Positions 1 through 62,249 of a stretch of DNA of 62,249 bases are shown here, piece after piece. The stretch comes from Pseudobdellovibrionaceae bacterium (lineage in GTDB: Bacteria > Bdellovibrionota > Bdellovibrionia > Bdellovibrionales > Bdellovibrionaceae), in contig JAHBUW010000019.1 in NCBI GenBank assembly GCA_019637875.1, forward strand, positions 1 through 62,249, given 5' to 3'. The notes below the pieces were generated by a model. The model saw only the letters and a program-made list of their open reading frames with translations, had not been told where the DNA came from and made no database searches. Numbering within the stretch: the first letter of the stretch is position 1; each line of letters starts with the position of its first letter. The translations under genes were made by a program, and so were the position numbers.

Positions 1-945
<945 letters not shown>

Positions 946-982
946 GAAGCCCGCGAAGATTCAACTCGAGTGGGACGACAGC

Positions 983-2893
983 GTGAGGATCATCGAGAGA
1001 GTTTGTTTTCGCGGAAATAAAAAATGGATCGGTGCCGGTCTCGGCGCGCTCCTATTCACGTTCGCTCTTGTTGACTCCTCTCAAGCCGTTCCCTTCTTTC
1101 AAGTCGGTGCCACTCGCGGTGGTTCACTTTACATCCAACCCAGCACCTTGACGCTGCCGACCTCAACCTCCCACACCTTTTTCGCAAACGGGGGGCGAGG
1201 CACGCGAACTTATTCCATCGTGAGCGGTGGTGGGACCATCAACTCTTCGACGGGGCTCTTCACTTCCGCGGCGAGCGGCGGAACGGCGATCGTCCGGATC
1301 ACGGACGCCGGCGGCGCGACCTCCCAGGCGACGGTGACCGTCGTCGGAATCGTCGGGATTACGGTTTCGCAAGGTTACGTCTCTGGAGGAATCGGCGGGA
1401 GTATCCAAATCACCGCGCAGGCGATCAACTCTCCGAGCGGTTCTGCGGATATTACGGAAGAAGGAACGTGGACGACATCGAACGCCTCGGTTGCGACCGT
1501 GAACAAAGGGCTGATCTCTTTTGTGGGCGGAGGCACCGCCACCGTACAGATCAGCTACGGTGGGTACACCGCAAACGTTTCGGTGAATGTCGCCTCGAAA
1601 ACGCTGACGGGGATCACGGTGACTCCCGGAACCCGCAGCATGGGCGTGAACGCCACTCAAGACTTTGTCGCCACGGCGACCTACTCCGACTCCTCGACGC
1701 AAAACGTGACCGATACGGTGACTTGGTCCACGACCAATAGCAGTGTCGCGACGATTTCCAACATGGCTCCACAGTGGGGGCGCGCCCAAGGGGTCGCGGC
1801 GGGATCGGTCACGGTCACGGCGACACTCGGAGCGACAACGGGCACCGCGACCCTGACGATCAACGCGGCGACCTTGACCTCGATCACCGTGACTCCGGCG
1901 AGTGCCATCGTCATGACCTCCGCGACGCAACAGATGACGGCGACCGGGAACTTCAGCGACAGCACCTCATCGAACATCTCGAATCAGGTGACTTGGACGT
2001 CATCAAACACGTCCGCGGCGACGATCAGTAACGTGGCCGGTAGCAAGGGACTCGCGACGACGCCCTCGTTCACGGGATTTCGTTCAACGACGATCACCGC
2101 GACCTTGGGGGCGATCTCCGGAAACACGGCCCTCAACGTCAACGGCGCGACGGTCACGGCGGTCACCGTGAATCCGACGGTCACGATCACCGTCGGATCG
2201 ACCTATCCGATGTCCGCCGTGGCGACGCTTTCGGACGGCGGAACCCTCGACGTGACGGAATCCGCGACCTGGACAAGCACCGCGACCAATCGAGTGACGG
2301 TTTCGAACTCCGTCGGTTACCAGGGGCGCGTCACCGGCATTTCGGCGGGAACCTCGAGCGTACGCGCCGCATTCGGCGGTCAAACGGGACAACGCACCGT
2401 CACCGTCGGCGCGAGCCAAAGCGTCAGCGAAGAGGGAACGGGCCTGCTGGGCGAGTACTACAACTGGACCGGTGGCGGCGTCCCCAGCCCCTTCGTTCCC
2501 GGCAACAAAGTGGGGCAGCGAAACGACGCGAACATCGCCTTCGGCTGGACGACCGGTAACAACCCGATGGGAGTCGCCGAGAAGTTTGCGGTTCGTTGGA
2601 CGGGGTATTACGAAGCGGTTTCGGGAACAAACCGTTTCTGTACCTACTCGGATGACGGGGTGCGAGTTTGGTTGAACGGAGTTCAGATTATCAACAACTG
2701 GACGGCCCACGCCGCGACGTGGAATTGTACGGCCTCAAATGTTTCCCTGACCGCAGGGCAAAAGTATCCTTTGATCGTCGAGTTTTTCGAAGATGGTGGT
2801 GATGCGACCATGTACTTCACCCGCGCAAATAATACGACGAACGCCCAACAAATCTCGGCCGCGATTCCCATGGTGGACCTCTTTCCGCCTTGA
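983..2893 (+). CDS. Secreted Big2-repeat protein with C-terminal PA14 domain
   Basis: This is a 636-residue protein starting at GTG. Residues 1-35 form a Sec signal (basic start, hydrophobic core, cleavage after Ser-Gln-Ala). An Ig-like segment follows (about 45-125), then four Big2-type bacterial Ig-like domains (about 126-476), each with an Ile-Thr-Val-(Thr/Asn)-Pro-like opening and a Thr-Trp-(Thr/Ser)-Ser/Thr core. The C-terminus (about 485-620) is a PA14 domain: Gly-Leu-Leu-Gly-Glu-Tyr-Tyr, then RWTGYYEA, SDDGVRVWLNG and GGDATMYF. PA14 domains commonly bind carbohydrate and Big2 domains commonly form adhesin stalks, so a cell-surface lectin-like adhesin is likely. No anchor motif is visible after PA14. 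It follows the collagen-like gene by 37 bases and may share its transcript. Confidence 0.85.
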   Translation: MRIIERVCFRGNKKWIGAGLGALLFTFALVDSSQAVPFFQVGATRGGSLYIQPSTLTLPTSTSHTFFANGGRGTRTYSIVSGGGTINSSTGLFTSAASGGTAIVRITDAGGATSQATVTVVGIVGITVSQGYVSGGIGGSIQITAQAINSPSGSADITEEGTWTTSNASVATVNKGLISFVGGGTATVQISYGGYTANVSVNVASKTLTGITVTPGTRSMGVNATQDFVATATYSDSSTQNVTDTVTWSTTNSSVATISNMAPQWGRAQGVAAGSVTVTATLGATTGTATLTINAATLTSITVTPASAIVMTSATQQMTATGNFSDSTSSNISNQVTWTSSNTSAATISNVAGSKGLATTPSFTGFRSTTITATLGAISGNTALNVNGATVTAVTVNPTVTITVGSTYPMSAVATLSDGGTLDVTESATWTSTATNRVTVSNSVGYQGRVTGISAGTSSVRAAFGGQTGQRTVTVGASQSVSEEGTGLLGEYYNWTGGGVPSPFVPGNKVGQRNDANIAFGWTTGNNPMGVAEKFAVRWTGYYEAVSGTNRFCTYSDDGVRVWLNGVQIINNWTAHAATWNCTASNVSLTAGQKYPLIVEFFEDGGDATMYFTRANNTTNAQQISAAIPMVDLFPP

Positions 2894-2919
2894 ATCTAGG
2901 CACGTCCACGCTTTCCCGT

Positions 2920-2947
2920 TTGACATTCCGTAGAGCCAAAACAAAAT
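2920..2947 (+). promoter_or_regulatory. Candidate sigma-70-type promoter for the methyltransferase
   Basis: TTGACA at 2920-2925 is a perfect -35 box. CAAAAT at 2942-2947 matches four of six -10 positions with a 16-base spacer. Transcription would begin about 7 bases later, at or next to the ATG at 2955, so the mRNA could be leaderless. This fits the lack of a Shine-Dalgarno sequence before that ATG. Confidence 0.35.
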
Positions 2948-2954
2948 TGTCGCC

Positions 2955-3794
2955 ATGTACTGGCGCGGTTCGAACAATATCAAAGACCTGCTGTTTCGCG
3001 TGCTCGACGCGAAGGCGGCCGAGTTCAAGGGCAAGGTCGTCATCGACATGCCCGCCGGCAACGGCGTCACCAGCGCACGGCTTCTGGAACTGGGCGCGGA
3101 CGTACGCGCCCTGGATCTGTTTCCCGAGTTTTTCAAAGTCCCCGGTGTGATCTGCGAAAAAGTGGACCTGGGCGACCGTCTGCCGCTGGCGGACTCTTCG
3201 GTGGACTGGATTATCTTTCAAGAGGGCATCGAGCATCTTCAAGATCAGCTGAAGATCCTGCGCGACTGCGTGCGGGTCTTGAAGCCCGGCGGTCGCATGA
3301 TCCTGACGACCCCGAACACGTCGAATTTGCGCTCCAAGCTCGCGCACTTTCTGCTCGAAGCGGAAACCTTGCGCGTCTTGCCGCCGAACGAAGTGGATTC
3401 GGTATGGATGGCGGACGGTAAATCGGGAGCGGAAGAAAGGGTCTACTTCGGACATCTTTTTTCGATCGGTATCCAACGACTGCGCACGCTCGGGAAAGTC
3501 GCGGGGCTTGAAATCTCGCAGATTCATCCTGCGCGCGTGAACTGGACGTCGTTCGGACTTTTCGTGCTGAGCGCGTCCTGGATCTACTGGAAGAGCGCGC
3601 GGGTCTACCGACGTTCGCTCCGCAAAAAATCCCTGAAGGTTTCACCGCCGGCTTACGATGAGGCCCTTCGTTTGACCCGCGACCTGAACATCCTTTGCTC
3701 GGGCCATCTGATCGTCGAGTTCCGCAAGTTTTCGTCAGCCGCTCTCGAAAAAAGAGCGGGCGCCATCGAAGAACTTCGATCCTTCGTGACTTGA
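2955..3794 (+). CDS. Class I SAM-dependent methyltransferase
   Basis: This 279-residue protein carries a type-11/UbiE-like Rossmann methyltransferase fold near its N-terminus. Motif I is VVIDMPAGNGVTSARLLE (about 28-45), followed by an acidic strand end ALDLFPE. There is a post-I segment LPLADSSVDWIIFQEGIEHL (about 76-95), and the motif LKPGGRMILTTPN closes the core. Beyond residue 150 is a helical extension with a hydrophobic stretch (FGLFVLSASWIYW) that may bind lipid or associate with the membrane. The substrate cannot be read from sequence; similar proteins often act on lipids, quinones or sugars. No ribosome-binding site precedes the ATG, and a TTGACA-type promoter lies just upstream. 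Confidence 0.8.
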   Translation: MYWRGSNNIKDLLFRVLDAKAAEFKGKVVIDMPAGNGVTSARLLELGADVRALDLFPEFFKVPGVICEKVDLGDRLPLADSSVDWIIFQEGIEHLQDQLKILRDCVRVLKPGGRMILTTPNTSNLRSKLAHFLLEAETLRVLPPNEVDSVWMADGKSGAEERVYFGHLFSIGIQRLRTLGKVAGLEISQIHPARVNWTSFGLFVLSASWIYWKSARVYRRSLRKKSLKVSPPAYDEALRLTRDLNILCSGHLIVEFRKFSSAALEKRAGAIEELRSFVT

Positions 3795-3826
3795 AGTGAA
3801 ACGACCGCCACGTCGACGAAGATCCT

Positions 3827-4213
3827 TCAGCAAGACTTCGGTTTCGAGGGGCGGGTCGCGATGAAGACCGACATGCACAGCATGAATCCGATCAACCCGT
3901 ATTTTCCGTAGGGCAGATGCGCGGGGAAAAAGGTCCATACGCTCCAAATTCCCACCAGCATTGTCAAAAGCGAAACCACCTTCGCGCGGGGACGGATCAC
4001 GCCGCCCTCATTCCAATCCCGAATGGGCGGTCCGAAGTGGGGATGCTCGGTCAGCCAATGGTGCAGTCTTTCACTGCCGCGCGAGAAGAAAAAAGCCGCG
4101 AGCAGAAGAAACGGCGTCGTGGGCAGGAGCGGCAGGAAAATCCCGATCACGCCTAGACCCAGCGAAACACTTCCGAGCACGATGTAGAGACTGCGCAAAG
4201 TCGACTGCGTCAC
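3827..4213 (-). CDS. DUF454 (YbaN-like) inner-membrane protein
   Basis: This protein of about 128 residues has the DUF454 signature: two closely spaced hydrophobic helices joined by IGIFLPLLPTTPFLLLAAF, then FFSRGSERLHHWL and a short loop, then two more membrane helices (LLTMLVGIWSVWTFF and YGLIGFMLCMSVF). The GTG at 4213 is chosen because AGGAG lies 8 bases upstream and the family normally begins close to the first helix. An ATG at 4243 with AAGGGG upstream is a possible alternative adding ten residues. The biochemical function of YbaN/DUF454 proteins is unknown. It is transcribed away from the large lipoprotein gene, with about 140 bases between their starts. Confidence 0.8.
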   Translation of the reverse strand: MTQSTLRSLYIVLGSVSLGLGVIGIFLPLLPTTPFLLLAAFFFSRGSERLHHWLTEHPHFGPPIRDWNEGGVIRPRAKVVSLLTMLVGIWSVWTFFPAHLPYGKYGLIGFMLCMSVFIATRPSKPKSC

Positions 4214-4352
4214 TTCGAGAACTCCTGAACCCTCTCTTAACATAATGCCCCTTTCGAGGCCACGATTGTCTCACTTCGAGAGGTCCGCTTTGAGAACGCT
4301 TTCAAGTCTGTCGTCGGGATTTCCGAAAAGTTCAATGATGGTGAGGGCGAAG

Positions 4353-7300
4353 ATGCTGAATATTCAAAGACTTGCGCGCGGAATTGGATGGACGGTCGTA
4401 CTGCTTGGAATGGCGGGATGCTCGCCGAACGAGCCGCAGACATCACGAATGAGTATTTCGATTCCGGCGATGACCAAGGCCGCGAACTCCGCGCAAAGTC
4501 TGGAGCTCGGTCATTTGGTGATCAACGTGACGGGCCCGGGCCTCACCAACACGGTTTTGTTCACTTGGGACGCGTGCCGAAGCTGCGCGACGCCGAGCGC
4601 TCCGCCGTCGCAGTTCTTCGTGGACGTGCCGACCGGGAAGTCGCGCTTGGTGCAAGTGCTCGCGGTCTATCAGAATCGCACGACCAGCCTGACGAGCTTT
4701 TACTACGGTGACAAAACCGCGGACTTCGCGAAGCTGGAAGAGAACATTTCGATCCCGGTCACCGACCTGACGGGCGGTTTGCCGCTCATCACGGGCGCGG
4801 TCGCGGGACGTTATCTGGACGCCGCCAATGCCGGTCCCACCGGCGAGCTGGAGGTTCGTTACCAACCTCCCGGCGATCGGCCCGCCTTGGTGCTGGAGAA
4901 AGCGCGCATCGCGAACGGCTGGTTCAATACGATGGGAATTAAAGGCATTCCGCTTCGTTACGTGCTGAAGGACTCCGGCCGCGATCTTTTCGGCCAGGCC
5001 TTGGAGCTCGGGGACCGCACGATCTTCAAGCCCTCGGACCGCGTGACGAAATTGTTCGTTCCTTTCACGAGCTATCTGGATGGGGCCAATGTCCCGCGCG
5101 ACAACGAGGACGCCGAAATTCACGTTATCGGTTATTTCGGTCCCGGCGCCGGGAGTGCGCGGATCATTTGTTCCGAACTCACCTCGGGGACCGAGCTGGA
5201 TAACAAGTTCGTCTACAAAAGCACTTCCGTAAAGCTGGGCTTCCACATTCTGGGTCTGAACGACGCCGAGCCGAGCGCCGCGAGCCTCACGAACAAAGTC
5301 GCGCCCGCGACCAAAATTTCCGTGCAGGGCGCATTGCCGCTGGCCTCTTCGCCTTTGTGCGGAACGTATACCGCGGGGAACACCGCCGCGAACATCTACC
5401 AGAATTTTCTGCCGTTGCTGAAAACCAATTTCGAGAACGGTCGCGATCTCGTGGCGGGCTTCCGCTTTCCTTTCGGAATGATCGCGACTCCGGGAAGCAC
5501 CACCGGCTTGAATGGAGACTCTTTCGTCTTCGGCGCGGGCGTGGGCTCGAATCCGTTGTACGTTTCGTCGGCGCCGCACTTCCTGGGCGGGAAACTCTTG
5601 CCGGGCCTCGCTTCGATCGTCACCAATGTGCGCGTCTATAAAGTTTCGCCGACCGGCGCGCAGCTCCTCGACCAAATGGATGCGGCTCCGTGCGGAGAGA
5701 TCGGCAAATTCGGCGTGACCCAGACCGGCAGCACGGGCATTACGGCCGGCGGTGGTTTTTATGTCGGAACTTCGCTCACCGCGGGCGACGTGAGCGCGGG
5801 CCACGGCGTGGCCATGTGTTTTGATTCGATCGCGGGTCCGCTGCCGAACGGGGTGTTCCTGCCTTCCTACATTTTCGGCGGTCATGGCCCCGGTCCGGGA
5901 CCGGTCTCGCCTCCGTATTTGCGTCTCGAGGGCCTCGCTTCTCATTTGAGTAACGGCGTAAGCACCAAACCTCTGACCAACGGGAAGTGTTATCCGGTCT
6001 CGCTGAAGACCTATAGCGTGGGTTCGGGCGGACCCGCGCCGGACTATCTGTTGGGCGCACCCCTGGCGGTGACGTTCCCGGGTTCTAACTTCAGCTTCTA
6101 CTCCAGTGAGTCGCTTTGTTTGAGTGGGGGAGCCGCGCTCTCGTCAGTCACGATGCCGGCGAGCTCCCACGAGTACGCTTCGCTCTGGCTGAAACCCACG
6201 ATGGGAAATGGCTCGTCGCCCGTGAGCCTGACTTTGGGCAGCACCGAGGTGACGTACAATCCCGACGGACACTTCGCGATCGGCGAGCCGAAGCTGCGGA
6301 CGAACCTTCCGGGAAGTCTGATCGCGGGCGGCTGTTACCCCTTCCAGGTACAGAGTCTCGAGGCGGACGGCGTGACGCAATACGCGCGCTCGGGAGTGAA
6401 AACTTTCTCGATGAGCGCGACCGGCGGGGCGATGAAAGTGAGCTGTGGTGGTTCGACGTTGTCTGCGAGCCAAACTCTAGGCGACGGTTTCCCCGAGACC
6501 ACGATCTTCTATTTCGAGCCGACCGGAGTCGACAACGACGACAGCGGCGTCACTTTGAGTCACGCGGGCGATTTTTCGGGATTCGAGATGCAAAACGCGG
6601 CTTCGAAGATCGTGACGAACGGCGCGACCGCGCCGGAAAAACTCGGCGTCGTGATGGCGACCTCTCCCGCGCCCTACGGGGTTTGCGTGCGTGGTTACAT
6701 CGAGCTGCGCAACTCCGAGGACGCGCCCGTGGCGGCCCGCGACTTCGTTTCGGTCGAGTTGAACGCGACGGGTTTCGGGATGACTTACTCGGACGACGGC
6801 TGTCAGGTTTCCAGTCGAAGCTTCATGATCCAGAAGAACGCCTACCGGACGAGTTTCTGGTACAAGGCGCTCGTCGAGGCGGGATCGCCGACGCTCACCG
6901 CGAAGACGCAAGCTTTCGGGACGGGCTTCGCCGGAAACCTCACCCACGCTCCGGCGGGTGCCGTGTCCATCGCGTTCGACAGTAACCGACAGCTGCATGG
7001 CTTGTATCTGAGTCAATGGGCGCTGGCCAAGGTCGTGGGGTCACACCAGCTCACCGGCGACTATCTCGAGCTTCCGATCGTGAAGACGGGAACGAGTTTC
7101 GATTGCCGCAGCGAACCCGGCGGCGCGAACTGCGGCGGGCAACTCGACCTCGTAAACAACATTTTCCGGATCCACCGCAATGACATCTCGAGCGATCGTC
7201 GCTTCATCCTCTCGGCGTTCGGGCCGGGTGAGCACCGTCTCGAATTCCGGGTGAAGGATCTGCTGCACCCGGAACTCCGGATCGTGACGTGCGAAAAAAT

Positions 7301-8381
7301 CCTGACGGCGAATTCCGTCGCCTCGGATCTGATCGCGGGGACCAACTGTCTGGCGGGAACCTCTTCGATCGTCATCGATCAGAACACCGATCTTGATGTG
7401 AAACGATTGATCGGAACTTTCCCGAACTACAATAACGTGTCGTTCTCGGGCGCGAAGTTTTCGATGACGAGTTCTTCCGTGCACGATGCGGTCGCCCTCG
7501 CGTACCTCACGGTGGCGGTTCCCGCTTCGGGAAGCGCCGTCGACATCCTCGTGGGGAGCTCCACGAATCGGGTGCGCATCGTCAACGTGAGTTTCAATAT
7601 CGCTTCGGGCGGAACGGCCACCGCGCTTTCGGCATCCGGAGACTTTCCTTTGGCGCTTTCGGGGCTCTCGGTCCAATGCCATGTCACCACGGCGACCGGC
7701 TTCCGATTCGCCGACAAGATCGGTGGGCTCACGATGTCCGAGATCTCGGCGACGAGTACGTCCGGAACTTCGTCGTTCGTCGGCATCCAGGTGAACGCGA
7801 TCTCGAGTAACTCCGTGATCGATCAGCTCTCGGGCTACAATTTCGCCGGCGACGGAACGGCACTGAAGCTGATGGGAGGCTCCGGTTATACGGCCAGCGC
7901 CCCGTTCGTACAGGACTTGTACGTGAGCGGGACGAACGGTCTTTCGTTGACCGACGACGTCAATCTCGAGGTGGAAAACTTCTCGATTTTTTCGACGGGA
8001 ATCTCGGGTAAAGCGCTCTCGATCCAGCGGAACTCCGACGGCGTGTCGAACGTGAAGTTGGGGCGTGGTCGCGTCTACGCGATGTCGGATGGCCCCTTCA
8101 TTCAAATCGGCTCGGGATCGGCCAGCGCGGTGATCGCGAACGTGACCTTAAACGAGGTCCACTTCCTGGCGCGGGAGCAGCAGGCGCTCGCGTTTGATGG
8201 CGGAGGCCTGACCTTGAATCTTCAGGGAAGCGCGGCGGACTCGACGGTGCGCGGTTGTTACGAAGCCACGAAGCAGCCGACGGCTCTGGCCTCGAACGGC
8301 GCGGTGATCGACGGAACGCTTCTCAAGCTCGGAACGTTCACCGAAACGGCCAACGGCTCGCAATCCTGCCGGGCGAACTAG
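4353..8381 (+). CDS. Very large lipoprotein of unknown function
   Basis: From the ATG at 4353, preceded by GAGGG with a 5-base gap, the product has 1,342 residues. It opens with a lipoprotein signal: Gln-Arg-Leu-Ala-Arg, a hydrophobic core, and lipobox Gly-Met-Ala-Gly-Cys. The ATG at 4245 would add 36 non-signal-like residues. The mature protein is rich in Gly, Ser and Thr and has scattered Cys. The final 350 residues show short beta-strand repeats with regularly spaced Asn, Ser and Gly (for example ANVTLNEVHFLAREQQALAF), which suggests a parallel beta-helix. No enzymatic motif was recognised. Codon usage matches the neighbours. A surface or periplasmic role is inferred from the signal only. 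The gene converges on the next one, and their stop codons overlap. Confidence 0.75.
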   Translation: MLNIQRLARGIGWTVVLLGMAGCSPNEPQTSRMSISIPAMTKAANSAQSLELGHLVINVTGPGLTNTVLFTWDACRSCATPSAPPSQFFVDVPTGKSRLVQVLAVYQNRTTSLTSFYYGDKTADFAKLEENISIPVTDLTGGLPLITGAVAGRYLDAANAGPTGELEVRYQPPGDRPALVLEKARIANGWFNTMGIKGIPLRYVLKDSGRDLFGQALELGDRTIFKPSDRVTKLFVPFTSYLDGANVPRDNEDAEIHVIGYFGPGAGSARIICSELTSGTELDNKFVYKSTSVKLGFHILGLNDAEPSAASLTNKVAPATKISVQGALPLASSPLCGTYTAGNTAANIYQNFLPLLKTNFENGRDLVAGFRFPFGMIATPGSTTGLNGDSFVFGAGVGSNPLYVSSAPHFLGGKLLPGLASIVTNVRVYKVSPTGAQLLDQMDAAPCGEIGKFGVTQTGSTGITAGGGFYVGTSLTAGDVSAGHGVAMCFDSIAGPLPNGVFLPSYIFGGHGPGPGPVSPPYLRLEGLASHLSNGVSTKPLTNGKCYPVSLKTYSVGSGGPAPDYLLGAPLAVTFPGSNFSFYSSESLCLSGGAALSSVTMPASSHEYASLWLKPTMGNGSSPVSLTLGSTEVTYNPDGHFAIGEPKLRTNLPGSLIAGGCYPFQVQSLEADGVTQYARSGVKTFSMSATGGAMKVSCGGSTLSASQTLGDGFPETTIFYFEPTGVDNDDSGVTLSHAGDFSGFEMQNAASKIVTNGATAPEKLGVVMATSPAPYGVCVRGYIELRNSEDAPVAARDFVSVELNATGFGMTYSDDGCQVSSRSFMIQKNAYRTSFWYKALVEAGSPTLTAKTQAFGTGFAGNLTHAPAGAVSIAFDSNRQLHGLYLSQWALAKVVGSHQLTGDYLELPIVKTGTSFDCRSEPGGANCGGQLDLVNNIFRIHRNDISSDRRFILSAFGPGEHRLEFRVKDLLHPELRIVTCEKILTANSVASDLIAGTNCLAGTSSIVIDQNTDLDVKRLIGTFPNYNNVSFSGAKFSMTSSSVHDAVALAYLTVAVPASGSAVDILVGSSTNRVRIVNVSFNIASGGTATALSASGDFPLALSGLSVQCHVTTATGFRFADKIGGLTMSEISATSTSGTSSFVGIQVNAISSNSVIDQLSGYNFAGDGTALKLMGGSGYTASAPFVQDLYVSGTNGLSLTDDVNLEVENFSIFSTGISGKALSIQRNSDGVSNVKLGRGRVYAMSDGPFIQIGSGSASAVIANVTLNEVHFLAREQQALAFDGGGLTLNLQGSAADSTVRGCYEATKQPTALASNGAVIDGTLLKLGTFTETANGSQSCRAN

Positions 8382-8794
8382 TAGCGGCAAGCCCAATCCA
8401 GCTCGCGTGCGCGGAAGACCGAGCATTCGAGCTGGACGCGGCCGCGCAAGAAGATGCGGTCGCCCGGGGCGTAGGTCGCCAGTTTCGCGTCCACGCGTTC
8501 CATCTCCAGACTTGTCAGCAAAAGCGTTTTCGAACCGAAGTGGAACTCACACGCGAAGCCCGCACCTTGCGTGAGGGCATTCATACGACAGTGGATGACT
8601 TTCGAGCCCGCGATGTAGCTGAACTCTTGCAGCGGGCGCAGGTCTTTGGCGAGCTCCTGGGCACGCAGCATTTCCGTGCGCGTGATCATAAAACGTGAGG
8701 TCAGAGAGGCGCGGGCCTCGTCCAGGCTGCCGATCAAAAAAGCGGCGGCGAGCAACAATCCAACAAAGAACAAACGACGGATCCGGGCAGGCAC
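8378..8794 (-). CDS. Small secreted or membrane-anchored protein, unknown function
   Basis: This 138-residue protein starts at GTG 8794, with AAGGAG 5 bases upstream; a longer reading from 8845 lacks such a site. Residues 1-30 (PARIRRLFFVGLLLAAAFL, then Ala-Arg-Ala) form a signal peptide or N-terminal anchor. The rest contains two Cys pairs (Cys in HCRMNAL and GFACEF, ECSVF and WACRY) that could form disulfides in the periplasm. Alternating hydrophobic residues suggest a small beta-rich domain. No family was recognised. Its stop codon overlaps that of the large lipoprotein gene on the other strand. Confidence 0.7.
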   Translation of the reverse strand: MPARIRRLFFVGLLLAAAFLIGSLDEARASLTSRFMITRTEMLRAQELAKDLRPLQEFSYIAGSKVIHCRMNALTQGAGFACEFHFGSKTLLLTSLEMERVDAKLATYAPGDRIFLRGRVQLECSVFRARELDWACRY

Positions 8795-8935
8795 GGGGAC
8801 TCCTTCAAACACTCTCAAAACGCGATGTGGACGGGTGTTTAGCAAGGCGTGTCAAAAAAGGGAACCCTGGTTGAAAAACCGACATTACAAGCCCGCCCGC
8901 CTCGGGCAAAATAGGAGAGTCAGGGAGGACTGATT

Positions 8936-9391
8936 TTGAGAATTCAAGAAGCGCGGGTGATCGGGCCCGTGGGGGAGACGACCCCCTTATTCGAGCTGCG
9001 TGTGGATACGAAGACCGAGCTTCGCCTCGATCTTTCGAAGATGAGCTTCATCACCTCGGTCGGCGTGAAGAACTGGATCGCCTGGAACCTGAAAATCCCG
9101 GCTTCGAGCCGCCTGAGTCTGATCGACTGTCCCTTCGTGATCATCAATCAAATCAATACGGTCCACGGTTTTCTGCCCGCGGGCAGCGAGGTGAAGTCGT
9201 TCTACGCCCCCTTCGTCTGCGAGAAGTGCGGCGCCGAGGCCAGCCACCGCTTGGAGCTCGGGGTTCATTACGATTACGTCCCGGTCGGGCACCGGCACCT
9301 GCTCCCGGAGTTCCCTTGCCCGAAGTGTGGCGAGCCCTTGGAGCCGGACTTCGATCCCGCGCGGGCGCTCCGGTTCATGGAGCGCGGCTAG
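8936..9391 (+). CDS. STAS-like protein with C-terminal zinc ribbon
   Basis: This 151-residue protein starts at TTG 8936. The start is supported by GGGAGG seven bases upstream and by the absence of an in-frame ATG near it. Residues 1-75 resemble a STAS/anti-sigma-antagonist-like fold (RLDLSKMSFITSVGVKNWIAW, shortened here as a Ser-Phe-Ile-Thr-Ser-Val-Gly core). The C-terminus has two Cys-x-x-Cys knuckles, CEKC and CPKC, about 37 residues apart, typical of a zinc ribbon. It probably acts in the cytoplasm in protein-protein signalling. The canonical phosphorylatable Ser position is uncertain. It ends just before a strong bidirectional terminator. Confidence 0.65.
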   Translation: MRIQEARVIGPVGETTPLFELRVDTKTELRLDLSKMSFITSVGVKNWIAWNLKIPASSRLSLIDCPFVIINQINTVHGFLPAGSEVKSFYAPFVCEKCGAEASHRLELGVHYDYVPVGHRHLLPEFPCPKCGEPLEPDFDPARALRFMERG

Positions 9392-9400
9392 CTTGAAAGA

Positions 9401-9428
9401 AAAAACCCGGCTTGGGGGCCGGGTTTTT
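9401..9428. terminator. Bidirectional rho-independent terminator
   Basis: A perfect 11-bp stem (AAAAACCCGGC / GCCGGGTTTTT) has a 6-base loop, with A-rich and T-rich flanks on both sides. It can end transcripts from the zinc-ribbon gene on the plus strand and from sodC on the minus strand. Confidence 0.9.
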
Positions 9429-9453
9429 CAATCAGTCGTTTGAAACCGAAATT

Positions 9454-10020
9454 TTACTGCAGAACGCCGCAGCCGATGCGGTCACCGGAGTTGCCGGTGG
9501 GCTGCGATTTGAGGTCGTCGGCCTTCGCGTGGACGATCACCGCCAGGCCTTTGGCCGCTTCGAGGCTGAAGGTCGGGACTTGGATCTCGCCCTTCGCGAC
9601 GCCTTTCGCATCGGTCTGGATGTTTCCGAAATCGCCGAGGTGGCGCTCGTGCGCGTGCAGGTCGCCGTGCTTCGTGCTGTTCGGATTCCAGTGGCCACCG
9701 GCCTTGTTGCCGTTGTCACCGCAGTCGCCTTTTTCGTGGATATGGAAACCGTGCTTCGAGTTTTTCTTCAGACCCGTGATTTCGTATTTCACGACGGTCA
9801 TGTCGCCGGCCGCATTCGGCTCCAGAACGACCGAACCCGCCGTCCGGCTTTTCAATTGGGGATCGATTTTCGCCTCCAGGCGAACGGGGCCGGTGGGGCG
9901 GTTTTCGCTCGACGGAGTCGGGGGCACCGACGTGTCATCGGCCAGCGGCGTTCCCGCACAAGCGGCCATCATCAAAATCGAGGTCGATCCCAGGGCGATT
10001 TTCAGCAGATGCAGTTTCAT
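9454..10020 (-). CDS. sodC: Lipoprotein Cu/Zn superoxide dismutase
   Basis: SodC converts superoxide to oxygen and peroxide in the periplasm. The 188-residue product starts at ATG 10020 with AAAGGA upstream; a longer frame from 10143 lacks signal features. A lipobox Met-Ala-Ala-Cys places the lipid on Cys21, followed by a Pro/Ser linker. All expected residues are present: copper ligands His93, His95 and His164; bridging His110 (GGHWNP); zinc ligands His118, His127 and Asp130 (HLGDFGNI); disulfide Cys100-Cys184; and active-site Arg181 in GDRIGCGV. It is likely outer-membrane anchored and protects against external superoxide. It is divergent from the next gene, with a 190-base spacer between their start codons. 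Confidence 0.95.
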   Translation of the reverse strand: MKLHLLKIALGSTSILMMAACAGTPLADDTSVPPTPSSENRPTGPVRLEAKIDPQLKSRTAGSVVLEPNAAGDMTVVKYEITGLKKNSKHGFHIHEKGDCGDNGNKAGGHWNPNSTKHGDLHAHERHLGDFGNIQTDAKGVAKGEIQVPTFSLEAAKGLAVIVHAKADDLKSQPTGNSGDRIGCGVLQ

Positions 10021-10210
10021 TCGGTATCCTTTCGTAGACGCACATTGTTGAGTCCTTGCGAGGCCTAAAGCCCGCCAACGCGTGAAAGGCTCTTCAAATT
10101 GAAGGCCTGAGTCAATGTCCGACTTCTCCTGTAAACATCTCAAACGACACGGATTTTGGGGGACAAATTCCCCACGCTTTGGTCAATGAAGGCCTGAGGA
10201 GGAACCCCGA

Positions 10211-10561
10211 ATGAAAATCGCTCTCTTTTTAGTCACCCTTATGGCTCTCGGTCCCGCACTGGCGGCGGACAAATGCGTCGCGCTCTACCGCAAGGTCGAA
10301 AACAATCAGACCATCGAAAAGACCGTGGAAATGAAAGCCACCTACGACGACAAGTTCTGGCTGCGTCTGGAAGCGGACATCCTCGAGATGGGATACGTGG
10401 CCCTTTTCGAAAAAGGCACGAACCGCGCGCAAGTGACGGTTTCGCGTGGCCCCGCGTACACCGAAGGCGCGATCACCAACACGACTTATAACGATGAAGG
10501 TCGTTTCACCCAGGCTCTCGTTCTGAACAACATCGTCGGCAAGATCACTTGCACGAAGTAA
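10211..10561 (+). CDS. Small secreted protein, unknown function
   Basis: This 116-residue protein has a clear Sec signal (Lys at position 2, hydrophobic core, Ala-Leu-Ala-Ala cleavage near residue 19). AGGAGG lies about 8 bases before the ATG. The mature part has one Cys near each end (DKCVALY and KITCTK), compatible with a single disulfide that ties the termini, and alternating polar and hydrophobic residues suggesting a beta-sandwich. No known family was recognised. It follows the 190-base divergent spacer shared with sodC. Confidence 0.7.
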   Translation: MKIALFLVTLMALGPALAADKCVALYRKVENNQTIEKTVEMKATYDDKFWLRLEADILEMGYVALFEKGTNRAQVTVSRGPAYTEGAITNTTYNDEGRFTQALVLNNIVGKITCTK

Positions 10562-10569
10562 AAGGTCCT

Positions 10570-10601
10570 TTGGACGGAGCCGATTTTCGGCTTCCGTCCA
10601 A
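10570..10601 (+). terminator. Possible weak terminator hairpin
   Basis: TTGGACGG-AGCCGA pairs with TCGGCTTCCGTCCAA with one bulged base, 8 bases after the stop codon. The stem is strong, but no clear T-run follows, so termination would be rho-assisted or absent. Confidence 0.4.
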
Positions 10602-10794
10602 AAGCTCGTCGGCCCTTTCCCTCTGTATTCCTTTAGGTTTTTAAAAGCGCTCCCTGTAAGCCTTTCCCGGCCCTTCCCGAGCCCCGTCCTGAATGCACCC
10701 TTTTCGTCACTCGGCCTTGGAAAAGGCTGGAAAACGGGTGAGGCGCGGCCTTTGCTCTAGGGCTCCTCCACGTTGGATGCTGGAGGAGACGCAC

Positions 10795-11829
10795 ATGAAA
10801 CTGAAATCCATGATGGTGCTCGCGTTGGGATTGGTCACCGCTCAGGCGCAGGCCCAGGCCGAGAAAGAAGCTTACATTGAGCTCACGGAGACGCAGATGA
10901 TGCGTGTCGTGGACGCCAACCAATCCCGGACTCTGGTGAACCTGGAGCGCGTGGAGGCGGGCGCGATTTTGGGCGTGGACATCGCGACCCTGAATCTGGC
11001 GCTGAGCTACCAACGTTCGATTCCGAACGAAGTGAACTACACTTATTTGAACGATCAAGGTCGGAAAGTGACCTCGCAAAACGGTTTCGTCTGCGGTCTG
11101 CGTCTGGTCGACGTGAACGACGACGAACAACGTGAGTCCGAGATCATGGAGCGCAAAGATCTTTGCGTTTCGCTCGTGGTCTTCCAGAAGAAAACGAAAG
11201 TTCTGGAAGGAAACTCGGCGGTGAACAAGGCCGCCCTGGAAGAAGCACAAACCAGCGCGACGCCGCAGCTTTTGATCGCGGCCGTGGAAGACATCAGCAA
11301 CCAAATGGTGGCGGATGCGGCGGGCGACATCATGAACCCCCTCGTGGAGTTTGTCGCGGGCGGCTCATCCATCGTGAAGCCTTTGGAAGGTTCGCTGATC
11401 GCGCGCAGCGAGTTCGGTATGCGCCGTCACCCGGTTTACAAGAAAAAGAAACTGCACAAAGGGATCGACCTGCGTGCGAAGACGGGCTCGACGGTTCGTT
11501 CCGCGATGAAGGGCCGCGTGTTGGCTCTGAAGAGCGAGCGGACGAAGCGCGGTAAACTCAAGGGCTACGGTCACTACGTGATCGTGACCCATCCGGAAAA
11601 ACGTATGCAGACTCTGTACGCTCACTTGTCTTCGTTCAAAACGAAGGTGGGCGCGAGTGTCGCCGCGGGTGAGCGGATCGCCCTGTCGGGAGCGACGGGC
11701 GTCGGTACGGGCCCCCACTTGCACTTCGAAACTCATGAAGGCACGAAGGCGGTCAACCCGCGCAAATACATCGGCAAGTTGTTGTCGAGCCTGGAGCAGC
11801 TGATCGAGAAATACTTCTCGCTCGCGTAA
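10795..11829 (+). CDS. Secreted M23-family peptidase (LytM-like)
   Basis: This 344-residue protein starts at ATG 10795 with GGAGGAG upstream. It has a signal peptide (cleavage near Ala-Gln-Ala, residues 18-22), an uncharacterised N-terminal domain of about 160 residues, and a C-terminal peptidase M23 domain (about 195-330). The zinc ligands are visible: His221 and Asp225 (HKGIDL) and His310 in HLHFE, with His277 (LYAHL) and His308 as the active-site histidines. M23 enzymes cut peptide cross-bridges in peptidoglycan, so a role in wall remodelling or prey/host wall cleavage is possible. The intact metal site argues for an active enzyme rather than an EnvC-type activator. It is followed by a terminator. 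Confidence 0.9.
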   Translation: MKLKSMMVLALGLVTAQAQAQAEKEAYIELTETQMMRVVDANQSRTLVNLERVEAGAILGVDIATLNLALSYQRSIPNEVNYTYLNDQGRKVTSQNGFVCGLRLVDVNDDEQRESEIMERKDLCVSLVVFQKKTKVLEGNSAVNKAALEEAQTSATPQLLIAAVEDISNQMVADAAGDIMNPLVEFVAGGSSIVKPLEGSLIARSEFGMRRHPVYKKKKLHKGIDLRAKTGSTVRSAMKGRVLALKSERTKRGKLKGYGHYVIVTHPEKRMQTLYAHLSSFKTKVGASVAAGERIALSGATGVGTGPHLHFETHEGTKAVNPRKYIGKLLSSLEQLIEKYFSLA

Positions 11830-11899
11830 AAGGCGAAGAACTGAATTCAAATTTTAAAACCCGGAGGCCCAGGTGCAAACCGAAGTCTCTGGGGGTCGG

Positions 11900-11936
11900 A
11901 AGCGAACTGCCCCCTCGGTTCGCTTTCGTCTTTTTT
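11900..11936 (+). terminator. Rho-independent terminator after the M23 gene
   Basis: An 8-bp stem AAGCGAAC / GTTCGCTT (11900-11907 and 11918-11925) encloses a C-rich loop and is followed by TTCGTCTTTTTT. The T-run overlaps the stop codon of the opposing phosphatase gene. Confidence 0.85.
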
Positions 11937-12570
11937 ACGGCAGCAGATGAATCGTCTTGAACGACATCTTCTGTGAGGGATGATCGAACTCGTACTCGAA
12001 GACCGCGCAGTTCGGCGCGCGAAACTCGGGGCGGTACTCACCGACAATCGACTGGGTCAATGTCCGGATCACCAGGCCGTGGGTCACGCACGCGATTTTG
12101 ATCGGTCCGCCCTTCGCGTGCCGGCGCTCGTCGGTCCCGTGGGTCCGCAAGATCTCGGTCAGGCACTCCGTGATGCGCACGAGCGCTTCGGCGCGGCTTT
12201 CGCCTCCCGGAAAGCGGTGCTTCATGTCGTCGGGCTCGGTCGAAAACCAGGCGCGCAAAATCTCTTTGCCGAAAAGTTTTTCGAGATCGTGACGGTTCGT
12301 CCCCTCGGCTTCGCCGAGGTGCACTTCGCGCAGGCGCGGATCGGTGATGATCTCGCTGACCGAAGGGAACGCGAGGCGGGCGGTGGCGACCGCGCGCTTC
12401 AGATCCGAGGCGGCCAGCACGTCGATGTGGAGCTTCTCGGCGAAGGGGCGCAGGCGCGAGGCTTGATCTCGACCAAGGTCGTTCAGCTCGATGTCCGAGT
12501 GGCCCTGCAGCCTTTCGCTGCGGTTCCAGTCGGTTTCCCCATGACGGATCAAGTACAGGTGGGACTTCAT
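11935..12570 (-). CDS. Histidine phosphatase family protein (phosphoglycerate mutase-like)
   Basis: This 211-residue protein carries the RHG signature LIRHGETDWN at the N-terminus (nucleophile His10) and the second catalytic His in VTHGLVIRT. Arg residues bind the phosphate, and an acidic residue lies in HLGEAEG, as in the family. Members include cofactor-dependent phosphoglycerate mutases, CobC and general phosphatases; sequence alone does not choose among them, although the 210-residue length suits a small phosphatase. The start is ATG 12570. A TTG at 12576 is also possible because it sits 5 bases after GAAGG. That ribosome-binding sequence lies inside an inverted repeat. Confidence 0.85.
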   Translation of the reverse strand: MKSHLYLIRHGETDWNRSERLQGHSDIELNDLGRDQASRLRPFAEKLHIDVLAASDLKRAVATARLAFPSVSEIITDPRLREVHLGEAEGTNRHDLEKLFGKEILRAWFSTEPDDMKHRFPGGESRAEALVRITECLTEILRTHGTDERRHAKGGPIKIACVTHGLVIRTLTQSIVGEYRPEFRAPNCAVFEYEFDHPSQKMSFKTIHLLP

Positions 12571-12571
12571 A

Positions 12572-12679
12572 CCCAAAGGTACCTTCTTCCTTTTGGTAGC
12601 GCAACCGCGCCACTAGCCGTGCGCCACTCGCCGTGCGCCACTAGCCGTGCGCCACCAAAAGGAAGAAGGTACCTTTGGG
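12572..12679. repeat. 26-bp perfect inverted repeat enclosing 14-bp tandem repeats
   Basis: The left arm (12572-12597) and right arm (12654-12679) are exact reverse complements over 26 bases, centred on GGTACC-containing AAGGTACCTTCTTCC. Between them lie three 14-base units CGCCACT(A/C)GCCGTG (12608-12649) and a partial fourth. The arms read outward as AAGGAAGAAGG, a purine-rich Shine-Dalgarno-like string, next to the start of the phosphatase gene on one side and the leader of the kinase gene on the other. It has no coding capacity. It looks like a dispersed palindromic intergenic element; whether other copies exist in the genome cannot be seen here. Confidence 0.9.
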
Positions 12680-12748
12680 CGGTTCTGGGTCGAGTCTGGG
12701 GTGTCTCGGCATTGCCGAAAGAGCCATGGCGCCCGCAAAATAAAGGGG

Positions 12749-14269
12749 ATGGAAAAAATCCTGCGCGCGCTGGGTCGCCCGATCTTTTTGCTCGATCAAA
12801 AATCGCAGAAAATTCTATTCGTGAATGGCCCCGGCGAAGAATTGCTCGGCGCGAGTTCGGCGGACATCGAAGGCAAAAGCTGGAAGCAGTATTTCGACGA
12901 GCCCTCCACCCGGCGCATTGACGCGCTGATGGAGATCCTCGAAACCAATCGGGCGACCGAAGGTCGTCAGGAATTGCAGCTGACCTTGAAGCGCCGGACG
13001 GGCCGACCGGTCAGCGTGAACCTGACGCTGACGCCCTTTTTGAAAGAGGCGAAGCCCGCTTGGCTTTTCGACCTTGAGGATCTGACGCCGATTTTGAACC
13101 TGCAGAAAGAAAAAGAACTGCTGGTCACCGAGATGAGCCGTGTCTCCAAACTCGCGGACATCGGTCGCCTCACGGGCGGGATCGCGCACGAGCTGAACAA
13201 TCCGCTCGCGATCTTGCAAGGACTCGTCGAGAACATCGAAATGTCCATCGACGAAAACGACATCAGCCCCGAGTCGCTCCGCCGCGATCTGAAACCCATG
13301 CAGGACACGCTGACCCGGATGATCCGGATCATCCAAAGCATGATGAGCGTCGCCCGCGGGGAAGAGCCGCAAATGGAAAACTTGGCGTTGCAAGAGGTGT
13401 GGGATCGCGCGGCGACCAACTTCACGGCGCTCAACGAATTCGAAGGTATCGATCTGCGCGTGAAAATCGACGAGCGCCTGCGCGCGCCCATCGATTCGAT
13501 CCGCATCGAGCAGGTGCTGATCAATCTGGTGAAAAACGCGCTCTACGCACTGAAGCTCGAGTCATCGGTGCCCCCGCGGCTGACCGTCGTGAGTTCGGAA
13601 ACCGCCGATCAGCTCTCGATCGCGGTGGAAGACAACGGCCCCGGGATTCCGCCCTCGGTGGCGGAAAATCTGTTCACGCCGTTCTTCACGACGAAACCCG
13701 TCGGGAAGGGGACGGGCCTTGGCCTTTTCTTGTGTTACAACATCATGCGCGCCCACGGCGGCTCGCTCCGTTTTGAAAACGTCGAGCCGCACGGCGTGCG
13801 TTTCATCCTCAGCTTCCCGAAACAAAAGCGCAGCGTGGTTCCGGCCAATTTGCCGCGCATCTTGGTCGTGAACGGTGAGGAAGGTTTTCGCCAAATCCTG
13901 CAGCGTCGTTTGGACCGCTGGGGTTTCAGCGTCACGACCTGCGGTACGGGACGCGAGGCGATCCTGACCCTGAACGCGAGCCCGGATTTCGACCTTGTGC
14001 TGACGGATTTGAAACTCACCGACACGGACGGGGCGCAACTGGTGGACGAGATTCGCCGTAAGTTGAAGCTCCCGATCGTTTTCGTCACGGAAGACGTGAA
14101 CGATACGCGGGTGAAGCATCTGGCGGACACGAACGTCGTTCAGGGCGTCGTCCGTAAACCCATCGACGATACCGAATTCAAACTGATGATCGAGGACGTG
14201 ATGGGAGCTAAGCTCCCTGAGGCTTTTGGGCCGCGTTCGCTTCAGAAAAGTAGCGTTCGATCCGGCTGA
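12749..14269 (+). CDS. Hybrid sensor histidine kinase with degenerate receiver
   Basis: From ATG 12749 the product has 506 residues and no membrane helix, so it is cytoplasmic. Domains: PAS (about 5-110); HisKA dimerisation with phospho-acceptor His147 in GGIAHELNNPL; HATPase_c with N box NLVKNALYAL (259-268), G1 box EDNGPGI (294-300), F box FTPFFTT (309-315) and G2 box GTGLGLF (321-327). A C-terminal receiver (about 369-485) keeps phospho-Asp420, Thr447 and Lys470, but the usual Asp-Asp metal pocket is Asn375-Gly376. The AAAGGGG box touches the ATG, so the exact start is uncertain. The 3' end overlaps the opposing response-regulator gene by 62 bases. Confidence 0.9.
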   Translation: MEKILRALGRPIFLLDQKSQKILFVNGPGEELLGASSADIEGKSWKQYFDEPSTRRIDALMEILETNRATEGRQELQLTLKRRTGRPVSVNLTLTPFLKEAKPAWLFDLEDLTPILNLQKEKELLVTEMSRVSKLADIGRLTGGIAHELNNPLAILQGLVENIEMSIDENDISPESLRRDLKPMQDTLTRMIRIIQSMMSVARGEEPQMENLALQEVWDRAATNFTALNEFEGIDLRVKIDERLRAPIDSIRIEQVLINLVKNALYALKLESSVPPRLTVVSSETADQLSIAVEDNGPGIPPSVAENLFTPFFTTKPVGKGTGLGLFLCYNIMRAHGGSLRFENVEPHGVRFILSFPKQKRSVVPANLPRILVVNGEEGFRQILQRRLDRWGFSVTTCGTGREAILTLNASPDFDLVLTDLKLTDTDGAQLVDEIRRKLKLPIVFVTEDVNDTRVKHLADTNVVQGVVRKPIDDTEFKLMIEDVMGAKLPEAFGPRSLQKSSVRSG

Positions 14270-14615
14270 CCAAAGAGTTGTAAGAAAAGGGCTTGATGAA
14301 GATCTCGACGCAGCCGAGGTCTTTCGCTTCGTCTTCGGCGCGCTTTTCGGGAAATCCCGTCATGAACAGAAAGGGCAGATTTTTGCGCGCGCTCGTCGTG
14401 CGCACCTGGCGGAGCAGCTCCACGCCATCCATCCCCGGCATCTTCATATCGCTGACGACCATATCGGGTTGCAGACCTTGACTCAATTTGGACCACGCAT
14501 TGGCGCCGTCGGTCGCGAAATCGACTTTAAAGCCTTTCTTCTCCAAACGGTTCTGGAGCAGAAAGCGCAGCCCGGCTTCGTCGTCTACGATCAAAATCAA
14601 AGGTTTCTCGTTCAT
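14208..14615 (-). CDS. CheY-like single-domain response regulator
   Basis: This 135-residue protein starts at ATG 14615, preceded by AAGGA with a suitable gap. It consists of one receiver domain with a full active site: Asp11-Asp12 (IVDDEAG), phospho-Asp56 (VVSDMKMPGMDG), Thr86 and Lys108 (FIKPF). There is no output domain, so it passes its signal by protein contact or within a phosphorelay. It converges on and overlaps the hybrid kinase gene, which makes a functional link plausible but not proven. Unlike the receiver fused to that kinase, this one is intact. Confidence 0.9.
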   Translation of the reverse strand: MNEKPLILIVDDEAGLRFLLQNRLEKKGFKVDFATDGANAWSKLSQGLQPDMVVSDMKMPGMDGVELLRQVRTTSARKNLPFLFMTGFPEKRAEDEAKDLGCVEIFIKPFSYNSLVSRIERYFSEANAAQKPQGA

Positions 14616-14700
14616 CACAGGTCCTTTGTCGGCGTGGGAGTCTTCGGGATAAAGGGGCCGCACGGGAATTTCACGGGAGCGTCATTTAATTCGACAAAAT

Positions 14701-15210
14701 CTAGAAGATCCCGCCGCGCAGTTCTTGGATTTCGCTCATCATCTGGGATCTCGCCGAACGCGCGCCGTATTGGATGTCGTCGATGACCCAGCGTCCGTCT
14801 TCCACCTTCATCAGATAGCGAATCTTGCGGTGGTGATAGGCGCTGCGTTCCGGCGGCTGCAGGTCGAATTCGACCTCCACGACACCGGCGCCCGCGTCCC
14901 TGGCTTGGAAACGCGCGCTTTCCAGATCCAGGCGGCCTTGATCGGCCCGCGCGTCCAGAAACGGATCGACATCCGCCCCGAAGCCGCAGACGTCGGTGGC
15001 GTTCGCGATCTCGCGGCAGACCTCGAGGTTCTCGGAGAGAAGCTCGGCGAAGCTTTCCGAATACGCGGGACGGATGTTCTCGCGGGTTTGAAAGTAGGCT
15101 TCGTAAAAGCGGGTCATGACGGTCGTGGGGGCCTCGTGCGCATCGCCCCGGGGAAGCGACCGGCAACCGGTGAAAGCGCTGAAGCTAAGTAGAAGGATGA
15201 GGCGAATCAC
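14701..15210 (-). CDS. Lipoprotein of unknown function (DUF3828-like)
   Basis: This 169-residue protein starts at GTG 15210. The N-terminus is a lipoprotein signal with lipobox Phe-Thr-Gly-Cys at residue 16. The mature domain has an NTF2-like look: a leading helix (VMTRFYEAYFQTRENI), then beta strands ending in KIRYLMKVEDGRWVIDDIQY, a pattern typical of DUF3828-type proteins that often accompany ligand-binding or immunity functions. I cannot assign a ligand. Two Cys residues (VCREI and VCGFG) may form a disulfide. It lies upstream of the response-regulator gene on the same strand, with 85 bases between them. Confidence 0.65.
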   Translation of the reverse strand: MIRLILLLSFSAFTGCRSLPRGDAHEAPTTVMTRFYEAYFQTRENIRPAYSESFAELLSENLEVCREIANATDVCGFGADVDPFLDARADQGRLDLESARFQARDAGAGVVEVEFDLQPPERSAYHHRKIRYLMKVEDGRWVIDDIQYGARSARSQMMSEIQELRGGIF

Positions 15211-15223
15211 GCCCTTCAGTTTC

Positions 15224-15261
15224 GAAAAAAAAGCACCCCGCGTCCATCGGTCGCGGGGTGC
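15224..15261 (-). terminator. Rho-independent terminator on the minus strand
   Basis: A perfect 10-bp stem GCACCCCGCG / CGCGGGGTGC (15233-15242 and 15252-15261) is followed, on the minus strand, by a run of eight T. It ends the transcript of the secreted protein at 15308-15898 before the lipoprotein gene. Confidence 0.9.
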
Positions 15262-15307
15262 GTTGAGGTCAAACTGCGCCCAAAGTCCGGGCGAGTTTTT
15301 CGCGGGA

Positions 15308-15898
15308 TTATTCGCCGACGGTGACGTGGATTTGACCGCCGAACATCGAGTCGCGGGGGACGCCCCACTTGGCTTGCAGGCCGGCGCCGGCGCCGACGTT
15401 CAGGATACGGTAGGGGCCGGTGATCAAGACCGATCCGCCGAGGAGCACGTGCAGACCCGCGCCGAGCTTCACGCCGTAGTTGCCGTTGCGCGCCGGTCCG
15501 TAGTGATAGCCGGTCGCGACGCCGCCCGCGATGCCCGCGGTCAGTTCAAACGCGCCGAAAGACTGCATCGTGAAGATGTCGCCGTCGGAGTTCACGCATT
15601 TCAGGCCTTGGCCGGCGACGAGCACGATTCCGCCTTGGATCTGCACGCAGGCCATGACGCGAATTTTCGAGTCCACGCCGTTGCTGGAAACCCGTTGCAG
15701 CAGATTGTGTTGTTCGGCTTCGTCCATCAGCTGGCGGAATTCGTCTTGGAAGACCGCGCGGTCTTCAGCGGAAAGCTCACGCAGCTTTTGCGCGAACTGG
15801 GCTTTGACTTCGGCCGCCTCCGACTTCGTTTGTGCGAAGGACGTGAAGGTGAAGATATTCATCAGAATCAAGGTGGGGATCAGGTGTTTGAGTTTCAT
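15308..15898 (-). CDS. Secreted protein with glycine-rich beta C-terminus, unknown function
   Basis: This 196-residue protein has a Sec signal (Met-Lys-Leu-Lys, hydrophobic core, cleavage after Ser-Phe-Ala). A charged helical segment follows (about 25-70, rich in Glu, Gln and Lys). Residues 78-190 are short Gly- and Val-rich strands such as GGIVLVAGQGLKC and GVKLGAGLHVLLGGSV, with small residues alternating. This is like a small beta-barrel or a periplasmic beta domain; two Cys residues are close enough to pair. No family was recognised. It has its own terminator downstream, so it is probably a single-gene transcript. Confidence 0.7.
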   Translation of the reverse strand: MKLKHLIPTLILMNIFTFTSFAQTKSEAAEVKAQFAQKLRELSAEDRAVFQDEFRQLMDEAEQHNLLQRVSSNGVDSKIRVMACVQIQGGIVLVAGQGLKCVNSDGDIFTMQSFGAFELTAGIAGGVATGYHYGPARNGNYGVKLGAGLHVLLGGSVLITGPYRILNVGAGAGLQAKWGVPRDSMFGGQIHVTVGE

Positions 15899-16111
15899 GG
15901 TGCCTCCAGGGAGAGTCCTCTTGGAAGAACCGCGCCCTTCCCAGAAACGCCATGGACGTTTTTGCAGAAAATTCCTGTCAAAAGAGTCGACAGAAGGCCG
16001 ACCAAGGGCTCGCGATCGATGATCGCGCGAATGACCGCACTGACGATGGTCCGGGCGGGGGTGCCAGGGGCGTCGGTGTTTGGTAGCCTGAAGGCCTAAC
16101 TCGAGGACGAA

Positions 16112-17110
16112 GTGGAAACCAACGCCGAACAGTCAGCGCAGTTTGTGCCGATTCAAAATGCGGATCTCGCGGGGGATTTGGAACTGACGTTCGATCTTTA
16201 CCTGCGTCTGCCTTTGAATGAGCGGATCGTTCTGTACCGCCGGCAGGGCGATATCCTCGAAAAAGACCGCCTCGCCAAATTCTCGCGTGCCGAAAACTCG
16301 AACCTCGTCATCCGCCGCGACGACTACGCGAAATTCGTGTCCTACGTCTCCGATCGCCTCAAAAAACTTCTGGATGTGACTCCGGGGGCGAACAACCGCC
16401 AGGTCTACGGCAAAGCGGTGCGCGGACTTCTGCGCGGCACTTTCGAGAATCAGGATGCGGCGGTCGTCCGCTCCATGATGGACAATTTGAACGACGTCTC
16501 GTCCGTCGTGATCGACAGTGTCTTGAACGAGATCAACGAAAACGGGCGGCGCACTTACCGCAATCTGGTGAATCTCGCCGCGACGGGGACGGACTTTCAA
16601 AAACATCCCGTGAACGTGGCGTCGCTCGCGGTCATGATCGGGTTGGGCTCGGGCTACTCGTCGAAGCGGACCGTCGCGGATGTGTCCATGGCGGCGCTTC
16701 TTCATGATCTGGGGCTCGCGAAACTGCCGGGCGATTTGGCGCTCCAAGCCCACCGCAAGAACTCCTACAGCCTGGATGACCGCATGAAGATCGACGATCA
16801 CGTTCAGCACTCGATCTCGATCATCGACGAGCGCAATATCGTGATCTCGGCGCTGACCCGCACGATGATCGAGCAGCATCACGAGAAGTTCAACGGCTCG
16901 GGATTTCCGCGCAAACTGCGCGGGCTGCAAGTGTCCCCTTTCGCCCAAATTCTGCACATGGCCGACGAAATCGACCAGCAGGTGTTCGGGAGTGTCGACG
17001 GACGGGAAGTCGGACTGAATCTGAAGGGTCTTTTCGAAGAGTGGCACCGCGATAAGGTCTTCGAACCTCGGCTTCTTCACCGCGTGCGCGCTCTGTTTTT
17101 CAGCAACTGA
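16112..17110 (+). CDS. Divergent HD-GYP-domain protein
   Basis: This 332-residue protein starts at GTG 16112 with GAGG 5 bases upstream. The first 130 residues have no recognised domain. The second half is an HD phosphohydrolase domain of the HD-GYP type: His198-Asp199 (LLHDLG), His230, His256-His257-Glu258 and the loop GSGFP (262-266), then Asp285 in ADEID. HD-GYP proteins hydrolyse cyclic-di-GMP or sense it. Here the GYP triplet reads Gly-Phe-Pro and the HDxGK lysine is Leu, so activity is uncertain. No membrane helix is seen. The gap to the pyrophosphatase gene downstream is 93 bases. Confidence 0.8.
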   Translation: METNAEQSAQFVPIQNADLAGDLELTFDLYLRLPLNERIVLYRRQGDILEKDRLAKFSRAENSNLVIRRDDYAKFVSYVSDRLKKLLDVTPGANNRQVYGKAVRGLLRGTFENQDAAVVRSMMDNLNDVSSVVIDSVLNEINENGRRTYRNLVNLAATGTDFQKHPVNVASLAVMIGLGSGYSSKRTVADVSMAALLHDLGLAKLPGDLALQAHRKNSYSLDDRMKIDDHVQHSISIIDERNIVISALTRTMIEQHHEKFNGSGFPRKLRGLQVSPFAQILHMADEIDQQVFGSVDGREVGLNLKGLFEEWHRDKVFEPRLLHRVRALFFSN

Positions 17111-17203
17111 TTCTGCTCAAAGTCTGAGCAATAACCAAGATTTGACAACATTTAGTGTCCGGGTCAAAGTCGCGTCCTCAAACGACTTTGTTAAGGAGTG
17201 GAT

Positions 17204-19267
17204 ATGTCCGAGTCTTGGCTGTTAGCGCCTGTTATCGCGGGTGTCGTGGGCTTGATCATCGCGGTGGCTTTGTACTTCCGTGTGAAAGCACAACCTGCGG
17301 GAAATGAAACCATGAACCGCATCGCGGGATACGTTCGCGAAGGCTCGATGGCTTTCCTCGTGCGCGAATACAAAGTCCTCTCGGTTTACGCGGTCGTCGT
17401 GGCCGTGCTGATGGGCTGGCAGCTGGGTTACATCGCGGCCGGTTGCTTCCTGCTCGGCGCCTTCTTGTCGCTGCTCGCGGGCTTCTTCGGGATGAAAGCG
17501 GCGACTTACGCCAACGTCCGCACCACGCAAGCCGCGGCTCTCGGTTCGAAACCCAACGCCCTTCTGGTCGCCCTCGATGGCGGCGCGGTCATGGGTCTGG
17601 CGGTTGCGGGACTGGGCTTGGTCGGTTTGGGTGGACTGTACGTCGCCTTCGCGGGTTCCGATGCGATCGGCACGATCCTGCACTCGTTCGCGGTGGGGGC
17701 CTCTTCGATCGCGCTGTTTGCGCGGATCGGTGGCGGGATCTACACCAAAGCGGCGGACGTCGGCGCGGACATCGCCGGTAAAGTCGTTCAGGGGATTCCC
17801 GAAGATGATCCCCGTAACCCGGGCGTCATCGCGGACAACGTTGGTGACAACGTCGGTGACGTCGCCGGTATGGGCGCGGACATCTATGAGTCGATGGTTG
17901 CGGCCATCGTCGCGGCGATGGCGATCGCCCTCACGATTCCGGCCGAGATGATCTCGGGTCTGATGCCCGGTGCGGCGCCGGAAGCCGTGAAAGAAATGGC
18001 GATCAACCTGCCCCTGATTCTTTCGGGAATCGGTCTGGCGATTTCGATCGTCGTGATCTTCGCGACACGCGCGATGCGTTCGATGTCGCCCGCGGTCGTT
18101 CTGCGGATCGCGCTCTTGATTCCGCCGGTTCTGTTGACCATCGCTTCGTTCATCTTGATGCCGATCTTCGGCGTGACTCAAGACGTGACCATCGCGTTGG
18201 CGGCGGGTGCCGTCGCGGGCGCATTGATCGGTCTGATCACCGAGTACTACACGGCGATGAAGCCCATCCGTGACGTCGCGCAAGCCTCGCTCACCGGTGC
18301 GGGGACGAACGTCATCCGCGGTCTGGCTGTCGGTATGGAGTCGGTCGCGGTGCCGATCCTTTTGGTCGTCGCGGCGGCCTTCGTTGCGGATTATTTCCTG
18401 GGCCTTTACGGAATCGCCATGGCGGCGGTCGGCATGCTGGCGGGCACCGCGGTCGTCATGACCGTCGACGCTTACGGCCCCATCGCGGACAACGCGGGCG
18501 GAATCTCGGAAATGTCGGGCCTCGGTAAAAACGTGCGCGACATCACCGATGAACTCGATGCGGTCGGTAACACGACGGCGGCGATCGGTAAGGGCTTCGC
18601 CATCGGTTCGGCGGTTCTGACCGTCGTGGCGCTGTTCTCGGCCTTTAATATGGAAGTGAACCACACTCGTCAGTTGGCGGGTCTCGCGAAAATGTCGTTG
18701 GATCTGACTTCGTCGGGCGTTCTGATCGGTCTTTTGATCGGTGCGATTCTGCCGTTCCTGGTCGGTTCGACCACGATGACGGCGGTTGGTCGCGCGGCGG
18801 AAAAAATCGTGCAAGAGATCGCACGTCAGTTCCGCGAAATCCCCGGATTGCTCGAGTCGAAAGCCGAGCCGGAACCGGCGAAGATCGTCGATATCGCGAC
18901 CAAGGCCGCTCTGTGGGAGATGATCATCCCCGGTCTGATCGCGGTTCTGGCTCCGGTTGTGATCGGTTTCGTGATGGGCCCGGCGGCTCTGGCGGGAACG
19001 CTTGCAGGTTCGCTCGCGGTGGGTGCGACCATGGCGCTCTTCATGGCGAACGCGGGTGGCGCATGGGATAACGCGAAGAAGTACATCGAAAAAGGCGGCC
19101 TGGCCGGACACAAAAAAGGTTCGGACGCGCACAAATCGGCCGTGGTCGGTGACACCGTCGGCGATCCCTTCAAAGACACTTCGGGCCCGGGCGTGGCGAT
19201 CCTGATCAAAGTCATGAGCGTCGTCGCTCTGCTGATCGCGCAGCTGGTGGCAACGGTTGGCGGCTGA
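17204..19267 (+). CDS. hppA: Membrane-bound ion-translocating pyrophosphatase
   Basis: This integral inner-membrane pump couples pyrophosphate hydrolysis to H+ or Na+ export. The 687-residue product starts at ATG 17204 after AAGGAG. It is mostly hydrophobic helices with the family core intact: [39 protein letters not shown], and later [12 protein letters not shown] and [14 protein letters not shown], whose Asp and Lys residues bind Mg-pyrophosphate. The [10 protein letters not shown] segment carries Ala where K+-independent enzymes carry Lys, so this is predicted to be the K+-dependent type. H+ versus Na+ selectivity is not decided here. A TTGACA at 17142 may be part of its promoter. A strong terminator follows. 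Confidence 0.95.
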
Positions 19268-19275
19268 AGGTAAGT

Positions 19276-19378
19276 AGCCGCTCACTTGTTGAAACGCAGT
19301 GTGTTTAAACCCGGGTCTCCCCGGGTTTTTCTTTTTTAAGAGGGATCAGGGGCGGCGCGTTTCAACAAGTGAGCGGCT
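19276..19378. repeat. Palindromic intergenic element A (22-bp arms around a terminator)
   Basis: The left arm (19276-19297) and right arm (19357-19378) are perfect 22-bp inverted repeats beginning AGCCGCTCACTTG. They enclose the hppA terminator. The left 37 bases recur, with one mismatch, at 21199-21235 on the far side of the subtilase-like gene. Confidence 0.9.
19307..19337 (+). terminator. Rho-independent terminator after hppA
   Basis: A 9-bp stem AAACCCGGG / CCCGGGTTT has a TCTC loop and is followed by TTCTTTTTT. It sits inside the palindromic element at 19276-19378. Confidence 0.9.
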
Positions 19379-19382
19379 CCCT

Positions 19383-21131
19383 TTACTCGGGATAGAACTC
19401 GATCGGGGGGATCAGGCCTTGCGGTGCGCTGACCACGTCCGCTTCGTGCTGGGCGGCGGTGCGGAGGCCTTTGGCCGCGTAGTTGGTCTCGAGGTAGTTC
19501 CGCAGTTCGTAAGCCGTCAAAGACGGGTTCACGAAGCTCAGACGGGTCGCGAGCCCCGCGACTTGCGCGGCGGCGAGGGGCGTTCCCGATTGGTAACCCA
19601 AGCTATTTGTATACAGGGTCGTCAGAATTTGTTGGCCGCTGGCGTAGACTTTCACGCGCCCGCCGAAGTTCGAGAACGACGCGCGATCCCCGGCGGTGTT
19701 GAGCGCGCCGACGGCGAGATTCGTCGCGACGGAAATGTTCGCGGGATAGGTCGGGCTGACCGCTTCGTTGACGCCGTTATTCGCGACCGCGCTGACCAGC
19801 AAAATATTCGAGGCGCTCGCGCGCACCATCGCGCGACGGAGCAGGATGTTGTCGTGCGCACCGCCAAACGGCAACAGCACGAGTCCTGCGCCCATGAAGC
19901 GGGCGTGCTCGATCGCGGAGGCCGCGTCGAAAGAGTTGCCCTTCCCGTGAGAGTCGAGGAATTTTTCACCGATGATCTTGAACGAGGACGTCGACCATTC
20001 GCCGCCGTCCGTGATGTCGTAACCCGCGCCGATCGCGATCGCGCCGCTCACCGCGGTGCCGTGACCTTCGTCGTCCACCGGGCCCGGTGTTCCCGCGCGC
20101 CAGTTCATGCCGTACTCGTTGTCCGCGAAACCGTCGCCGTCGTCGTCGATCCCGTTCGGGATTTCCAAGCTTTCGAAAAGATTCGCGCCGTTAAAGCGGC
20201 TGTGGCCGACCGTCAGCCCGGTATCCAGGTGGCCGATCCTGACGATCGAACCCGCGTAGGGCGTCGTGAGCGGTGCCGAGAAAGAGTGAACCGGAATCTC
20301 CTCGACGGGCTCGACGAACGAGACGTGCTCCAGCGCGCACAGTTGATCCATCTGTTCGACCAGCGTCAGACCCACGGGCATCGTGAGCAGGTACGAGTTC
20401 ATGTGTTTCCACTCGCGCGTGATGGCGACGGCGCTCGGGATGATCGCGCGCATTTGATTGATATCGTTCACGGCCGGCATTTCGCGCGGCAGATGCACCA
20501 CGATCTGATTTGAAATGAACTCGCCGGGCGTTGCCGTCACGCGGGCGCGGTGCAGGTTGCAACGCGCGATCGATTTGCGTTCGGGCGGAAGCGCCGGACC
20601 GCCGCACTCGTCGATGATTTCGCCGTCGAAGTTGACCGGAACGCGGATCGGCGCCTCGGTGTTCGTGACGTCGAGGGAAGCCTCGCCCAGAACGCGCAGT
20701 TGGGTCGAGCGACGGGGACTGAAGTCCGCGAGCGTCGGGCAGCTTTCGCCGTTCGCCATCCGCGCGCCCAAGATGTAAAGCTTGCGACCGCTGCCGGTCG
20801 GCGTTTCGATTTCGACCGACGACGACTTCGCGTGAAAGCCATGAAGGCTCGTGAACGAGATGTTTTTGGCGGAGAGGGTTCGGCAAGAGCTTTTGTTCTC
20901 GGCGGCGGGCCCCGCGACCGCGATCGCGAAGCATTGCAGCTCTTCGCCGCTCATGATGGCCCGCGCGGCCCAGTTCTTCGCGGGCGTCGGCGGCACCGCG
21001 AGCGTCGACACGAGCTTCTCGGTCGCGCTCATGTTGATCGCGAGTTCCACTTGGCGTTGCGGAACGCCCCGTGAGCAGCCGGCCAGGGTCAGGACAAGGC
21101 TTGTCGTCGCGAAAATCTTCAGTGACTTCAT
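19383..21131 (-). CDS. Subtilase-fold lipoprotein, catalytic Ser replaced by Pro
   Basis: This 582-residue protein has lipobox Leu-Ala-Gly-Cys (Cys19). Residues 20-200 are an N-terminal region of unknown fold. Residues 205-280 resemble a propeptide-like segment, and a peptidase S8 domain spans about 293-555. Catalytic Asp303 (HLDTG) and His357 (EGHGTAVSG) and oxyanion Asn451 (VANNG) are in place, and an acidic calcium-site-like run IDDDGDGFADN follows Asp303. The nucleophile motif, usually Gly-Thr-Ser-Met-Ala-Ala-Pro, reads Gly516-Thr517-Pro518-Leu-Ala-Ala-Ala, so no serine is available. It is probably a non-catalytic pseudo-protease that binds peptides, or it has lost function without other decay. 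The gene sits alone between two related intergenic repeats. Confidence 0.85.
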   Translation of the reverse strand: MKSLKIFATTSLVLTLAGCSRGVPQRQVELAINMSATEKLVSTLAVPPTPAKNWAARAIMSGEELQCFAIAVAGPAAENKSSCRTLSAKNISFTSLHGFHAKSSSVEIETPTGSGRKLYILGARMANGESCPTLADFSPRRSTQLRVLGEASLDVTNTEAPIRVPVNFDGEIIDECGGPALPPERKSIARCNLHRARVTATPGEFISNQIVVHLPREMPAVNDINQMRAIIPSAVAITREWKHMNSYLLTMPVGLTLVEQMDQLCALEHVSFVEPVEEIPVHSFSAPLTTPYAGSIVRIGHLDTGLTVGHSRFNGANLFESLEIPNGIDDDGDGFADNEYGMNWRAGTPGPVDDEGHGTAVSGAIAIGAGYDITDGGEWSTSSFKIIGEKFLDSHGKGNSFDAASAIEHARFMGAGLVLLPFGGAHDNILLRRAMVRASASNILLVSAVANNGVNEAVSPTYPANISVATNLAVGALNTAGDRASFSNFGGRVKVYASGQQILTTLYTNSLGYQSGTPLAAAQVAGLATRLSFVNPSLTAYELRNYLETNYAAKGLRTAAQHEADVVSAPQGLIPPIEFYPE

Positions 21132-21198
21132 AGGTCTTCTATCGGCGATTTCGGGTCCTCACACGAGCTTCATCCCAAATCGGGACGGGGTTGAAGGT

Positions 21199-21252
21199 AG
21201 CCGCTGACTTGTTGAAACGCAGTGTGTTTAAACCCGCCTTCTGCGGGGCTTT
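21199..21252 (+). repeat. Intergenic element B, half copy of element A with degenerate hairpin
   Basis: Positions 21199-21235 match 19276-19312 at 36 of 37 bases; the upstream GAAGGTA is shared too, with a 4-base indel. A hairpin AAACCCGC / GCGGGGCTTT follows, a degraded version of the terminator in copy A. The right inverted arm is missing. Confidence 0.85.
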
Positions 21253-21277
21253 GGTCGGGGTGAGGTCGCGGGGTCGC

Positions 21278-21289
21278 GTTAGGCCTAAC
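21278..21289. promoter_or_regulatory. 12-bp perfect palindrome upstream of the MFS gene
   Basis: GTTAGGCCTAAC lies 56 bases before the MFS start codon. A dyad of this kind could be an operator for a dimeric regulator, but no regulator gene is adjacent. Confidence 0.3.
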
Positions 21290-21344
21290 CGGCTCTCGGA
21301 GAGAGGGCTACACTGAATCTTCAAATCGGAGTCAGTGGTTCGGC

Positions 21345-22589
21345 ATGAGGCGCAACCTCCATCTCAGTCTGTGGGACGCATTTTTCTTCTCGATCATGGT
21401 CGGCGCGGGCGAGTCCTTTTTGCCGGCGTTCGCGATTCACATCGGCTTCAGCGATACGCTCACGGGACTGTTTTCGACGGTGCCGCTCGCGGCGGGCGCA
21501 ATCGTTCAGCTCTTAACGCCTTGGGGTTTACGTCGGGTGGGTTCGGTCCGCCGTTGGGTCGTCGCGGCCACGGCCGTGCAGGCGACAGCTCTACTGCCGT
21601 TGGTGTTCTGGGAAGGTTTGGGCCTCAAGAGCGCGTTCGCGCTCTTCGCGATCGCGGCGATCTATTGGGGCGCGGGCTACGCGGCGGGACCGGTTTGGAA
21701 TCGTTGGATGGCGGATCTGGTTCCGCAGAATGTGAGCGCGAGCTTCTTCGCGAAGCGGCTTTCGATCAGTCAGTACGGCGTTCTTTTGGGACTTCTGGTC
21801 AGCGGCGCGGCCCTGCAGTACGGATTGAACCTGGGAATTTTCACGAGCGCCTTTTCGTTGATCTTCCTGGTCGCCTTCGCGTCGCGCGCGGGATCGAGTT
21901 TTCTGCTTTCGATGAAGGAAGATTCGGGAACGGAAGTTCTGCGGCAAAAGGCGTTGCCCGCGGTTCTGAAGTCGGTGATGGGGCGGGGATACGAACGGGC
22001 GCTTTTGGTGTTCCTGTTTCTTTTCGGCGCCTCGATCTTCATTTCGAGTCCTTTCGTGAATCCGTTTTTGCTGAAGCAGCTCGCGATGTCGAACTCGGTC
22101 TATACGTTCTGTTTGATCGCGCTCTTTTTGGGAAAGATCGTGGGTTACAGTTTGACCCATCGTTACCTGGGCGGCATCGCGACCGAGCGTACGCTCATTC
22201 TGGGTGCGCTCGGCATCTCGCCGATGCCCGCACTCTGGATGTTTTGTACGGGCGGGTTCTCGGCGGGAGCGTTGCAATTCACGAGCGGCCTGTGCTGGGG
22301 CGTTTACGAGTCGGCGCTGACCTTGATTTTGTTCCGCCGGGTTTCGTCGGAAAGTAAGGTCGCGCTTCTGACCATCATCAACTTCGTTCAGTGCGCGGCG
22401 ATTCTTTTGGGCTCTTTGGTCGGCGGTTCGATCCTGAAGGCCTTCGGCGAAAACTTCCAGGCTTACGTGGTCGTCTTCGGCTGGAGTTCGCTCTTGCGGG
22501 TGCTGGTTTGCGTGCTGTTCTCGATGTTCTGGATCGGGTGGCCGCTGCGGCTGCCGTCGCGCGACCTTCAGCTTTTGAACGACAAATAG
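21345..22589 (+). CDS. Major facilitator superfamily transporter
   Basis: This 414-residue inner-membrane protein has about twelve hydrophobic helices in two halves, separated by a polar loop near residues 190-215 (SMKEDSGTEVLRQK). The N-terminal half has the MFS layout, with a short basic loop after helix 2 (PWGLRRVGSVRRW). The substrate cannot be told from sequence; the general look is that of drug or sugar exporters. The ATG at 21345 has only a distant GGAG upstream, so the start is less secure than the frame. Its last 22 bases overlap the end of trmO on the opposite strand. Confidence 0.85.
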   Translation: MRRNLHLSLWDAFFFSIMVGAGESFLPAFAIHIGFSDTLTGLFSTVPLAAGAIVQLLTPWGLRRVGSVRRWVVAATAVQATALLPLVFWEGLGLKSAFALFAIAAIYWGAGYAAGPVWNRWMADLVPQNVSASFFAKRLSISQYGVLLGLLVSGAALQYGLNLGIFTSAFSLIFLVAFASRAGSSFLLSMKEDSGTEVLRQKALPAVLKSVMGRGYERALLVFLFLFGASIFISSPFVNPFLLKQLAMSNSVYTFCLIALFLGKIVGYSLTHRYLGGIATERTLILGALGISPMPALWMFCTGGFSAGALQFTSGLCWGVYESALTLILFRRVSSESKVALLTIINFVQCAAILLGSLVGGSILKAFGENFQAYVVVFGWSSLLRVLVCVLFSMFWIGWPLRLPSRDLQLLNDK

Positions 22590-23359
22590 AGTTCGATCTC
22601 AAACGGCGAAAGCTTCGCTTTGAGCGATTCATCCACATTCATGTGGAAAACATGATCGATATTTTCGATATGGAGGACACGATCCTTCGCTTCAAACTCA
22701 ATCCTCCATAAGCGGTAGGCGAAAACGCCCCGATTTTTCCCCAAAGAGCGAACGCGTTTGGATTTTTTCGCGAAGGGATCGCGTTCGAGTTGTTTGCGGA
22801 TGACCGACTCGAGATCGAAGCCCCGCGCGTGCAAACCCGCGAGCTGAGTCGATGCGCGGGGGGACATGCTGATCTCAAGAGCAGGCGCGCGCAAAAACTC
22901 CATCCAGCCCAGGCCCGCGTCGGGGAGGGCATCCGTCGTCGCAACATAAGGCTTGATGTCGAGGATCGGTGTTCCGTCGAGCAGATCCGAATCGCCGATC
23001 CAAAGTCGGCGGCCTTCGATTTTGACGAGGGGGACGAGGCTGAGCCCGATCGGATTCGGGCGATAGGGCGCGCGTGACGCGAAGACGCCGACCTTGCGGT
23101 CGATCCCACGCGGGGGTTGCACCTTCGGTTTCCACCCTTTGGCTTCGTGAAAAACGAAAATGATCCACGCGTGCGTGAAGCCCGCGAGATCCGCGAGGGC
23201 CTGCTCGAAATCCTGACCGTTTTCGAGCTCGATGACGTCCATCGTGTCGTCCGTCAGGTCACCGGTCGTGAAGGCCTCGGCCTGTCGACCCGCGCTGGAT
23301 TTTTGCGATTTGTTCGAAGAGCGAAGCCAGCCGATGGGACGGAATTCGACGGGGTTCAT
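22568..23359 (-). CDS. trmO: tRNA (N6-threonylcarbamoyladenosine(37)-N6)-methyltransferase TrmO
   Basis: TrmO (TsaA/YaeB family) methylates t6A37 of tRNA-Thr using SAM in an unusual beta-barrel fold. The 263-residue product starts at ATG 23359, whose ATGA overlaps the stop codon of the upstream SpoU methyltransferase gene, implying translational coupling. Family features: FRPIGWLRSS at the N-terminus, an internal GFTHAWIIFVFHEA segment, FASRAPYRPNPIGLSLVPLV (about 95-114) and DLLDGTPILDIKPYV (about 126-140). A C-terminal region of about 95 residues matches the extended E. coli-type enzyme. A longer frame to 23476 has no support. Confidence 0.9.
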   Translation of the reverse strand: MNPVEFRPIGWLRSSNKSQKSSAGRQAEAFTTGDLTDDTMDVIELENGQDFEQALADLAGFTHAWIIFVFHEAKGWKPKVQPPRGIDRKVGVFASRAPYRPNPIGLSLVPLVKIEGRRLWIGDSDLLDGTPILDIKPYVATTDALPDAGLGWMEFLRAPALEISMSPRASTQLAGLHARGFDLESVIRKQLERDPFAKKSKRVRSLGKNRGVFAYRLWRIEFEAKDRVLHIENIDHVFHMNVDESLKAKLSPFEIELYLSFKS

Positions 23360-24162
23360 GGGCGCGCGGCTTTCACGTACTGACGCGTCCATTCGAACGC
23401 CACGCCGGAAAGCGCGGTCGCCACGTTGAGGGAGTTCTTCATTCCGGCCAAAGGCAAAATGACGAGGTGATCGCAAAGCGCCATGGTCTTCGCGTCGAGA
23501 CCGAAACGTTCGTTGCCGACGATGAGCGCGGTGGGACGACGAAACTCGAAGTCGAAAACCGAGGTCGCGGTTTTCGCGGTCTCGAGCCCCACGATTTGTG
23601 TGCCTTGCGCGCGCAGCTCGGCGACGGCGACCTCCGTGGTCTCGGTGTGGCGTACGCGTGATGGATCGAAGGCGCCCATGGCGGTTTTTTGCACGGCCTC
23701 GTTATCGAGTCCCGCCGTGTAGCCGGTCAGGATCACTTCGCGGCAGCCGAGGCCGTCGGCCAAACGTAAGATCGAGCCGACGTTGAAGGCCGAACGCAGA
23801 TTCTCCAGCACGAGCGTCAACGGACGGCTTTCGAAACCCGGGACGGGAACGCGGGCGTCGGTTTCGGTCACGAGGAAGTCCGCGTCTTTCACCTCGCGTC
23901 CGAGGGCGCGCTCGAACGGGATCCACTGGTTCAGAAAATGCCGTCGCGACATGCCCGGGATCAAATGATCCGCCAGGCGCGAGCATTTCCGCAGATCCGC
24001 GTTTTCACTGTGCTCGAGTTCCGCAATCAGGCTGCGCAACTGAAAAAGCAGATCTTCAGGCCAGGTGATCGGCTCGCCGCCCGCGCGGGTGCGCGCATCG
24101 ATTTGCCGAAAGAGCTCCTCGATGCGTTTGACCAAACGTTGATCGGTCGCCGATAGGGACAT
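23356..24162 (-). CDS. SpoU/TrmH-family RNA 2'-O-methyltransferase
   Basis: This 268-residue protein has a helical N-terminal region (1-100) and a C-terminal SPOUT domain with the three trefoil-knot motifs: ENLRSAFNVGSILRLAD (motif 1, catalytic Arg133), LIVGNERFGLD (motif 2), and ILPLAGMKNSLNVATALS (motif 3). It methylates the 2'-OH of a ribose in tRNA or rRNA; the site cannot be told from sequence. It lies between metG, whose stop codon is immediately adjacent to this start, and trmO, whose start overlaps this stop. That places it in a three-gene tRNA-related operon and favours a tRNA target. Confidence 0.9.
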   Translation of the reverse strand: MSLSATDQRLVKRIEELFRQIDARTRAGGEPITWPEDLLFQLRSLIAELEHSENADLRKCSRLADHLIPGMSRRHFLNQWIPFERALGREVKDADFLVTETDARVPVPGFESRPLTLVLENLRSAFNVGSILRLADGLGCREVILTGYTAGLDNEAVQKTAMGAFDPSRVRHTETTEVAVAELRAQGTQIVGLETAKTATSVFDFEFRRPTALIVGNERFGLDAKTMALCDHLVILPLAGMKNSLNVATALSGVAFEWTRQYVKAARP

Positions 24163-26223
24163 CTATTTCACCGGGTCGCCGGGTTTCGCGCCCGCATCGG
24201 GGCTAAGGATGAAAAGATCCGGCGCCGCGGGACCGGCGGCGAGCACCATCCCCTCGGACATGCCGAACTTCATCTTCCGCGGCTTCAGGTTCGCGACCAC
24301 CACGGTCAGTCGACCCACGAGCGTCGCCGGATCGTACGCGGCTTTGATGCCCGCGAAGATCTGACGTTCGCCCATGGGGCCTAGCGAAACTTTCAGACGT
24401 AGAAGTTTATCCGCTTCCGGAACGGCTTCGGCCGAGAGGATCTGCGCGACCCGCAGATCGACGGACGAAAAGGCGTCGATCTCGATTTCGGGTTTGGGCG
24501 CCATCGGATCCACGGCGGGCGCCGCGGTCTTTTTGGCGGCGCTTTTCGTCGTGGCTGCGGCGGCCACCGGTGCCGCAGGGGGAGCGTCTTTCGGGAGCGA
24601 CTCGGTTTTGATCGCTTCGATTTTTTCCGGGTCGATCCGCTGCATGAGGTGCTCAAACGGCGCGATCTCGCCTGAAGTCAGCACGGTCGCGATGTCGGTC
24701 CACGCGAAAGGCTTCGCTTGGAAGAGTTTTTCGACTTTCACCGCGTAGGCGGGAAGGATCGGTTTTAAACAGATCGTCAGGATGCGGAAAAGATTCAGCG
24801 TCGTCGTCAAGACCGCTTGGGTCGCCGCGGGATCGGAGTCTTGAGTTTTCCAAGGCGCTTTTTCGTCGAAAAAGCGGTTGGCCTCGTCGGCGATGGCGCG
24901 GATCTCGCTGGTCGCTTTCGCGAACTCACGGGCTTCGAAGTGCGCGGCGATGGACTCTACCGCGGCCTGCGCGGCTTGGATCTTCGCGAGTCCTTCGGGG
25001 CCGGGATCGACGAGCTTGGCGCCGAATTTTTTGCCGAGCATCTGCGCGCCCCGCGAACCCAGATTCGTGATCTTACCGATCAGATCCGAGTTCACGCGGT
25101 TCACGAAATCGTCGAACGACAGATCCAGATCGTCCGCGCCCGGACCCAGTTTAGAGGCGTAGTAGTAGCGCAGGTAACCGGGCTCCAGATGTTTCAAATA
25201 CGTCTTCGCCTGCACCTGCGTGCCCTTGGACTTCGACATTTTCTGTCCGTTCACGGTCAAGTGACCGTGGACGAAGACCTGCGTGGGCGTGCGGAAGTCC
25301 GCCGTCTTAAGCAGTGCGGGCCAGAACAGCGTGTGGAAGTAAACGATGTCTTTGCCGATGAAGTGGTAAACCTCGGTGTTTTCCGAGCGCCAGAACTCGT
25401 TGAAGTCCATGCCTGTCAGATCGCAAAGCTGTTTCGTCGTGGCGACGTAACCCATCGGCGCGTCCACCCAGACGTAGAAGTACTTCCCGGGCGCGCCGGG
25501 GATTTCGAAACCGAAGTAGGGGGCGTTACGCGAAATGTCCCAATCCCGCAGCGGCTCGTTGAACCATTCGCCCATCTTCTTCGCGACCTCTTTCGAGGTG
25601 TGCTCCGGAAGCCAGGCCTGCAAGAAATCGCGGAAGTCGTTCACTTTGAAAAGCAGCTGCTCGCTCTCGCGTAAGACCGGTGGATTGCGGCAGATCGAGC
25701 AGTAGGGCTGGATCATCTGCGAGGGCTGGTAGGTCGCGCCGCAGACGTCGCAGGAATCGCCATACTGATCGACGCTTTTGCAGGTGGGGCAGGTGCCCTT
25801 CACGAAACGGTCGGGCAAAAACATCTTGTCGTGTTCGCAGAAAAGCTGCTCGATCGACTTCGTGGTGATGTGCCCTTTTTCTTTCATGCGGGCGTAGAAG
25901 TATTCGCAGAGTTCACGATTTTCGGGCGAGTTGGTCGAAGAGTAATGTGCGAACTCGACATCGAAGCCCTTGAAATCCTGGGTGTGCTCGTGCCAGACGC
26001 CTTCGATCAGCTGCTCGGGGGTGATGCCGCGCTTGCGGCTTTCGACCATGATCGCGGTGCCGTGGGTATCATCGGCGCAGACGAGGTAGCATTCGTGTCC
26101 GCGCAGACGTTGAAAACGGCTCCAGATGTCGGCTTGGATGTACTCGACCAAGTGTCCGACGTGGATCGAGCCGTTGGCGTAAGGAAGGGCGGCGGTGACC
26201 AGGATTTTACGGGGTTTGGACAT
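24163..26223 (-). CDS. metG: Methionyl-tRNA synthetase
   Basis: MetG charges tRNA-Met. The 686-residue protein has the full bacterial/archaeal-type layout: HIGH-like YANGSIHVGH (15-24); a zinc knuckle with Cys145, Cys148, Cys158 and Cys161, plus a second Cys pair at 175/178; KMSKS (328-332); the anticodon-binding helical domain (about 400-545); an Ala/Pro/Lys-rich linker (570-595); and a C-terminal EMAP/Trbp111 tRNA-binding OB domain (about 580-686). The length suits dimeric enzymes with the C-terminal domain. The gene heads a minus-strand operon followed by an RNA methyltransferase and trmO. Confidence 0.97.
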   Translation of the reverse strand: MSKPRKILVTAALPYANGSIHVGHLVEYIQADIWSRFQRLRGHECYLVCADDTHGTAIMVESRKRGITPEQLIEGVWHEHTQDFKGFDVEFAHYSSTNSPENRELCEYFYARMKEKGHITTKSIEQLFCEHDKMFLPDRFVKGTCPTCKSVDQYGDSCDVCGATYQPSQMIQPYCSICRNPPVLRESEQLLFKVNDFRDFLQAWLPEHTSKEVAKKMGEWFNEPLRDWDISRNAPYFGFEIPGAPGKYFYVWVDAPMGYVATTKQLCDLTGMDFNEFWRSENTEVYHFIGKDIVYFHTLFWPALLKTADFRTPTQVFVHGHLTVNGQKMSKSKGTQVQAKTYLKHLEPGYLRYYYASKLGPGADDLDLSFDDFVNRVNSDLIGKITNLGSRGAQMLGKKFGAKLVDPGPEGLAKIQAAQAAVESIAAHFEAREFAKATSEIRAIADEANRFFDEKAPWKTQDSDPAATQAVLTTTLNLFRILTICLKPILPAYAVKVEKLFQAKPFAWTDIATVLTSGEIAPFEHLMQRIDPEKIEAIKTESLPKDAPPAAPVAAAATTKSAAKKTAAPAVDPMAPKPEIEIDAFSSVDLRVAQILSAEAVPEADKLLRLKVSLGPMGERQIFAGIKAAYDPATLVGRLTVVVANLKPRKMKFGMSEGMVLAAGPAAPDLFILSPDAGAKPGDPVK

Positions 26224-26244
26224 CCGCTTATAGAATCATTTTGC

Positions 26245-27156
26245 CTATTTAAAATCAACGGCTCCGCTCTCGAGATCGTAGAGTCCGCCGACGACTTTCA
26301 GATGCCCTTCATTCAGGCGCGCCGTCAGGTAGGGGCTCAGGTCGAAAAGCTCTTTCGCCGCGCCCCGCACATTGGCCCAACCCTCATTCACCAGACGCGG
26401 TGTCGGCTGGCTGCGGACGCTCTGTTCAATACGCGGGCGCAGATCTTTGATCAGCGCCGCGATATTCGGCGAATCTTCGAGAGGATCTTTCGTGTACGCG
26501 TGGGAGTGTCCCAGGATCGCATCCGAGGTGGCGTGTACCGCGCCGCATGAAGTGTGGCCGAGCACCAGAATCAGGCGGGGGCCGAGGTGTTCCACCGCGT
26601 ACTCCACGCTGGCGACGACTTCGGGGCTCAGGGTTTGTCCGGCGGTTCGGATCACGAAGAGTTCGCCGAGCTTTTGGTCGAAAACGATTTCGGGCGGCAC
26701 GCGACTGTCACTGCAAGAGATGACGATGGCGTGGGGCTTTTGTCCGGTCTTCAGACGTTGGATGTCTTTCGGACCTTGGCCATCCTTGCGCAAAAGACGT
26801 TTCAGGTAGCGGGTATTGCCGTTCCGCAGATAGCGCATGGATACTTCGGGCGTCGGGCCGGTTTGTTTTTCCGGAGCGACCTTGGCGTGCGTGATGTCTT
26901 GTACGGGCGGGGGACCGATTTTTTCCGCAAGGCCTGCGGTGACGCCGGTCTTGTCGTCGCGTTTCATCGTGATTTCAGGACCCGCGGGATTTTCGCCCTC
27001 TTTCGGAAGCGGCAAGGTCGTTTGCGAACCGCTGGGATCGACGATGGCGGCGGGAGCCGTCGGGGGAGGCGTCTCGGGAGCGGGTGCGCTGCTCGCGCAG
27101 GCCGCCAGAAATACCAATGGACCCAAAAGGCCGGTCGAAAATAGAATCTGTCTCAT
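26245..27156 (-). CDS. Lipoprotein beta-carbonic anhydrase
   Basis: Beta-carbonic anhydrases interconvert CO2 and bicarbonate. The catalytic half (about 105-303) has zinc ligands Cys148 and Cys204 with His201 (SCSDSRVPPE and GHTSCGAV), and the Asp150-Arg152 dyad that activates the site, so it should be active. The first 100 residues are different: a lipoprotein signal with lipobox Leu-Ala-Ala-Cys (Cys20) and a long Pro/Ala/Glu-rich linker. Most beta-class enzymes are cytoplasmic, whereas periplasmic ones are usually alpha or gamma. The enzyme is predicted to sit on the periplasmic face of a membrane. The start of metG is 21 bases downstream of its stop, so it may share that transcript. Confidence 0.93.
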   Translation of the reverse strand: MRQILFSTGLLGPLVFLAACASSAPAPETPPPTAPAAIVDPSGSQTTLPLPKEGENPAGPEITMKRDDKTGVTAGLAEKIGPPPVQDITHAKVAPEKQTGPTPEVSMRYLRNGNTRYLKRLLRKDGQGPKDIQRLKTGQKPHAIVISCSDSRVPPEIVFDQKLGELFVIRTAGQTLSPEVVASVEYAVEHLGPRLILVLGHTSCGAVHATSDAILGHSHAYTKDPLEDSPNIAALIKDLRPRIEQSVRSQPTPRLVNEGWANVRGAAKELFDLSPYLTARLNEGHLKVVGGLYDLESGAVDFK

Positions 27157-27194
27157 GGAAGCCCCCTTGAGGCTTCAGTGTAACGGAGAGAAAA

Positions 27195-28154
27195 ATGGAC
27201 GCAAGCACTGGGCGAGGTTTACTAAGTTCCGAAGAGTGCGATCGCCGCTGGCGCGCTTACCAGCTACGGGATTCGCGTCAGGCGTTGATGCGTCAAATTC
27301 GCGGTTTCTACTCGAGCCTGCTCGGGGGGATCACGCAAGATCCGGCGTATTTCCATATTCCCATCGACGATCACGGATTTCATCGCGGTGACGGCGTGTT
27401 CGAGGCGATTCGGGTCGCGTTCCGTAAACCCTATCTTTTGGGCGCCCATCTGGACCGCTTGGAAAGGTCCGCCGCTCGCGTGGGGCTGAAACTTCCCCAC
27501 ACGCGGGACGAAGTGAAGGGCATTTTGCACGATCTGACCCGACTGGCGGAGGACGAGTCGCTGGTCCTGCGGGTGTATGTCACCCGCGGGGGCGGGGGCT
27601 TCGGGGTGAACCCCGCGGAAAGCCCGGAGTCGCAAATGTTTGCCGTGGCGACGCGCTTTCAACCGCTCGCTCCCGAGGTTTGGGAGAAAGGTTTCGCGCT
27701 GACGGTGAGTCCCGTCGCGGTCAAGTCGGGTGATTTCGCGCGCATCAAGTCGCTCAATTATTTGCCGAATGTTTTGATGAAGGCCGATGCGGTGGCGCGG
27801 GGTTTCGACTATGCGGTGGGTGTGGATGAGCGCGGTTTTATCACCGAAGGCGCGACCGAAAACATCGTGATCGTGAATCAAAATGGCGATCTTTGTCATC
27901 CGCGATTCGATCGGATGTTGGACGGCTGCACGCTGAAGCGGGCGTTTGAGCTGGCCCGAGGGCTTCCGTCTTTACCCCAGCGCTGCGAGGTCGATCTGAC
28001 TCTCGATGATCTAATGTCTGCGCGCGAAATTCTGATCGTGGGGACGACGGTCGACGTCAGTCCCATTACGCGTTTCGAGGAGCGCCCGCTCGCGGTCGGT
28101 CCCGTGGCGCGTGAACTCTTGCGCCTCATTCAGACCGACCAGCTGCGCGGCTGA
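27195..28154 (+). CDS. Class IV PLP aminotransferase (IlvE/PabC-like)
   Basis: This 319-residue fold-type IV PLP enzyme carries the PLP-lysine Lys185 (RIKSLNYLPNVL), the family glutamate in ITEGATENI (Glu218), and the phosphate-binding motif near GTTVDVSPIT. The N-terminal segment HGFHRGDGVFEAIRV is typical of the family. Members include branched-chain aminotransferases, D-amino acid aminotransferases and aminodeoxychorismate lyase; sequence alone does not choose among them. The start ATG has GGAGAG 4 bases upstream. The first 30 residues are more variable and charged. It is divergent from the carbonic anhydrase gene, with a 38-base spacer, and converges on the HNH gene. Confidence 0.9.
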   Translation: MDASTGRGLLSSEECDRRWRAYQLRDSRQALMRQIRGFYSSLLGGITQDPAYFHIPIDDHGFHRGDGVFEAIRVAFRKPYLLGAHLDRLERSAARVGLKLPHTRDEVKGILHDLTRLAEDESLVLRVYVTRGGGGFGVNPAESPESQMFAVATRFQPLAPEVWEKGFALTVSPVAVKSGDFARIKSLNYLPNVLMKADAVARGFDYAVGVDERGFITEGATENIVIVNQNGDLCHPRFDRMLDGCTLKRAFELARGLPSLPQRCEVDLTLDDLMSAREILIVGTTVDVSPITRFEERPLAVGPVARELLRLIQTDQLRG

Positions 28155-28193
28155 TCAGGCCCGCGCGCGAACTCGTCCATTCGGAAGCTGCCA

Positions 28194-29225
28194 TCAGGCA
28201 GGCGGGGGCGCAGACCGCCATCGATTGTGCGCACCGCAGAGGGGCTGAAGGTTTGCGGGCGCGCTCGTTCCCCCATCACTGATGGGATGGATGTGATCGA
28301 TTTGCAAATAGCGACGTGACCCACAAATTTTTCCCGAACGCGGGTCGCGATAGCGGCAGGCCGTGTGTCGGAGAAGGGACTTTCGCAGACTCGGTGGAAT
28401 CTGTCGCGGATTTCGGGATGGGTTTTGACGCGGGATCGGCGTCGTTCGTCGTGCCGGGACTTCCACTGAAGGAGCCCGCGAGGATGAGTGTGTCGGAGGC
28501 ACTTCCGATTCGGAAGTCGATTTCAGTTTCGCGATGGTTCGGCTCCCCATGTCCTCGCTCTTTGATGCGTTCGATCGGCGTGCGGCCTTCAGTCCTCGCG
28601 GAGGAAGGTCCGTACGTCGCGCGATTTCCTTCTTCGCCAGATAGTGGGCGAGTTCCGCTGCTTTTTCGGCAGGGGCCGCGTGCGACGCGAGTTCACCAGC
28701 CTTCACCCAATCGGCATATTGCTCCCGCGAGAACGTGATCGTCAGCGTCACCGAACCATCGGCGTGATGCTGGGCGCGGTCGGGAATTTTGAAGTCGACT
28801 TTGAGTTCTTGTCTCAGGATCTGCTGAGTCTCGGCGAAGCTCTTCGTTTCCAGCTTCTCGAGAAGTTCGAGTTTCGCTTCGGAGTCCATCTTTTCCGAGA
28901 ACTGCTTCTCGGCCTGCTTGATCGTCTGCGCGGTGAGGGCGATCTGCGACAAATTGATCTGACCGGCCTCGATCTTCGCCGCGACCTGAGGCACTTCTTT
29001 CAGAAGTCGCGCCGCCGAGATCCGGCGATGGGCCGCGCCCGCCGAATAGCCGTGAGCTTGAGTCAGATACTCAAAAAGGCTCGGATAGGCTTTGTCGAGA
29101 TAGAGTCGTCGGCGGTCGATTTCGGCGATGCATTCCAAGATGAGGTGCGTGATCTTCCGCTCGGTGCGGACGAGTTTTTGGAAGCGATCAACAAGGTTCG
29201 CGTCCGTCAGATTCATCAGTGTCAT
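28194..29225 (-). CDS. HNH endonuclease-domain protein with helical N-terminus
   Basis: This 343-residue protein starts at ATG 29225 with AAGGG upstream; a longer reading to 29252 is possible. Residues 1-210 are alpha-helical and DUF222-like, beginning with alternating hydrophobic helices (NLTDANLVDRFQKLVRTERK). A low-complexity Ser/Pro/Arg linker (215-285) follows. The C-terminus holds an HNH nuclease motif, with LQIDHIHPISDGG and then NLQPLCGAHNRW supplying the Asp-His, Asn and His residues. Such proteins are often multicopy in Bdellovibrio-type genomes and may be endonucleases linked to mobile DNA. No partner gene is seen here. A 7-bp inverted repeat lies 21 bases upstream of the start. 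Confidence 0.85.
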   Translation of the reverse strand: MTLMNLTDANLVDRFQKLVRTERKITHLILECIAEIDRRRLYLDKAYPSLFEYLTQAHGYSAGAAHRRISAARLLKEVPQVAAKIEAGQINLSQIALTAQTIKQAEKQFSEKMDSEAKLELLEKLETKSFAETQQILRQELKVDFKIPDRAQHHADGSVTLTITFSREQYADWVKAGELASHAAPAEKAAELAHYLAKKEIARRTDLPPRGLKAARRSNASKSEDMGSRTIAKLKSTSESEVPPTHSSSRAPSVEVPARRTTPIPRQNPSRNPRQIPPSLRKSLLRHTACRYRDPRSGKICGSRRYLQIDHIHPISDGGTSAPANLQPLCGAHNRWRSAPPPA

Positions 29226-29245
29226 GGCCGACCCTTTCTGTGTTG

Positions 29246-29275
29246 AGAACACAAGATCGGTGTACCACGTGTTCT
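29246..29275. promoter_or_regulatory. Short inverted repeat before the HNH gene
   Basis: AGAACAC (29246-29252) and GTGTTCT (29269-29275) are perfect 7-bp arms with a 16-base spacer, just upstream of the HNH start codon on the minus strand. It may be an operator; no regulator is adjacent. Confidence 0.3.
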
Positions 29276-29518
29276 GAAATCAGTTTTTCGAGGAGTTTTT
29301 GAATCGCAGAATGAGTTTGGGGAAGCGCGAAAGTCCCCCATAAAAATCGCGGATAGCCTCGAGGTGAGCTTCGTTTCTCTCGTTCACGACCGGCCCCGAA
29401 ATTTTGAGTTTACGCCACGCCTTGGCCGTTCTGCGAATCCGAAAATCTCGTCAACAGAAACTGATTCCGCCACGCTGCATTTTGGAAAGCATTTCTGAAG
29501 GACTGTTTGGGCAACCCC
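29276..29518. other. Intergenic stretch with no recognised gene
   Basis: This part of the gap between the HNH gene and the mreB-side repeats contains no ORF with a plausible start and Shine-Dalgarno sequence, and no tRNA or rRNA gene. Base composition is lower in G+C than the coding neighbours. The HNH promoter is expected near its left end. Confidence 0.5.
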
Positions 29519-29690
29519 GATCAGGAATCGAACTCCAATCCCAATCAGGAATCGAACTCCAACCCCAATCAGGAATCGAACTCCAACCCCAATCAGGAAT
29601 CGAAACTCCAACCCCAATCAGGAATCGAACTCCAACCCCAATCAGGAATCGAAACTCCAACCCCAATCAGGACTCCGAGCCCCACTCCCA
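29519..29690. repeat. 24/25-bp tandem repeat array downstream of mreB
   Basis: Six full units and a partial seventh of the form AATCAGGAATCGAACTCC-AACCCC occupy 29519-29664, then degrade up to 29690, directly beside the mreB stop codon. Units 4 and 6 are 25 bases long, with an extra A. Each unit contains a small inverted repeat GGA-ATCGAAC-TCC. In the minus-strand transcript the array would form the mreB 3' untranslated region. All six frames stay open across it because the unit lacks stop codons, so the short ORFs there are not evidence of a gene. Confidence 0.9.
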
Positions 29691-29691
29691 A

Positions 29692-30729
29692 CTAAATATC
29701 GAGCTGAATCTTGTCGAGCAGCTCCGGGTCCGAAAGCACCGCCTCGCCCCCACGGGCGATGGCCAGTAGCGGGTCCACCGAGACGCGTACGGGCAAGCGC
29801 ACTTCGTTCTGGATGCGTAGATCCAGATCGCGAATCATCGCGCCGCCGCCGGCCAGGCAAAGCCCCGTCTCGATCACGTCGCTCACGAGTTCGGGGGGCG
29901 TCTTTTCGAGGGTTCCGTGGATGGCCTGGATGATTTCGCTCAACGAGTCGTCCATCGCGAGTCCCACGTCTTCGGAGGTCACTTCAATGGTCGCCGGAAT
30001 GCCCGAGTCGGCGGAGCGGCCGTCGACCATTTGGGTGCGGATCTCTTTTTTCGGCATCGCGGTCCCGAGTTCCTTCTTCAGCTTCTCGGCCCACGCCTGC
30101 GAGATGATGAAGTTCTTGTTCTTGCGCATATAATCTTGGATCGCCTGATCCATGCGGTGTCCACCGATACGGATCGCCGTACACGACACGATGTCGGCCA
30201 GACAAATGACCGCGACCTCCGTGGTGCCGCCGCCGATATCGACGATCAAACAGCCGCGCGCTTCCTTGATGGGAAGTCCCGCGCCGATCGCCGCCGCCAT
30301 GGGCTCGTCGATCAGAATGACGTCTTTCGCGCCCGCGGATTTTCCGGCATCGACCGCGGCGCGTTTTTCAACCTCGGTCACTCCGTAGGGTAAAGAGATG
30401 ACGACCGTGGGCCGCGAAAAGAAGCTCGCGAGTTTGTTCTTTTTGAAGAAGAACTTCAGCATCGCCTCGGTGGTTTCAAAGTCCGCGATGACGCCGTCTT
30501 TGAGCGGGCGTTCGCCTTTGATGTTCCCGGGCGTCGAATCCATACGCTCTTGCGCCTCGAGACCGACCGAGATGATCTTCCGTTTCCCCGGGCGGGGTTC
30601 GGTGTAGGCGATGAGGGTGGGTTCGTTCACCACGACGCCGCGATGGCGAACCGCGATCAGCGTGTTCGCGGTTCCCAGATCGACGTAGATATCGGCGGCG
30701 CGGGCCCCTTCTTCCGTGAAAATGGCCAT
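29692..30729 (-). CDS. mreB: MreB-like actin homologue
   Basis: MreB forms actin-like filaments that guide cell-wall synthesis. The 345-residue product keeps the actin-fold signatures: phosphate-1 loop VDLGTANTLIAV (near residue 16), the connect/phosphate-2 segment LIVDIGGGTTEVAV, and the adenosine motif GLCLAGGGAMIRDL. It begins with MAIFTEEG rather than the common MreB start. AAGGA precedes the ATG. No mreC or mreD follows, which suggests a solitary second MreB rather than the main wall-elongation operon. It is 13 bases downstream of an outer-membrane-protein gene, so the two are probably co-transcribed. A tandem repeat array follows its stop. Confidence 0.93.
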   Translation of the reverse strand: MAIFTEEGARAADIYVDLGTANTLIAVRHRGVVVNEPTLIAYTEPRPGKRKIISVGLEAQERMDSTPGNIKGERPLKDGVIADFETTEAMLKFFFKKNKLASFFSRPTVVISLPYGVTEVEKRAAVDAGKSAGAKDVILIDEPMAAAIGAGLPIKEARGCLIVDIGGGTTEVAVICLADIVSCTAIRIGGHRMDQAIQDYMRKNKNFIISQAWAEKLKKELGTAMPKKEIRTQMVDGRSADSGIPATIEVTSEDVGLAMDDSLSEIIQAIHGTLEKTPPELVSDVIETGLCLAGGGAMIRDLDLRIQNEVRLPVRVSVDPLLAIARGGEAVLSDPELLDKIQLDI

Positions 30730-30742
30730 AATTCCTTAATCC

Positions 30743-31390
30743 CTATTCCCGAGACCGGCGGCGAACTTTGAAGCCGTGGTTCTCGTTCATCAGGTAGGTG
30801 AGGTTGAAGGACAGATAAGAGAACGCGCGGTTGATGTTCGAGCCCAGCTCGACGTTGAACAGAAAGTTGGGAGTGTCGTCGATCTTGATGTCGCTGCCGA
30901 CGGCGAGTTGCGCGATGGTGTCGTTTTTACCGCGATAACCCTGCATGCCCACGGGCAGAGCCGCGTAGGGGGTGAAGAGCACGTAGTCCGTTTGCATCTG
31001 TTTGCTGATGATCGGCGCGATGCGTACGGCGGTGAAGGTCTCTTCCATCTCGCGACCGAAGTTCAGATCGCCACGGAAACCGATGGCGGGTTGACGCTCG
31101 AAATCGGGGAACGGCACCCACTTGAAAGAGCCCGCGATCACGAGATCGGTTTCGCCCGCGCCCAGGAGCGCGCGGTAGCTCATGTCTTCGCGAATCCCGC
31201 CGTCGATGAAGACGCTCATGTTCGCGCCGCTGCCTTCGGACAAGCGGATCTGGGGTTCGATCCCGATTTTCAGTGTGCCGGCGGGAGTCACGTCCGCGGA
31301 TTCACCGATCGCCAAAAAGGCGTGCGCGCTCGGCGAGAGCAAGAGGGTCATCATGGCGGGAAGGAAAAGGCGATTTTTCAAGTTTGTCAT
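30743..31390 (-). CDS. Predicted outer-membrane beta-barrel protein
   Basis: This 215-residue protein starts at ATG 31390, with GGAG upstream. A signal peptide ends at Ser-Ala-His-Ala (about residue 24). The mature part has many alternating polar and hydrophobic beta strands with turns rich in Gly, Asn and Asp, such as GTLKIGIEPQIRLSEG and FNVELGSNINRAFSYLSFNL, consistent with an 8- to 12-strand barrel. It ends in a basic tail (VRRRSRE) rather than a terminal aromatic residue. No family name was recognised. It lies 13 bases upstream of mreB in the same direction, so a role linked to envelope shape is possible but unproven. Confidence 0.7.
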   Translation of the reverse strand: MTNLKNRLFLPAMMTLLLSPSAHAFLAIGESADVTPAGTLKIGIEPQIRLSEGSGANMSVFIDGGIREDMSYRALLGAGETDLVIAGSFKWVPFPDFERQPAIGFRGDLNFGREMEETFTAVRIAPIISKQMQTDYVLFTPYAALPVGMQGYRGKNDTIAQLAVGSDIKIDDTPNFLFNVELGSNINRAFSYLSFNLTYLMNENHGFKVRRRSRE

Positions 31391-31485
31391 TGCGCGAGCT
31401 CCAATCACGAAATGTTAGCGGCCCGTTTTCGATTTTGACAAATGATTTTGACAAGTTCCTGAGGGGGCGAGAACGTAGGGGCACT

Positions 31486-32250
31486 GTGTTGCCCTTGAGT
31501 GTCGTGATCATCACCAAAAATGAGGAACGCAATCTTCCCCGCTGCCTTGAGTCAGTGGCTTGGGCCGATGAAGTTCTGGTCGTCGATAGCGGCAGCACGG
31601 ATGCGACCGTGGATGTGGCTCGTCGCCATGGCGCCCGCGTCCTGACGGAAACATGGCGTGGATTCGGTCCGCAAAAGGCCTTCGCGGCGCTGCAAGCCAA
31701 GCACGACTGGATTTTGTCCCTCGATGCGGACGAGTGCGTCCCGGTCGAGCTCCATCAAGAGCTGGAGCGGAGATTTGCGTCCCTGACTCCCGGTGCGGCC
31801 TACGCGCTCCCTCGGAAGAGTTTGCTGTGGGGGCGGTGGATTCGGCACGGCGGCTGGTTCCCGGATCGGCAAATTCGACTCTTCAACCGACGTTTCGCGA
31901 ATTGGGATCAGGCGCCCGTGCACGAAAAGGTGCAGGCGAAGGTCTACGATCGGTTCGAAGCCCCGCTGGAGCATTATGTCTTTCGCGACGTCGCCCACCA
32001 GATCGACACGAATAACCGCTATTCGGGTCTGCTTGCGGAAAAGGACGTCGCCGCCGGTAAGCGGTTTCGTCTGTGGAAGTTGATCTTCAAGCCTTACTTT
32101 AAGTTTTTAGAGAATTACTTTTGGAAGCGCGGCTTTCTGGACGGTCTTCCGGGCTTCGTGATCGCGGTGAATTCCGCGCATTCGACGCTGTTACGGTGGG
32201 TGAAGATCTGGGAGATCGAGCGCCGTCATCCCGGAGGTCAGGTCAAATGA
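31486..32250 (+). CDS. Family 2 glycosyltransferase (WaaE/KdtX-like)
   Basis: This 254-residue cytoplasmic or peripheral membrane enzyme starts at GTG 31486 (or TTG 31489), after AGGGG. The GT2 core is clear: LSVVIITKNEERNLPRCL, the nucleotide-binding DEVLVVDSGSTDAT, the metal-binding Asp-Ala-Asp at 80-82 (ILSLDADE), then PRKSLLWGRWIRHGGWFPDRQ-like acceptor residues (about 102-122), and a C-terminal amphipathic segment FKPYFKFLENYFWKRGFLDG that may bind membrane. This pattern is usual for lipopolysaccharide core glycosyltransferases such as WaaE/KdtX. The stop codon overlaps the ATG of the next gene (ATGA), so the two are coupled. Confidence 0.88.
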   Translation: MLPLSVVIITKNEERNLPRCLESVAWADEVLVVDSGSTDATVDVARRHGARVLTETWRGFGPQKAFAALQAKHDWILSLDADECVPVELHQELERRFASLTPGAAYALPRKSLLWGRWIRHGGWFPDRQIRLFNRRFANWDQAPVHEKVQAKVYDRFEAPLEHYVFRDVAHQIDTNNRYSGLLAEKDVAAGKRFRLWKLIFKPYFKFLENYFWKRGFLDGLPGFVIAVNSAHSTLLRWVKIWEIERRHPGGQVK

Positions 32251-33176
32251 TCTGGGCGCTTCTTTTCTCGTTCGCGTCTTTTACGTTCGCCGCGAAAGTG
32301 GGCAAAGTCGAATATCCGACCCTCCGCCAAATCGAGGGGCAGGCCACGATCCGCCAAAAAGGCGAAGTCTTGAAAGGGCGATTGCCGGGTCAGCTGTTAC
32401 GCGAGCAGGTCCTGATCGAAACCGAAAAAGGCCGCGTCCGCGTGGACCTTTCAGCGGATGAGTTTTTGATCGTGAGTGAAAACTCGAGTCTGCTTTTACC
32501 CGGCATCGATTGGGATACGGGGGCGGTCGAAGAGCTCGAGCTCATCAAGGGGTCTTTCGGCGTCGAGTTGAAGCGCGCCCGCCAGGTGCGCTCGGGGCTT
32601 TACCGTGATCGGGTCGAAGCGGGACGTTACATCTTTGACTTCAACCCCGGTCTTCCCCAATTCGGCGCGACCGTGCTGTCGGGAAAACTCGCCTTTCGCG
32701 GACTCGAAACGGAAGAGTACGGTGACCTGGGGCCGGGGGAGCGCCAAAGCTTCATGGGGGAACTCGCCGAGGGGCAGATTCAGTTCGACGTTTTGCTCGA
32801 AGGACGTAAGGTCGCGCGGGGCAAGCTGACTTCGAAACAAAGCTTCGGTCCTAAAGATCTTGCGGGATTGCAGAAGGCTTTTGAATTCGGCGCGAAGAAA
32901 AAAGTCGGCGCAGGCGCCGCGGGCGGGGGCGGCAAAACGACCTCGCCGATCTTGAAGGGGAGCGTCTGTCGCGATCCCGCCGGTCGCTTCAATGACTGCG
33001 CCTACACCTGTTTGAACAACCCCAAAGGGGCCAAGTCCTGCGAGCTTGATCGCGCGGGCGTGAGCTGCGTCCGTCGGCGCTGCCTGGCTTCGGGCGTCTG
33101 GGGCGACCCGTTCACCTTCGCCAAACACCTCGCGGTTTGCGACGCGAAAGTCGTCGTCAAGCCTTGCGACTATTAG
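32247..33176 (+). CDS. Secreted FecR-domain protein with Cys-rich tail
   Basis: This 309-residue protein has a signal sequence (MIWALLFSFASFTFA). The FecR-like domain follows (about 28-200): GQATIRQKGEVLKG, a segment with LPGQLLREQVLIETEKG, and FLIVSENSSLLLPG, matching the beta-strand pattern of FecR/PrkC-like repeats. The Gly-Ala-rich linker (about 222-235) leads into a C-terminal region with eight Cys residues (CRDPAGRFNDCAYTCL and others) that resembles a disulfide-bonded knob. It probably acts in the periplasm, binding peptides or carbohydrate. It is translated in overlap with the glycosyltransferase upstream. Confidence 0.75.
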   Translation: MIWALLFSFASFTFAAKVGKVEYPTLRQIEGQATIRQKGEVLKGRLPGQLLREQVLIETEKGRVRVDLSADEFLIVSENSSLLLPGIDWDTGAVEELELIKGSFGVELKRARQVRSGLYRDRVEAGRYIFDFNPGLPQFGATVLSGKLAFRGLETEEYGDLGPGERQSFMGELAEGQIQFDVLLEGRKVARGKLTSKQSFGPKDLAGLQKAFEFGAKKKVGAGAAGGGGKTTSPILKGSVCRDPAGRFNDCAYTCLNNPKGAKSCELDRAGVSCVRRRCLASGVWGDPFTFAKHLAVCDAKVVVKPCDY

Positions 33177-33366
33177 TCTCGCCCGCACGCGAATTCCGCT
33201 CACAAAATCGATGTCGAAATTTTTGACGGCTGTCTAAAAGCTCGCAAGTCCTTGTGGGACGCGTGTTTCATGTCGGCGCGTATGAAAAGTATTTGAAAGT
33301 GATTTGTCGAACACGTGGCAAACTGGTCTCAGTTCATCAAGAGATACGACACCAGGGGGAATTCAA

Positions 33367-33891
33367 GTGAAACAAGAGATCCTGACCATCAGCATGGTGG
33401 CCATCGTGGGACTGGGAAGCTGGTTGTACCTGAGCGGTGATCCGCAGCCCACCACGTCTCAAGAACAAAATGAAGCCGCGACGCCCGAAATGCTCGATGG
33501 CGACTTCTCGCAAACCGTCAGCCCCACGATTCAGAATCCGCCTTCGGTTGAGGAAATGCCCGTGCCCGTGGTGGCGGCCCCCGCCGTCGAGACCGAAACG
33601 GTGATCGTTCCCTCGGATCTCGAAAAAGAGATCAACGAGGTCCTGGCAAATGCCCACGCGGTTCACGACAACTTTGAGCGGGCGGACGCCTTGATCGAGG
33701 CGAAACTCGACATCCAAATTCGCGCGGCGCTCGAGCGCCGGGCGATCACCCCGCGCGAGGCCCCCGAGTACCGCGACTATTTAAGACAGATCGCGATCGA
33801 AGAAAGTGCCCGCGAAGAAGAAGAGTATGAGCCCGATGGACCGGCGGTCAGCGGCCTCTTCGCGGATCGGTCGTTCGTCACCGAAGAATAG
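33367..33891 (+). CDS. Membrane-anchored protein with disordered Pro/Glu-rich region
   Basis: This 174-residue protein starts at GTG 33367 with GGGGGAA upstream. A single hydrophobic helix (about 6-22, ISMVAIVGLGSWLYL) is followed by a long low-complexity segment rich in Pro, Glu, Thr and Val (25-80). A charged helical region then has coiled-coil character (LEKEINEVLANAHAVHDNF). The tail is strongly acidic (SAREEEEYEPDGP). No enzymatic motif is visible. The layout (N-terminal anchor, flexible spacer, helix) suits an envelope tether or scaffold. It begins a plus-strand run that continues with the DUF1800 and DUF1501 genes. Confidence 0.65.
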   Translation: MKQEILTISMVAIVGLGSWLYLSGDPQPTTSQEQNEAATPEMLDGDFSQTVSPTIQNPPSVEEMPVPVVAAPAVETETVIVPSDLEKEINEVLANAHAVHDNFERADALIEAKLDIQIRAALERRAITPREAPEYRDYLRQIAIEESAREEEEYEPDGPAVSGLFADRSFVTEE

Positions 33892-33960
33892 ACCGGGCCT
33901 CCGTACCCACCACAACATCTAGTACGCAACATGGATTCGTCATCTTGAAGGAGTTAGGTC

Positions 33961-35832
33961 ATGAACGCAGCTTTGCGAGTTCTAGGGAATTTCCGCGTCA
34001 AACATCTGGTGATCCTGGTTTTGGGATTCTTCCTGGCCCGCCCGGTTTTGGCGGATGTTTACGATCTTCGTTGCGATAAAAACGCCGACGACAAGAAATT
34101 GCGTAACGAGCTCGTGAAGGCGATGAACATCGGTTCGTTCGCGGAAGGTCAGCGCAAGCTGGATCATCTGATGAATCGCCTGGGGCGCGGAACCCACGCC
34201 GACGGCGTTTTGAATCCGATCTCGCTCCGGGCGAAGTTCGAGGCGAAAGGGGGCGGGGGCGTGAAGGCGTTCGCGCTTTACCTGGCGGATCGAATCTGTC
34301 TGGAAGTCAATTATCCCCACGTCGGCTATGAGTCCCATACGCGCGCGTTCTTCGAAAATCACTGGCGGACCGCCGTGATGACGCGGGAACAGATCGTGGC
34401 GCATGACCGGGTGCTGGCCGATGACGTCGCGAAAGCGAAAACCGAAGAGGACAAACGAATCGCGCGCTCGGCGCGGACCGCCTTCCGCTCGCAGGTCGAG
34501 GATGGACTCAAAGCGCAGATTTTGATCCCCGCGATCGTGACCACGAACATCGGATTTCGCGAAAAGTTGAACGAGTTCTGGTTTAACCACTTCAACATCT
34601 ATTCGCACAAAACCAACGTTCAATCCGCGCCTTACTACCGGAAGCTTCGTCACTACCAAGGGTCGATGTTCCGCGATCTTTTGATTTCAAATGCGCAAGA
34701 TCCCGCGATGTTGATCTACCTGGATCTGCATACGTCGATTCGCGATCCGAAAGGCGGGGACGGCGGTCTGAACGAAAACTACGCCCGCGAGGTGATGGAG
34801 TTGCACACGCTCGGGGTCGGTCCTTCTTCGGGAGTTTACGAGCAAGCGGACGTGACCGCCGCGGCACGTATCCTGACCGGTTGGGGGCTCACGACCGTCA
34901 ATGGCGTGCGGACTTTTCAATTCAAAGGCGCGCTTCATGATCGCCAAGGCGCGGACAAAAAGACCGTTATGAAGGCGAAACACTACGTTCCTTACGATAA
35001 GAAGAATCCGGAAGTGCAGATCGCGGAAGGCTATTCGTTTTTCACGCAGCTTGCGCAACACCCCCGCACGAAGGGCAACATCTGCCGCAAACTGATCCGC
35101 CGTTTCGTCGGCGAAAACCTGAACAAACCCCTTTCGGGCGAGTCCGGAGTTTATAAGGACTGCGTCCAGGCGTGGGGTACGAACGGCAACTTGCGCGCGG
35201 TTTACGGCGCCATCGTCACCAGCAAAGACATGTGGGACATGAACAACTACCAGAAAGACATCAAAAACCCGCTGTCGATGTCGATTTCGTTCCTGCGCTT
35301 GATGGGCGTCCAGGCGTCGAACCTGGTTCCCGCAACGGTGAACGAAAACTGCGCGAAGATCGAAAAAACGCGCATCGCTTGTCACCCGATCGTGGCGGCC
35401 GTTCACAACGTGAATTCACTTCTGGGAATTCCGACCGGACTCACCGCACCCCCGATCGGCTACAGCGAGCGCGGCGCGGACTACGCGAACGCCAGCATGA
35501 CCATCGAGACCTTGAAATTCACTTACGCCCAAAGCCAGGTGCGCAACACGCTCTACAACCCCTTCAATTCGCAGCGGATCGGCGCGGCGGCCTTCGAGGC
35601 GTTGACGACGTCGCGGCTTTTGTTGCCCGGCGCGAAGCCCGCGGCGGATCTGAACCTGCTGGTGAATTCGTCTTTGCGACTGTATCCGCTGGACTGGCAA
35701 TCGCGTATCGGCGCGGCGCCGCTGCTCGAAGCCGTGCGCAACGAACCTTACATGACCAAAGAACGTCAGCCCCAACCTTTCCGCACCCTGGCGACTCGGG
35801 TGGGCGGATCACGACTGTTCCTCTACGAGTAA
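33961..35832 (+). CDS. DUF1800 domain-containing secreted protein
   Basis: This 623-residue protein has a Sec signal (hydrophobic core LVILVLGFFLARPVLA near 20-36). It carries the DUF1800 hallmarks: LNEFWFNHFNIYSHK near 203-217, LNENYAREVMELHTLGVG near 269-286, then VTAAARILTGWG, and a Cys-bearing segment GNICRKLIRRFVGENL. DUF1800 proteins of unknown biochemical role are regularly encoded beside DUF1501 proteins, as here. The 19-base gap to the next gene and its own Shine-Dalgarno sequence (GAAGGAG) indicate an operon. Both products are exported, so they likely act together in the periplasm or at the cell surface. Confidence 0.9.
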   Translation: MNAALRVLGNFRVKHLVILVLGFFLARPVLADVYDLRCDKNADDKKLRNELVKAMNIGSFAEGQRKLDHLMNRLGRGTHADGVLNPISLRAKFEAKGGGGVKAFALYLADRICLEVNYPHVGYESHTRAFFENHWRTAVMTREQIVAHDRVLADDVAKAKTEEDKRIARSARTAFRSQVEDGLKAQILIPAIVTTNIGFREKLNEFWFNHFNIYSHKTNVQSAPYYRKLRHYQGSMFRDLLISNAQDPAMLIYLDLHTSIRDPKGGDGGLNENYAREVMELHTLGVGPSSGVYEQADVTAAARILTGWGLTTVNGVRTFQFKGALHDRQGADKKTVMKAKHYVPYDKKNPEVQIAEGYSFFTQLAQHPRTKGNICRKLIRRFVGENLNKPLSGESGVYKDCVQAWGTNGNLRAVYGAIVTSKDMWDMNNYQKDIKNPLSMSISFLRLMGVQASNLVPATVNENCAKIEKTRIACHPIVAAVHNVNSLLGIPTGLTAPPIGYSERGADYANASMTIETLKFTYAQSQVRNTLYNPFNSQRIGAAAFEALTTSRLLLPGAKPAADLNLLVNSSLRLYPLDWQSRIGAAPLLEAVRNEPYMTKERQPQPFRTLATRVGGSRLFLYE

Positions 35833-35851
35833 TCAACGAAAGGACCGCAAC

Positions 35852-37219
35852 ATGTGTAACGACAAACGCCGTGACTTTTTGAAGATCTCTGGACAAACTG
35901 CGCTGCTCGCCGCGACCGCGCCGCTCTTGAATATGGGCTATATCTCGGCCGCGCAGGCGCAGGCCGCGAACAATCACATCCTGGTCTACGTGTTCTTGCG
36001 TGGCGGATGGGACGGTCTCAGTATCGTGGTGCCGACGAACGCGACCCGCGTGAAAGAGCTCAATGAGCTGCGTCCCAAGACCGGCCGCATCGCCATGGAT
36101 CAGAAGACCCTGTTGAAGCTGAAGGATGGCACGAAAGACTACGAATTCGGTCTGCATCCGCAGATGAAGGGGCTTCATGGCCTGTGGAAAGACGGGCAAG
36201 TCCTGTTCATTCACGGCGCGGGCGCGAAAAGCGGGAACCGTTCCCATTTCGAGCAGATGGCCTTGATCGAGACGGGCGTTGCGGCCGAAGGCGTGAACAC
36301 GCCCAAAGGCACGGGCTTTCTGAATCGCGCGCTGCTCGGGATTTCGCCCGCGGCGGTCATTCAGGGAGTGGCGGTTTCGTCACTGATCCCGACGTCGTTG
36401 AAGGGGTCGAAGCCCACGCTGGCGTCGACGAACTTCCAGAATTACTTCAAGCAGACCGACGCTTCGAAACAGCTGCGCGATATCGCCTCGACGAATATTC
36501 AAGGCTCGCGCGACGCCCTTCAGGGGCGCATTCAAGATCACTTGCTGGGGACCGCGCCCGCGAATCCCGGCTCGGCCGATAAACAACTGACCGGTGCGGG
36601 TCGTAACGGCATCCGCAGCTTGGATCTGGTTGAAGGGATCGTGCAACAATCGGCGGGCGAGTACGTCGGCGGGGCCGGCGCGCTTTTCGCGCAGGCCGAA
36701 CGCGTGATCAAAGCCCAGAAGGGTAAAACGGGCGATCAGGCCGTCCGCACGGTGACCATCGACATCGGCGGTTGGGATTCGCACTTCGATCAGCGCCAAA
36801 TGCTCGAAAACTCCGTCGCGGGTTTGGACGCGGCCCTTTCGCAGTTCGCGAAAGCGGTTCTTCCGGGCGGCAACGTCACGATCGTGGTGCAAAGTGAATT
36901 CGGTCGCACGGCTCGTGAAAACGGCACCGGTGGTACCGATCACGGACGCGGCACGGTCATGATGGTCTTGGCCAAGAAGGGTGAGCTCGCGAAGAAGGTT
37001 TTGACGAAAAACTTCTCGCTCGCGAAGTCGGCGCTCGATTCCGGTCGCGACGTGAAAGTGAACATCGATTTCCGCGAGATTTTCGCCGAGATCCTGACGA
37101 AACGAATGGGCGTGCCGAAGAAACTGATCAATCAATCGCTGGTCGTGAGCGGAAAGACCTACGAGCCCATCTTCCCCGGTTACGCGGGGAACGAACACAA
37201 GATTTTCAAGGGCGCTTAA
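35852..37219 (+). CDS. DUF1501 domain-containing Tat-exported protein
   Basis: This 455-residue protein has a twin-arginine signal: KRRDFLKISG followed by a weakly hydrophobic stretch and Ala-Gln-Ala cleavage near residue 33. The DUF1501 fold is alkaline-phosphatase/sulfatase-like. Its features here are VYVFLRGGWDGLSIVVP near the N-terminus, HFEQMALIETG, GGWDSHFDQRQ and SEFGRTARENGTGGTDHGRG; the Asp and His residues are consistent with a metal site. The activity is not established for the family. Tat export implies folding in the cytoplasm, perhaps with a metal cofactor, in contrast to the Sec-exported partner. AAAGGA lies 8 bases before the ATG. Confidence 0.92.
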   Translation: MCNDKRRDFLKISGQTALLAATAPLLNMGYISAAQAQAANNHILVYVFLRGGWDGLSIVVPTNATRVKELNELRPKTGRIAMDQKTLLKLKDGTKDYEFGLHPQMKGLHGLWKDGQVLFIHGAGAKSGNRSHFEQMALIETGVAAEGVNTPKGTGFLNRALLGISPAAVIQGVAVSSLIPTSLKGSKPTLASTNFQNYFKQTDASKQLRDIASTNIQGSRDALQGRIQDHLLGTAPANPGSADKQLTGAGRNGIRSLDLVEGIVQQSAGEYVGGAGALFAQAERVIKAQKGKTGDQAVRTVTIDIGGWDSHFDQRQMLENSVAGLDAALSQFAKAVLPGGNVTIVVQSEFGRTARENGTGGTDHGRGTVMMVLAKKGELAKKVLTKNFSLAKSALDSGRDVKVNIDFREIFAEILTKRMGVPKKLINQSLVVSGKTYEPIFPGYAGNEHKIFKGA

Positions 37220-37227
37220 AGAACGCC

Positions 37228-37851
37228 CTAACGGGTCCCCAAGGCTTTAGATTCCGCTTCCGTCGCGGCAGGCTCGGTCGCGGTGCGTGTCCGATCCGCG
37301 GCGGGCGGGGTCACTCCCGCCTTGCCCCACTGGCGGGTGCCTTCGGGCATGAAGCCCGAAATGATCTCTTGGATGCGGAAGAAGGGGAACCACGTTCCGT
37401 TATACTTCATCCGGATTTGCTGATTGGAAAGCACCATGATCGGGATCTCTTGCCCGTTCATGTGAATCACCATCCCGCCCTCGGATTTACAAACCTTCAC
37501 CAAGTGCGCCTTGCTGGTTTCGGCGTCGCCGACGTCGTTCGTGATGTCGGTTTGGATGCGGATTTCCTTTTTGTTCGCGTTGAACAGAAAAACCCGCGCC
37601 GAACGGTCGTGGGGCCGCGCCTTGTAGTCTTTGTAAGGCGTGCTCGAGACGATGCCTTCGAAGTTCTTCAAGATACGCATTTCGATCGGAAAAAGCTTAC
37701 GGAGTTCGGGTTGGGTGGTGGCGCAGTCGCCGACCTTGCCCGTGATTTCGGGCTTCACTTCCCCGGACGGAGCGGTGGCGGTCTCGGCCACGACCTTCAA
37801 ACCCACGGCCAAAGCCAGAAAGAAACCGATAAGCGCGGGCACGTACTTCAT
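37228..37851 (-). CDS. Secreted protein of unknown function
   Basis: This 207-residue protein has a Sec signal (VPALIGFFLALAVGLKVVAE, cleavage near 23). The mature part has two Cys residues (GDCATT and KVCKSEG), a beta-rich middle (ARVFLFNANKKEIRIQTDI and GMVIHMNGQEIPIMVLSN) and a disordered Ala/Thr/Arg tail. No family was recognised. Its ATG overlaps the last four bases of the upstream gene (ATGA), so it is translationally coupled to the beta-helix protein. A role in the same envelope process is likely. It converges on the DUF1501 gene 9 bases away. Confidence 0.7.
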   Translation of the reverse strand: MKYVPALIGFFLALAVGLKVVAETATAPSGEVKPEITGKVGDCATTQPELRKLFPIEMRILKNFEGIVSSTPYKDYKARPHDRSARVFLFNANKKEIRIQTDITNDVGDAETSKAHLVKVCKSEGGMVIHMNGQEIPIMVLSNQQIRMKYNGTWFPFFRIQEIISGFMPEGTRQWGKAGVTPPAADRTRTATEPAATEAESKALGTR

Positions 37852-39200
37852 TCGTTCTCCTCATGCAGAGCGGGAAGGCGGGGCGGTTCGGTCGGGCCTT
37901 CGTGAATTCCGCAACCATCTTTCGCGAGCGTCAGTTTGGCGACGACTTGGTTGTTGGATTTGTTGTTGGTCATTTCGGTTTGCGTTTGCAAAAAGCAGTA
38001 TTGATAGGCGTTCTTCGCGACCGTCTGCGTGACGTTCCCCGAAAGCACCGTGCCGTCGATGGGACGACGCAAGTCCCGGGGGCGTCCGAAGCGGTGCCCG
38101 ACCAGCACCGCGACGCCGGTTTTGCTCGAGACCTTGAACTTATTGTCGACGACGCGATTTTTGTCGTCTTCCAGGCGAACGCCGATCTGATCGTCGGTGA
38201 ACGTGTTTTTCTCGATCACGTTTTCGCGCGCGAAGTCTTCCACGATATCCCAAGACGAGTCGTCGAAGGTTTTTTGCGTCGAGCACGACAGGAGCTGCTG
38301 GTTCATGGACTGGCGCGAGCCGATCCACGCGCCGATTTTTTCATTTTTGAAGTGATTCGCGCGGATGACATTCTGGTTCGATTGCGTGGCGGGGCGGGGA
38401 AGCCCGTACTCGCCGCAGTTGTGAAACAGCGAAACGCCCGACATTCCGTTGTTCTCGAAAAGGTTGGCGATGATCTGATTCTCGGGTGCCGAGTCCAATG
38501 TCATCCCGTCCTGGTGGGGCATGAAGGTCGCGGCGCCGTTGCCGACCACGCGGGAAAGGGTGACCGTGTTTTTCGTGGCACCGGGCGAAAAGAAAATGCC
38601 GGATGCCTGGGAGCTGCTGACGTCGACTTTACGTAGCGTCGCGCCCCGCACGCCGGTTCCCAAGAAAACTCCGTAGGCCCGTGCGCCCACGGACTTTGAA
38701 TCCTCGATGGTCAGCGAAGTCAAATTTTCGGGCTTGGGGTGTTCGATCCCGTAGTTGCGCTCAAAACCTTCCACGACGCAGTTTTTCACGCTGACGTTCG
38801 CCAAATCATCGGGCGCATTGGGGCCGCCGATCAAAATTCCGTACAGATTTTTGAGCGGGCGCGGAAGCTTGGCGTCCGCGGCGGCGTCTTCTTCGGTGGT
38901 GGGGGTCGGCGGTAGCAGTTTTTCGAAGGATTTGTCTTCATCGACTTGCGAGCCGACCAAGCGGGCCCCTTGGCAATCCAAAGAAGCGCCGGCTTTGACG
39001 AGCACGAAGTGCGCGCGGTAGGCGCAGTCTTTGCCCGCGGGATTTTTCGTCTGGAGTCGCGTGGGTTCTTTGATCTCGACGACCTGATAGTGGTTGTCGG
39101 TCTGCTCTTCCCCGCAGGGAATTTCCGCGGGCGGAAGCGCGGCGAATGAAACGGCGTGGAAGACGACGGCAATCGAAGAGACTGTCAAAAATGTTTTCAC
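37848..39200 (-). CDS. Secreted right-handed beta-helix protein
   Basis: This 450-residue protein has a signal peptide ending near Ser-Phe-Ala-Ala. The body (about 60-400) shows recurring short strands with Asn and Gly at regular spacing of about 22-25 residues (VSVKNCVVEGF, LTIEDSKSVGARAYGVFLG, NQIIANLFENNGMSGVSLF, NVIRANHFKNEKIGAWIG), the pattern of pectate-lyase-like or NosD-type PbH1 beta-helices. Such folds usually bind or cleave polysaccharides. No lyase catalytic triad was clear. The last four bases overlap the start of a second secreted gene. It may act on a surface or prey glycan, which is inference. Confidence 0.8.
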   Translation of the reverse strand: MKTFLTVSSIAVVFHAVSFAALPPAEIPCGEEQTDNHYQVVEIKEPTRLQTKNPAGKDCAYRAHFVLVKAGASLDCQGARLVGSQVDEDKSFEKLLPPTPTTEEDAAADAKLPRPLKNLYGILIGGPNAPDDLANVSVKNCVVEGFERNYGIEHPKPENLTSLTIEDSKSVGARAYGVFLGTGVRGATLRKVDVSSSQASGIFFSPGATKNTVTLSRVVGNGAATFMPHQDGMTLDSAPENQIIANLFENNGMSGVSLFHNCGEYGLPRPATQSNQNVIRANHFKNEKIGAWIGSRQSMNQQLLSCSTQKTFDDSSWDIVEDFARENVIEKNTFTDDQIGVRLEDDKNRVVDNKFKVSSKTGVAVLVGHRFGRPRDLRRPIDGTVLSGNVTQTVAKNAYQYCFLQTQTEMTNNKSNNQVVAKLTLAKDGCGIHEGPTEPPRLPALHEENE

Positions 39201-39377
39201 CTCTATAGATTAGCGAAGGCGGCGCGCTCCCGCCATGGGACGTAGGTCCAGGACTCGCCTCCGTTTTTCGGCTCTTGTCTGCGGAATGATCAGGGCCCGC
39301 GCCAGGGGCGGAATTGAATGGGGTTTGGCCCTGGCAGAGTTGGTGCAAGACTCGCGGGACCGGAAGGAGCCCTCAAC

Positions 39378-39920
39378 ATGAAAACACTTCGGGCGTGGAC
39401 TCTAAATCTTGTGTTAATCCTTCTTGGCGCCTCTTTGGGGATGACCGCTTTCGCCGGCGACGATCGTTTGTCCATCGAACCCCATCTGGTGCTGCCGCTC
39501 GAAACGGAGATCACCGAGACCCAAGCGAAATGCCTGAGTCTGATTGAAGGCGCGGAGATTCGTTTTTGTGCCGGTGAAACGACCGACGACGGAGACGCGC
39601 GCATGGAGATCTTTCTGCGCAAGGATTACCGCGGTGAATTCGGCGTGCGCGACGATCGCGGCTCGATGCTGGAGTCGGCGTACGGCCGCTTGGTGAATGC
39701 CTGCGGAGTGAAGATCGATCTGACCCTCGAAGAGTTTCGCGACATCGTCGGGACTCCGCTCAAATCCCTGGGGACGGAGAGTTTGAAAGATAAGGCCATG
39801 TCGGTTCTCGACATCACCAGTCTTTACTATTTTGACATGGGAATTCGGGACTATTTGCAGTCCGGTCTCAAGTTACCGACCCGTTCGCGTTGCCAAAACA
39901 AAGTGTTCCTGGGCATGTGA
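39378..39920 (+). CDS. Small secreted protein, coupled to SGNH hydrolase
   Basis: This 180-residue protein starts at ATG 39378 with GGAAGGAG upstream. It has a signal (LNLVLILLGASLGMTAFA). The mature part contains Cys residues (KCLSLIEGAEIRFC and NACGVKI), then helical segments (SLKDKAMSVLDITSLYYFDM). No known domain was found. Its stop codon (TGA) shares one base with the start of the SGNH hydrolase gene, so it is translationally coupled and probably assists the same process. Confidence 0.7.
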   Translation: MKTLRAWTLNLVLILLGASLGMTAFAGDDRLSIEPHLVLPLETEITETQAKCLSLIEGAEIRFCAGETTDDGDARMEIFLRKDYRGEFGVRDDRGSMLESAYGRLVNACGVKIDLTLEEFRDIVGTPLKSLGTESLKDKAMSVLDITSLYYFDMGIRDYLQSGLKLPTRSRCQNKVFLGM

Positions 39921-40948
39921 TGAAGACGTTGTGGTTGAGCGCGTTGGCGCTGACATTGGTGGCGGGCCCTCTTCACGCGCGGGATGCGCGTTTCGATCAA
40001 CTCAAAAAAGACCTGCACATCACGCTCGCCGTGCCCCCGCAGTCGGTGCAATCCGTGATCGGCTTGGCCGGAGACAGTTTGGCGATCGGCTCCAGCGCCG
40101 CTTTGCGCGGGGGGCACGACTCCAAAATCGCGCCCCAACGGATTTTCGACACGCCCCGGAGCGCCCAGTTCGGCTTTTCGCGTGCGCTCACGCAAATGGG
40201 GATGGCCGGAATCGATTGCGAGGAATGCACATTCGGGTATCGCTGGGCGCGGGCCCGGGCGTTTCCTCGTGAAAATATCTTTTTTGCCGCCCAAGGGGGC
40301 GCGCGCGTGGACGCCCTGGGCGAGCAGCTCGACCGGCTGGCGCTCCCGTTGGGGACGCTCCCGTCATTGATCCTGGTGTCCTTTACGGGCAATGACATTT
40401 GTTCCGTCCGCAACTTGACGCCGGATGGACGTGCGCTGTCGGAAGAAGGACTTCGCAAAAGCGACGAGGTGCGGGACACCTTGGTGCGTGAGCTGCGCTC
40501 GGGCATCGAACGAAATTCCGCCGAGGGCGCGCGGATCGTGATTCTGGGCGCGGCACCGGTTCTGGAGCTTTTGACGAATCCTTCGATTTTGAACCACGAG
40601 ACGCCGGTGGCCGGCAAAGACGAGGCGGGGCGGGGGCGGACCTGCCGTGAGCTGCGGACGGGCGCTTTCCCGCTGCTGAATCAAATGTGTCCGCTGATCC
40701 TGAATACCCGGCCCGAGGACCGCGCCAAACTCGCTTTGATCGGTGAGCTGTACGCGGCGGTGGTCGCCGGCCAGAAGGCCGCGGTCGACGTGCTACGTGC
40801 CGAGTTCGCGGCCCGCGGGGTGACGTTGGAATTTAACGATTCTTTTCGCGACGTGAAATTCGCGGAAGGGGACGTCTCGGACGACTGCTTCCACCCCTCC
40901 GCAGAGGGACACCGCCGCCTTTTTGAAATGTTGAAGCTTGATTACTGA
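39920..40948 (+). CDS. Secreted SGNH/GDSL hydrolase
   Basis: This 342-residue protein starts at ATG 39920. A signal peptide ends at Leu-His-Ala (residues 18-20). The SGNH blocks are visible: block I GLAGDSLAIG (nucleophile Ser53), block III FTGNDIC, and block V DDCFHPSAEGH carrying the catalytic Asp and His. The block II Gly is in AAQGGARV. These enzymes are esterases or lipases acting on acyl or acetyl groups, including those of peptidoglycan and surface polysaccharides; the substrate is unknown. It overlaps the end of the giant fibre gene on the opposite strand by 7 bases. Translation is coupled to the small secreted protein upstream. Confidence 0.9.
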   Translation: MKTLWLSALALTLVAGPLHARDARFDQLKKDLHITLAVPPQSVQSVIGLAGDSLAIGSSAALRGGHDSKIAPQRIFDTPRSAQFGFSRALTQMGMAGIDCEECTFGYRWARARAFPRENIFFAAQGGARVDALGEQLDRLALPLGTLPSLILVSFTGNDICSVRNLTPDGRALSEEGLRKSDEVRDTLVRELRSGIERNSAEGARIVILGAAPVLELLTNPSILNHETPVAGKDEAGRGRTCRELRTGAFPLLNQMCPLILNTRPEDRAKLALIGELYAAVVAGQKAAVDVLRAEFAARGVTLEFNDSFRDVKFAEGDVSDDCFHPSAEGHRRLFEMLKLDY

Positions 40949-43900
40949 CCGGCGGGTTTGCGTTTTTGCATTTCGATCAGCAGCTTGACCTGCTCGGCGA
41001 GCTCGCGGTTCTGCTCTTCCAGACGGTCCATACGCGATTTCAGATCTTGGTTCTCTTGTTTGAGCGCGTTGACATCTTCTTTCACGACCGTGACTTCTTG
41101 ATCCAGCTCTTGGATCGCCTTCAAGCTCCAGGGGATCAGGCCGACGTAGTTCACGCCCAACATATCGTTGTTCGGACTGATGCGACGAACCAGCTGGGGC
41201 ACGATCTCTTGGACTTTTTGGGCGATCAAACCGAACTCGACTTTTTTGTCGGGATCGTTTTTCATCGTGTACGAATAAACGGGTAGGGCGCGGACGATGC
41301 GCAGACCGTCTTTCAGGGGCGTGATATTTTCCTTCAGGCGCCAGTCGGAAACGTCGGTGATGGTACCGGTGTACTGGATGTCGCCCACGACATCGAGGGT
41401 CGCGCCGGGAGACTGGGTTCCGATACCGACGTTGCCGCTCGCGGAGTCAATGACGAAGGGAACCGACCAACTCGAGCCGTTGTAGTATTGGAACTGCAGA
41501 TCATTGCGGATGCTCGAGTTCGCGTGGTTGTTGCCGGCGGCCTCAATGCCCCAACCGTGCGTGTTCGCCGAGCCCAAGAGATTGTGACCGTTACGGGTCG
41601 TCAGAAACAGGCTGGCCCAGGCCGCCGAAGAGGTGCCGTTCAACCCGAGTTGGATATTCGAGTTGCTCGAGGCGTTCGGTGCCAGAGCATGGATCGTCGT
41701 GAGGGGGCTGTTCGTTCCAAAACCGACGTTGTTGTTGCTCGCGATGGTCATGGCGACGGTGTCTTCGATGGCGAACTGGATTTTGCCCGAGTTGTCATCG
41801 GTATCCGAGTTCAGCACCAACGCATTGTCGAGTACGCCCGAGATCGTGCGGTTGAAGACCTGACTCGAGGTGCCCGCAAGGCCGAGAAGTCCGGTGACGG
41901 TGTTGGTGTCCTGTCCCAGGAACAGCATCGGATTGTGATTTTCATTCGTGTTCGTCGGATCGGCGACGATCGCGAGCATGGCATCCCCGGTTTCGGTTTT
42001 CACGGCGAGATTCGCGTCGGAAACGTAAGCATCGGACTCCGATCCCACGACGAGGTCGTTCTTGTACCAAGAGTAGCCGTCCGCGTTCAAAACGACGTTA
42101 TAAAGCGGGGAGCCGTCGGTGGAGTCTTTGCTGTGAACGGCCAGCCACGAGGTGTGACCGGGACCGTCGACGGTCATGACGGGACGGCCCGGCGAACGGA
42201 CTTCCATTCCGACCGCGGCCTGCGCGGAACGGTAGATCAGCTTTTGCCCGCCGCCGGCAGAGGTCGCGTACAGGTATCCACCATCGTCTGCGGCCGCGTT
42301 CGCGCGGAAGTTCAAAGATCCCCGCAGGCGCTGGTCGCCGAAGACATCCAGCTGGGCGCCCGGATTCACGCCCGCGGTGCCCGCGATCGCGACCCATACG
42401 TTCGGATCGGTTTTGATGTCGACGCCGTTCGGAGTGAATTTCCATTGTGCGGCGGCTCCGGACACGCCCGTGGTGCCCAGGGTGAAGTCCTGCCAGCTGC
42501 CCGCTTGGAAACCCTCGAATTTCGAGTTCGTGGTGTTGTACCGGATCATCCCGTTGATTCCCGTCGGGCGGGCGGCATTGTTCGCGGCCGGAATCACGAG
42601 CGCGCTGTTCGAAGACGTCGTACCAACCAAATGCAAGATCCCCGAAGGCGCACTCGTGCCGATTCCGACGCGACCATCGGACCCGATGGTCATGCGGTCC
42701 ACGGTGGCCGTGGCGTTGGTCGGAGTGGTACCGAAGATGAGGCGTCCGGGAGTGCTCGATGAGGTGTGATCGATGGTCGTCGTCGAGTAAACGCTCGCGC
42801 TGGTTCCCCAAGTGGTGCCGGTCGCCCAGCCGTTGAAGGTGAGGGCGCCGATGTACTGGCTTCCCAGCAGGCGGCCGGGCGCGCTGGCGGTCCCGTTGGC
42901 GTTGTCCAGCGCGAAAATCGAGTGACCCGAGGTTTGTCCGTTCAAATGGTTGCGGGCGACGATCGCCGGCCAGCGACCACTCGAAGAGGTTGTGTTCCGG
43001 ACCATCAGCTCGAGGCTTTCATTGTTCCCCTCGACGTGGAATTTGGCGACGGGGCTGGTCGTTCCGATTCCGACGCTTCCGTTGAAATAGTTCCGATCGT
43101 TCGCACCGGTTTGGTAGATGCCGAACTGGTTGCCCGCGCCCGCCAGATCCTCGATGTAAAGCCCGTAAGAGTGGTTCAGGCCGGTATTGTTTCCACTGTT
43201 TCCGACGTGGAAGCCGATGTACTCCGTCGTGGTGCCGGCGTTGAGAGCCGGGTAGGCCGAGAAGCCGGTGACGCGGTCAACTGTGCCCGAGCCATTCACG
43301 AAAGTGACCGCTTGGGCGCCGATCAGACCGGACAAGGAGCCGGTTCCGGATTTGCTGGCCTCATGGAGGGTCGCGATGATTTCGCCGACGTTCCGGTTGT
43401 TGTTATTGTAGGTTTCAACGAAATGACCGATGAATTGCGCGCTCGCGGCGTTCGCGGTCGGGTTATACTCGGCGGTGGTCCGGAAGCTGTCGCCCCAGTT
43501 CGAGAACACATCCGTTCGCAGCGCGGAGAAGCGAGTGTTTTCGTTGCCGACGAAACCGAGCGGGCCGTAGGTCATGCGACCGTTATTGCTGAAGTTCATG
43601 CGTGTGGTCCCATTGGTACGGATCGCGAGAGGATGGTTATCGTTCGTACCGAGCGTTCCGGTCTGGCCGAACGAGTTTCCACCTTGAGCCCAGTTCAGTG
43701 AACCGCCGGAATTTGTGATCCATCCCAGATTGCCCGCGCCATCGGTCATCAGGAGCTGCCCGGATGTTCCGGTCGCGGCGGGCAGGGTGAGGGTGTAGTT
43801 CGCGGCCATGGCGTCCGCCGCGCGGAGCGAAACGCCGTTCGTACCATTGGCGGCGAGTTCGCGCAGTTGCAAGCGACCCGAGTTGCCGGCGCCAGCCGCG

Positions 43901-46900
43901 ACGGGGCCCGCGATGATCTCGCCGCCCGTGACGTGCAGTTTGCCGTTCGGCGCGGAGGTGCCGATGCCGACGGTTCCCGCGAAGAAGTTGCGGTCGTTCG
44001 TGCCACCTTGATAGACGCCATATTGGTTCGTGCCGACCTGATCGTCGAGGTAGATGCCGTAAGATGTCGTGATGGTGGCGCCGCCGCTCAGGGCCGGCGT
44101 TCCGGCGTAAAGTCCGAAGTATGAGCCGACACTTCCGCCTGTGATTTCGGCGCCGGCGTCGAAAGCCGCCATGTCGCTCACGTTAGAACGGCTTTGGATG
44201 AGCGATTCGAATCCGCGAAGATATCCGATCGGGCCGGTTCCGGTGTCCCATGACGGATTCGAGAGCACGCCGATAATACGGTCGACGGATTGCGACGACT
44301 CCATGATCGGGCGTGCATGCAGAGAGATGAATTCCGACAGCGAGCTGGAGGTGTTGCTGACGTGGTTCGTGATCAGCATATTGCTCTTCCAGCCGTCGGC
44401 GGTGGTGTTGTGCACCGTGTGGAAGCGGTAAGTTTCGTTGAAGTACGCACTATTCGCGCCGACGAACATCGAGCCCGCCGACGTGATGGTCATCCGCGGC
44501 TGATTGTTCGTCTCGAGGACGAGAGATTGCGCGTCGTTCGTGCCGAGCGTTCCGGTCTGACCGAACGAGTTTCCACCTTGAGCCCAGTTCAACGTTCCGC
44601 CCGAGTTCGTCATCCACGAGAGATTTCCGGTCGCGTCGGTCGACAGAATCTGCCCGGAAGTTCCGGTCGCGGCGGGCAGGGTGAGCGTGTAATTCGCGGC
44701 CATCGCGTCGGACGCGCGGAGCGAAACGCCGTTCGTGCCGTTGGCGGCGAGTTCGCGGAGTTGGAGAACTCCGGCCAATCCTGCCGTGGTGCCCGCGGGA
44801 CCGGCGATGATCTCGCCGCCGTTGACGTGCAGGCGTCCCGAAGGCGCGGTCGTGCCGATTCCGACGTTGCCACGGAAGAAGTGTTGGATATTGAAGCCAG
44901 TAATGGCGGTGACTTCATAGTAACTATTGCCGCCGCCGCCAATGGTGAAGCCTTCGTCGTCGTTTCCGCTCGTGGTGACGTCGATCGAACTTCCCGCGAT
45001 GGACTTGGTGTACGTTCCCGTATCTTTCCCGATATTCCAGATGTTGGATGTAGCCCCTTCCAGTCCAATGAAGTGGCCGTCATCGAGAACGATATTTCCC
45101 GCGGCGACATTCAACTTGGCAATCGGACTCGCCGTCCCGATCCCCACGGAACCACCGGCGGTGATCGCCATACGTGTGGTGCCGTTGGTACGGATCGCGA
45201 GAGCATGGTTGTCATTCGTGCCGAGCGTTCCGGTCTGACCGAACGAGTTTCCGCCATGGGCCCAGTTCAGTGATCCGCCCGAGTTCGTCATCCAGCCCAG
45301 ATTGCCCGCGCCATCGGTCATCAGGAGTTGCCCGGAGATTCCCGTCGCGGCGGGCAGGGTGAGGGTGTAGTTCGCGGCCATGGCGTCCGCCGCGCGGAGC
45401 GAAACACCGTTCGTGCCATTGGCGGCGAGCTCGCGGAGTTGTAAACGTCCCGAGTTGCCGGCGCCGGCCGCGAGAGGGCCCGCGATGATTTCGCCGCCCG
45501 CGATGTGCAGGGCTCCCGACGGCGCGGCGGTGCCGATACCGACGTTGCCACCGTTGAAGATCGCGGCGTAGTTGTTCGTTGCGCCCGTTGTCGCGTTCAC
45601 GTTCAAGCCATAGCTGTTCGTGATCCCCGAAACGGCCGTGCTGCGGACCAAGAGGCCCGACGAGTTCGTGATCGTCGCGTTCGTGCCCGCGCGCGGGGGA
45701 CCTTCGACCGCGACGGCGGCCGCGTTCGTGATGACTCCGCCGGCCGATCCGAAGGCATGGGTCGAAGGAATGACGTTGAACTCACGTTGCAGCGCGATCG
45801 CCGTGTTGCCCGAGTGGACGCGGTTTCCGGCCAGATCGAACTGAACCAAGGGCGCCTCGTTGCCGGCGGGAATGGCCGTACCGGCAGTGATGTTGAGGCG
45901 GAACAGCGGGTTCACGGAGTTGTCGGTCGCGGCGCTTCTCCAGATGTTGAACGTGCTATCGCCCATTTGGGCGGACACGCTGCCCAGGCCCTGTTCGAGG
46001 TAGAAACGGCCGTTGCCTTTCGGGAAGAGGTAAAGATCTTCGTTCGTCGCGCTCGACGTCACCGTCATTTCCACGCCGGCGCCCGCGCTGTCCGAGATGA
46101 TTTGGATCCCGTTCGCTGAGTTCGCTTTGCTTGCATTCACCGAGAACGCCGGATTCGTGGCGCCGCTCGCGCCGACCGCGAAGGCGAGTGTCGCATTCGA
46201 AGTGAACGCCGCCGCGCCGGTCGCTGAAATGGACATGCGCGGGATATTGTTCGTTTCCAGGATCAGGCCGTTATTGTCGTTGGTGCCGAGCGTTCCGGTT
46301 TGGCCGAACGAGTTGCCGCCTTGGACCCAACCCAATGTTCCGCCCGGGTTCGTCGCCCACGACAAGTTGCCCGAAGCATCGGTTGCGAGGAACTGTCCGC
46401 TTGCGCCCGTCGCGGCGGGAAGCGTGAGCGCGTAGTTCGCGCCGAGAGCGTCCGGTGCGCGGAGAGAGACGCCGTTCGTTCCGTTCACCGCGAGTTCGCG
46501 CAGCTGCAAGCTTCCCGCGTTGCCGGCGCCCGTGGCGATGGGACCGATGATCGCTTCGCCACCTTCGATGTGTAGACGGCCCGAAGGCGCGGTCGTGCCA
46601 ATACCCACTTGGCCGGCGTCGGTGATCCGCATTCTCTCGAGAGGCGTGGTCGTATGGCCCGTCGAGAACTTGATGGGGCGGTTGTTCGTCATCGTCGCGA
46701 TATGCAAGCCGTTGTTCGCCGAGGATGAGAGGTAACCTTCATTCGGTTGCAACCACGTCGGCAAATAACCCGACGATGTGATACCGACCGAGGTCCGCAT
46801 GGCGCCATCGTTCGCGGCTTGGAAATGTGTATGGGCGAGCGTTCCGGTGCTGGTGTTCGTCAGCACGACGTTCATGCCCGAGCCATTGTTCGATCCCGAG

Positions 46901-49900
46901 ATCGCCAGGATGTTCGAGGGATTGTTGACGCCGATTCCCAGGTTTCCACCCGCGGTCAGGCGCATCTTTTCGTTGAAGCCGATCGCATTGTCCCAAGTCG
47001 TCGTACCTGAATTGTGCTGAGTATAGAACAAGAGGTCGCCGGCGTTCGTTCCGGTGCGTACGGCACCCACGGCCGCGCGACGGACGCCGTCGTCAGTGAA
47101 CGCCAGGAAGGGACCGCCGCCCGTATTGTCTCCGGTACGCTCCAGATTCATGAAGACGTCACCGACGCCCGCCGTATTGTAGGGGCGTGAAATATGAAGG
47201 GGCGCGTTTGGCGTTGCGGTGCCGATCCCGATGGATCCTCCCGCGGTGATCGTCATGCGGGTGGTGCCCGCCGTGCGAATCGCGAGCGCCTGCGCGTCGT
47301 TCGTGCCGAGAGTTCCGGTGACGCCGAACGAGTTTCCGCCGTGAACCCAACCCAAAGTTCCACCGGGATTTGTCGCCCACGACAGATTTCCGGCGGAGTC
47401 CGTCGACAGGAACTGACCGTTCGTGCCGGTCGCGGCGGGCAGGGTGAGCGTATAGTTCGCGGTGAGCGCGTCGGGGGCGCGCAGCGAGACGCCGTTCGTG
47501 CCATTGGCCGTAAGTTCGCGCAATTGTAAGCGGCCGGAGTTTCCCGATCCCGCGGCGAGAGGGCCCGCGATGATTTCACCGCCGGCGACGTGCAGACGTC
47601 CCGACGGGGCATTGGTTCCGATACCGACGTCCCCCGCCGAACTGACCCACAGACGGGCGACCGCATTCGTATCGTCGTAAATTTCAAATGCCCCACCCGT
47701 AAACAGAAGCGAGTTTCTTGGCGCGGGGGAAGCACCGGAGTCATGGAAGAAGGCCAGTGACTGGGCTCCGCCATTTGAGCCCATAATCGAAACCGTGTCG
47801 TTGCCGGTCACGACATGAAATTTTTCGGACGGCGTAGTGGTGCCGATGCCGACCGATCCGCCGGCCGTGACCGTCATGCGCGTGGTGCCTGCGGTGCGAA
47901 CCGCGAGCGCCTGCGCGTCGTTCGTGCCGAGAGTGCCGGTCACGCCGAACGAGTTGCCGCCTTGGACCCAGCCGAGAGTTCCGCCGGGATTTGTCGCCCA
48001 CGAGAGGTTGCCGCTCGCATCGGTCGCGAGGAACTGTCCGCTCGATCCGGTCGCAGCGGGCAGGGTGAGCGTATAACTTGCCGCCAGCGCGTTCGGAACC
48101 CGCAGTGAAACCGCGTCGGTCCCGTTCCCTGAAGCTTCGCGGATCATGAGCGCCGCACCCGTCGTAGCACTCAGCGGTCCCAGGATCATGTCACCGCCCG
48201 CGACGTGCAGACGTCCCGAGGGGGCGAGCGTACCGATCCCGACTTGTCCCGTGCTCGAAATCAGAACACGTCCCGTGTTCGCGGTCGCAAACAAGATCCG
48301 TCCCGCGGCATCGTAGTTGCGGATATCCAGTTGGGCGGCGCCGGTTTGGATCTGCGCAAGACCGCCACCCGCCGTGCTGTACGCGGAAACGTTCAGCGCC
48401 GCCGCATTCGACTCGACGGTGAAGTTCGCTTTCGCCGAAGCTCCGGCGTTGGTGTTCAGAATACGCATGTCCAAGCTGTTGTTCATGGACGTGTTCATGT
48501 CGAATGCCGCGCCCGGTGGCGCCGTACCGATCCCGATCGAGCCACCGGCGGTGAACGTCATGCGGGTGGTGCCGGCGGTGCGGATCGCGAGATCTTGCGC
48601 GTCGTTGGTGCCGAGAGTTCCGGTGACGCCGAACGAGTTGCCGCCATGGACCCAACCCAAAGTTCCACCGGGATTTGTCGCCCACGACAGATTACCGGCA
48701 GCGTCAGTCGACAGGAATTGTCCCGTCGAGCCGGTCGCCGCAGGAAGAGTCAAAGTATAGTTCGCCGCGAGCGCATCGGGCGCACGCAGTGAAACGCCGT
48801 TGGTACCGTTCGCCGCGAGTTCGCGGAATTGCAGACTTCCGGCGTTGCCGGTGCCAGCCGCGACGGGACCCAGGATCGCTTCGCCGCCTTGGATATGCAG
48901 TCGTCCCGACGGCGCGTTCGTACCCAGCCCCATATTGCCGCTGGCGTTCAGGCGCATGGCCTCGGCGCCGTTCGCGCGGAACCACAAGGTGTTGATCGCG
49001 TGGTCATAGGAAAGTCCACCGGCGAAATTCGTGCTCGGAGAACTGAACTTCACCGCCGAGCCGCCCATCGTTCCCGAAACGACGTTGATCGCGTTCGAGT
49101 TGGTCGGCGCGCTGGTGGCGCTTAAGATCAAGAAGTCATCCGCAATGAAAGCGGGATTCGTGGAGCCATTCACCTGGACGTGGAGCTTACCGGACGGCGC
49201 GGTCGTGCCGACGCCGATATCGCCCGTTGCACCGATGTTCAGGCGCGTGGTGCCGTTCGTGCGGATCGCGAGGGCTTGCGCGTCGTTGGTACCGAGGGTT
49301 CCGGTCGCGCCGAAGGCGTTGCCGCCTTGGACCCAGCCGAGGGTTCCGCCCGAAGTCGAGATCGTGATCGAGCCCGCTTGATTCGCGACGGTGACGCCGG
49401 GACCGCCGACGAGATTTCCGATTGCGAAGCCGCCGGTGCCGTTCCCGATCAACAATTGACCGGTGGAGGCCAGCGAACCGTCAAGTCCCGTACCGCCGCG
49501 TTCGACGGCGAGGATGCCGGTGTAAATATCCGAAGCGGCGAGATTACGGAAGACGGGTGCACCCGATGCGCCGGTCGGTGCGGCGAAGACCTGCGCGATG
49601 CCTTGCGTGCCGAGCGAGATCTGGAACGTACCCGCGCCCGTGATCGGGCCACCGGTCACGTTGAAGATCGACGTCGGCGCTTCCAGACCCACGTTCGTGA
49701 CCGAACCCGAAATGGTGCCGGCCGAAGTTTGGATGTTCATCCACAGGCCGGCCTCGTAGACTTCGTACTTACCAAGAGTCGTATTGTAACGGAGCATCCC
49801 CGCGACGGGAGCGGCGGGCCGAGCGCCGCTGGTGTCGCGCGGAAGCACGAGGGCCGATTGATCGCCGACTCCGCGCAGATCGAGGATCGCTGAATTCGAA

Positions 49901-52900
49901 ACGCCGTTCGTGCCCAAAATCATACGGCCGTCGGCCATCAAGTACATGCGGTCGACATTGTTCGTTGAGAACCACATTGAATCGCTGGCGTGATTGTAGC
50001 CGACGCGCCCGTTGTGGCCGTTCGTCCCATTCGTGAAGATGAGCTGTCCGATATCCGCGGATGAGGATTTCAGGACGATGTTCGCGTTCCGGTTGATGGA
50101 CTCCAAAAGGATTTCGGAGTTACTCGCGACATCGCCCGTATTCGCGTTGTTGTAGATGTGCAGCACGCGGCCCGAGTTCGTGTCCGGAGTTGTCGTGCCG
50201 ATCCCCACGAGACCCGTCGATGTGATCGTCATCGCGGTCGTGCCGTTCGTGCGCAGCGCGAGAGGGAAGGCGTCGTTCGTCCCGAGGGTTCCGGTCGCAC
50301 CAAAGGCGTTGCCACCTTGGACCCAGCCGAGCGTTCCGCCCGAAGTCGAGATCGTGATCGAACCCGATTGATTCGCGACGGTCACGCCGGGACCGCCGAC
50401 GAGGTTTCCGATTGCAAAACCGCCGGTGCCATTGCCGATCAAGAGTTGACCGGTCGTCGCGGCCGATCCATCCAGACCGATCCCGCCGCGTTCGACGGGG
50501 AGGATGCCACTGTAGATATCCGAAGCGTCGAGATGACGGAACAAGGGAGCGCCCGTGCTGCCCGTGGGGGCCGCAAAAACCTGGGCGATGCCCTGCGTGC
50601 CGAAGCCCAAAGAAATCGTACCCGCACCCGTCAAAGGAGCGCCGGTGATCGTGAAGACCGAGGTCGGGGCTTCGAAGCCCACGTGGGTGACCGCGCCGCT
50701 GGCGAGCGGATCCAGCGAAATGCCGATCGTGCCTGACTGGTTCTCGATCAGGACGCCGGACGAACCGACGAGGTTACCGAGAGCAAAGCCGCCGGTGCCA
50801 TTGCCGATCAAGAGCTGACCGGTCGTCGCGACGGATCCATCCAGACCGCTTCCGCCGCGCTCAACGGGGAGGATTCCGGAATAAATATCCGAGGCCGCCA
50901 AGTTGCGGAATGCGGGCGCACCCGAGGCTCCGGTCGGTGCGGCGAAGACCTGCGCGATACCTTGCGTGCCGAGCGAGATCTGGAACGTACCCGCGCCCGT
51001 GACGGGACCGCCGCTGACGTTGAAGATCGATGTCGGCGCTTCGAGACCCACGTTCGTGACCGAGCCCGAAACGGTTCCGGTCGACGTTTGGATGTTGGTC
51101 CACTGCGAATCTTGATAGACTTCGTAACGGGCGAGGTCCGTATTGTAGCGGATCATCCCCGGCACGCCGGTCGCGGGGCGGTTCGCGGTGTTGTCGCGCG
51201 GAACGACGATGGCGCTCGAACCGGGGCCTTGACCGTTGAAGGTCACGAGCGCACCGGTCACCGACGAAGCACCACCGAAAACGGCGGTCGTGTCGAAGTT
51301 TGCCGCGCCTTCAAAGTGCGAGGTGCCGCGCACATCGAAGAACGCATTCGGCGTCGCGGTACCGAAACCGAACGAGCCACCCGAAGTGATCGTCATGCGG
51401 TCTTGCGCATTCGAACGCAAAATCAACGGGAAGTTGTCGTTCGTTCCGAGGGAACCGGCTTGCCCGAAAGCGTTTCCGCCTTGGACCCAACCCAGGGTTC
51501 CCGCCGTGGTCGAAACCGTGATCGAACCCGATTGATTCGTGATCGAAACGCCGGGGCCGCCGACGAGGTTTCCGAGCGCGAAGCCGCCGGTGCCATTGCC
51601 GATCAAAAGCTGACCCGTCGAAGCGAGCGATCCGTCCAGCCCAATCCCGCCGCGCTCGACGGGGAGGATGCCGCTGTAGATATCCGATGCGTCGAGATTC
51701 CGGAAGAGGGGCGCGCCGGTGCTTCCGGTCGGTGCGGCAAAGACTTGCGCGATGCCCTGGGTGCCGAAGCCCAAAGAAATCGTACCCGCGCCCGTCAAAG
51801 GGGCGCCAGTGATCGTGAAGACCGAAGTCGGGGCTTCAAAGCCCACGTGAGTCACCGCACCGCTCGCGAGCGGATCAAGCGAGATGCCGATCGTTCCCGA
51901 TTGGTTATCGATCAGAACACCCGACGAACCGACGAGGTTCCCGAGAGCGAAGCCGCCGGTGCCGTTGCCGATCAAGAGTTGACCCGTGGAAGCGAGCGAA
52001 CCGTCGAGACCGATCCCGCCGCGCTCGACCGCGAGAATCCCACTATAAATATCGGAAGCATCGAGGTTACGGAAGCTGGGTGCTCCCGCGCCGCCGGTGG
52101 GCGCCGCGAACACTTGCGCAATGCCTTGCGTACCGAGCGAGATCTGGAAGGTTCCGGCGCCGGTGACCGGGCCACCGCTGACGTTGAAGATCGACGTCGG
52201 CGCTTCAAGGCCTACGTTGGTCACCGAGCCTGAGATCGTGCCGGTGGAGGTCTGGATATTCATCCACTGCGAATCTTGGTAAACTTCGTAGCGCGCGAGA
52301 TCCGTGTTGTAACGGATCATGCCCGGAACGCCGGTCGCGGGACGGTTGGCGCTGTTGTCACGGGGAACGACGATCGAGCTCGAACCCGGTCCCTGGCCGT
52401 TGAAGGTGACGAGCGCCCCCGTGACCGACGAAGCCCCACCGAAGGTGGCCGTGGCATCGAAATTCGCCGCGCCTTCGAAGTGCGAAGTTCCGCGCACATC
52501 GAAGAACGCATTTGGCGTCGCGGTGCCAAAGCCGAATGAACCACCTGACGTGATGGTCATGCGGTCTTGCGCGTTCGAGCGCAAGATGAGCGGGAAGTTG
52601 TCGTTCGTACCGAGCGATCCGGCCTGACCGAAGATGTTGCCACCTTGGACCCAGCCGAGCGTTCCCGAAGTTGTCGAGACCGTGATCGAACCGGATTGGT
52701 TGGTGATCGCCACGCCGGGACCGCCGACGAGATTTCCGAGCGCGAAACCGCCGGTCCCGTCTCCGATCAGAAGTTGACCCGTCGAAGCGGCCGATCCGTC
52801 CAGGCCAATCCCGCCGCGTTCGACGGGGAGGATGCCGCTATAGATATCCGATGCATCGAGATGACGGAAAAGAGGTGCACCCGAACCACCCGTGGGCGCC

Positions 52901-55900
52901 GCGAAGACTTGCGCAATACCTTGCGTGCCGAAACCCAAAGCGATGGTGCCCGCGCCGGTCAAAGGAGCGCCGGTAATGGTGAAGACCGATGTGGGGGCTT
53001 CAAAGCCCACGTGCGTGACCGCGCCACTCGCGAGCGGATCAAGCGAGATGCCGATCGTTCCCGATTGGTTGTCGATCAGAACACCCGAAGAACCGACGAG
53101 GTTTCCGAGCGCGAAGCCACCGGTGCCGTCTCCGATCAAGAGTTGACCGGTCGACGCGAGCGATCCATCCAGGCCGATCCCGCCGCGCTGAACGGGCAGG
53201 ATGCCGCTGTAAATATCCGACGCATCAAGATTACGGAACGACGGCGCACCTGCGCCACCCGTGGGCGCGGCGAAGACTTGCGCGATGCCTTGAGTGCCGA
53301 GCGAGATCTGGAACGTGCCGGCGCCCGTGACGGGACCGCCGCTGACGTTAAAGATCGAGGTCGGCGCTTCGAGGCCCACATTCGTGACCGAGCCCGAGAT
53401 CGTGCCGGTGGAGGTCTGGATGTTCATCCACTGCGAGTCTTGATAAACTTCGTAGCGCGCGAGATCCGTGTTGTAACGGATCATCCCGGGAACACCCGTC
53501 GCCGGGCGGTTGGCGGTATCGTCACGGGGAACGACGATGGCGCTTGAGCCGGGACCTTGACCGTTGAAAGTGGCCAGCGCGCCGGTCACGCCGCTTCCTC
53601 CGCCAAAGACGTTGGTTCCCGAGAAGTGCGCATCGCCGCGCACGTCGAAGAACGCGCCGGGAGTCGCGGTGCCGAAACCGAACGAACCACCCGACGTGAT
53701 GGTCATGCGGTCCTGCGCGTTCGAGCGTAAGATGAGCGGGAAGTTGTCGTTCGTGCCGAGGGAGCCGGCTTGACCGAAGATGTTGCCACCTTGAACCCAG
53801 CCGAGTGTTCCCGAAGTCGTCGAGACCGTGATCGAGCCCGATTGATTCGTGATCGCGACGCCGGGTCCGCCGACGAGATGGCCAAGAGCAAATCCAGCAG
53901 AGCCGTCACCGATCAGAAGTTGACCCGTCGAAGCGGCCGATCCATCCAGACCGATCCCGCCGCGTTCGACGGGGAGGATGCCACTATAAATGTCGGAGGC
54001 ATCAAGGTTACGGAAAAGAGGAGCGCCGGTACTTCCGGTCGGCGCGGCAAAAACCTGGGCGATGCCTTGCGTACCGAAGCCCAAAGAAATCGTACCCGCG
54101 CCCGTCAAAGGCGCGCCGGTGATCGTGAAGACCGAAGTCGGCGCTTCGAAGCCGACATGTGTGACCGCACCACTCGCGAGCGGATCCAGCGAAATCCCGA
54201 TCGTGCCCGATTGGTTTTCAACGATCACTCCCGAAGAGCCGACCAGATGTCCCAGCGCGAAACCGCCGGTGCCGTTGCCGATCAACAGCTGGCCGGTCGA
54301 CGCGAGCGATCCATCCAGCCCGATCCCGCCGCGCTCGACGGCGAGGATACCACTATAGATGTCCGACGCATCGAGATTACGGAAGCCGGGTGCGCCCGCG
54401 CCACCGGTGGGGGCCGCAAAAACTTGCGCGATACCTTGCGTACCCAAAGTGATTTGGAACGTGCCCGCACCCGTGATGGGTCCGCCGCTGACGTTGAAGA
54501 TCGACGTCGGCGCTTCCAGACCTACGTTCGTGACCGAACCCGAGATCGTGCCGGTCGAGGTCTGAATATTCATCCACTGCGCGTCCTGGTAAACTTCGTA
54601 GCGACCGAGATCCGTATTGTAACGGATCATGCCCGGAACGCCCGTGGTGGGACGGTTGGCGCTGTTATCGCGCGGAACGACGATCGAGCTTGAGCCCGGT
54701 CCTTGGCCGTTGAAGGTCACGAGCGCACCGGTGACCGACGAAGCTCCGCCGAAAACCGCGGTCGCATCGAAGTTCGCCGCGCCCTCAAAGCGCGAATCGC
54801 CGCGGACATCAAAGAATGCATTCGGCGTCGCGGTACCGAAGCCGAACGAGCCACCCGAAGTGATGGTCATGCGGTCCTGCGCGTTCGAGCGCAAGATGAG
54901 AGGGAAGTTGTCGTTCGTGCCGAGCGAGCCCGCTTGGCCGAAGGCGTTGCCACCTTGCACCCAACCCAAAGTTCCTGTCGTGGTCGAGACCGTGATCGAA
55001 CCGGATTGGTTGGTGATCGCCACGCCGGGACCACCGACGAGGTTTCCGAGCGCGAAGCCACCGGTGCCGTCGCCGATCAAGAGCTGACCCGTCGAGGCCG
55101 CCGATCCATCCAGGCCGATCCCGCCGCGTTCGACCGGAAGAATGCCACTATAGATATCCGAAGCATCCAGATTACGGAAGAGCGGCGCACCGGCTCCGCC
55201 CGTGGGCGCGGCGAAGACCTGCGCGACGCCCTGAGTGCCGAAGCCCAAAGCGATGGTGCCCGCGCCCGTCAAAGGTGCGCCGGTGATGGTGAAGACCGAA
55301 GTCGGCGCTTCGAAGCCGACGTGAGTCACCGCGCCGCTTGCGAGCGGGTCGAGGGAGATGCCGATCGTTCCGGATTGATTGTCGACGATCACGCCCGACG
55401 AACCGACGATGTTCCCCAGCGCGAAACCGCCGGTGCCGTTACCGATCAAGAGTTGACCCGTGGACGCCAGCGAGCCGTCGAGCCCGATCCCGCCGCGTTC
55501 GACGGCCAGGATCCCGCTATACATATCCGATGCATCCAAATTACGGAAAGAGGGGACACCCGCGCCACCCGTGGGGGCCGCGAAAATCTGCGCGATGCCT
55601 TGCGTACCTAAGGTCAAAGAAATGGTGCCGGCCCCAGTCAGCGGTGCGCCCATAACATCGAAGATCGAAGGCGCTTGGAAGCCGACATGAGTGACCGCGC
55701 CGCTGGCGTTGGGGTCGAATTGGATGCCGATTGATCCGCTTTGATTGTGGATGATCACACCTGAAGAGCCATACAGATTTCCGAGGGCGAAGCCGCCGGT
55801 GCCGTCACCGATGAGCAGCTGACCTGTCGTCGCCACCGAGCCATCCAGACCGGTTCCGCCACGCTCCACGCCCAAAGTTCCGGTCGTGATCTTCGCGGCA

Positions 55901-57366
55901 TCCAGATCCGGAATACGTGCGATATCGAAAGTGCCCGAGGTGATTTTCGCCGCGTCCAAATCGGGGATGCGGGCGATATCAAAAGTTCCAGAGGTGATCT
56001 TCGCGGCATCCAGGTCCGGAATGCGCGCGATATCGAAGGTGCCGGTCGTGATCTTCGAAGCGTCCAGATCAGGAATATCGGATGCATCCATCGGGCGGAA
56101 GAGCGGGATGCCCGTGGTTCCGGTTGCGCCCGTGGGCGCGGCGAAGATGTAACCGACGTTTTGCGCTTGGAACGAAACCTCGAAGCTTCCGTTGGACGTC
56201 ACCGGTCCACCCAGAACTTCGAAGACGTCGTTGGGCATTTGCAGATCCACCGAAGTCACCGCGCCGCTGTTTTTCGCTTCGCAGTTCCAACCCAGGGTCA
56301 GATCCCACACGAGAACTTCGCCGGGTGAACAGGATTTACCTTCAAAGCGTGAAGCCATGCTGTTGTAAACGGGAAGTTCGCCGTTATTGAAAACACCGTT
56401 CCCAAGTCCGCCGTTCACGACGCCCAAAGTGCCGATGAGCTTCGAAACGTTCAGGCTGGTGATATCGTCGTCAACCAGAGTACGGAAAAGCGGTTGACCG
56501 GTCCCGCCCGTCGGCGCGGCCAGAACGCCCGAGCTCGCATCGGCGAAGCCGATCGAAATCGTGCCGCGATCGGTGATGGGGCCACCGGAAACGGCGATCA
56601 CGCCGCTCGAAGATGAAACGGCGTCGACTAAATTCACCGCGGCGAGGGTGCCGAGGGTCGTCGAGATCTGCGTGTCCACGTAGTTTTTGGTCGCGGCGTC
56701 TTGCAGGTCGATGGGATCCATCAAACCTTTGAAAAGTTTCGCGCCAAAGTCGACCTGCGGAGCTTCCGCGAGGTTATAAAGAATCGAAAATCCCATCGTC
56801 GAGAACGAGCGTGTCGGCTCGTGCGCGCCCACGGGGTTGACTTTCATCAGGTAGGGGGCCGAGTAGCCGCCGATCATCTCGGCGTTCGTGGCTTGGATCG
56901 CGAACGGCACCGCTTTGATCGGTCCGTCGAACGTGCGGACCGCGTTCGCACCGTCGAACATCGTGACGACCATCACGCGGTCGTCGGTCGCGGTCGGCGT
57001 GTAGGTCGTGCCGTCATCGCAAGTCAGGCCCGTCAGCGCCAGCGCGGATTCGTTCAAGAACACGTTCGTGAAGGTGGCCGAGCCACCGGCATTTCCGCCC
57101 GAGAGACGTTTCGAAGCGTCACCCGCTTCTACCGCGAACGCGCCCTTCTGGAAGAAGACGTCTTTCTCTTCGCCCCACAGCAAGCAACGCTTGGGATCGG
57201 GAGAGTAGATTTTAATCTGCACTTTGAACGTGCCTTCGAGCGGCGTTCCATCGGGGCGAAGCACGCGTCCCTGGTAGACAAGTTTGCGATTGTTCGCATG
57301 CGCGATCGACGCGAAACCGGCGAGGGTCGCGGAGATCATCAAGGCCAGAAGGAATGGCTTCAGCAT
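40942..57366 (-). CDS. Giant secreted fibre-like protein with Peptidase_S74 chaperone tail
   Basis: This single 5,474-residue frame is the largest gene here. ATG 57366 gives a normal signal peptide (PFLLALMISATLAGF, cleavage after Ala-His-Ala); TTG 57390 lacks a ribosome-binding site. Next is an N-terminal domain of about 150 residues (LVYQGRVLRPDGTPLEGTF), then Gly-rich beta repeats. Four macro-repeats of about 386 residues carry LDASDIYSGILPVERGG, NFPLILRSNAQDRMTI and VPGMIRYNT blocks. Seven modules of about 110 residues follow, each with GRLHxxGGE and ANYTLTLPAATG. The C-terminal 135 residues are a Peptidase_S74 domain (SDWRLKENI at 5340, then KVEFGLIAQKVQEIVPQLV) ending in a coiled coil. 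S74 domains trimerise and cut themselves off phage fibres. The product is probably a long trimeric surface fibre. Confidence 0.93.
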   Translation of the reverse strand: MLKPFLLALMISATLAGFASIAHANNRKLVYQGRVLRPDGTPLEGTFKVQIKIYSPDPKRCLLWGEEKDVFFQKGAFAVEAGDASKRLSGGNAGGSATFTNVFLNESALALTGLTCDDGTTYTPTATDDRVMVVTMFDGANAVRTFDGPIKAVPFAIQATNAEMIGGYSAPYLMKVNPVGAHEPTRSFSTMGFSILYNLAEAPQVDFGAKLFKGLMDPIDLQDAATKNYVDTQISTTLGTLAAVNLVDAVSSSSGVIAVSGGPITDRGTISIGFADASSGVLAAPTGGTGQPLFRTLVDDDITSLNVSKLIGTLGVVNGGLGNGVFNNGELPVYNSMASRFEGKSCSPGEVLVWDLTLGWNCEAKNSGAVTSVDLQMPNDVFEVLGGPVTSNGSFEVSFQAQNVGYIFAAPTGATGTTGIPLFRPMDASDIPDLDASKITTGTFDIARIPDLDAAKITSGTFDIARIPDLDAAKITSGTFDIARIPDLDAAKITTGTLGVERGGTGLDGSVATTGQLLIGDGTGGFALGNLYGSSGVIIHNQSGSIGIQFDPNASGAVTHVGFQAPSIFDVMGAPLTGAGTISLTLGTQGIAQIFAAPTGGAGVPSFRNLDASDMYSGILAVERGGIGLDGSLASTGQLLIGNGTGGFALGNIVGSSGVIVDNQSGTIGISLDPLASGAVTHVGFEAPTSVFTITGAPLTGAGTIALGFGTQGVAQVFAAPTGGAGAPLFRNLDASDIYSGILPVERGGIGLDGSAASTGQLLIGDGTGGFALGNLVGGPGVAITNQSGSITVSTTTGTLGWVQGGNAFGQAGSLGTNDNFPLILRSNAQDRMTITSGGSFGFGTATPNAFFDVRGDSRFEGAANFDATAVFGGASSVTGALVTFNGQGPGSSSIVVPRDNSANRPTTGVPGMIRYNTDLGRYEVYQDAQWMNIQTSTGTISGSVTNVGLEAPTSIFNVSGGPITGAGTFQITLGTQGIAQVFAAPTGGAGAPGFRNLDASDIYSGILAVERGGIGLDGSLASTGQLLIGNGTGGFALGHLVGSSGVIVENQSGTIGISLDPLASGAVTHVGFEAPTSVFTITGAPLTGAGTISLGFGTQGIAQVFAAPTGSTGAPLFRNLDASDIYSGILPVERGGIGLDGSAASTGQLLIGDGSAGFALGHLVGGPGVAITNQSGSITVSTTSGTLGWVQGGNIFGQAGSLGTNDNFPLILRSNAQDRMTITSGGSFGFGTATPGAFFDVRGDAHFSGTNVFGGGSGVTGALATFNGQGPGSSAIVVPRDDTANRPATGVPGMIRYNTDLARYEVYQDSQWMNIQTSTGTISGSVTNVGLEAPTSIFNVSGGPVTGAGTFQISLGTQGIAQVFAAPTGGAGAPSFRNLDASDIYSGILPVQRGGIGLDGSLASTGQLLIGDGTGGFALGNLVGSSGVLIDNQSGTIGISLDPLASGAVTHVGFEAPTSVFTITGAPLTGAGTIALGFGTQGIAQVFAAPTGGSGAPLFRHLDASDIYSGILPVERGGIGLDGSAASTGQLLIGDGTGGFALGNLVGGPGVAITNQSGSITVSTTSGTLGWVQGGNIFGQAGSLGTNDNFPLILRSNAQDRMTITSGGSFGFGTATPNAFFDVRGTSHFEGAANFDATATFGGASSVTGALVTFNGQGPGSSSIVVPRDNSANRPATGVPGMIRYNTDLARYEVYQDSQWMNIQTSTGTISGSVTNVGLEAPTSIFNVSGGPVTGAGTFQISLGTQGIAQVFAAPTGGAGAPSFRNLDASDIYSGILAVERGGIGLDGSLASTGQLLIGNGTGGFALGNLVGSSGVLIDNQSGTIGISLDPLASGAVTHVGFEAPTSVFTITGAPLTGAGTISLGFGTQGIAQVFAAPTGSTGAPLFRNLDASDIYSGILPVERGGIGLDGSLASTGQLLIGNGTGGFALGNLVGGPGVSITNQSGSITVSTTAGTLGWVQGGNAFGQAGSLGTNDNFPLILRSNAQDRMTITSGGSFGFGTATPNAFFDVRGTSHFEGAANFDTTAVFGGASSVTGALVTFNGQGPGSSAIVVPRDNTANRPATGVPGMIRYNTDLARYEVYQDSQWTNIQTSTGTVSGSVTNVGLEAPTSIFNVSGGPVTGAGTFQISLGTQGIAQVFAAPTGASGAPAFRNLAASDIYSGILPVERGGSGLDGSVATTGQLLIGNGTGGFALGNLVGSSGVLIENQSGTIGISLDPLASGAVTHVGFEAPTSVFTITGAPLTGAGTISLGFGTQGIAQVFAAPTGSTGAPLFRHLDASDIYSGILPVERGGIGLDGSAATTGQLLIGNGTGGFAIGNLVGGPGVTVANQSGSITISTSGGTLGWVQGGNAFGATGTLGTNDAFPLALRTNGTTAMTITSTGLVGIGTTTPDTNSGRVLHIYNNANTGDVASNSEILLESINRNANIVLKSSSADIGQLIFTNGTNGHNGRVGYNHASDSMWFSTNNVDRMYLMADGRMILGTNGVSNSAILDLRGVGDQSALVLPRDTSGARPAAPVAGMLRYNTTLGKYEVYEAGLWMNIQTSAGTISGSVTNVGLEAPTSIFNVTGGPITGAGTFQISLGTQGIAQVFAAPTGASGAPVFRNLAASDIYTGILAVERGGTGLDGSLASTGQLLIGNGTGGFAIGNLVGGPGVTVANQAGSITISTSGGTLGWVQGGNAFGATGTLGTNDAQALAIRTNGTTRLNIGATGDIGVGTTAPSGKLHVQVNGSTNPAFIADDFLILSATSAPTNSNAINVVSGTMGGSAVKFSSPSTNFAGGLSYDHAINTLWFRANGAEAMRLNASGNMGLGTNAPSGRLHIQGGEAILGPVAAGTGNAGSLQFRELAANGTNGVSLRAPDALAANYTLTLPAATGSTGQFLSTDAAGNLSWATNPGGTLGWVHGGNSFGVTGTLGTNDAQDLAIRTAGTTRMTFTAGGSIGIGTAPPGAAFDMNTSMNNSLDMRILNTNAGASAKANFTVESNAAALNVSAYSTAGGGLAQIQTGAAQLDIRNYDAAGRILFATANTGRVLISSTGQVGIGTLAPSGRLHVAGGDMILGPLSATTGAALMIREASGNGTDAVSLRVPNALAASYTLTLPAATGSSGQFLATDASGNLSWATNPGGTLGWVQGGNSFGVTGTLGTNDAQALAVRTAGTTRMTVTAGGSVGIGTTTPSEKFHVVTGNDTVSIMGSNGGAQSLAFFHDSGASPAPRNSLLFTGGAFEIYDDTNAVARLWVSSAGDVGIGTNAPSGRLHVAGGEIIAGPLAAGSGNSGRLQLRELTANGTNGVSLRAPDALTANYTLTLPAATGTNGQFLSTDSAGNLSWATNPGGTLGWVHGGNSFGVTGTLGTNDAQALAIRTAGTTRMTITAGGSIGIGTATPNAPLHISRPYNTAGVGDVFMNLERTGDNTGGGPFLAFTDDGVRRAAVGAVRTGTNAGDLLFYTQHNSGTTTWDNAIGFNEKMRLTAGGNLGIGVNNPSNILAISGSNNGSGMNVVLTNTSTGTLAHTHFQAANDGAMRTSVGITSSGYLPTWLQPNEGYLSSSANNGLHIATMTNNRPIKFSTGHTTTPLERMRITDAGQVGIGTTAPSGRLHIEGGEAIIGPIATGAGNAGSLQLRELAVNGTNGVSLRAPDALGANYALTLPAATGASGQFLATDASGNLSWATNPGGTLGWVQGGNSFGQTGTLGTNDNNGLILETNNIPRMSISATGAAAFTSNATLAFAVGASGATNPAFSVNASKANSANGIQIISDSAGAGVEMTVTSSATNEDLYLFPKGNGRFYLEQGLGSVSAQMGDSTFNIWRSAATDNSVNPLFRLNITAGTAIPAGNEAPLVQFDLAGNRVHSGNTAIALQREFNVIPSTHAFGSAGGVITNAAAVAVEGPPRAGTNATITNSSGLLVRSTAVSGITNSYGLNVNATTGATNNYAAIFNGGNVGIGTAAPSGALHIAGGEIIAGPLAAGAGNSGRLQLRELAANGTNGVSLRAADAMAANYTLTLPAATGISGQLLMTDGAGNLGWMTNSGGSLNWAHGGNSFGQTGTLGTNDNHALAIRTNGTTRMAITAGGSVGIGTASPIAKLNVAAGNIVLDDGHFIGLEGATSNIWNIGKDTGTYTKSIAGSSIDVTTSGNDDEGFTIGGGGNSYYEVTAITGFNIQHFFRGNVGIGTTAPSGRLHVNGGEIIAGPAGTTAGLAGVLQLRELAANGTNGVSLRASDAMAANYTLTLPAATGTSGQILSTDATGNLSWMTNSGGTLNWAQGGNSFGQTGTLGTNDAQSLVLETNNQPRMTITSAGSMFVGANSAYFNETYRFHTVHNTTADGWKSNMLITNHVSNTSSSLSEFISLHARPIMESSQSVDRIIGVLSNPSWDTGTGPIGYLRGFESLIQSRSNVSDMAAFDAGAEITGGSVGSYFGLYAGTPALSGGATITTSYGIYLDDQVGTNQYGVYQGGTNDRNFFAGTVGIGTSAPNGKLHVTGGEIIAGPVAAGAGNSGRLQLRELAANGTNGVSLRAADAMAANYTLTLPAATGTSGQLLMTDGAGNLGWITNSGGSLNWAQGGNSFGQTGTLGTNDNHPLAIRTNGTTRMNFSNNGRMTYGPLGFVGNENTRFSALRTDVFSNWGDSFRTTAEYNPTANAASAQFIGHFVETYNNNNRNVGEIIATLHEASKSGTGSLSGLIGAQAVTFVNGSGTVDRVTGFSAYPALNAGTTTEYIGFHVGNSGNNTGLNHSYGLYIEDLAGAGNQFGIYQTGANDRNYFNGSVGIGTTSPVAKFHVEGNNESLELMVRNTTSSSGRWPAIVARNHLNGQTSGHSIFALDNANGTASAPGRLLGSQYIGALTFNGWATGTTWGTSASVYSTTTIDHTSSSTPGRLIFGTTPTNATATVDRMTIGSDGRVGIGTSAPSGILHLVGTTSSNSALVIPAANNAARPTGINGMIRYNTTNSKFEGFQAGSWQDFTLGTTGVSGAAAQWKFTPNGVDIKTDPNVWVAIAGTAGVNPGAQLDVFGDQRLRGSLNFRANAAADDGGYLYATSAGGGQKLIYRSAQAAVGMEVRSPGRPVMTVDGPGHTSWLAVHSKDSTDGSPLYNVVLNADGYSWYKNDLVVGSESDAYVSDANLAVKTETGDAMLAIVADPTNTNENHNPMLFLGQDTNTVTGLLGLAGTSSQVFNRTISGVLDNALVLNSDTDDNSGKIQFAIEDTVAMTIASNNNVGFGTNSPLTTIHALAPNASSNSNIQLGLNGTSSAAWASLFLTTRNGHNLLGSANTHGWGIEAAGNNHANSSIRNDLQFQYYNGSSWSVPFVIDSASGNVGIGTQSPGATLDVVGDIQYTGTITDVSDWRLKENITPLKDGLRIVRALPVYSYTMKNDPDKKVEFGLIAQKVQEIVPQLVRRISPNNDMLGVNYVGLIPWSLKAIQELDQEVTVVKEDVNALKQENQDLKSRMDRLEEQNRELAEQVKLLIEMQKRKPAGQ
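41341..41349 (-). other. Predicted S74 self-cleavage site
   Basis: The codons for Ser5340-Asp5341-Trp of the giant protein lie here. In characterised S74 chaperones cleavage occurs just before the Ser of a Ser-Asp dyad, with a downstream Lys (here in RLKEN) assisting. Both are conserved, so release of the 135-residue chaperone is expected after folding. Confidence 0.7.
43650..48900 (-). repeat. Seven repeats of the second fibre module
   Basis: Related blocks of about 330 bases recur at about 48.85, 48.2, 47.6, 46.55, 45.5, 44.8 and 43.9 kb within the giant gene. Each encodes GRLHxxGGE, an LQLRELAANGTNGVSLR-like stretch, YTLTLPAATG, and a GGxLxWxxGGNSFG linker. They are separated by unique segments of 150-700 bases, so this is a mosaic rather than a simple tandem array. 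Confidence 0.85.
50300..55900 (-). repeat. Four macro-repeats of about 1.16 kb within the fibre gene
   Basis: The block encoding RSNAQDRMTITSGGSFGFG occurs at about 51.42, 52.58, 53.73 and 54.89 kb, a regular spacing of 1,150-1,160 bases (about 386 codons). Long stretches are nearly identical at the nucleotide level, with scattered synonymous changes. Each unit itself holds two related halves built on GTQGIAQVFAAPTG and DASDIYSGIL motifs. A partial fifth copy lies at 49.3-50.9 kb. Confidence 0.9.
55886..56087 (-). repeat. 54-bp tandem repeats within the fibre gene
   Basis: Units begin at 55886, 55940, 55994 and 56048, exactly 54 bases apart, and encode RIPDLDAAKIT(S/T)GTFDIA-type 18-residue repeats. 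The last unit is partial. They separate the N-terminal part from the macro-repeat region. Confidence 0.9.
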
Positions 57367-57384
57367 GCGGTTCAGTGGGTGCCC

Positions 57385-57558
57385 CTTCAAAAAACAAATG
57401 CGAACAAAAGTTCGTAAGTTGTTTTCGGCATTCTCGAGTCATTTCATGAGTTAAGAACGTATATTCTCGACTTGAGGCGGTTCCGGAAGTCGACTGGACC
57501 TGAGGACGAAAGAAGGGCTTTTTGGCGAAGTTGTGGACGAACAAAGTGTCTCGAAACG
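57385..57558. other. Leader region of the giant fibre gene
   Basis: This stretch lies upstream of the fibre gene on the minus strand. A small hairpin CGAAC-AAAA-GTTCG (57401-57414) sits about 35 bases before the start codon. AAGGGG lies about 14 bases before the ATG, a longer gap than usual. No convincing promoter boxes were identified and no ORF is supported. Confidence 0.4.
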
Positions 57559-57584
57559 AAAAAGCCCGGCTTTTGGCCGGGCTT
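57559..57584 (-). terminator. Rho-independent terminator for the small minus-strand gene
   Basis: The 9-bp stem AAGCCCGGC / GCCGGGCTT (57562-57570 and 57576-57584) is followed on the minus strand by TTTTTCG. It lies 57 bases after the stop codon at 57641 and supports a real transcript ending there. Confidence 0.85.
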
Positions 57585-57640
57585 CCTGACGTTCGTCCGC
57601 TTCTCAAGATGGGGCGGACGCTACTTTGGGTTTGTTAATC

Positions 57641-57850
57641 TTAGCGAACGCTTTGGGTGACGAAGACGCCTTCGAGTTCGTACTCGCCGCGCAGGTTCGA
57701 GTCGGTTTGAAAACGAATTTGCGGACGGGCGCGGGGCGCGATGACGGTGACGATCTCGCCTTCGATGCGATCGCGTTTGAGTGAGGTATTTTTCGAATGG
57801 CTATTCGAAAGTTGGCCGACGAATTTACGCGTGGTCGCGCTGAAGTAAAG
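57641..57850 (-). CDS. Probable small protein gene lacking a canonical start codon
   Basis: This minus-strand frame encodes about 69 residues after a strong Shine-Dalgarno GGAGGGG, beginning at CTT (57850). It reads YFSATTRKFVGQLSNSHSK, then LKRDRIEGEIVTVIAPRARP, QIRFQTDSNLRGEYELEG and VFVTQSVR before TAA. The residue pattern (alternating strand positions, balanced charges) looks like a real small beta protein, and a terminator follows. However, no ATG, GTG or TTG occurs in frame. The frame is open upstream to about 57930, so ATT at 57883 or ATA at 57871 are other possible rare starts. A competing frame with standard starts (57604-58008) gives a Ser/Lys/Arg-rich product with no protein-like pattern. 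No family was recognised. Confidence 0.45.
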   Translation of the reverse strand, partial: LYFSATTRKFVGQLSNSHSKNTSLKRDRIEGEIVTVIAPRARPQIRFQTDSNLRGEYELEGVFVTQSVR

Positions 57851-57893
57851 TGAAGCTTCCCCTCCGTGTATTTCTTCTTTAATGTGGACAGGG

Positions 57894-58589
57894 ATGGCGG
57901 CGCCTTTAAAGGAAACCTACAACCGGGTCTCGACGGACTCCGTGAAAAAACACACGGGGAAGGATTGGTCCGCGTGGTTCGCGCTTTTGGAAAAACGCGG
58001 CGCCTCATCCTTCACGCACCAAGAGATCGTCGCCTATCTCGCGCAAAAGCAGAAGCTCACCCCGTGGTGGCAACAGGTCGTCGCGGTGGGTTTTGAAATT
58101 CACGCGGGCCTTCGTGTCGAAGGGCGAAATCTCAAAGGATCATGGAGCGCGACGATCTCCAAAGCGCTGTGGCGTCCGCAGCGGGAAGTTTGGGACTACA
58201 TGATGAGCGAAGAGGGGCTCGCGGACTGGCTCGAACCTCTCGAAGGACTGCGTTTGGTGAAGGGCGCGACGTTCGAAGCGCCGGACGGAATTTTCGGAGA
58301 GGTGCGTAGTTTCCTGGCGCCCCAACGTTTGCGTTTGCGGTTTCAAGATGCCGAAATTCCGAAGCCTTGGACCCTGCAAGTTTGGGTGATCGCGCGGCCC
58401 CAAGGTCGTTCGATCGTCGTGTTCACGCCCGAGGGTCTATCGAGCGCGCGTGAGCGGCAAAAGCAACGTGAACAGTGGCGCGCGGCCGTCGAACGTCTCG
58501 CCACGAAACTCCCGCCAATAACAAAGACGAAGAAATCGCTCCAATCTGAGAAACCCCCTCGCGGAAAACGGCGGCCCTCCGTAAAGTAA
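57894..58589 (+). CDS. DUF4287 plus SRPBCC (AHSA1-like) protein
   Basis: This protein of about 231 residues starts at ATG 57894 (ATG 57882 is a possible alternative; neither has a good Shine-Dalgarno). The N-terminal 65 residues match DUF4287: KKHTGKDWSAWFALL, then FTHQEIVAYLAQKQKLTPWW and VGFEIHAG. Residues 80-200 look like an SRPBCC/AHSA1 lipid- or ligand-binding domain, with ISKALWRPQREVWDYM, a LVKGATFEAPDG hairpin and TLQVWVIARPQGRSIVVF. The C-terminal 30 residues are basic and probably disordered. It is cytoplasmic with unknown ligand. The upstream side is divergent from the small minus-strand gene with almost no spacer. Confidence 0.8.
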   Translation: MAAPLKETYNRVSTDSVKKHTGKDWSAWFALLEKRGASSFTHQEIVAYLAQKQKLTPWWQQVVAVGFEIHAGLRVEGRNLKGSWSATISKALWRPQREVWDYMMSEEGLADWLEPLEGLRLVKGATFEAPDGIFGEVRSFLAPQRLRLRFQDAEIPKPWTLQVWVIARPQGRSIVVFTPEGLSSARERQKQREQWRAAVERLATKLPPITKTKKSLQSEKPPRGKRRPSVK

Positions 58590-58593
58590 AGGG

Positions 58594-60147
58594 ATGGGGA
58601 ATTGGGGTCGTTTCGTCTTCGTTTTCGTTCTGTCGCTCGCGACGGCGGTTCTGATGCAGAACTGCAAACCCGTTCTTCAACTCAAAGACATCTCGATCGA
58701 AGCTGATTCTAAATCTCTCGCGCAACTGGGTTTTGGCGGCGAAGGTTACGAAGGCAAGATCTACCTCGCGCTCGCGAACCAGTCCTGCGCGGATTCCACC
58801 AAAGTCGATGCGCGGATCGAAGTGCGTGAGGGCACGGCCCAGTATCTGCGCCGTGACTGCCAAGATTTAGCGGTGCCCGAGACGCTCTCGGCGCTTCCGG
58901 ATGCGACGGCCTTTCAATTCGAGCATGACTCGCGCCGGTTTGAACTGGAGTACGTGATCTCGGAAGGGGTCGGCGTGAAAACGAGCGGCGTGACGCTCGG
59001 AGCGTACGCGCCGGCACGTCGTGAATACGGTCTGGGCTCGACTTACGGTCTGCAGGCGGTACCGCTGGGCGCGAACCACATCCTGGTCGCGCAGGCGCAT
59101 TTCCCCTCGGTGGAAACGCAAGGCGAAGTCGTCGGCTCGGTTCGTCTCTTCGAACGCCAAGGATTCAAACTCGTCGAAACCCACAAGCTGCAGGTCGATT
59201 TGCCGGGAGTCGACGTCGACTACGTCGATCCGCTCGTCAACTTCGCGCCGCTCGGTGAAAATCGCGCGGTGCTGTTCATGACCAGTTACAACGACTCCGG
59301 CAAGGGTTTGCAAACCCTGATCGTCGAACGCAGCGGCACGAAGATCGCGGCCGTGCGCGCGGGACCGTGGTTCCCGGCGACGGGGCGCGGGGTGAGCGGA
59401 ACGCCGGTGGACGCCGGTCGCGTCGTGGTCGCTTACGAAAACGAAACGCAAGTCGAGTACCGCGTGCTCGACGCGCGCGATCCGGCGAAGGTGATCATGG
59501 GGGCGGCGCTGACGTCTCCGGCCGAGGCGCTTCCGCTCGCGAAAGGGGCGGCGCTCAACGTGCCGGCCTTCTTGGCGACCACGAATCCCCACGTCTTCCG
59601 CGTCGTGCGCGAGAACGAAGGGGTCGCGGGAACGTCGGGTCAGCTGGGACAATTCGAGCTGACCGTCGACGGCAATACCTTGACGGGACGTACGCCTTCC
59701 ATTCTGGAAGTGGGAGCCGACGCCCGCTACCCCGTCGTCGTCGGAAGCGAGAAGAAGGGGATTCTCATCGCGCAGGTCGATCATGAGCACATCGATCAGG
59801 CGCTCGTGTGGACGCCGATCATCGACGGTCAAGTGCAAAGCCGTCGCTTCCTGTCCGAGGGCAACCAAACCGGCGAACCCGTGGGGCTCGTCTCGATGGC
59901 GGGAAGCCGCTCGCTGTTCGTGAACGACCTCGCGATTCTGCGTCTGCCCGAGATGGCGGACGATCGCATGTGGATGTTCGATCCCGTCGCGGGTCGCGTG
60001 CGTCCGATGAACCTCTACTTCAAACACAATTTTTCGATGGGAACGGGACGTCTGTTCTCGTCGGGACCTTTCATCGTCTACACCCATCAAGAGGCGGGGC
60101 AAGCGCGGATCGGCATGATCTCGGTCCCCGAAAATCTGGATGAGTAG
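58594..60147 (+). CDS. Large lipoprotein of unknown function
   Basis: This 517-residue protein has a lipoprotein signal (VFVFVLSLATAVLMQNC, Cys near residue 24). The mature protein is beta-rich with WD-like or propeller-like spacing: recurring hydrophobic strands separated by Gly/Asp turns (HILVAQAHFPSVET, RAVLFMTSYNDSG, GRVVVAYENETQVEYRV and GILIAQVDHEHIDQALVW). A beta-propeller of five to seven blades is plausible. No catalytic motif was found. Its last 8 bases overlap the start of the TPR/winged-helix gene, so expression of the two is coupled. Confidence 0.75.
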   Translation: MGNWGRFVFVFVLSLATAVLMQNCKPVLQLKDISIEADSKSLAQLGFGGEGYEGKIYLALANQSCADSTKVDARIEVREGTAQYLRRDCQDLAVPETLSALPDATAFQFEHDSRRFELEYVISEGVGVKTSGVTLGAYAPARREYGLGSTYGLQAVPLGANHILVAQAHFPSVETQGEVVGSVRLFERQGFKLVETHKLQVDLPGVDVDYVDPLVNFAPLGENRAVLFMTSYNDSGKGLQTLIVERSGTKIAAVRAGPWFPATGRGVSGTPVDAGRVVVAYENETQVEYRVLDARDPAKVIMGAALTSPAEALPLAKGAALNVPAFLATTNPHVFRVVRENEGVAGTSGQLGQFELTVDGNTLTGRTPSILEVGADARYPVVVGSEKKGILIAQVDHEHIDQALVWTPIIDGQVQSRRFLSEGNQTGEPVGLVSMAGSRSLFVNDLAILRLPEMADDRMWMFDPVAGRVRPMNLYFKHNFSMGTGRLFSSGPFIVYTHQEAGQARIGMISVPENLDE

Positions 60148-61600
60148 CTACGCGCCCCAAGCCATCGAAGAGTTGATCCGTTTAGGGCGTCTGAAAGAGG
60201 CCGCCACGCTTTTGAAGCGCGTGGACGCGCGCGACGTTCCCCGTATGGAAAAGGTGAAATTCGCGAATCTCTGCCGCCGGACGGGTTTGATCGCGCTGGC
60301 GCTGAAAGCGCTCCGGCCGCGGATCTTCGATCCGAAATCCGGGGCGAAGCTCGCGGACGCGACGGGCGAAGAGCGGGCCGAGTACGCGATGCTCCTCATG
60401 CGTTTGGGCGCCGTACGCGAAGCCGCGCGGGATCTGACCGAAATCACGGACTACAAACCCGCGCCCCTGTACCGCGCCTTCGCGCGCATCACGACCTGGG
60501 ACTACCGTCTGGCGCGTACGGATCTACGTGCGTACCTCGCTCAAGAGCTGGACGTTTACCAGCGCCGCATCGGTGAAATGAACCTGGCGGCGGCGGCCTA
60601 CTACGCGGGTGATTTGGAAGAAGCGCACTTCGCCGTCCGCAGCGTGCTGCGAACCGCCGAGGGACGACTGCGCGCGAACGCGCTCGAGATGCATGCGCGC
60701 ATTCTGCACGAGACCGGTGACGTCCCGCAGGCCGAAAAAGCCCTGACCGAGGCCGAAACTCTGCTGGCGGGATCCTCCAGCTACGATCAGCTATTTTTGG
60801 TTGGACTTCGCTCATACTTCACGGCGATGCGCACGGGGGAGACCGGCGCGATCGCGTCGTTCCGCGAAGAGGCGCGGGCGCGCGGACGTTTCGAAAGCGT
60901 GCGTGAGGCCGATGCGTTTGAGTTGCGCGTGCGTCCGGATCCGGAGTTGTTCGCCAATCTCTATTTCGGCACGCCCTATGTCGCCTTTCGCCGTTTGGTC
61001 GCGCAGCAAACGGGACTTCAGCCCGCCGATCGCGTTCACGTCTGGGGCACAGGGGAGAAGATCCTTGATCTGGATCCACTCGTCGGTTTACCGAGCGCGC
61101 TGGAGGGAAAGCTGGGGCTTTTGCTACGTGTTCTGGCCTCGGACCGATACCGGCCTTTCGCGGCGGGAACGCTGTTTCAAGAGCTCTATCCGAACGAATA
61201 CTTCGATTTTCAAACGTCACCGGCGCGCGTGAAGCAACTCGTTTACCGTGTACGCGTGGAGCTGGCCCGCGACTTCCCGGAGCTTCAGATCGTGAACCGC
61301 GCCTCGCTCTTCACGTTAGAGATCTCTCCGGGCGTGCGTCTGCGTACGGCGCTTGAAGCCGATATCTCGACGGCCAACGGCGATTTTCTTTTCCAATTGC
61401 GCCACCACTTCGGCGATACGGAGTTCGGCGCCCGCGATCTCGAATCCAAATTGGGCTTGTCCTCCGCGCAGCTGCGCCGCCGTCTGACTGAGGCCTTGGC
61501 CAGCGGCGAACTCGAACGCTTCGGCGCCGGCCCGGCGACCCGCTACGCGCTCTCCTTGACGGCGCGGGTGGTTCCGACCCGCTTCAAATCCGCAGCGTAG
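60140..61600 (+). CDS. TPR protein with C-terminal winged-helix domains
   Basis: This 486-residue cytoplasmic protein starts at ATG 60140, inside the end of the lipoprotein gene. Residues 1-230 are helical repeats of TPR/tetratrico type (for example AIEELIRLGRLKEAATLLKRV and NLAAAAYYAGDLEEAHFAV). Residues 310-400 resemble an OmpR/PhoB-like winged helix (RVKQLVYRVRVELARDFPEL as the recognition helix region, then a beta hairpin ending FTLEISPGVRL). A second helix-turn-helix candidate follows (FGARDLESKLGLSSAQLRRR, about 435-455). No receiver or membrane domain is seen. The order TPR then DNA-binding domain is the reverse of the SARP layout. Translation coupling suggests the lipoprotein is its partner. 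Confidence 0.75.
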   Translation: MSSYAPQAIEELIRLGRLKEAATLLKRVDARDVPRMEKVKFANLCRRTGLIALALKALRPRIFDPKSGAKLADATGEERAEYAMLLMRLGAVREAARDLTEITDYKPAPLYRAFARITTWDYRLARTDLRAYLAQELDVYQRRIGEMNLAAAAYYAGDLEEAHFAVRSVLRTAEGRLRANALEMHARILHETGDVPQAEKALTEAETLLAGSSSYDQLFLVGLRSYFTAMRTGETGAIASFREEARARGRFESVREADAFELRVRPDPELFANLYFGTPYVAFRRLVAQQTGLQPADRVHVWGTGEKILDLDPLVGLPSALEGKLGLLLRVLASDRYRPFAAGTLFQELYPNEYFDFQTSPARVKQLVYRVRVELARDFPELQIVNRASLFTLEISPGVRLRTALEADISTANGDFLFQLRHHFGDTEFGARDLESKLGLSSAQLRRRLTEALASGELERFGAGPATRYALSLTARVVPTRFKSAA

Positions 61601-61766
61601 GCGCGGCGGACGTTTCTTCGCGGCGGGCTCCGCCACCTTCACATGAAATGACCGAGTGTTCGCGCTCCGAACGGGGGGCGGGTTTGTCGGTGCGTCGGGG
61701 TTCGGGGCTATTCTCGGGGTGAGCCTTTCGCTTGCGGCGACCGTTTCTTTGGAATTCGTAGGGGCT

Positions 61767-61794
61767 TGGCTGGCTGGCTGGCTGGCTGGCTGGC
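61767..61794. repeat. (TGGC)7 tetranucleotide tract
   Basis: Seven perfect TGGC copies occupy 28 bases, 10 bases before the stop codon of the hydrolase on the minus strand. No other simple-sequence tract of this type was noticed in intergenic DNA of the window. Confidence 0.95.
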
Positions 61795-61804
61795 GGCGCG
61801 TGCC

Positions 61805-62249
61805 TCAGGCCGCCGGCTTCGCCGTGCGCAGGAAAATGGCGATGTATTCGGCCGAGGCGACCGCGTACTGATGCTGCGGCCCGTGCCCGGCGCTCGGGAA
61901 GGTCAGCAGCTGCAGGTTCGGGATCTGCTGGTTCAGCGCGTACCAGTTCTCGACCGGGAAGATGATGTCGTGGTCGCCGCCGATGTGCAGCATCGGGATC
62001 GACGTGGTCTTCAGCCCTTCGAGCACGGCCTCGGACGGGAAGACCGGATTGCGCGGTCCGCCGCTGATCCATTCGCGCGCCCACAGGCCGTCGACCTTCG
62101 GCCCCGGATCGCGGCGCGCCGCCATGCGCTGCAGCGAGGCCGCCGATTCGGCGCGCGAGTTCGGGGACTGCGGCTCGAAGAACAGCACGACGTTGTCCTC
62201 GGCCGTGTTGAATTCCTTGCCGGCGGTCTCGAAGAACAGCGGTTCGGCG
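61805..62249 (-). CDS. Alpha/beta hydrolase, C-terminal part (5' end outside window)
   Basis: The frame continues through the right edge, so only the last 147 residues are seen. The fold is that of an alpha/beta hydrolase: the strand and acid residue PMLHIGGDHDIIFPVENWY (Asp in GGDHD) and the catalytic His in FPSAGHGPQHQ, followed by a terminal helix AEYIAIFLRT. The nucleophile elbow lies outside the window, so the substrate class is unknown. A GTG at 62188 is internal, not the start. Codon choice (Leu almost all CTG, Gln CAG, Ala GCC, Ser AGC/TCG) differs from the rest of the window, suggesting transfer or an assembly join. Confidence 0.8.
   Translation of the reverse strand, partial: AEPLFFETAGKEFNTAEDNVVLFFEPQSPNSRAESAASLQRMAARRDPGPKVDGLWAREWISGGPRNPVFPSEAVLEGLKTTSIPMLHIGGDHDIIFPVENWYALNQQIPNLQLLTFPSAGHGPQHQYAVASAEYIAIFLRTAKPAA

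Follow-up and report, generated by a model that had tools for sequence, protein, structure and literature searches.

Fibres of the Mosaic Adhesive Trimer (MAT) family are the best candidate for the recognition of many prey by Bdellovibrio-like predators. A frame of 5,474 codons in a Bdellovibrio relative raises the question of whether so long a protein belongs to this family and, if so, whether its internal modules bind or its shaft is a spacer only. Here, we report the analysis of the whole 62,249-nt stretch of DNA that carries this frame (the window), which is the complete contig C19 of the source genome (3.98 Mb in 30 contigs, 99.6% complete). The product is very probably a giant S74-type MAT surface fibre.

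The frame runs on the minus strand from an ATG at 57366 to 40942, with no internal stop in 5,474 codons, and encodes a chain of ~551 kDa; the listed open reading frame (40942..57390, minus strand, 5,482 aa) uses an alternative upstream TTG start. The initial annotation had described one unbroken frame with a Sec signal, an anchor-like N-terminal domain, and a C-terminal Peptidase_S74 domain, akin to the phage-like fibres of Bdellovibrio. Each of these points held up, and the kinship can now be given precisely as the MAT family; what had been missed were the spacer repeats and the serial variable modules of the shaft.

Features of the giant fibre gene, from the N to the C terminus of the protein (positions in the window)
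Feature	Residues	Coordinates	Strand	Remarks
Signal-peptide-like stretch	1-24	57295..57366	-	By eye: basic n-region, hydrophobic core, AHA before N
MAT N-terminal (anchor) domain	25-168	56863..57294	-	Profile matches; Cys 61 and Cys 116 conserved
Proximal shaft	169-555	55702..56862	-	Translation, TRF
Spacer region	556-2342	50341..55701	-	382/388-residue repeats, near-identical in protein, diverged in DNA
Modular region	2343-4553	43708..50340	-	8 module starts, 207-355 residues, conserved N and C scaffolds
Distal shaft	4554-5213	41728..43707	-	Same N scaffold at start; capping loops at 4765 and 4900
Predicted mature tip	5214-5339	41350..41727	-	Between capping loops 5214 and 5313
Peptidase_S74 chaperone and C-terminal coiled coil	5340-5474	40945..41349	-	PF13884; stop at 40942-40944

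Read by eye, the first 24 residues (MLKPFLLALMISATLAGFASIAHA, followed by NN) resemble a Sec signal that would be cleaved after AHA. Directly after them comes a conserved, beta-rich domain, the counterpart of the ~130-aa domain that follows the signal peptide in each of the 21 MATs counted in HD100 (PMC10769870). The HD100 genome (G040) was recognised via Bd3182: in a genus search with the crystallised Bd3182 tip (8ojn), one genome matched with 100% identity, its frame has 922 aa, and the catalytic serine stands at 782, in agreement with PMC10769870. A profile of the window domain (residues 25-168) matched 19 loci in HD100, Bd3182 included, and for this reason we regard the gene as encoding a MAT fibre and not as part of a prophage. 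Of 369 genomes from the phylum, 120 have the domain according to the profile, as do 29 of 40 related genomes according to a single-sequence search. Its structure model was beta-rich (mean pLDDT, 75), and a fold search against the PDB gave no match at E ≤ 0.001, in agreement with the statement that the MAT N-domain has no structural homologue (PMC10769870).

At the C terminus, PF13884 (Peptidase_S74) matched residues 5340-5394 (E = 8e-15; 55.3 bits, cut-off 22), with an E value of 2.4e-16 in the whole-genome search. The SDxxxK catalytic motif of the S74 group of MATs is intact (SDWRLK at 5340), which makes self-cleavage before Ser5340 likely; autoproteolysis at the catalytic serine and surface display have been shown for Bd3182 and other MAT members (PMC10769870). 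The C terminus also matched MyRF (7dc3; E = 1.5e-4) and a long tail fibre (6f45; E = 1.4e-3) by sequence, PHROGs tail-fibre families matched both shaft and C terminus, and the C-terminal monomer model was poor (pLDDT, 56). No Pfam match to a YadA-type trimeric autotransporter anchor was obtained in the C-terminal 2,185 residues at E values up to 1.

In the proximal shaft, TRF located a tandem repeat of 18 residues (DIARIPDLDAAKITSGTF), around 55886-56077. In the spacer region, the best-aligned repeats share 92-94% amino acid identity at ~83% nucleotide identity, and 330-codon windows of these copies gave a dS of 0.85-1.0 and a dN of 0.03-0.09 (dN/dS, ~0.03-0.1), which suggests that the copies are old and kept alike by selection on the protein. 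Later copies have gained insertions and are more diverged, and among the matches listed, close matches to the 388-residue repeats came only from the window's own genome. Selection for codon diversification against recombination was considered and rejected: at 40%, synonymous differences between repeats have not reached saturation (55%), and codon-shuffled genes have fewer long exact DNA repeats (on average 30 nt, against 62 nt in the real gene); old copies and purifying selection suffice to explain the divergence.

At least seven scaffold modules lie in the distal half. In the seven that could be delimited (of eight), the parts of the scaffolds that were compared had a mean pairwise identity of 69% (N scaffold) and 75% (C scaffold), whereas the inserts between them, at 28% identity against 26% when shuffled, were no more alike than shuffled sequence; relatives of some inserts lie in the interior of other fibres. 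The tip of Bd3182 has a loop motif at either end (PMC10769870). A capping-loop pattern, which was drawn up post hoc with both sequences in view so that the count is descriptive, occurs 21 times in the window protein against 0.02 expected after shuffling, and exactly twice in Bd3182 (657 and 753). Five pairs stand at a spacing like that of the Bd3182 tip (94-99 against 96 residues), four of them internal (94-98). The last pair, 99 residues apart and ending 27 residues before Ser5340 (96 and 29 for 657/753/S782 of Bd3182), flanks the predicted tip beta-helix as in the S74 group of MATs. By sequence, the shaft matched the crystallised tips of Bd3182 (8ojn; E = 5.7e-5) and Bd2439 (8ol4; E = 0.006). 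Weak Pfam matches (MBG, RNF152_C, Viral_alk_exo, and coiled-coil families) were dismissed as low-complexity.

The capping-loop pairs at tip spacing are the basis on which we read the shaft as a long spacer that may bear serial tip-like modules. From the observed features (frame, anchor homology, S74 domain and catalytic motif, capping loops, repeat and module statistics) we infer a mechanism in which the chain would be exported by Sec, the C-terminal S74 domain would nucleate the folding of three chains as a triple beta-helix, and this domain would then cut itself off before Ser5340, exposing the tip, with the fibre anchored on the outer surface by its MAT domain. A conserved spacer would be formed by the near-identical 388-residue repeats, and the distal modules would present one beta-helix surface after another, each different, so that a single fibre might combine far reach with several adhesive faces for prey or other surfaces. 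Scaled from the published dimensions of Bd3182, Bd2133, and Bd1334 (~0.28-0.72 Å per residue), its length would be roughly 0.15-0.38 μm. The mechanism is demanding, and it counts against it that a C-terminal nucleator requires ~5,300 residues to remain unfolded until the C terminus has emerged. How a 551-kDa chain whose trimerisation chaperone comes last would be folded and exported is a question in itself.

What the distal modules do is a part of the reading that we hold tentatively. Inserts swapped in a fixed scaffold, in the distal half and behind the spacer, would possibly give one fibre several different binding faces in series for several prey surfaces; the inserts could also be passive shaft decoration. 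The strongest competing account, which in our judgment falls only somewhat short of being probable, is that the fibre binds by its distal tip only and that shaft and inserts form a spacer lifting the tip past capsule or surface layers. The strong purifying selection on the spacer repeats fits this account, and so does the C-terminal tip as the described binding site of MAT fibres (PMC10769870), but the distal modules keep their scaffold and not their inserts, which exceeds what a plain spacer needs, and the tip spacing recurs in internal capping-loop pairs. The sequence makes the choice between internal binding and a spacer-only shaft testable.

It is rather unlikely that the protein serves self-aggregation or a biofilm matrix and has no part in prey recognition. 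Some other bacteria do use giant, repetitive proteins of their surface for aggregation (PMC12863079), and the source organism is not known as a predator; HD100 members of the MAT family, however, are located on the surface of the predator and within prey (PMC10769870), and nothing in the neighbouring genes hints at a matrix or at export. Ten further genes on the contig, mostly close neighbours (DUF1800, DUF1501, NosD, GDSL, Big_2/PA14, and others), include no phage family and no export system.

That the frame is an assembly artefact, by chimerism or a wrong repeat copy number, is very improbable. Contig ends do cut other fibre genes of the source genome, which indicates that the assembly broke at those genes and passed through the one in the window. 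Between the spacer copies, 16-18% of bases are different, exact repeats inside the gene reach 62 nt at most, and the longest exact match to the paralogue stretches examined is 36 nt; repeat copies so old and diverged in DNA should not be mixed up by an assembler, and the collapsed misassembly of which the initial annotation had warned is accordingly unlikely. The frame is also intact throughout, and a one-contig genome likewise has frames of >3,600 aa. A phage tail fibre within a prophage, to which the S74 domain and PHROGs tail-fibre matches would point, is the least credible reading of all, given the signal peptide-like start and MAT anchor domain, the lack of any phage family in the ten other contig genes, and paralogues on several other contigs.

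The source genome yielded six S74 matches and seven N-domain matches (profile). N-terminal fibre parts run off contig ends at C15:1-2812 (L017, 941 aa; anchor domain 80% identical to that of the window) and C24:27546-34957 (L018, 2,471 aa), and C-terminal parts at C3:1-4923 (L020, 1,640 aa) and C21:44341-47333 (L013, 996 aa). With two cut parts of each kind, the genome therefore holds at least two further long fibres besides the complete giant one; the contig ends showed no overlap by which the C15 and C24 parts could be paired with those of C3 and C21.

Several smaller observations concern the same gene family and contig. At 1-945 of the window (plus strand), the contig start truncates a further fibre, of which the C-terminal part is present. 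It has a collagen-like Gly-X-Thr stalk, encoded by an 18-bp tandem repeat at 28-497, and ends in a tip related to the termini of non-S74 MAT frames from relatives (L057, L052, and L118; E = 8e-6 to 3e-4). It is adjoined at 983-2893 (plus strand) by a gene whose 636-aa product has a Big_2 domain (E = 7e-24) and a PA14 domain (E = 9e-19). An S74 fibre of 2,075 aa (C2:161806-168033; L015) likewise has a collagen-like Gly-X-Thr stalk, a long one, and its MAT N-domain is diverged. A DUF1800/DUF1501 pair lies near the giant fibre gene (33961-37219, plus strand), and on C2 a short S74 protein (L021, 393 aa) stands just before two genes similar by eye to this pair. A tandem repeat with a 24/25-bp unit (3.3 copies of 49 bp) occupies 29512-29672.

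The closest known systems are Bd3182 and the other S74-group MATs of HD100 (Caulton et al. 2024, PMC10769870), with which the window fibre shares a signal-like start, a homologous N-domain, capping loops, an SDxxxK S74 domain, and a like tip spacing. It differs from Bd3182 in length (5,474 against 922 aa), in its capping-loop motifs (21 against 2), and in its spacer repeats and serial variable modules. Described MATs are typically ~1,000 aa long and said to vary at the tip; the window fibre is five times longer, with diversity built into the shaft, and the longest matched frame in HD100 has 1,964 aa. Among the matches listed, the window fibre is the longest, followed by frames of 4,503, 4,029, and 3,808 aa in other Bdellovibrionota: the one-contig genome G064 has 4,503, 3,737, and 3,670 aa, G061 (genus Bdellovibrio) 4,029 and 3,689 aa, and G121 3,808 aa. 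The frames of 4,503, 3,737, 3,670, 4,029, and 3,808 aa have the same N-domain as the window fibre, with 7-15 capping-loop motifs in those analysed; the G121 frame, unlike the window fibre, does not end in S74. A limited literature search found no paper on giant MAT fibres, and serial scaffold modules with unrelated inserts, together with 21 capping-loop motifs in the distal half, are what is new here.

Outside the family, phage S74 tail fibres (K1F endosialidase, T5 pb1) and MyRF share with the window fibre a C-terminal autocleaving trimerisation chaperone after a beta-helix, but the former are virion parts and the latter a eukaryotic transcription factor, all without a MAT anchor and far shorter (T5 pb1 has 1,396 aa; PMC4690869). 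Apilactobacillus kunkeei, a different organism, has giant proteins on its surface (3,000-8,000 aa; PMC12863079), which resemble the window fibre as very long bacterial surface proteins. Set against these systems, the window fibre is an extreme new variant within the known MAT family, with an internal architecture worth testing.
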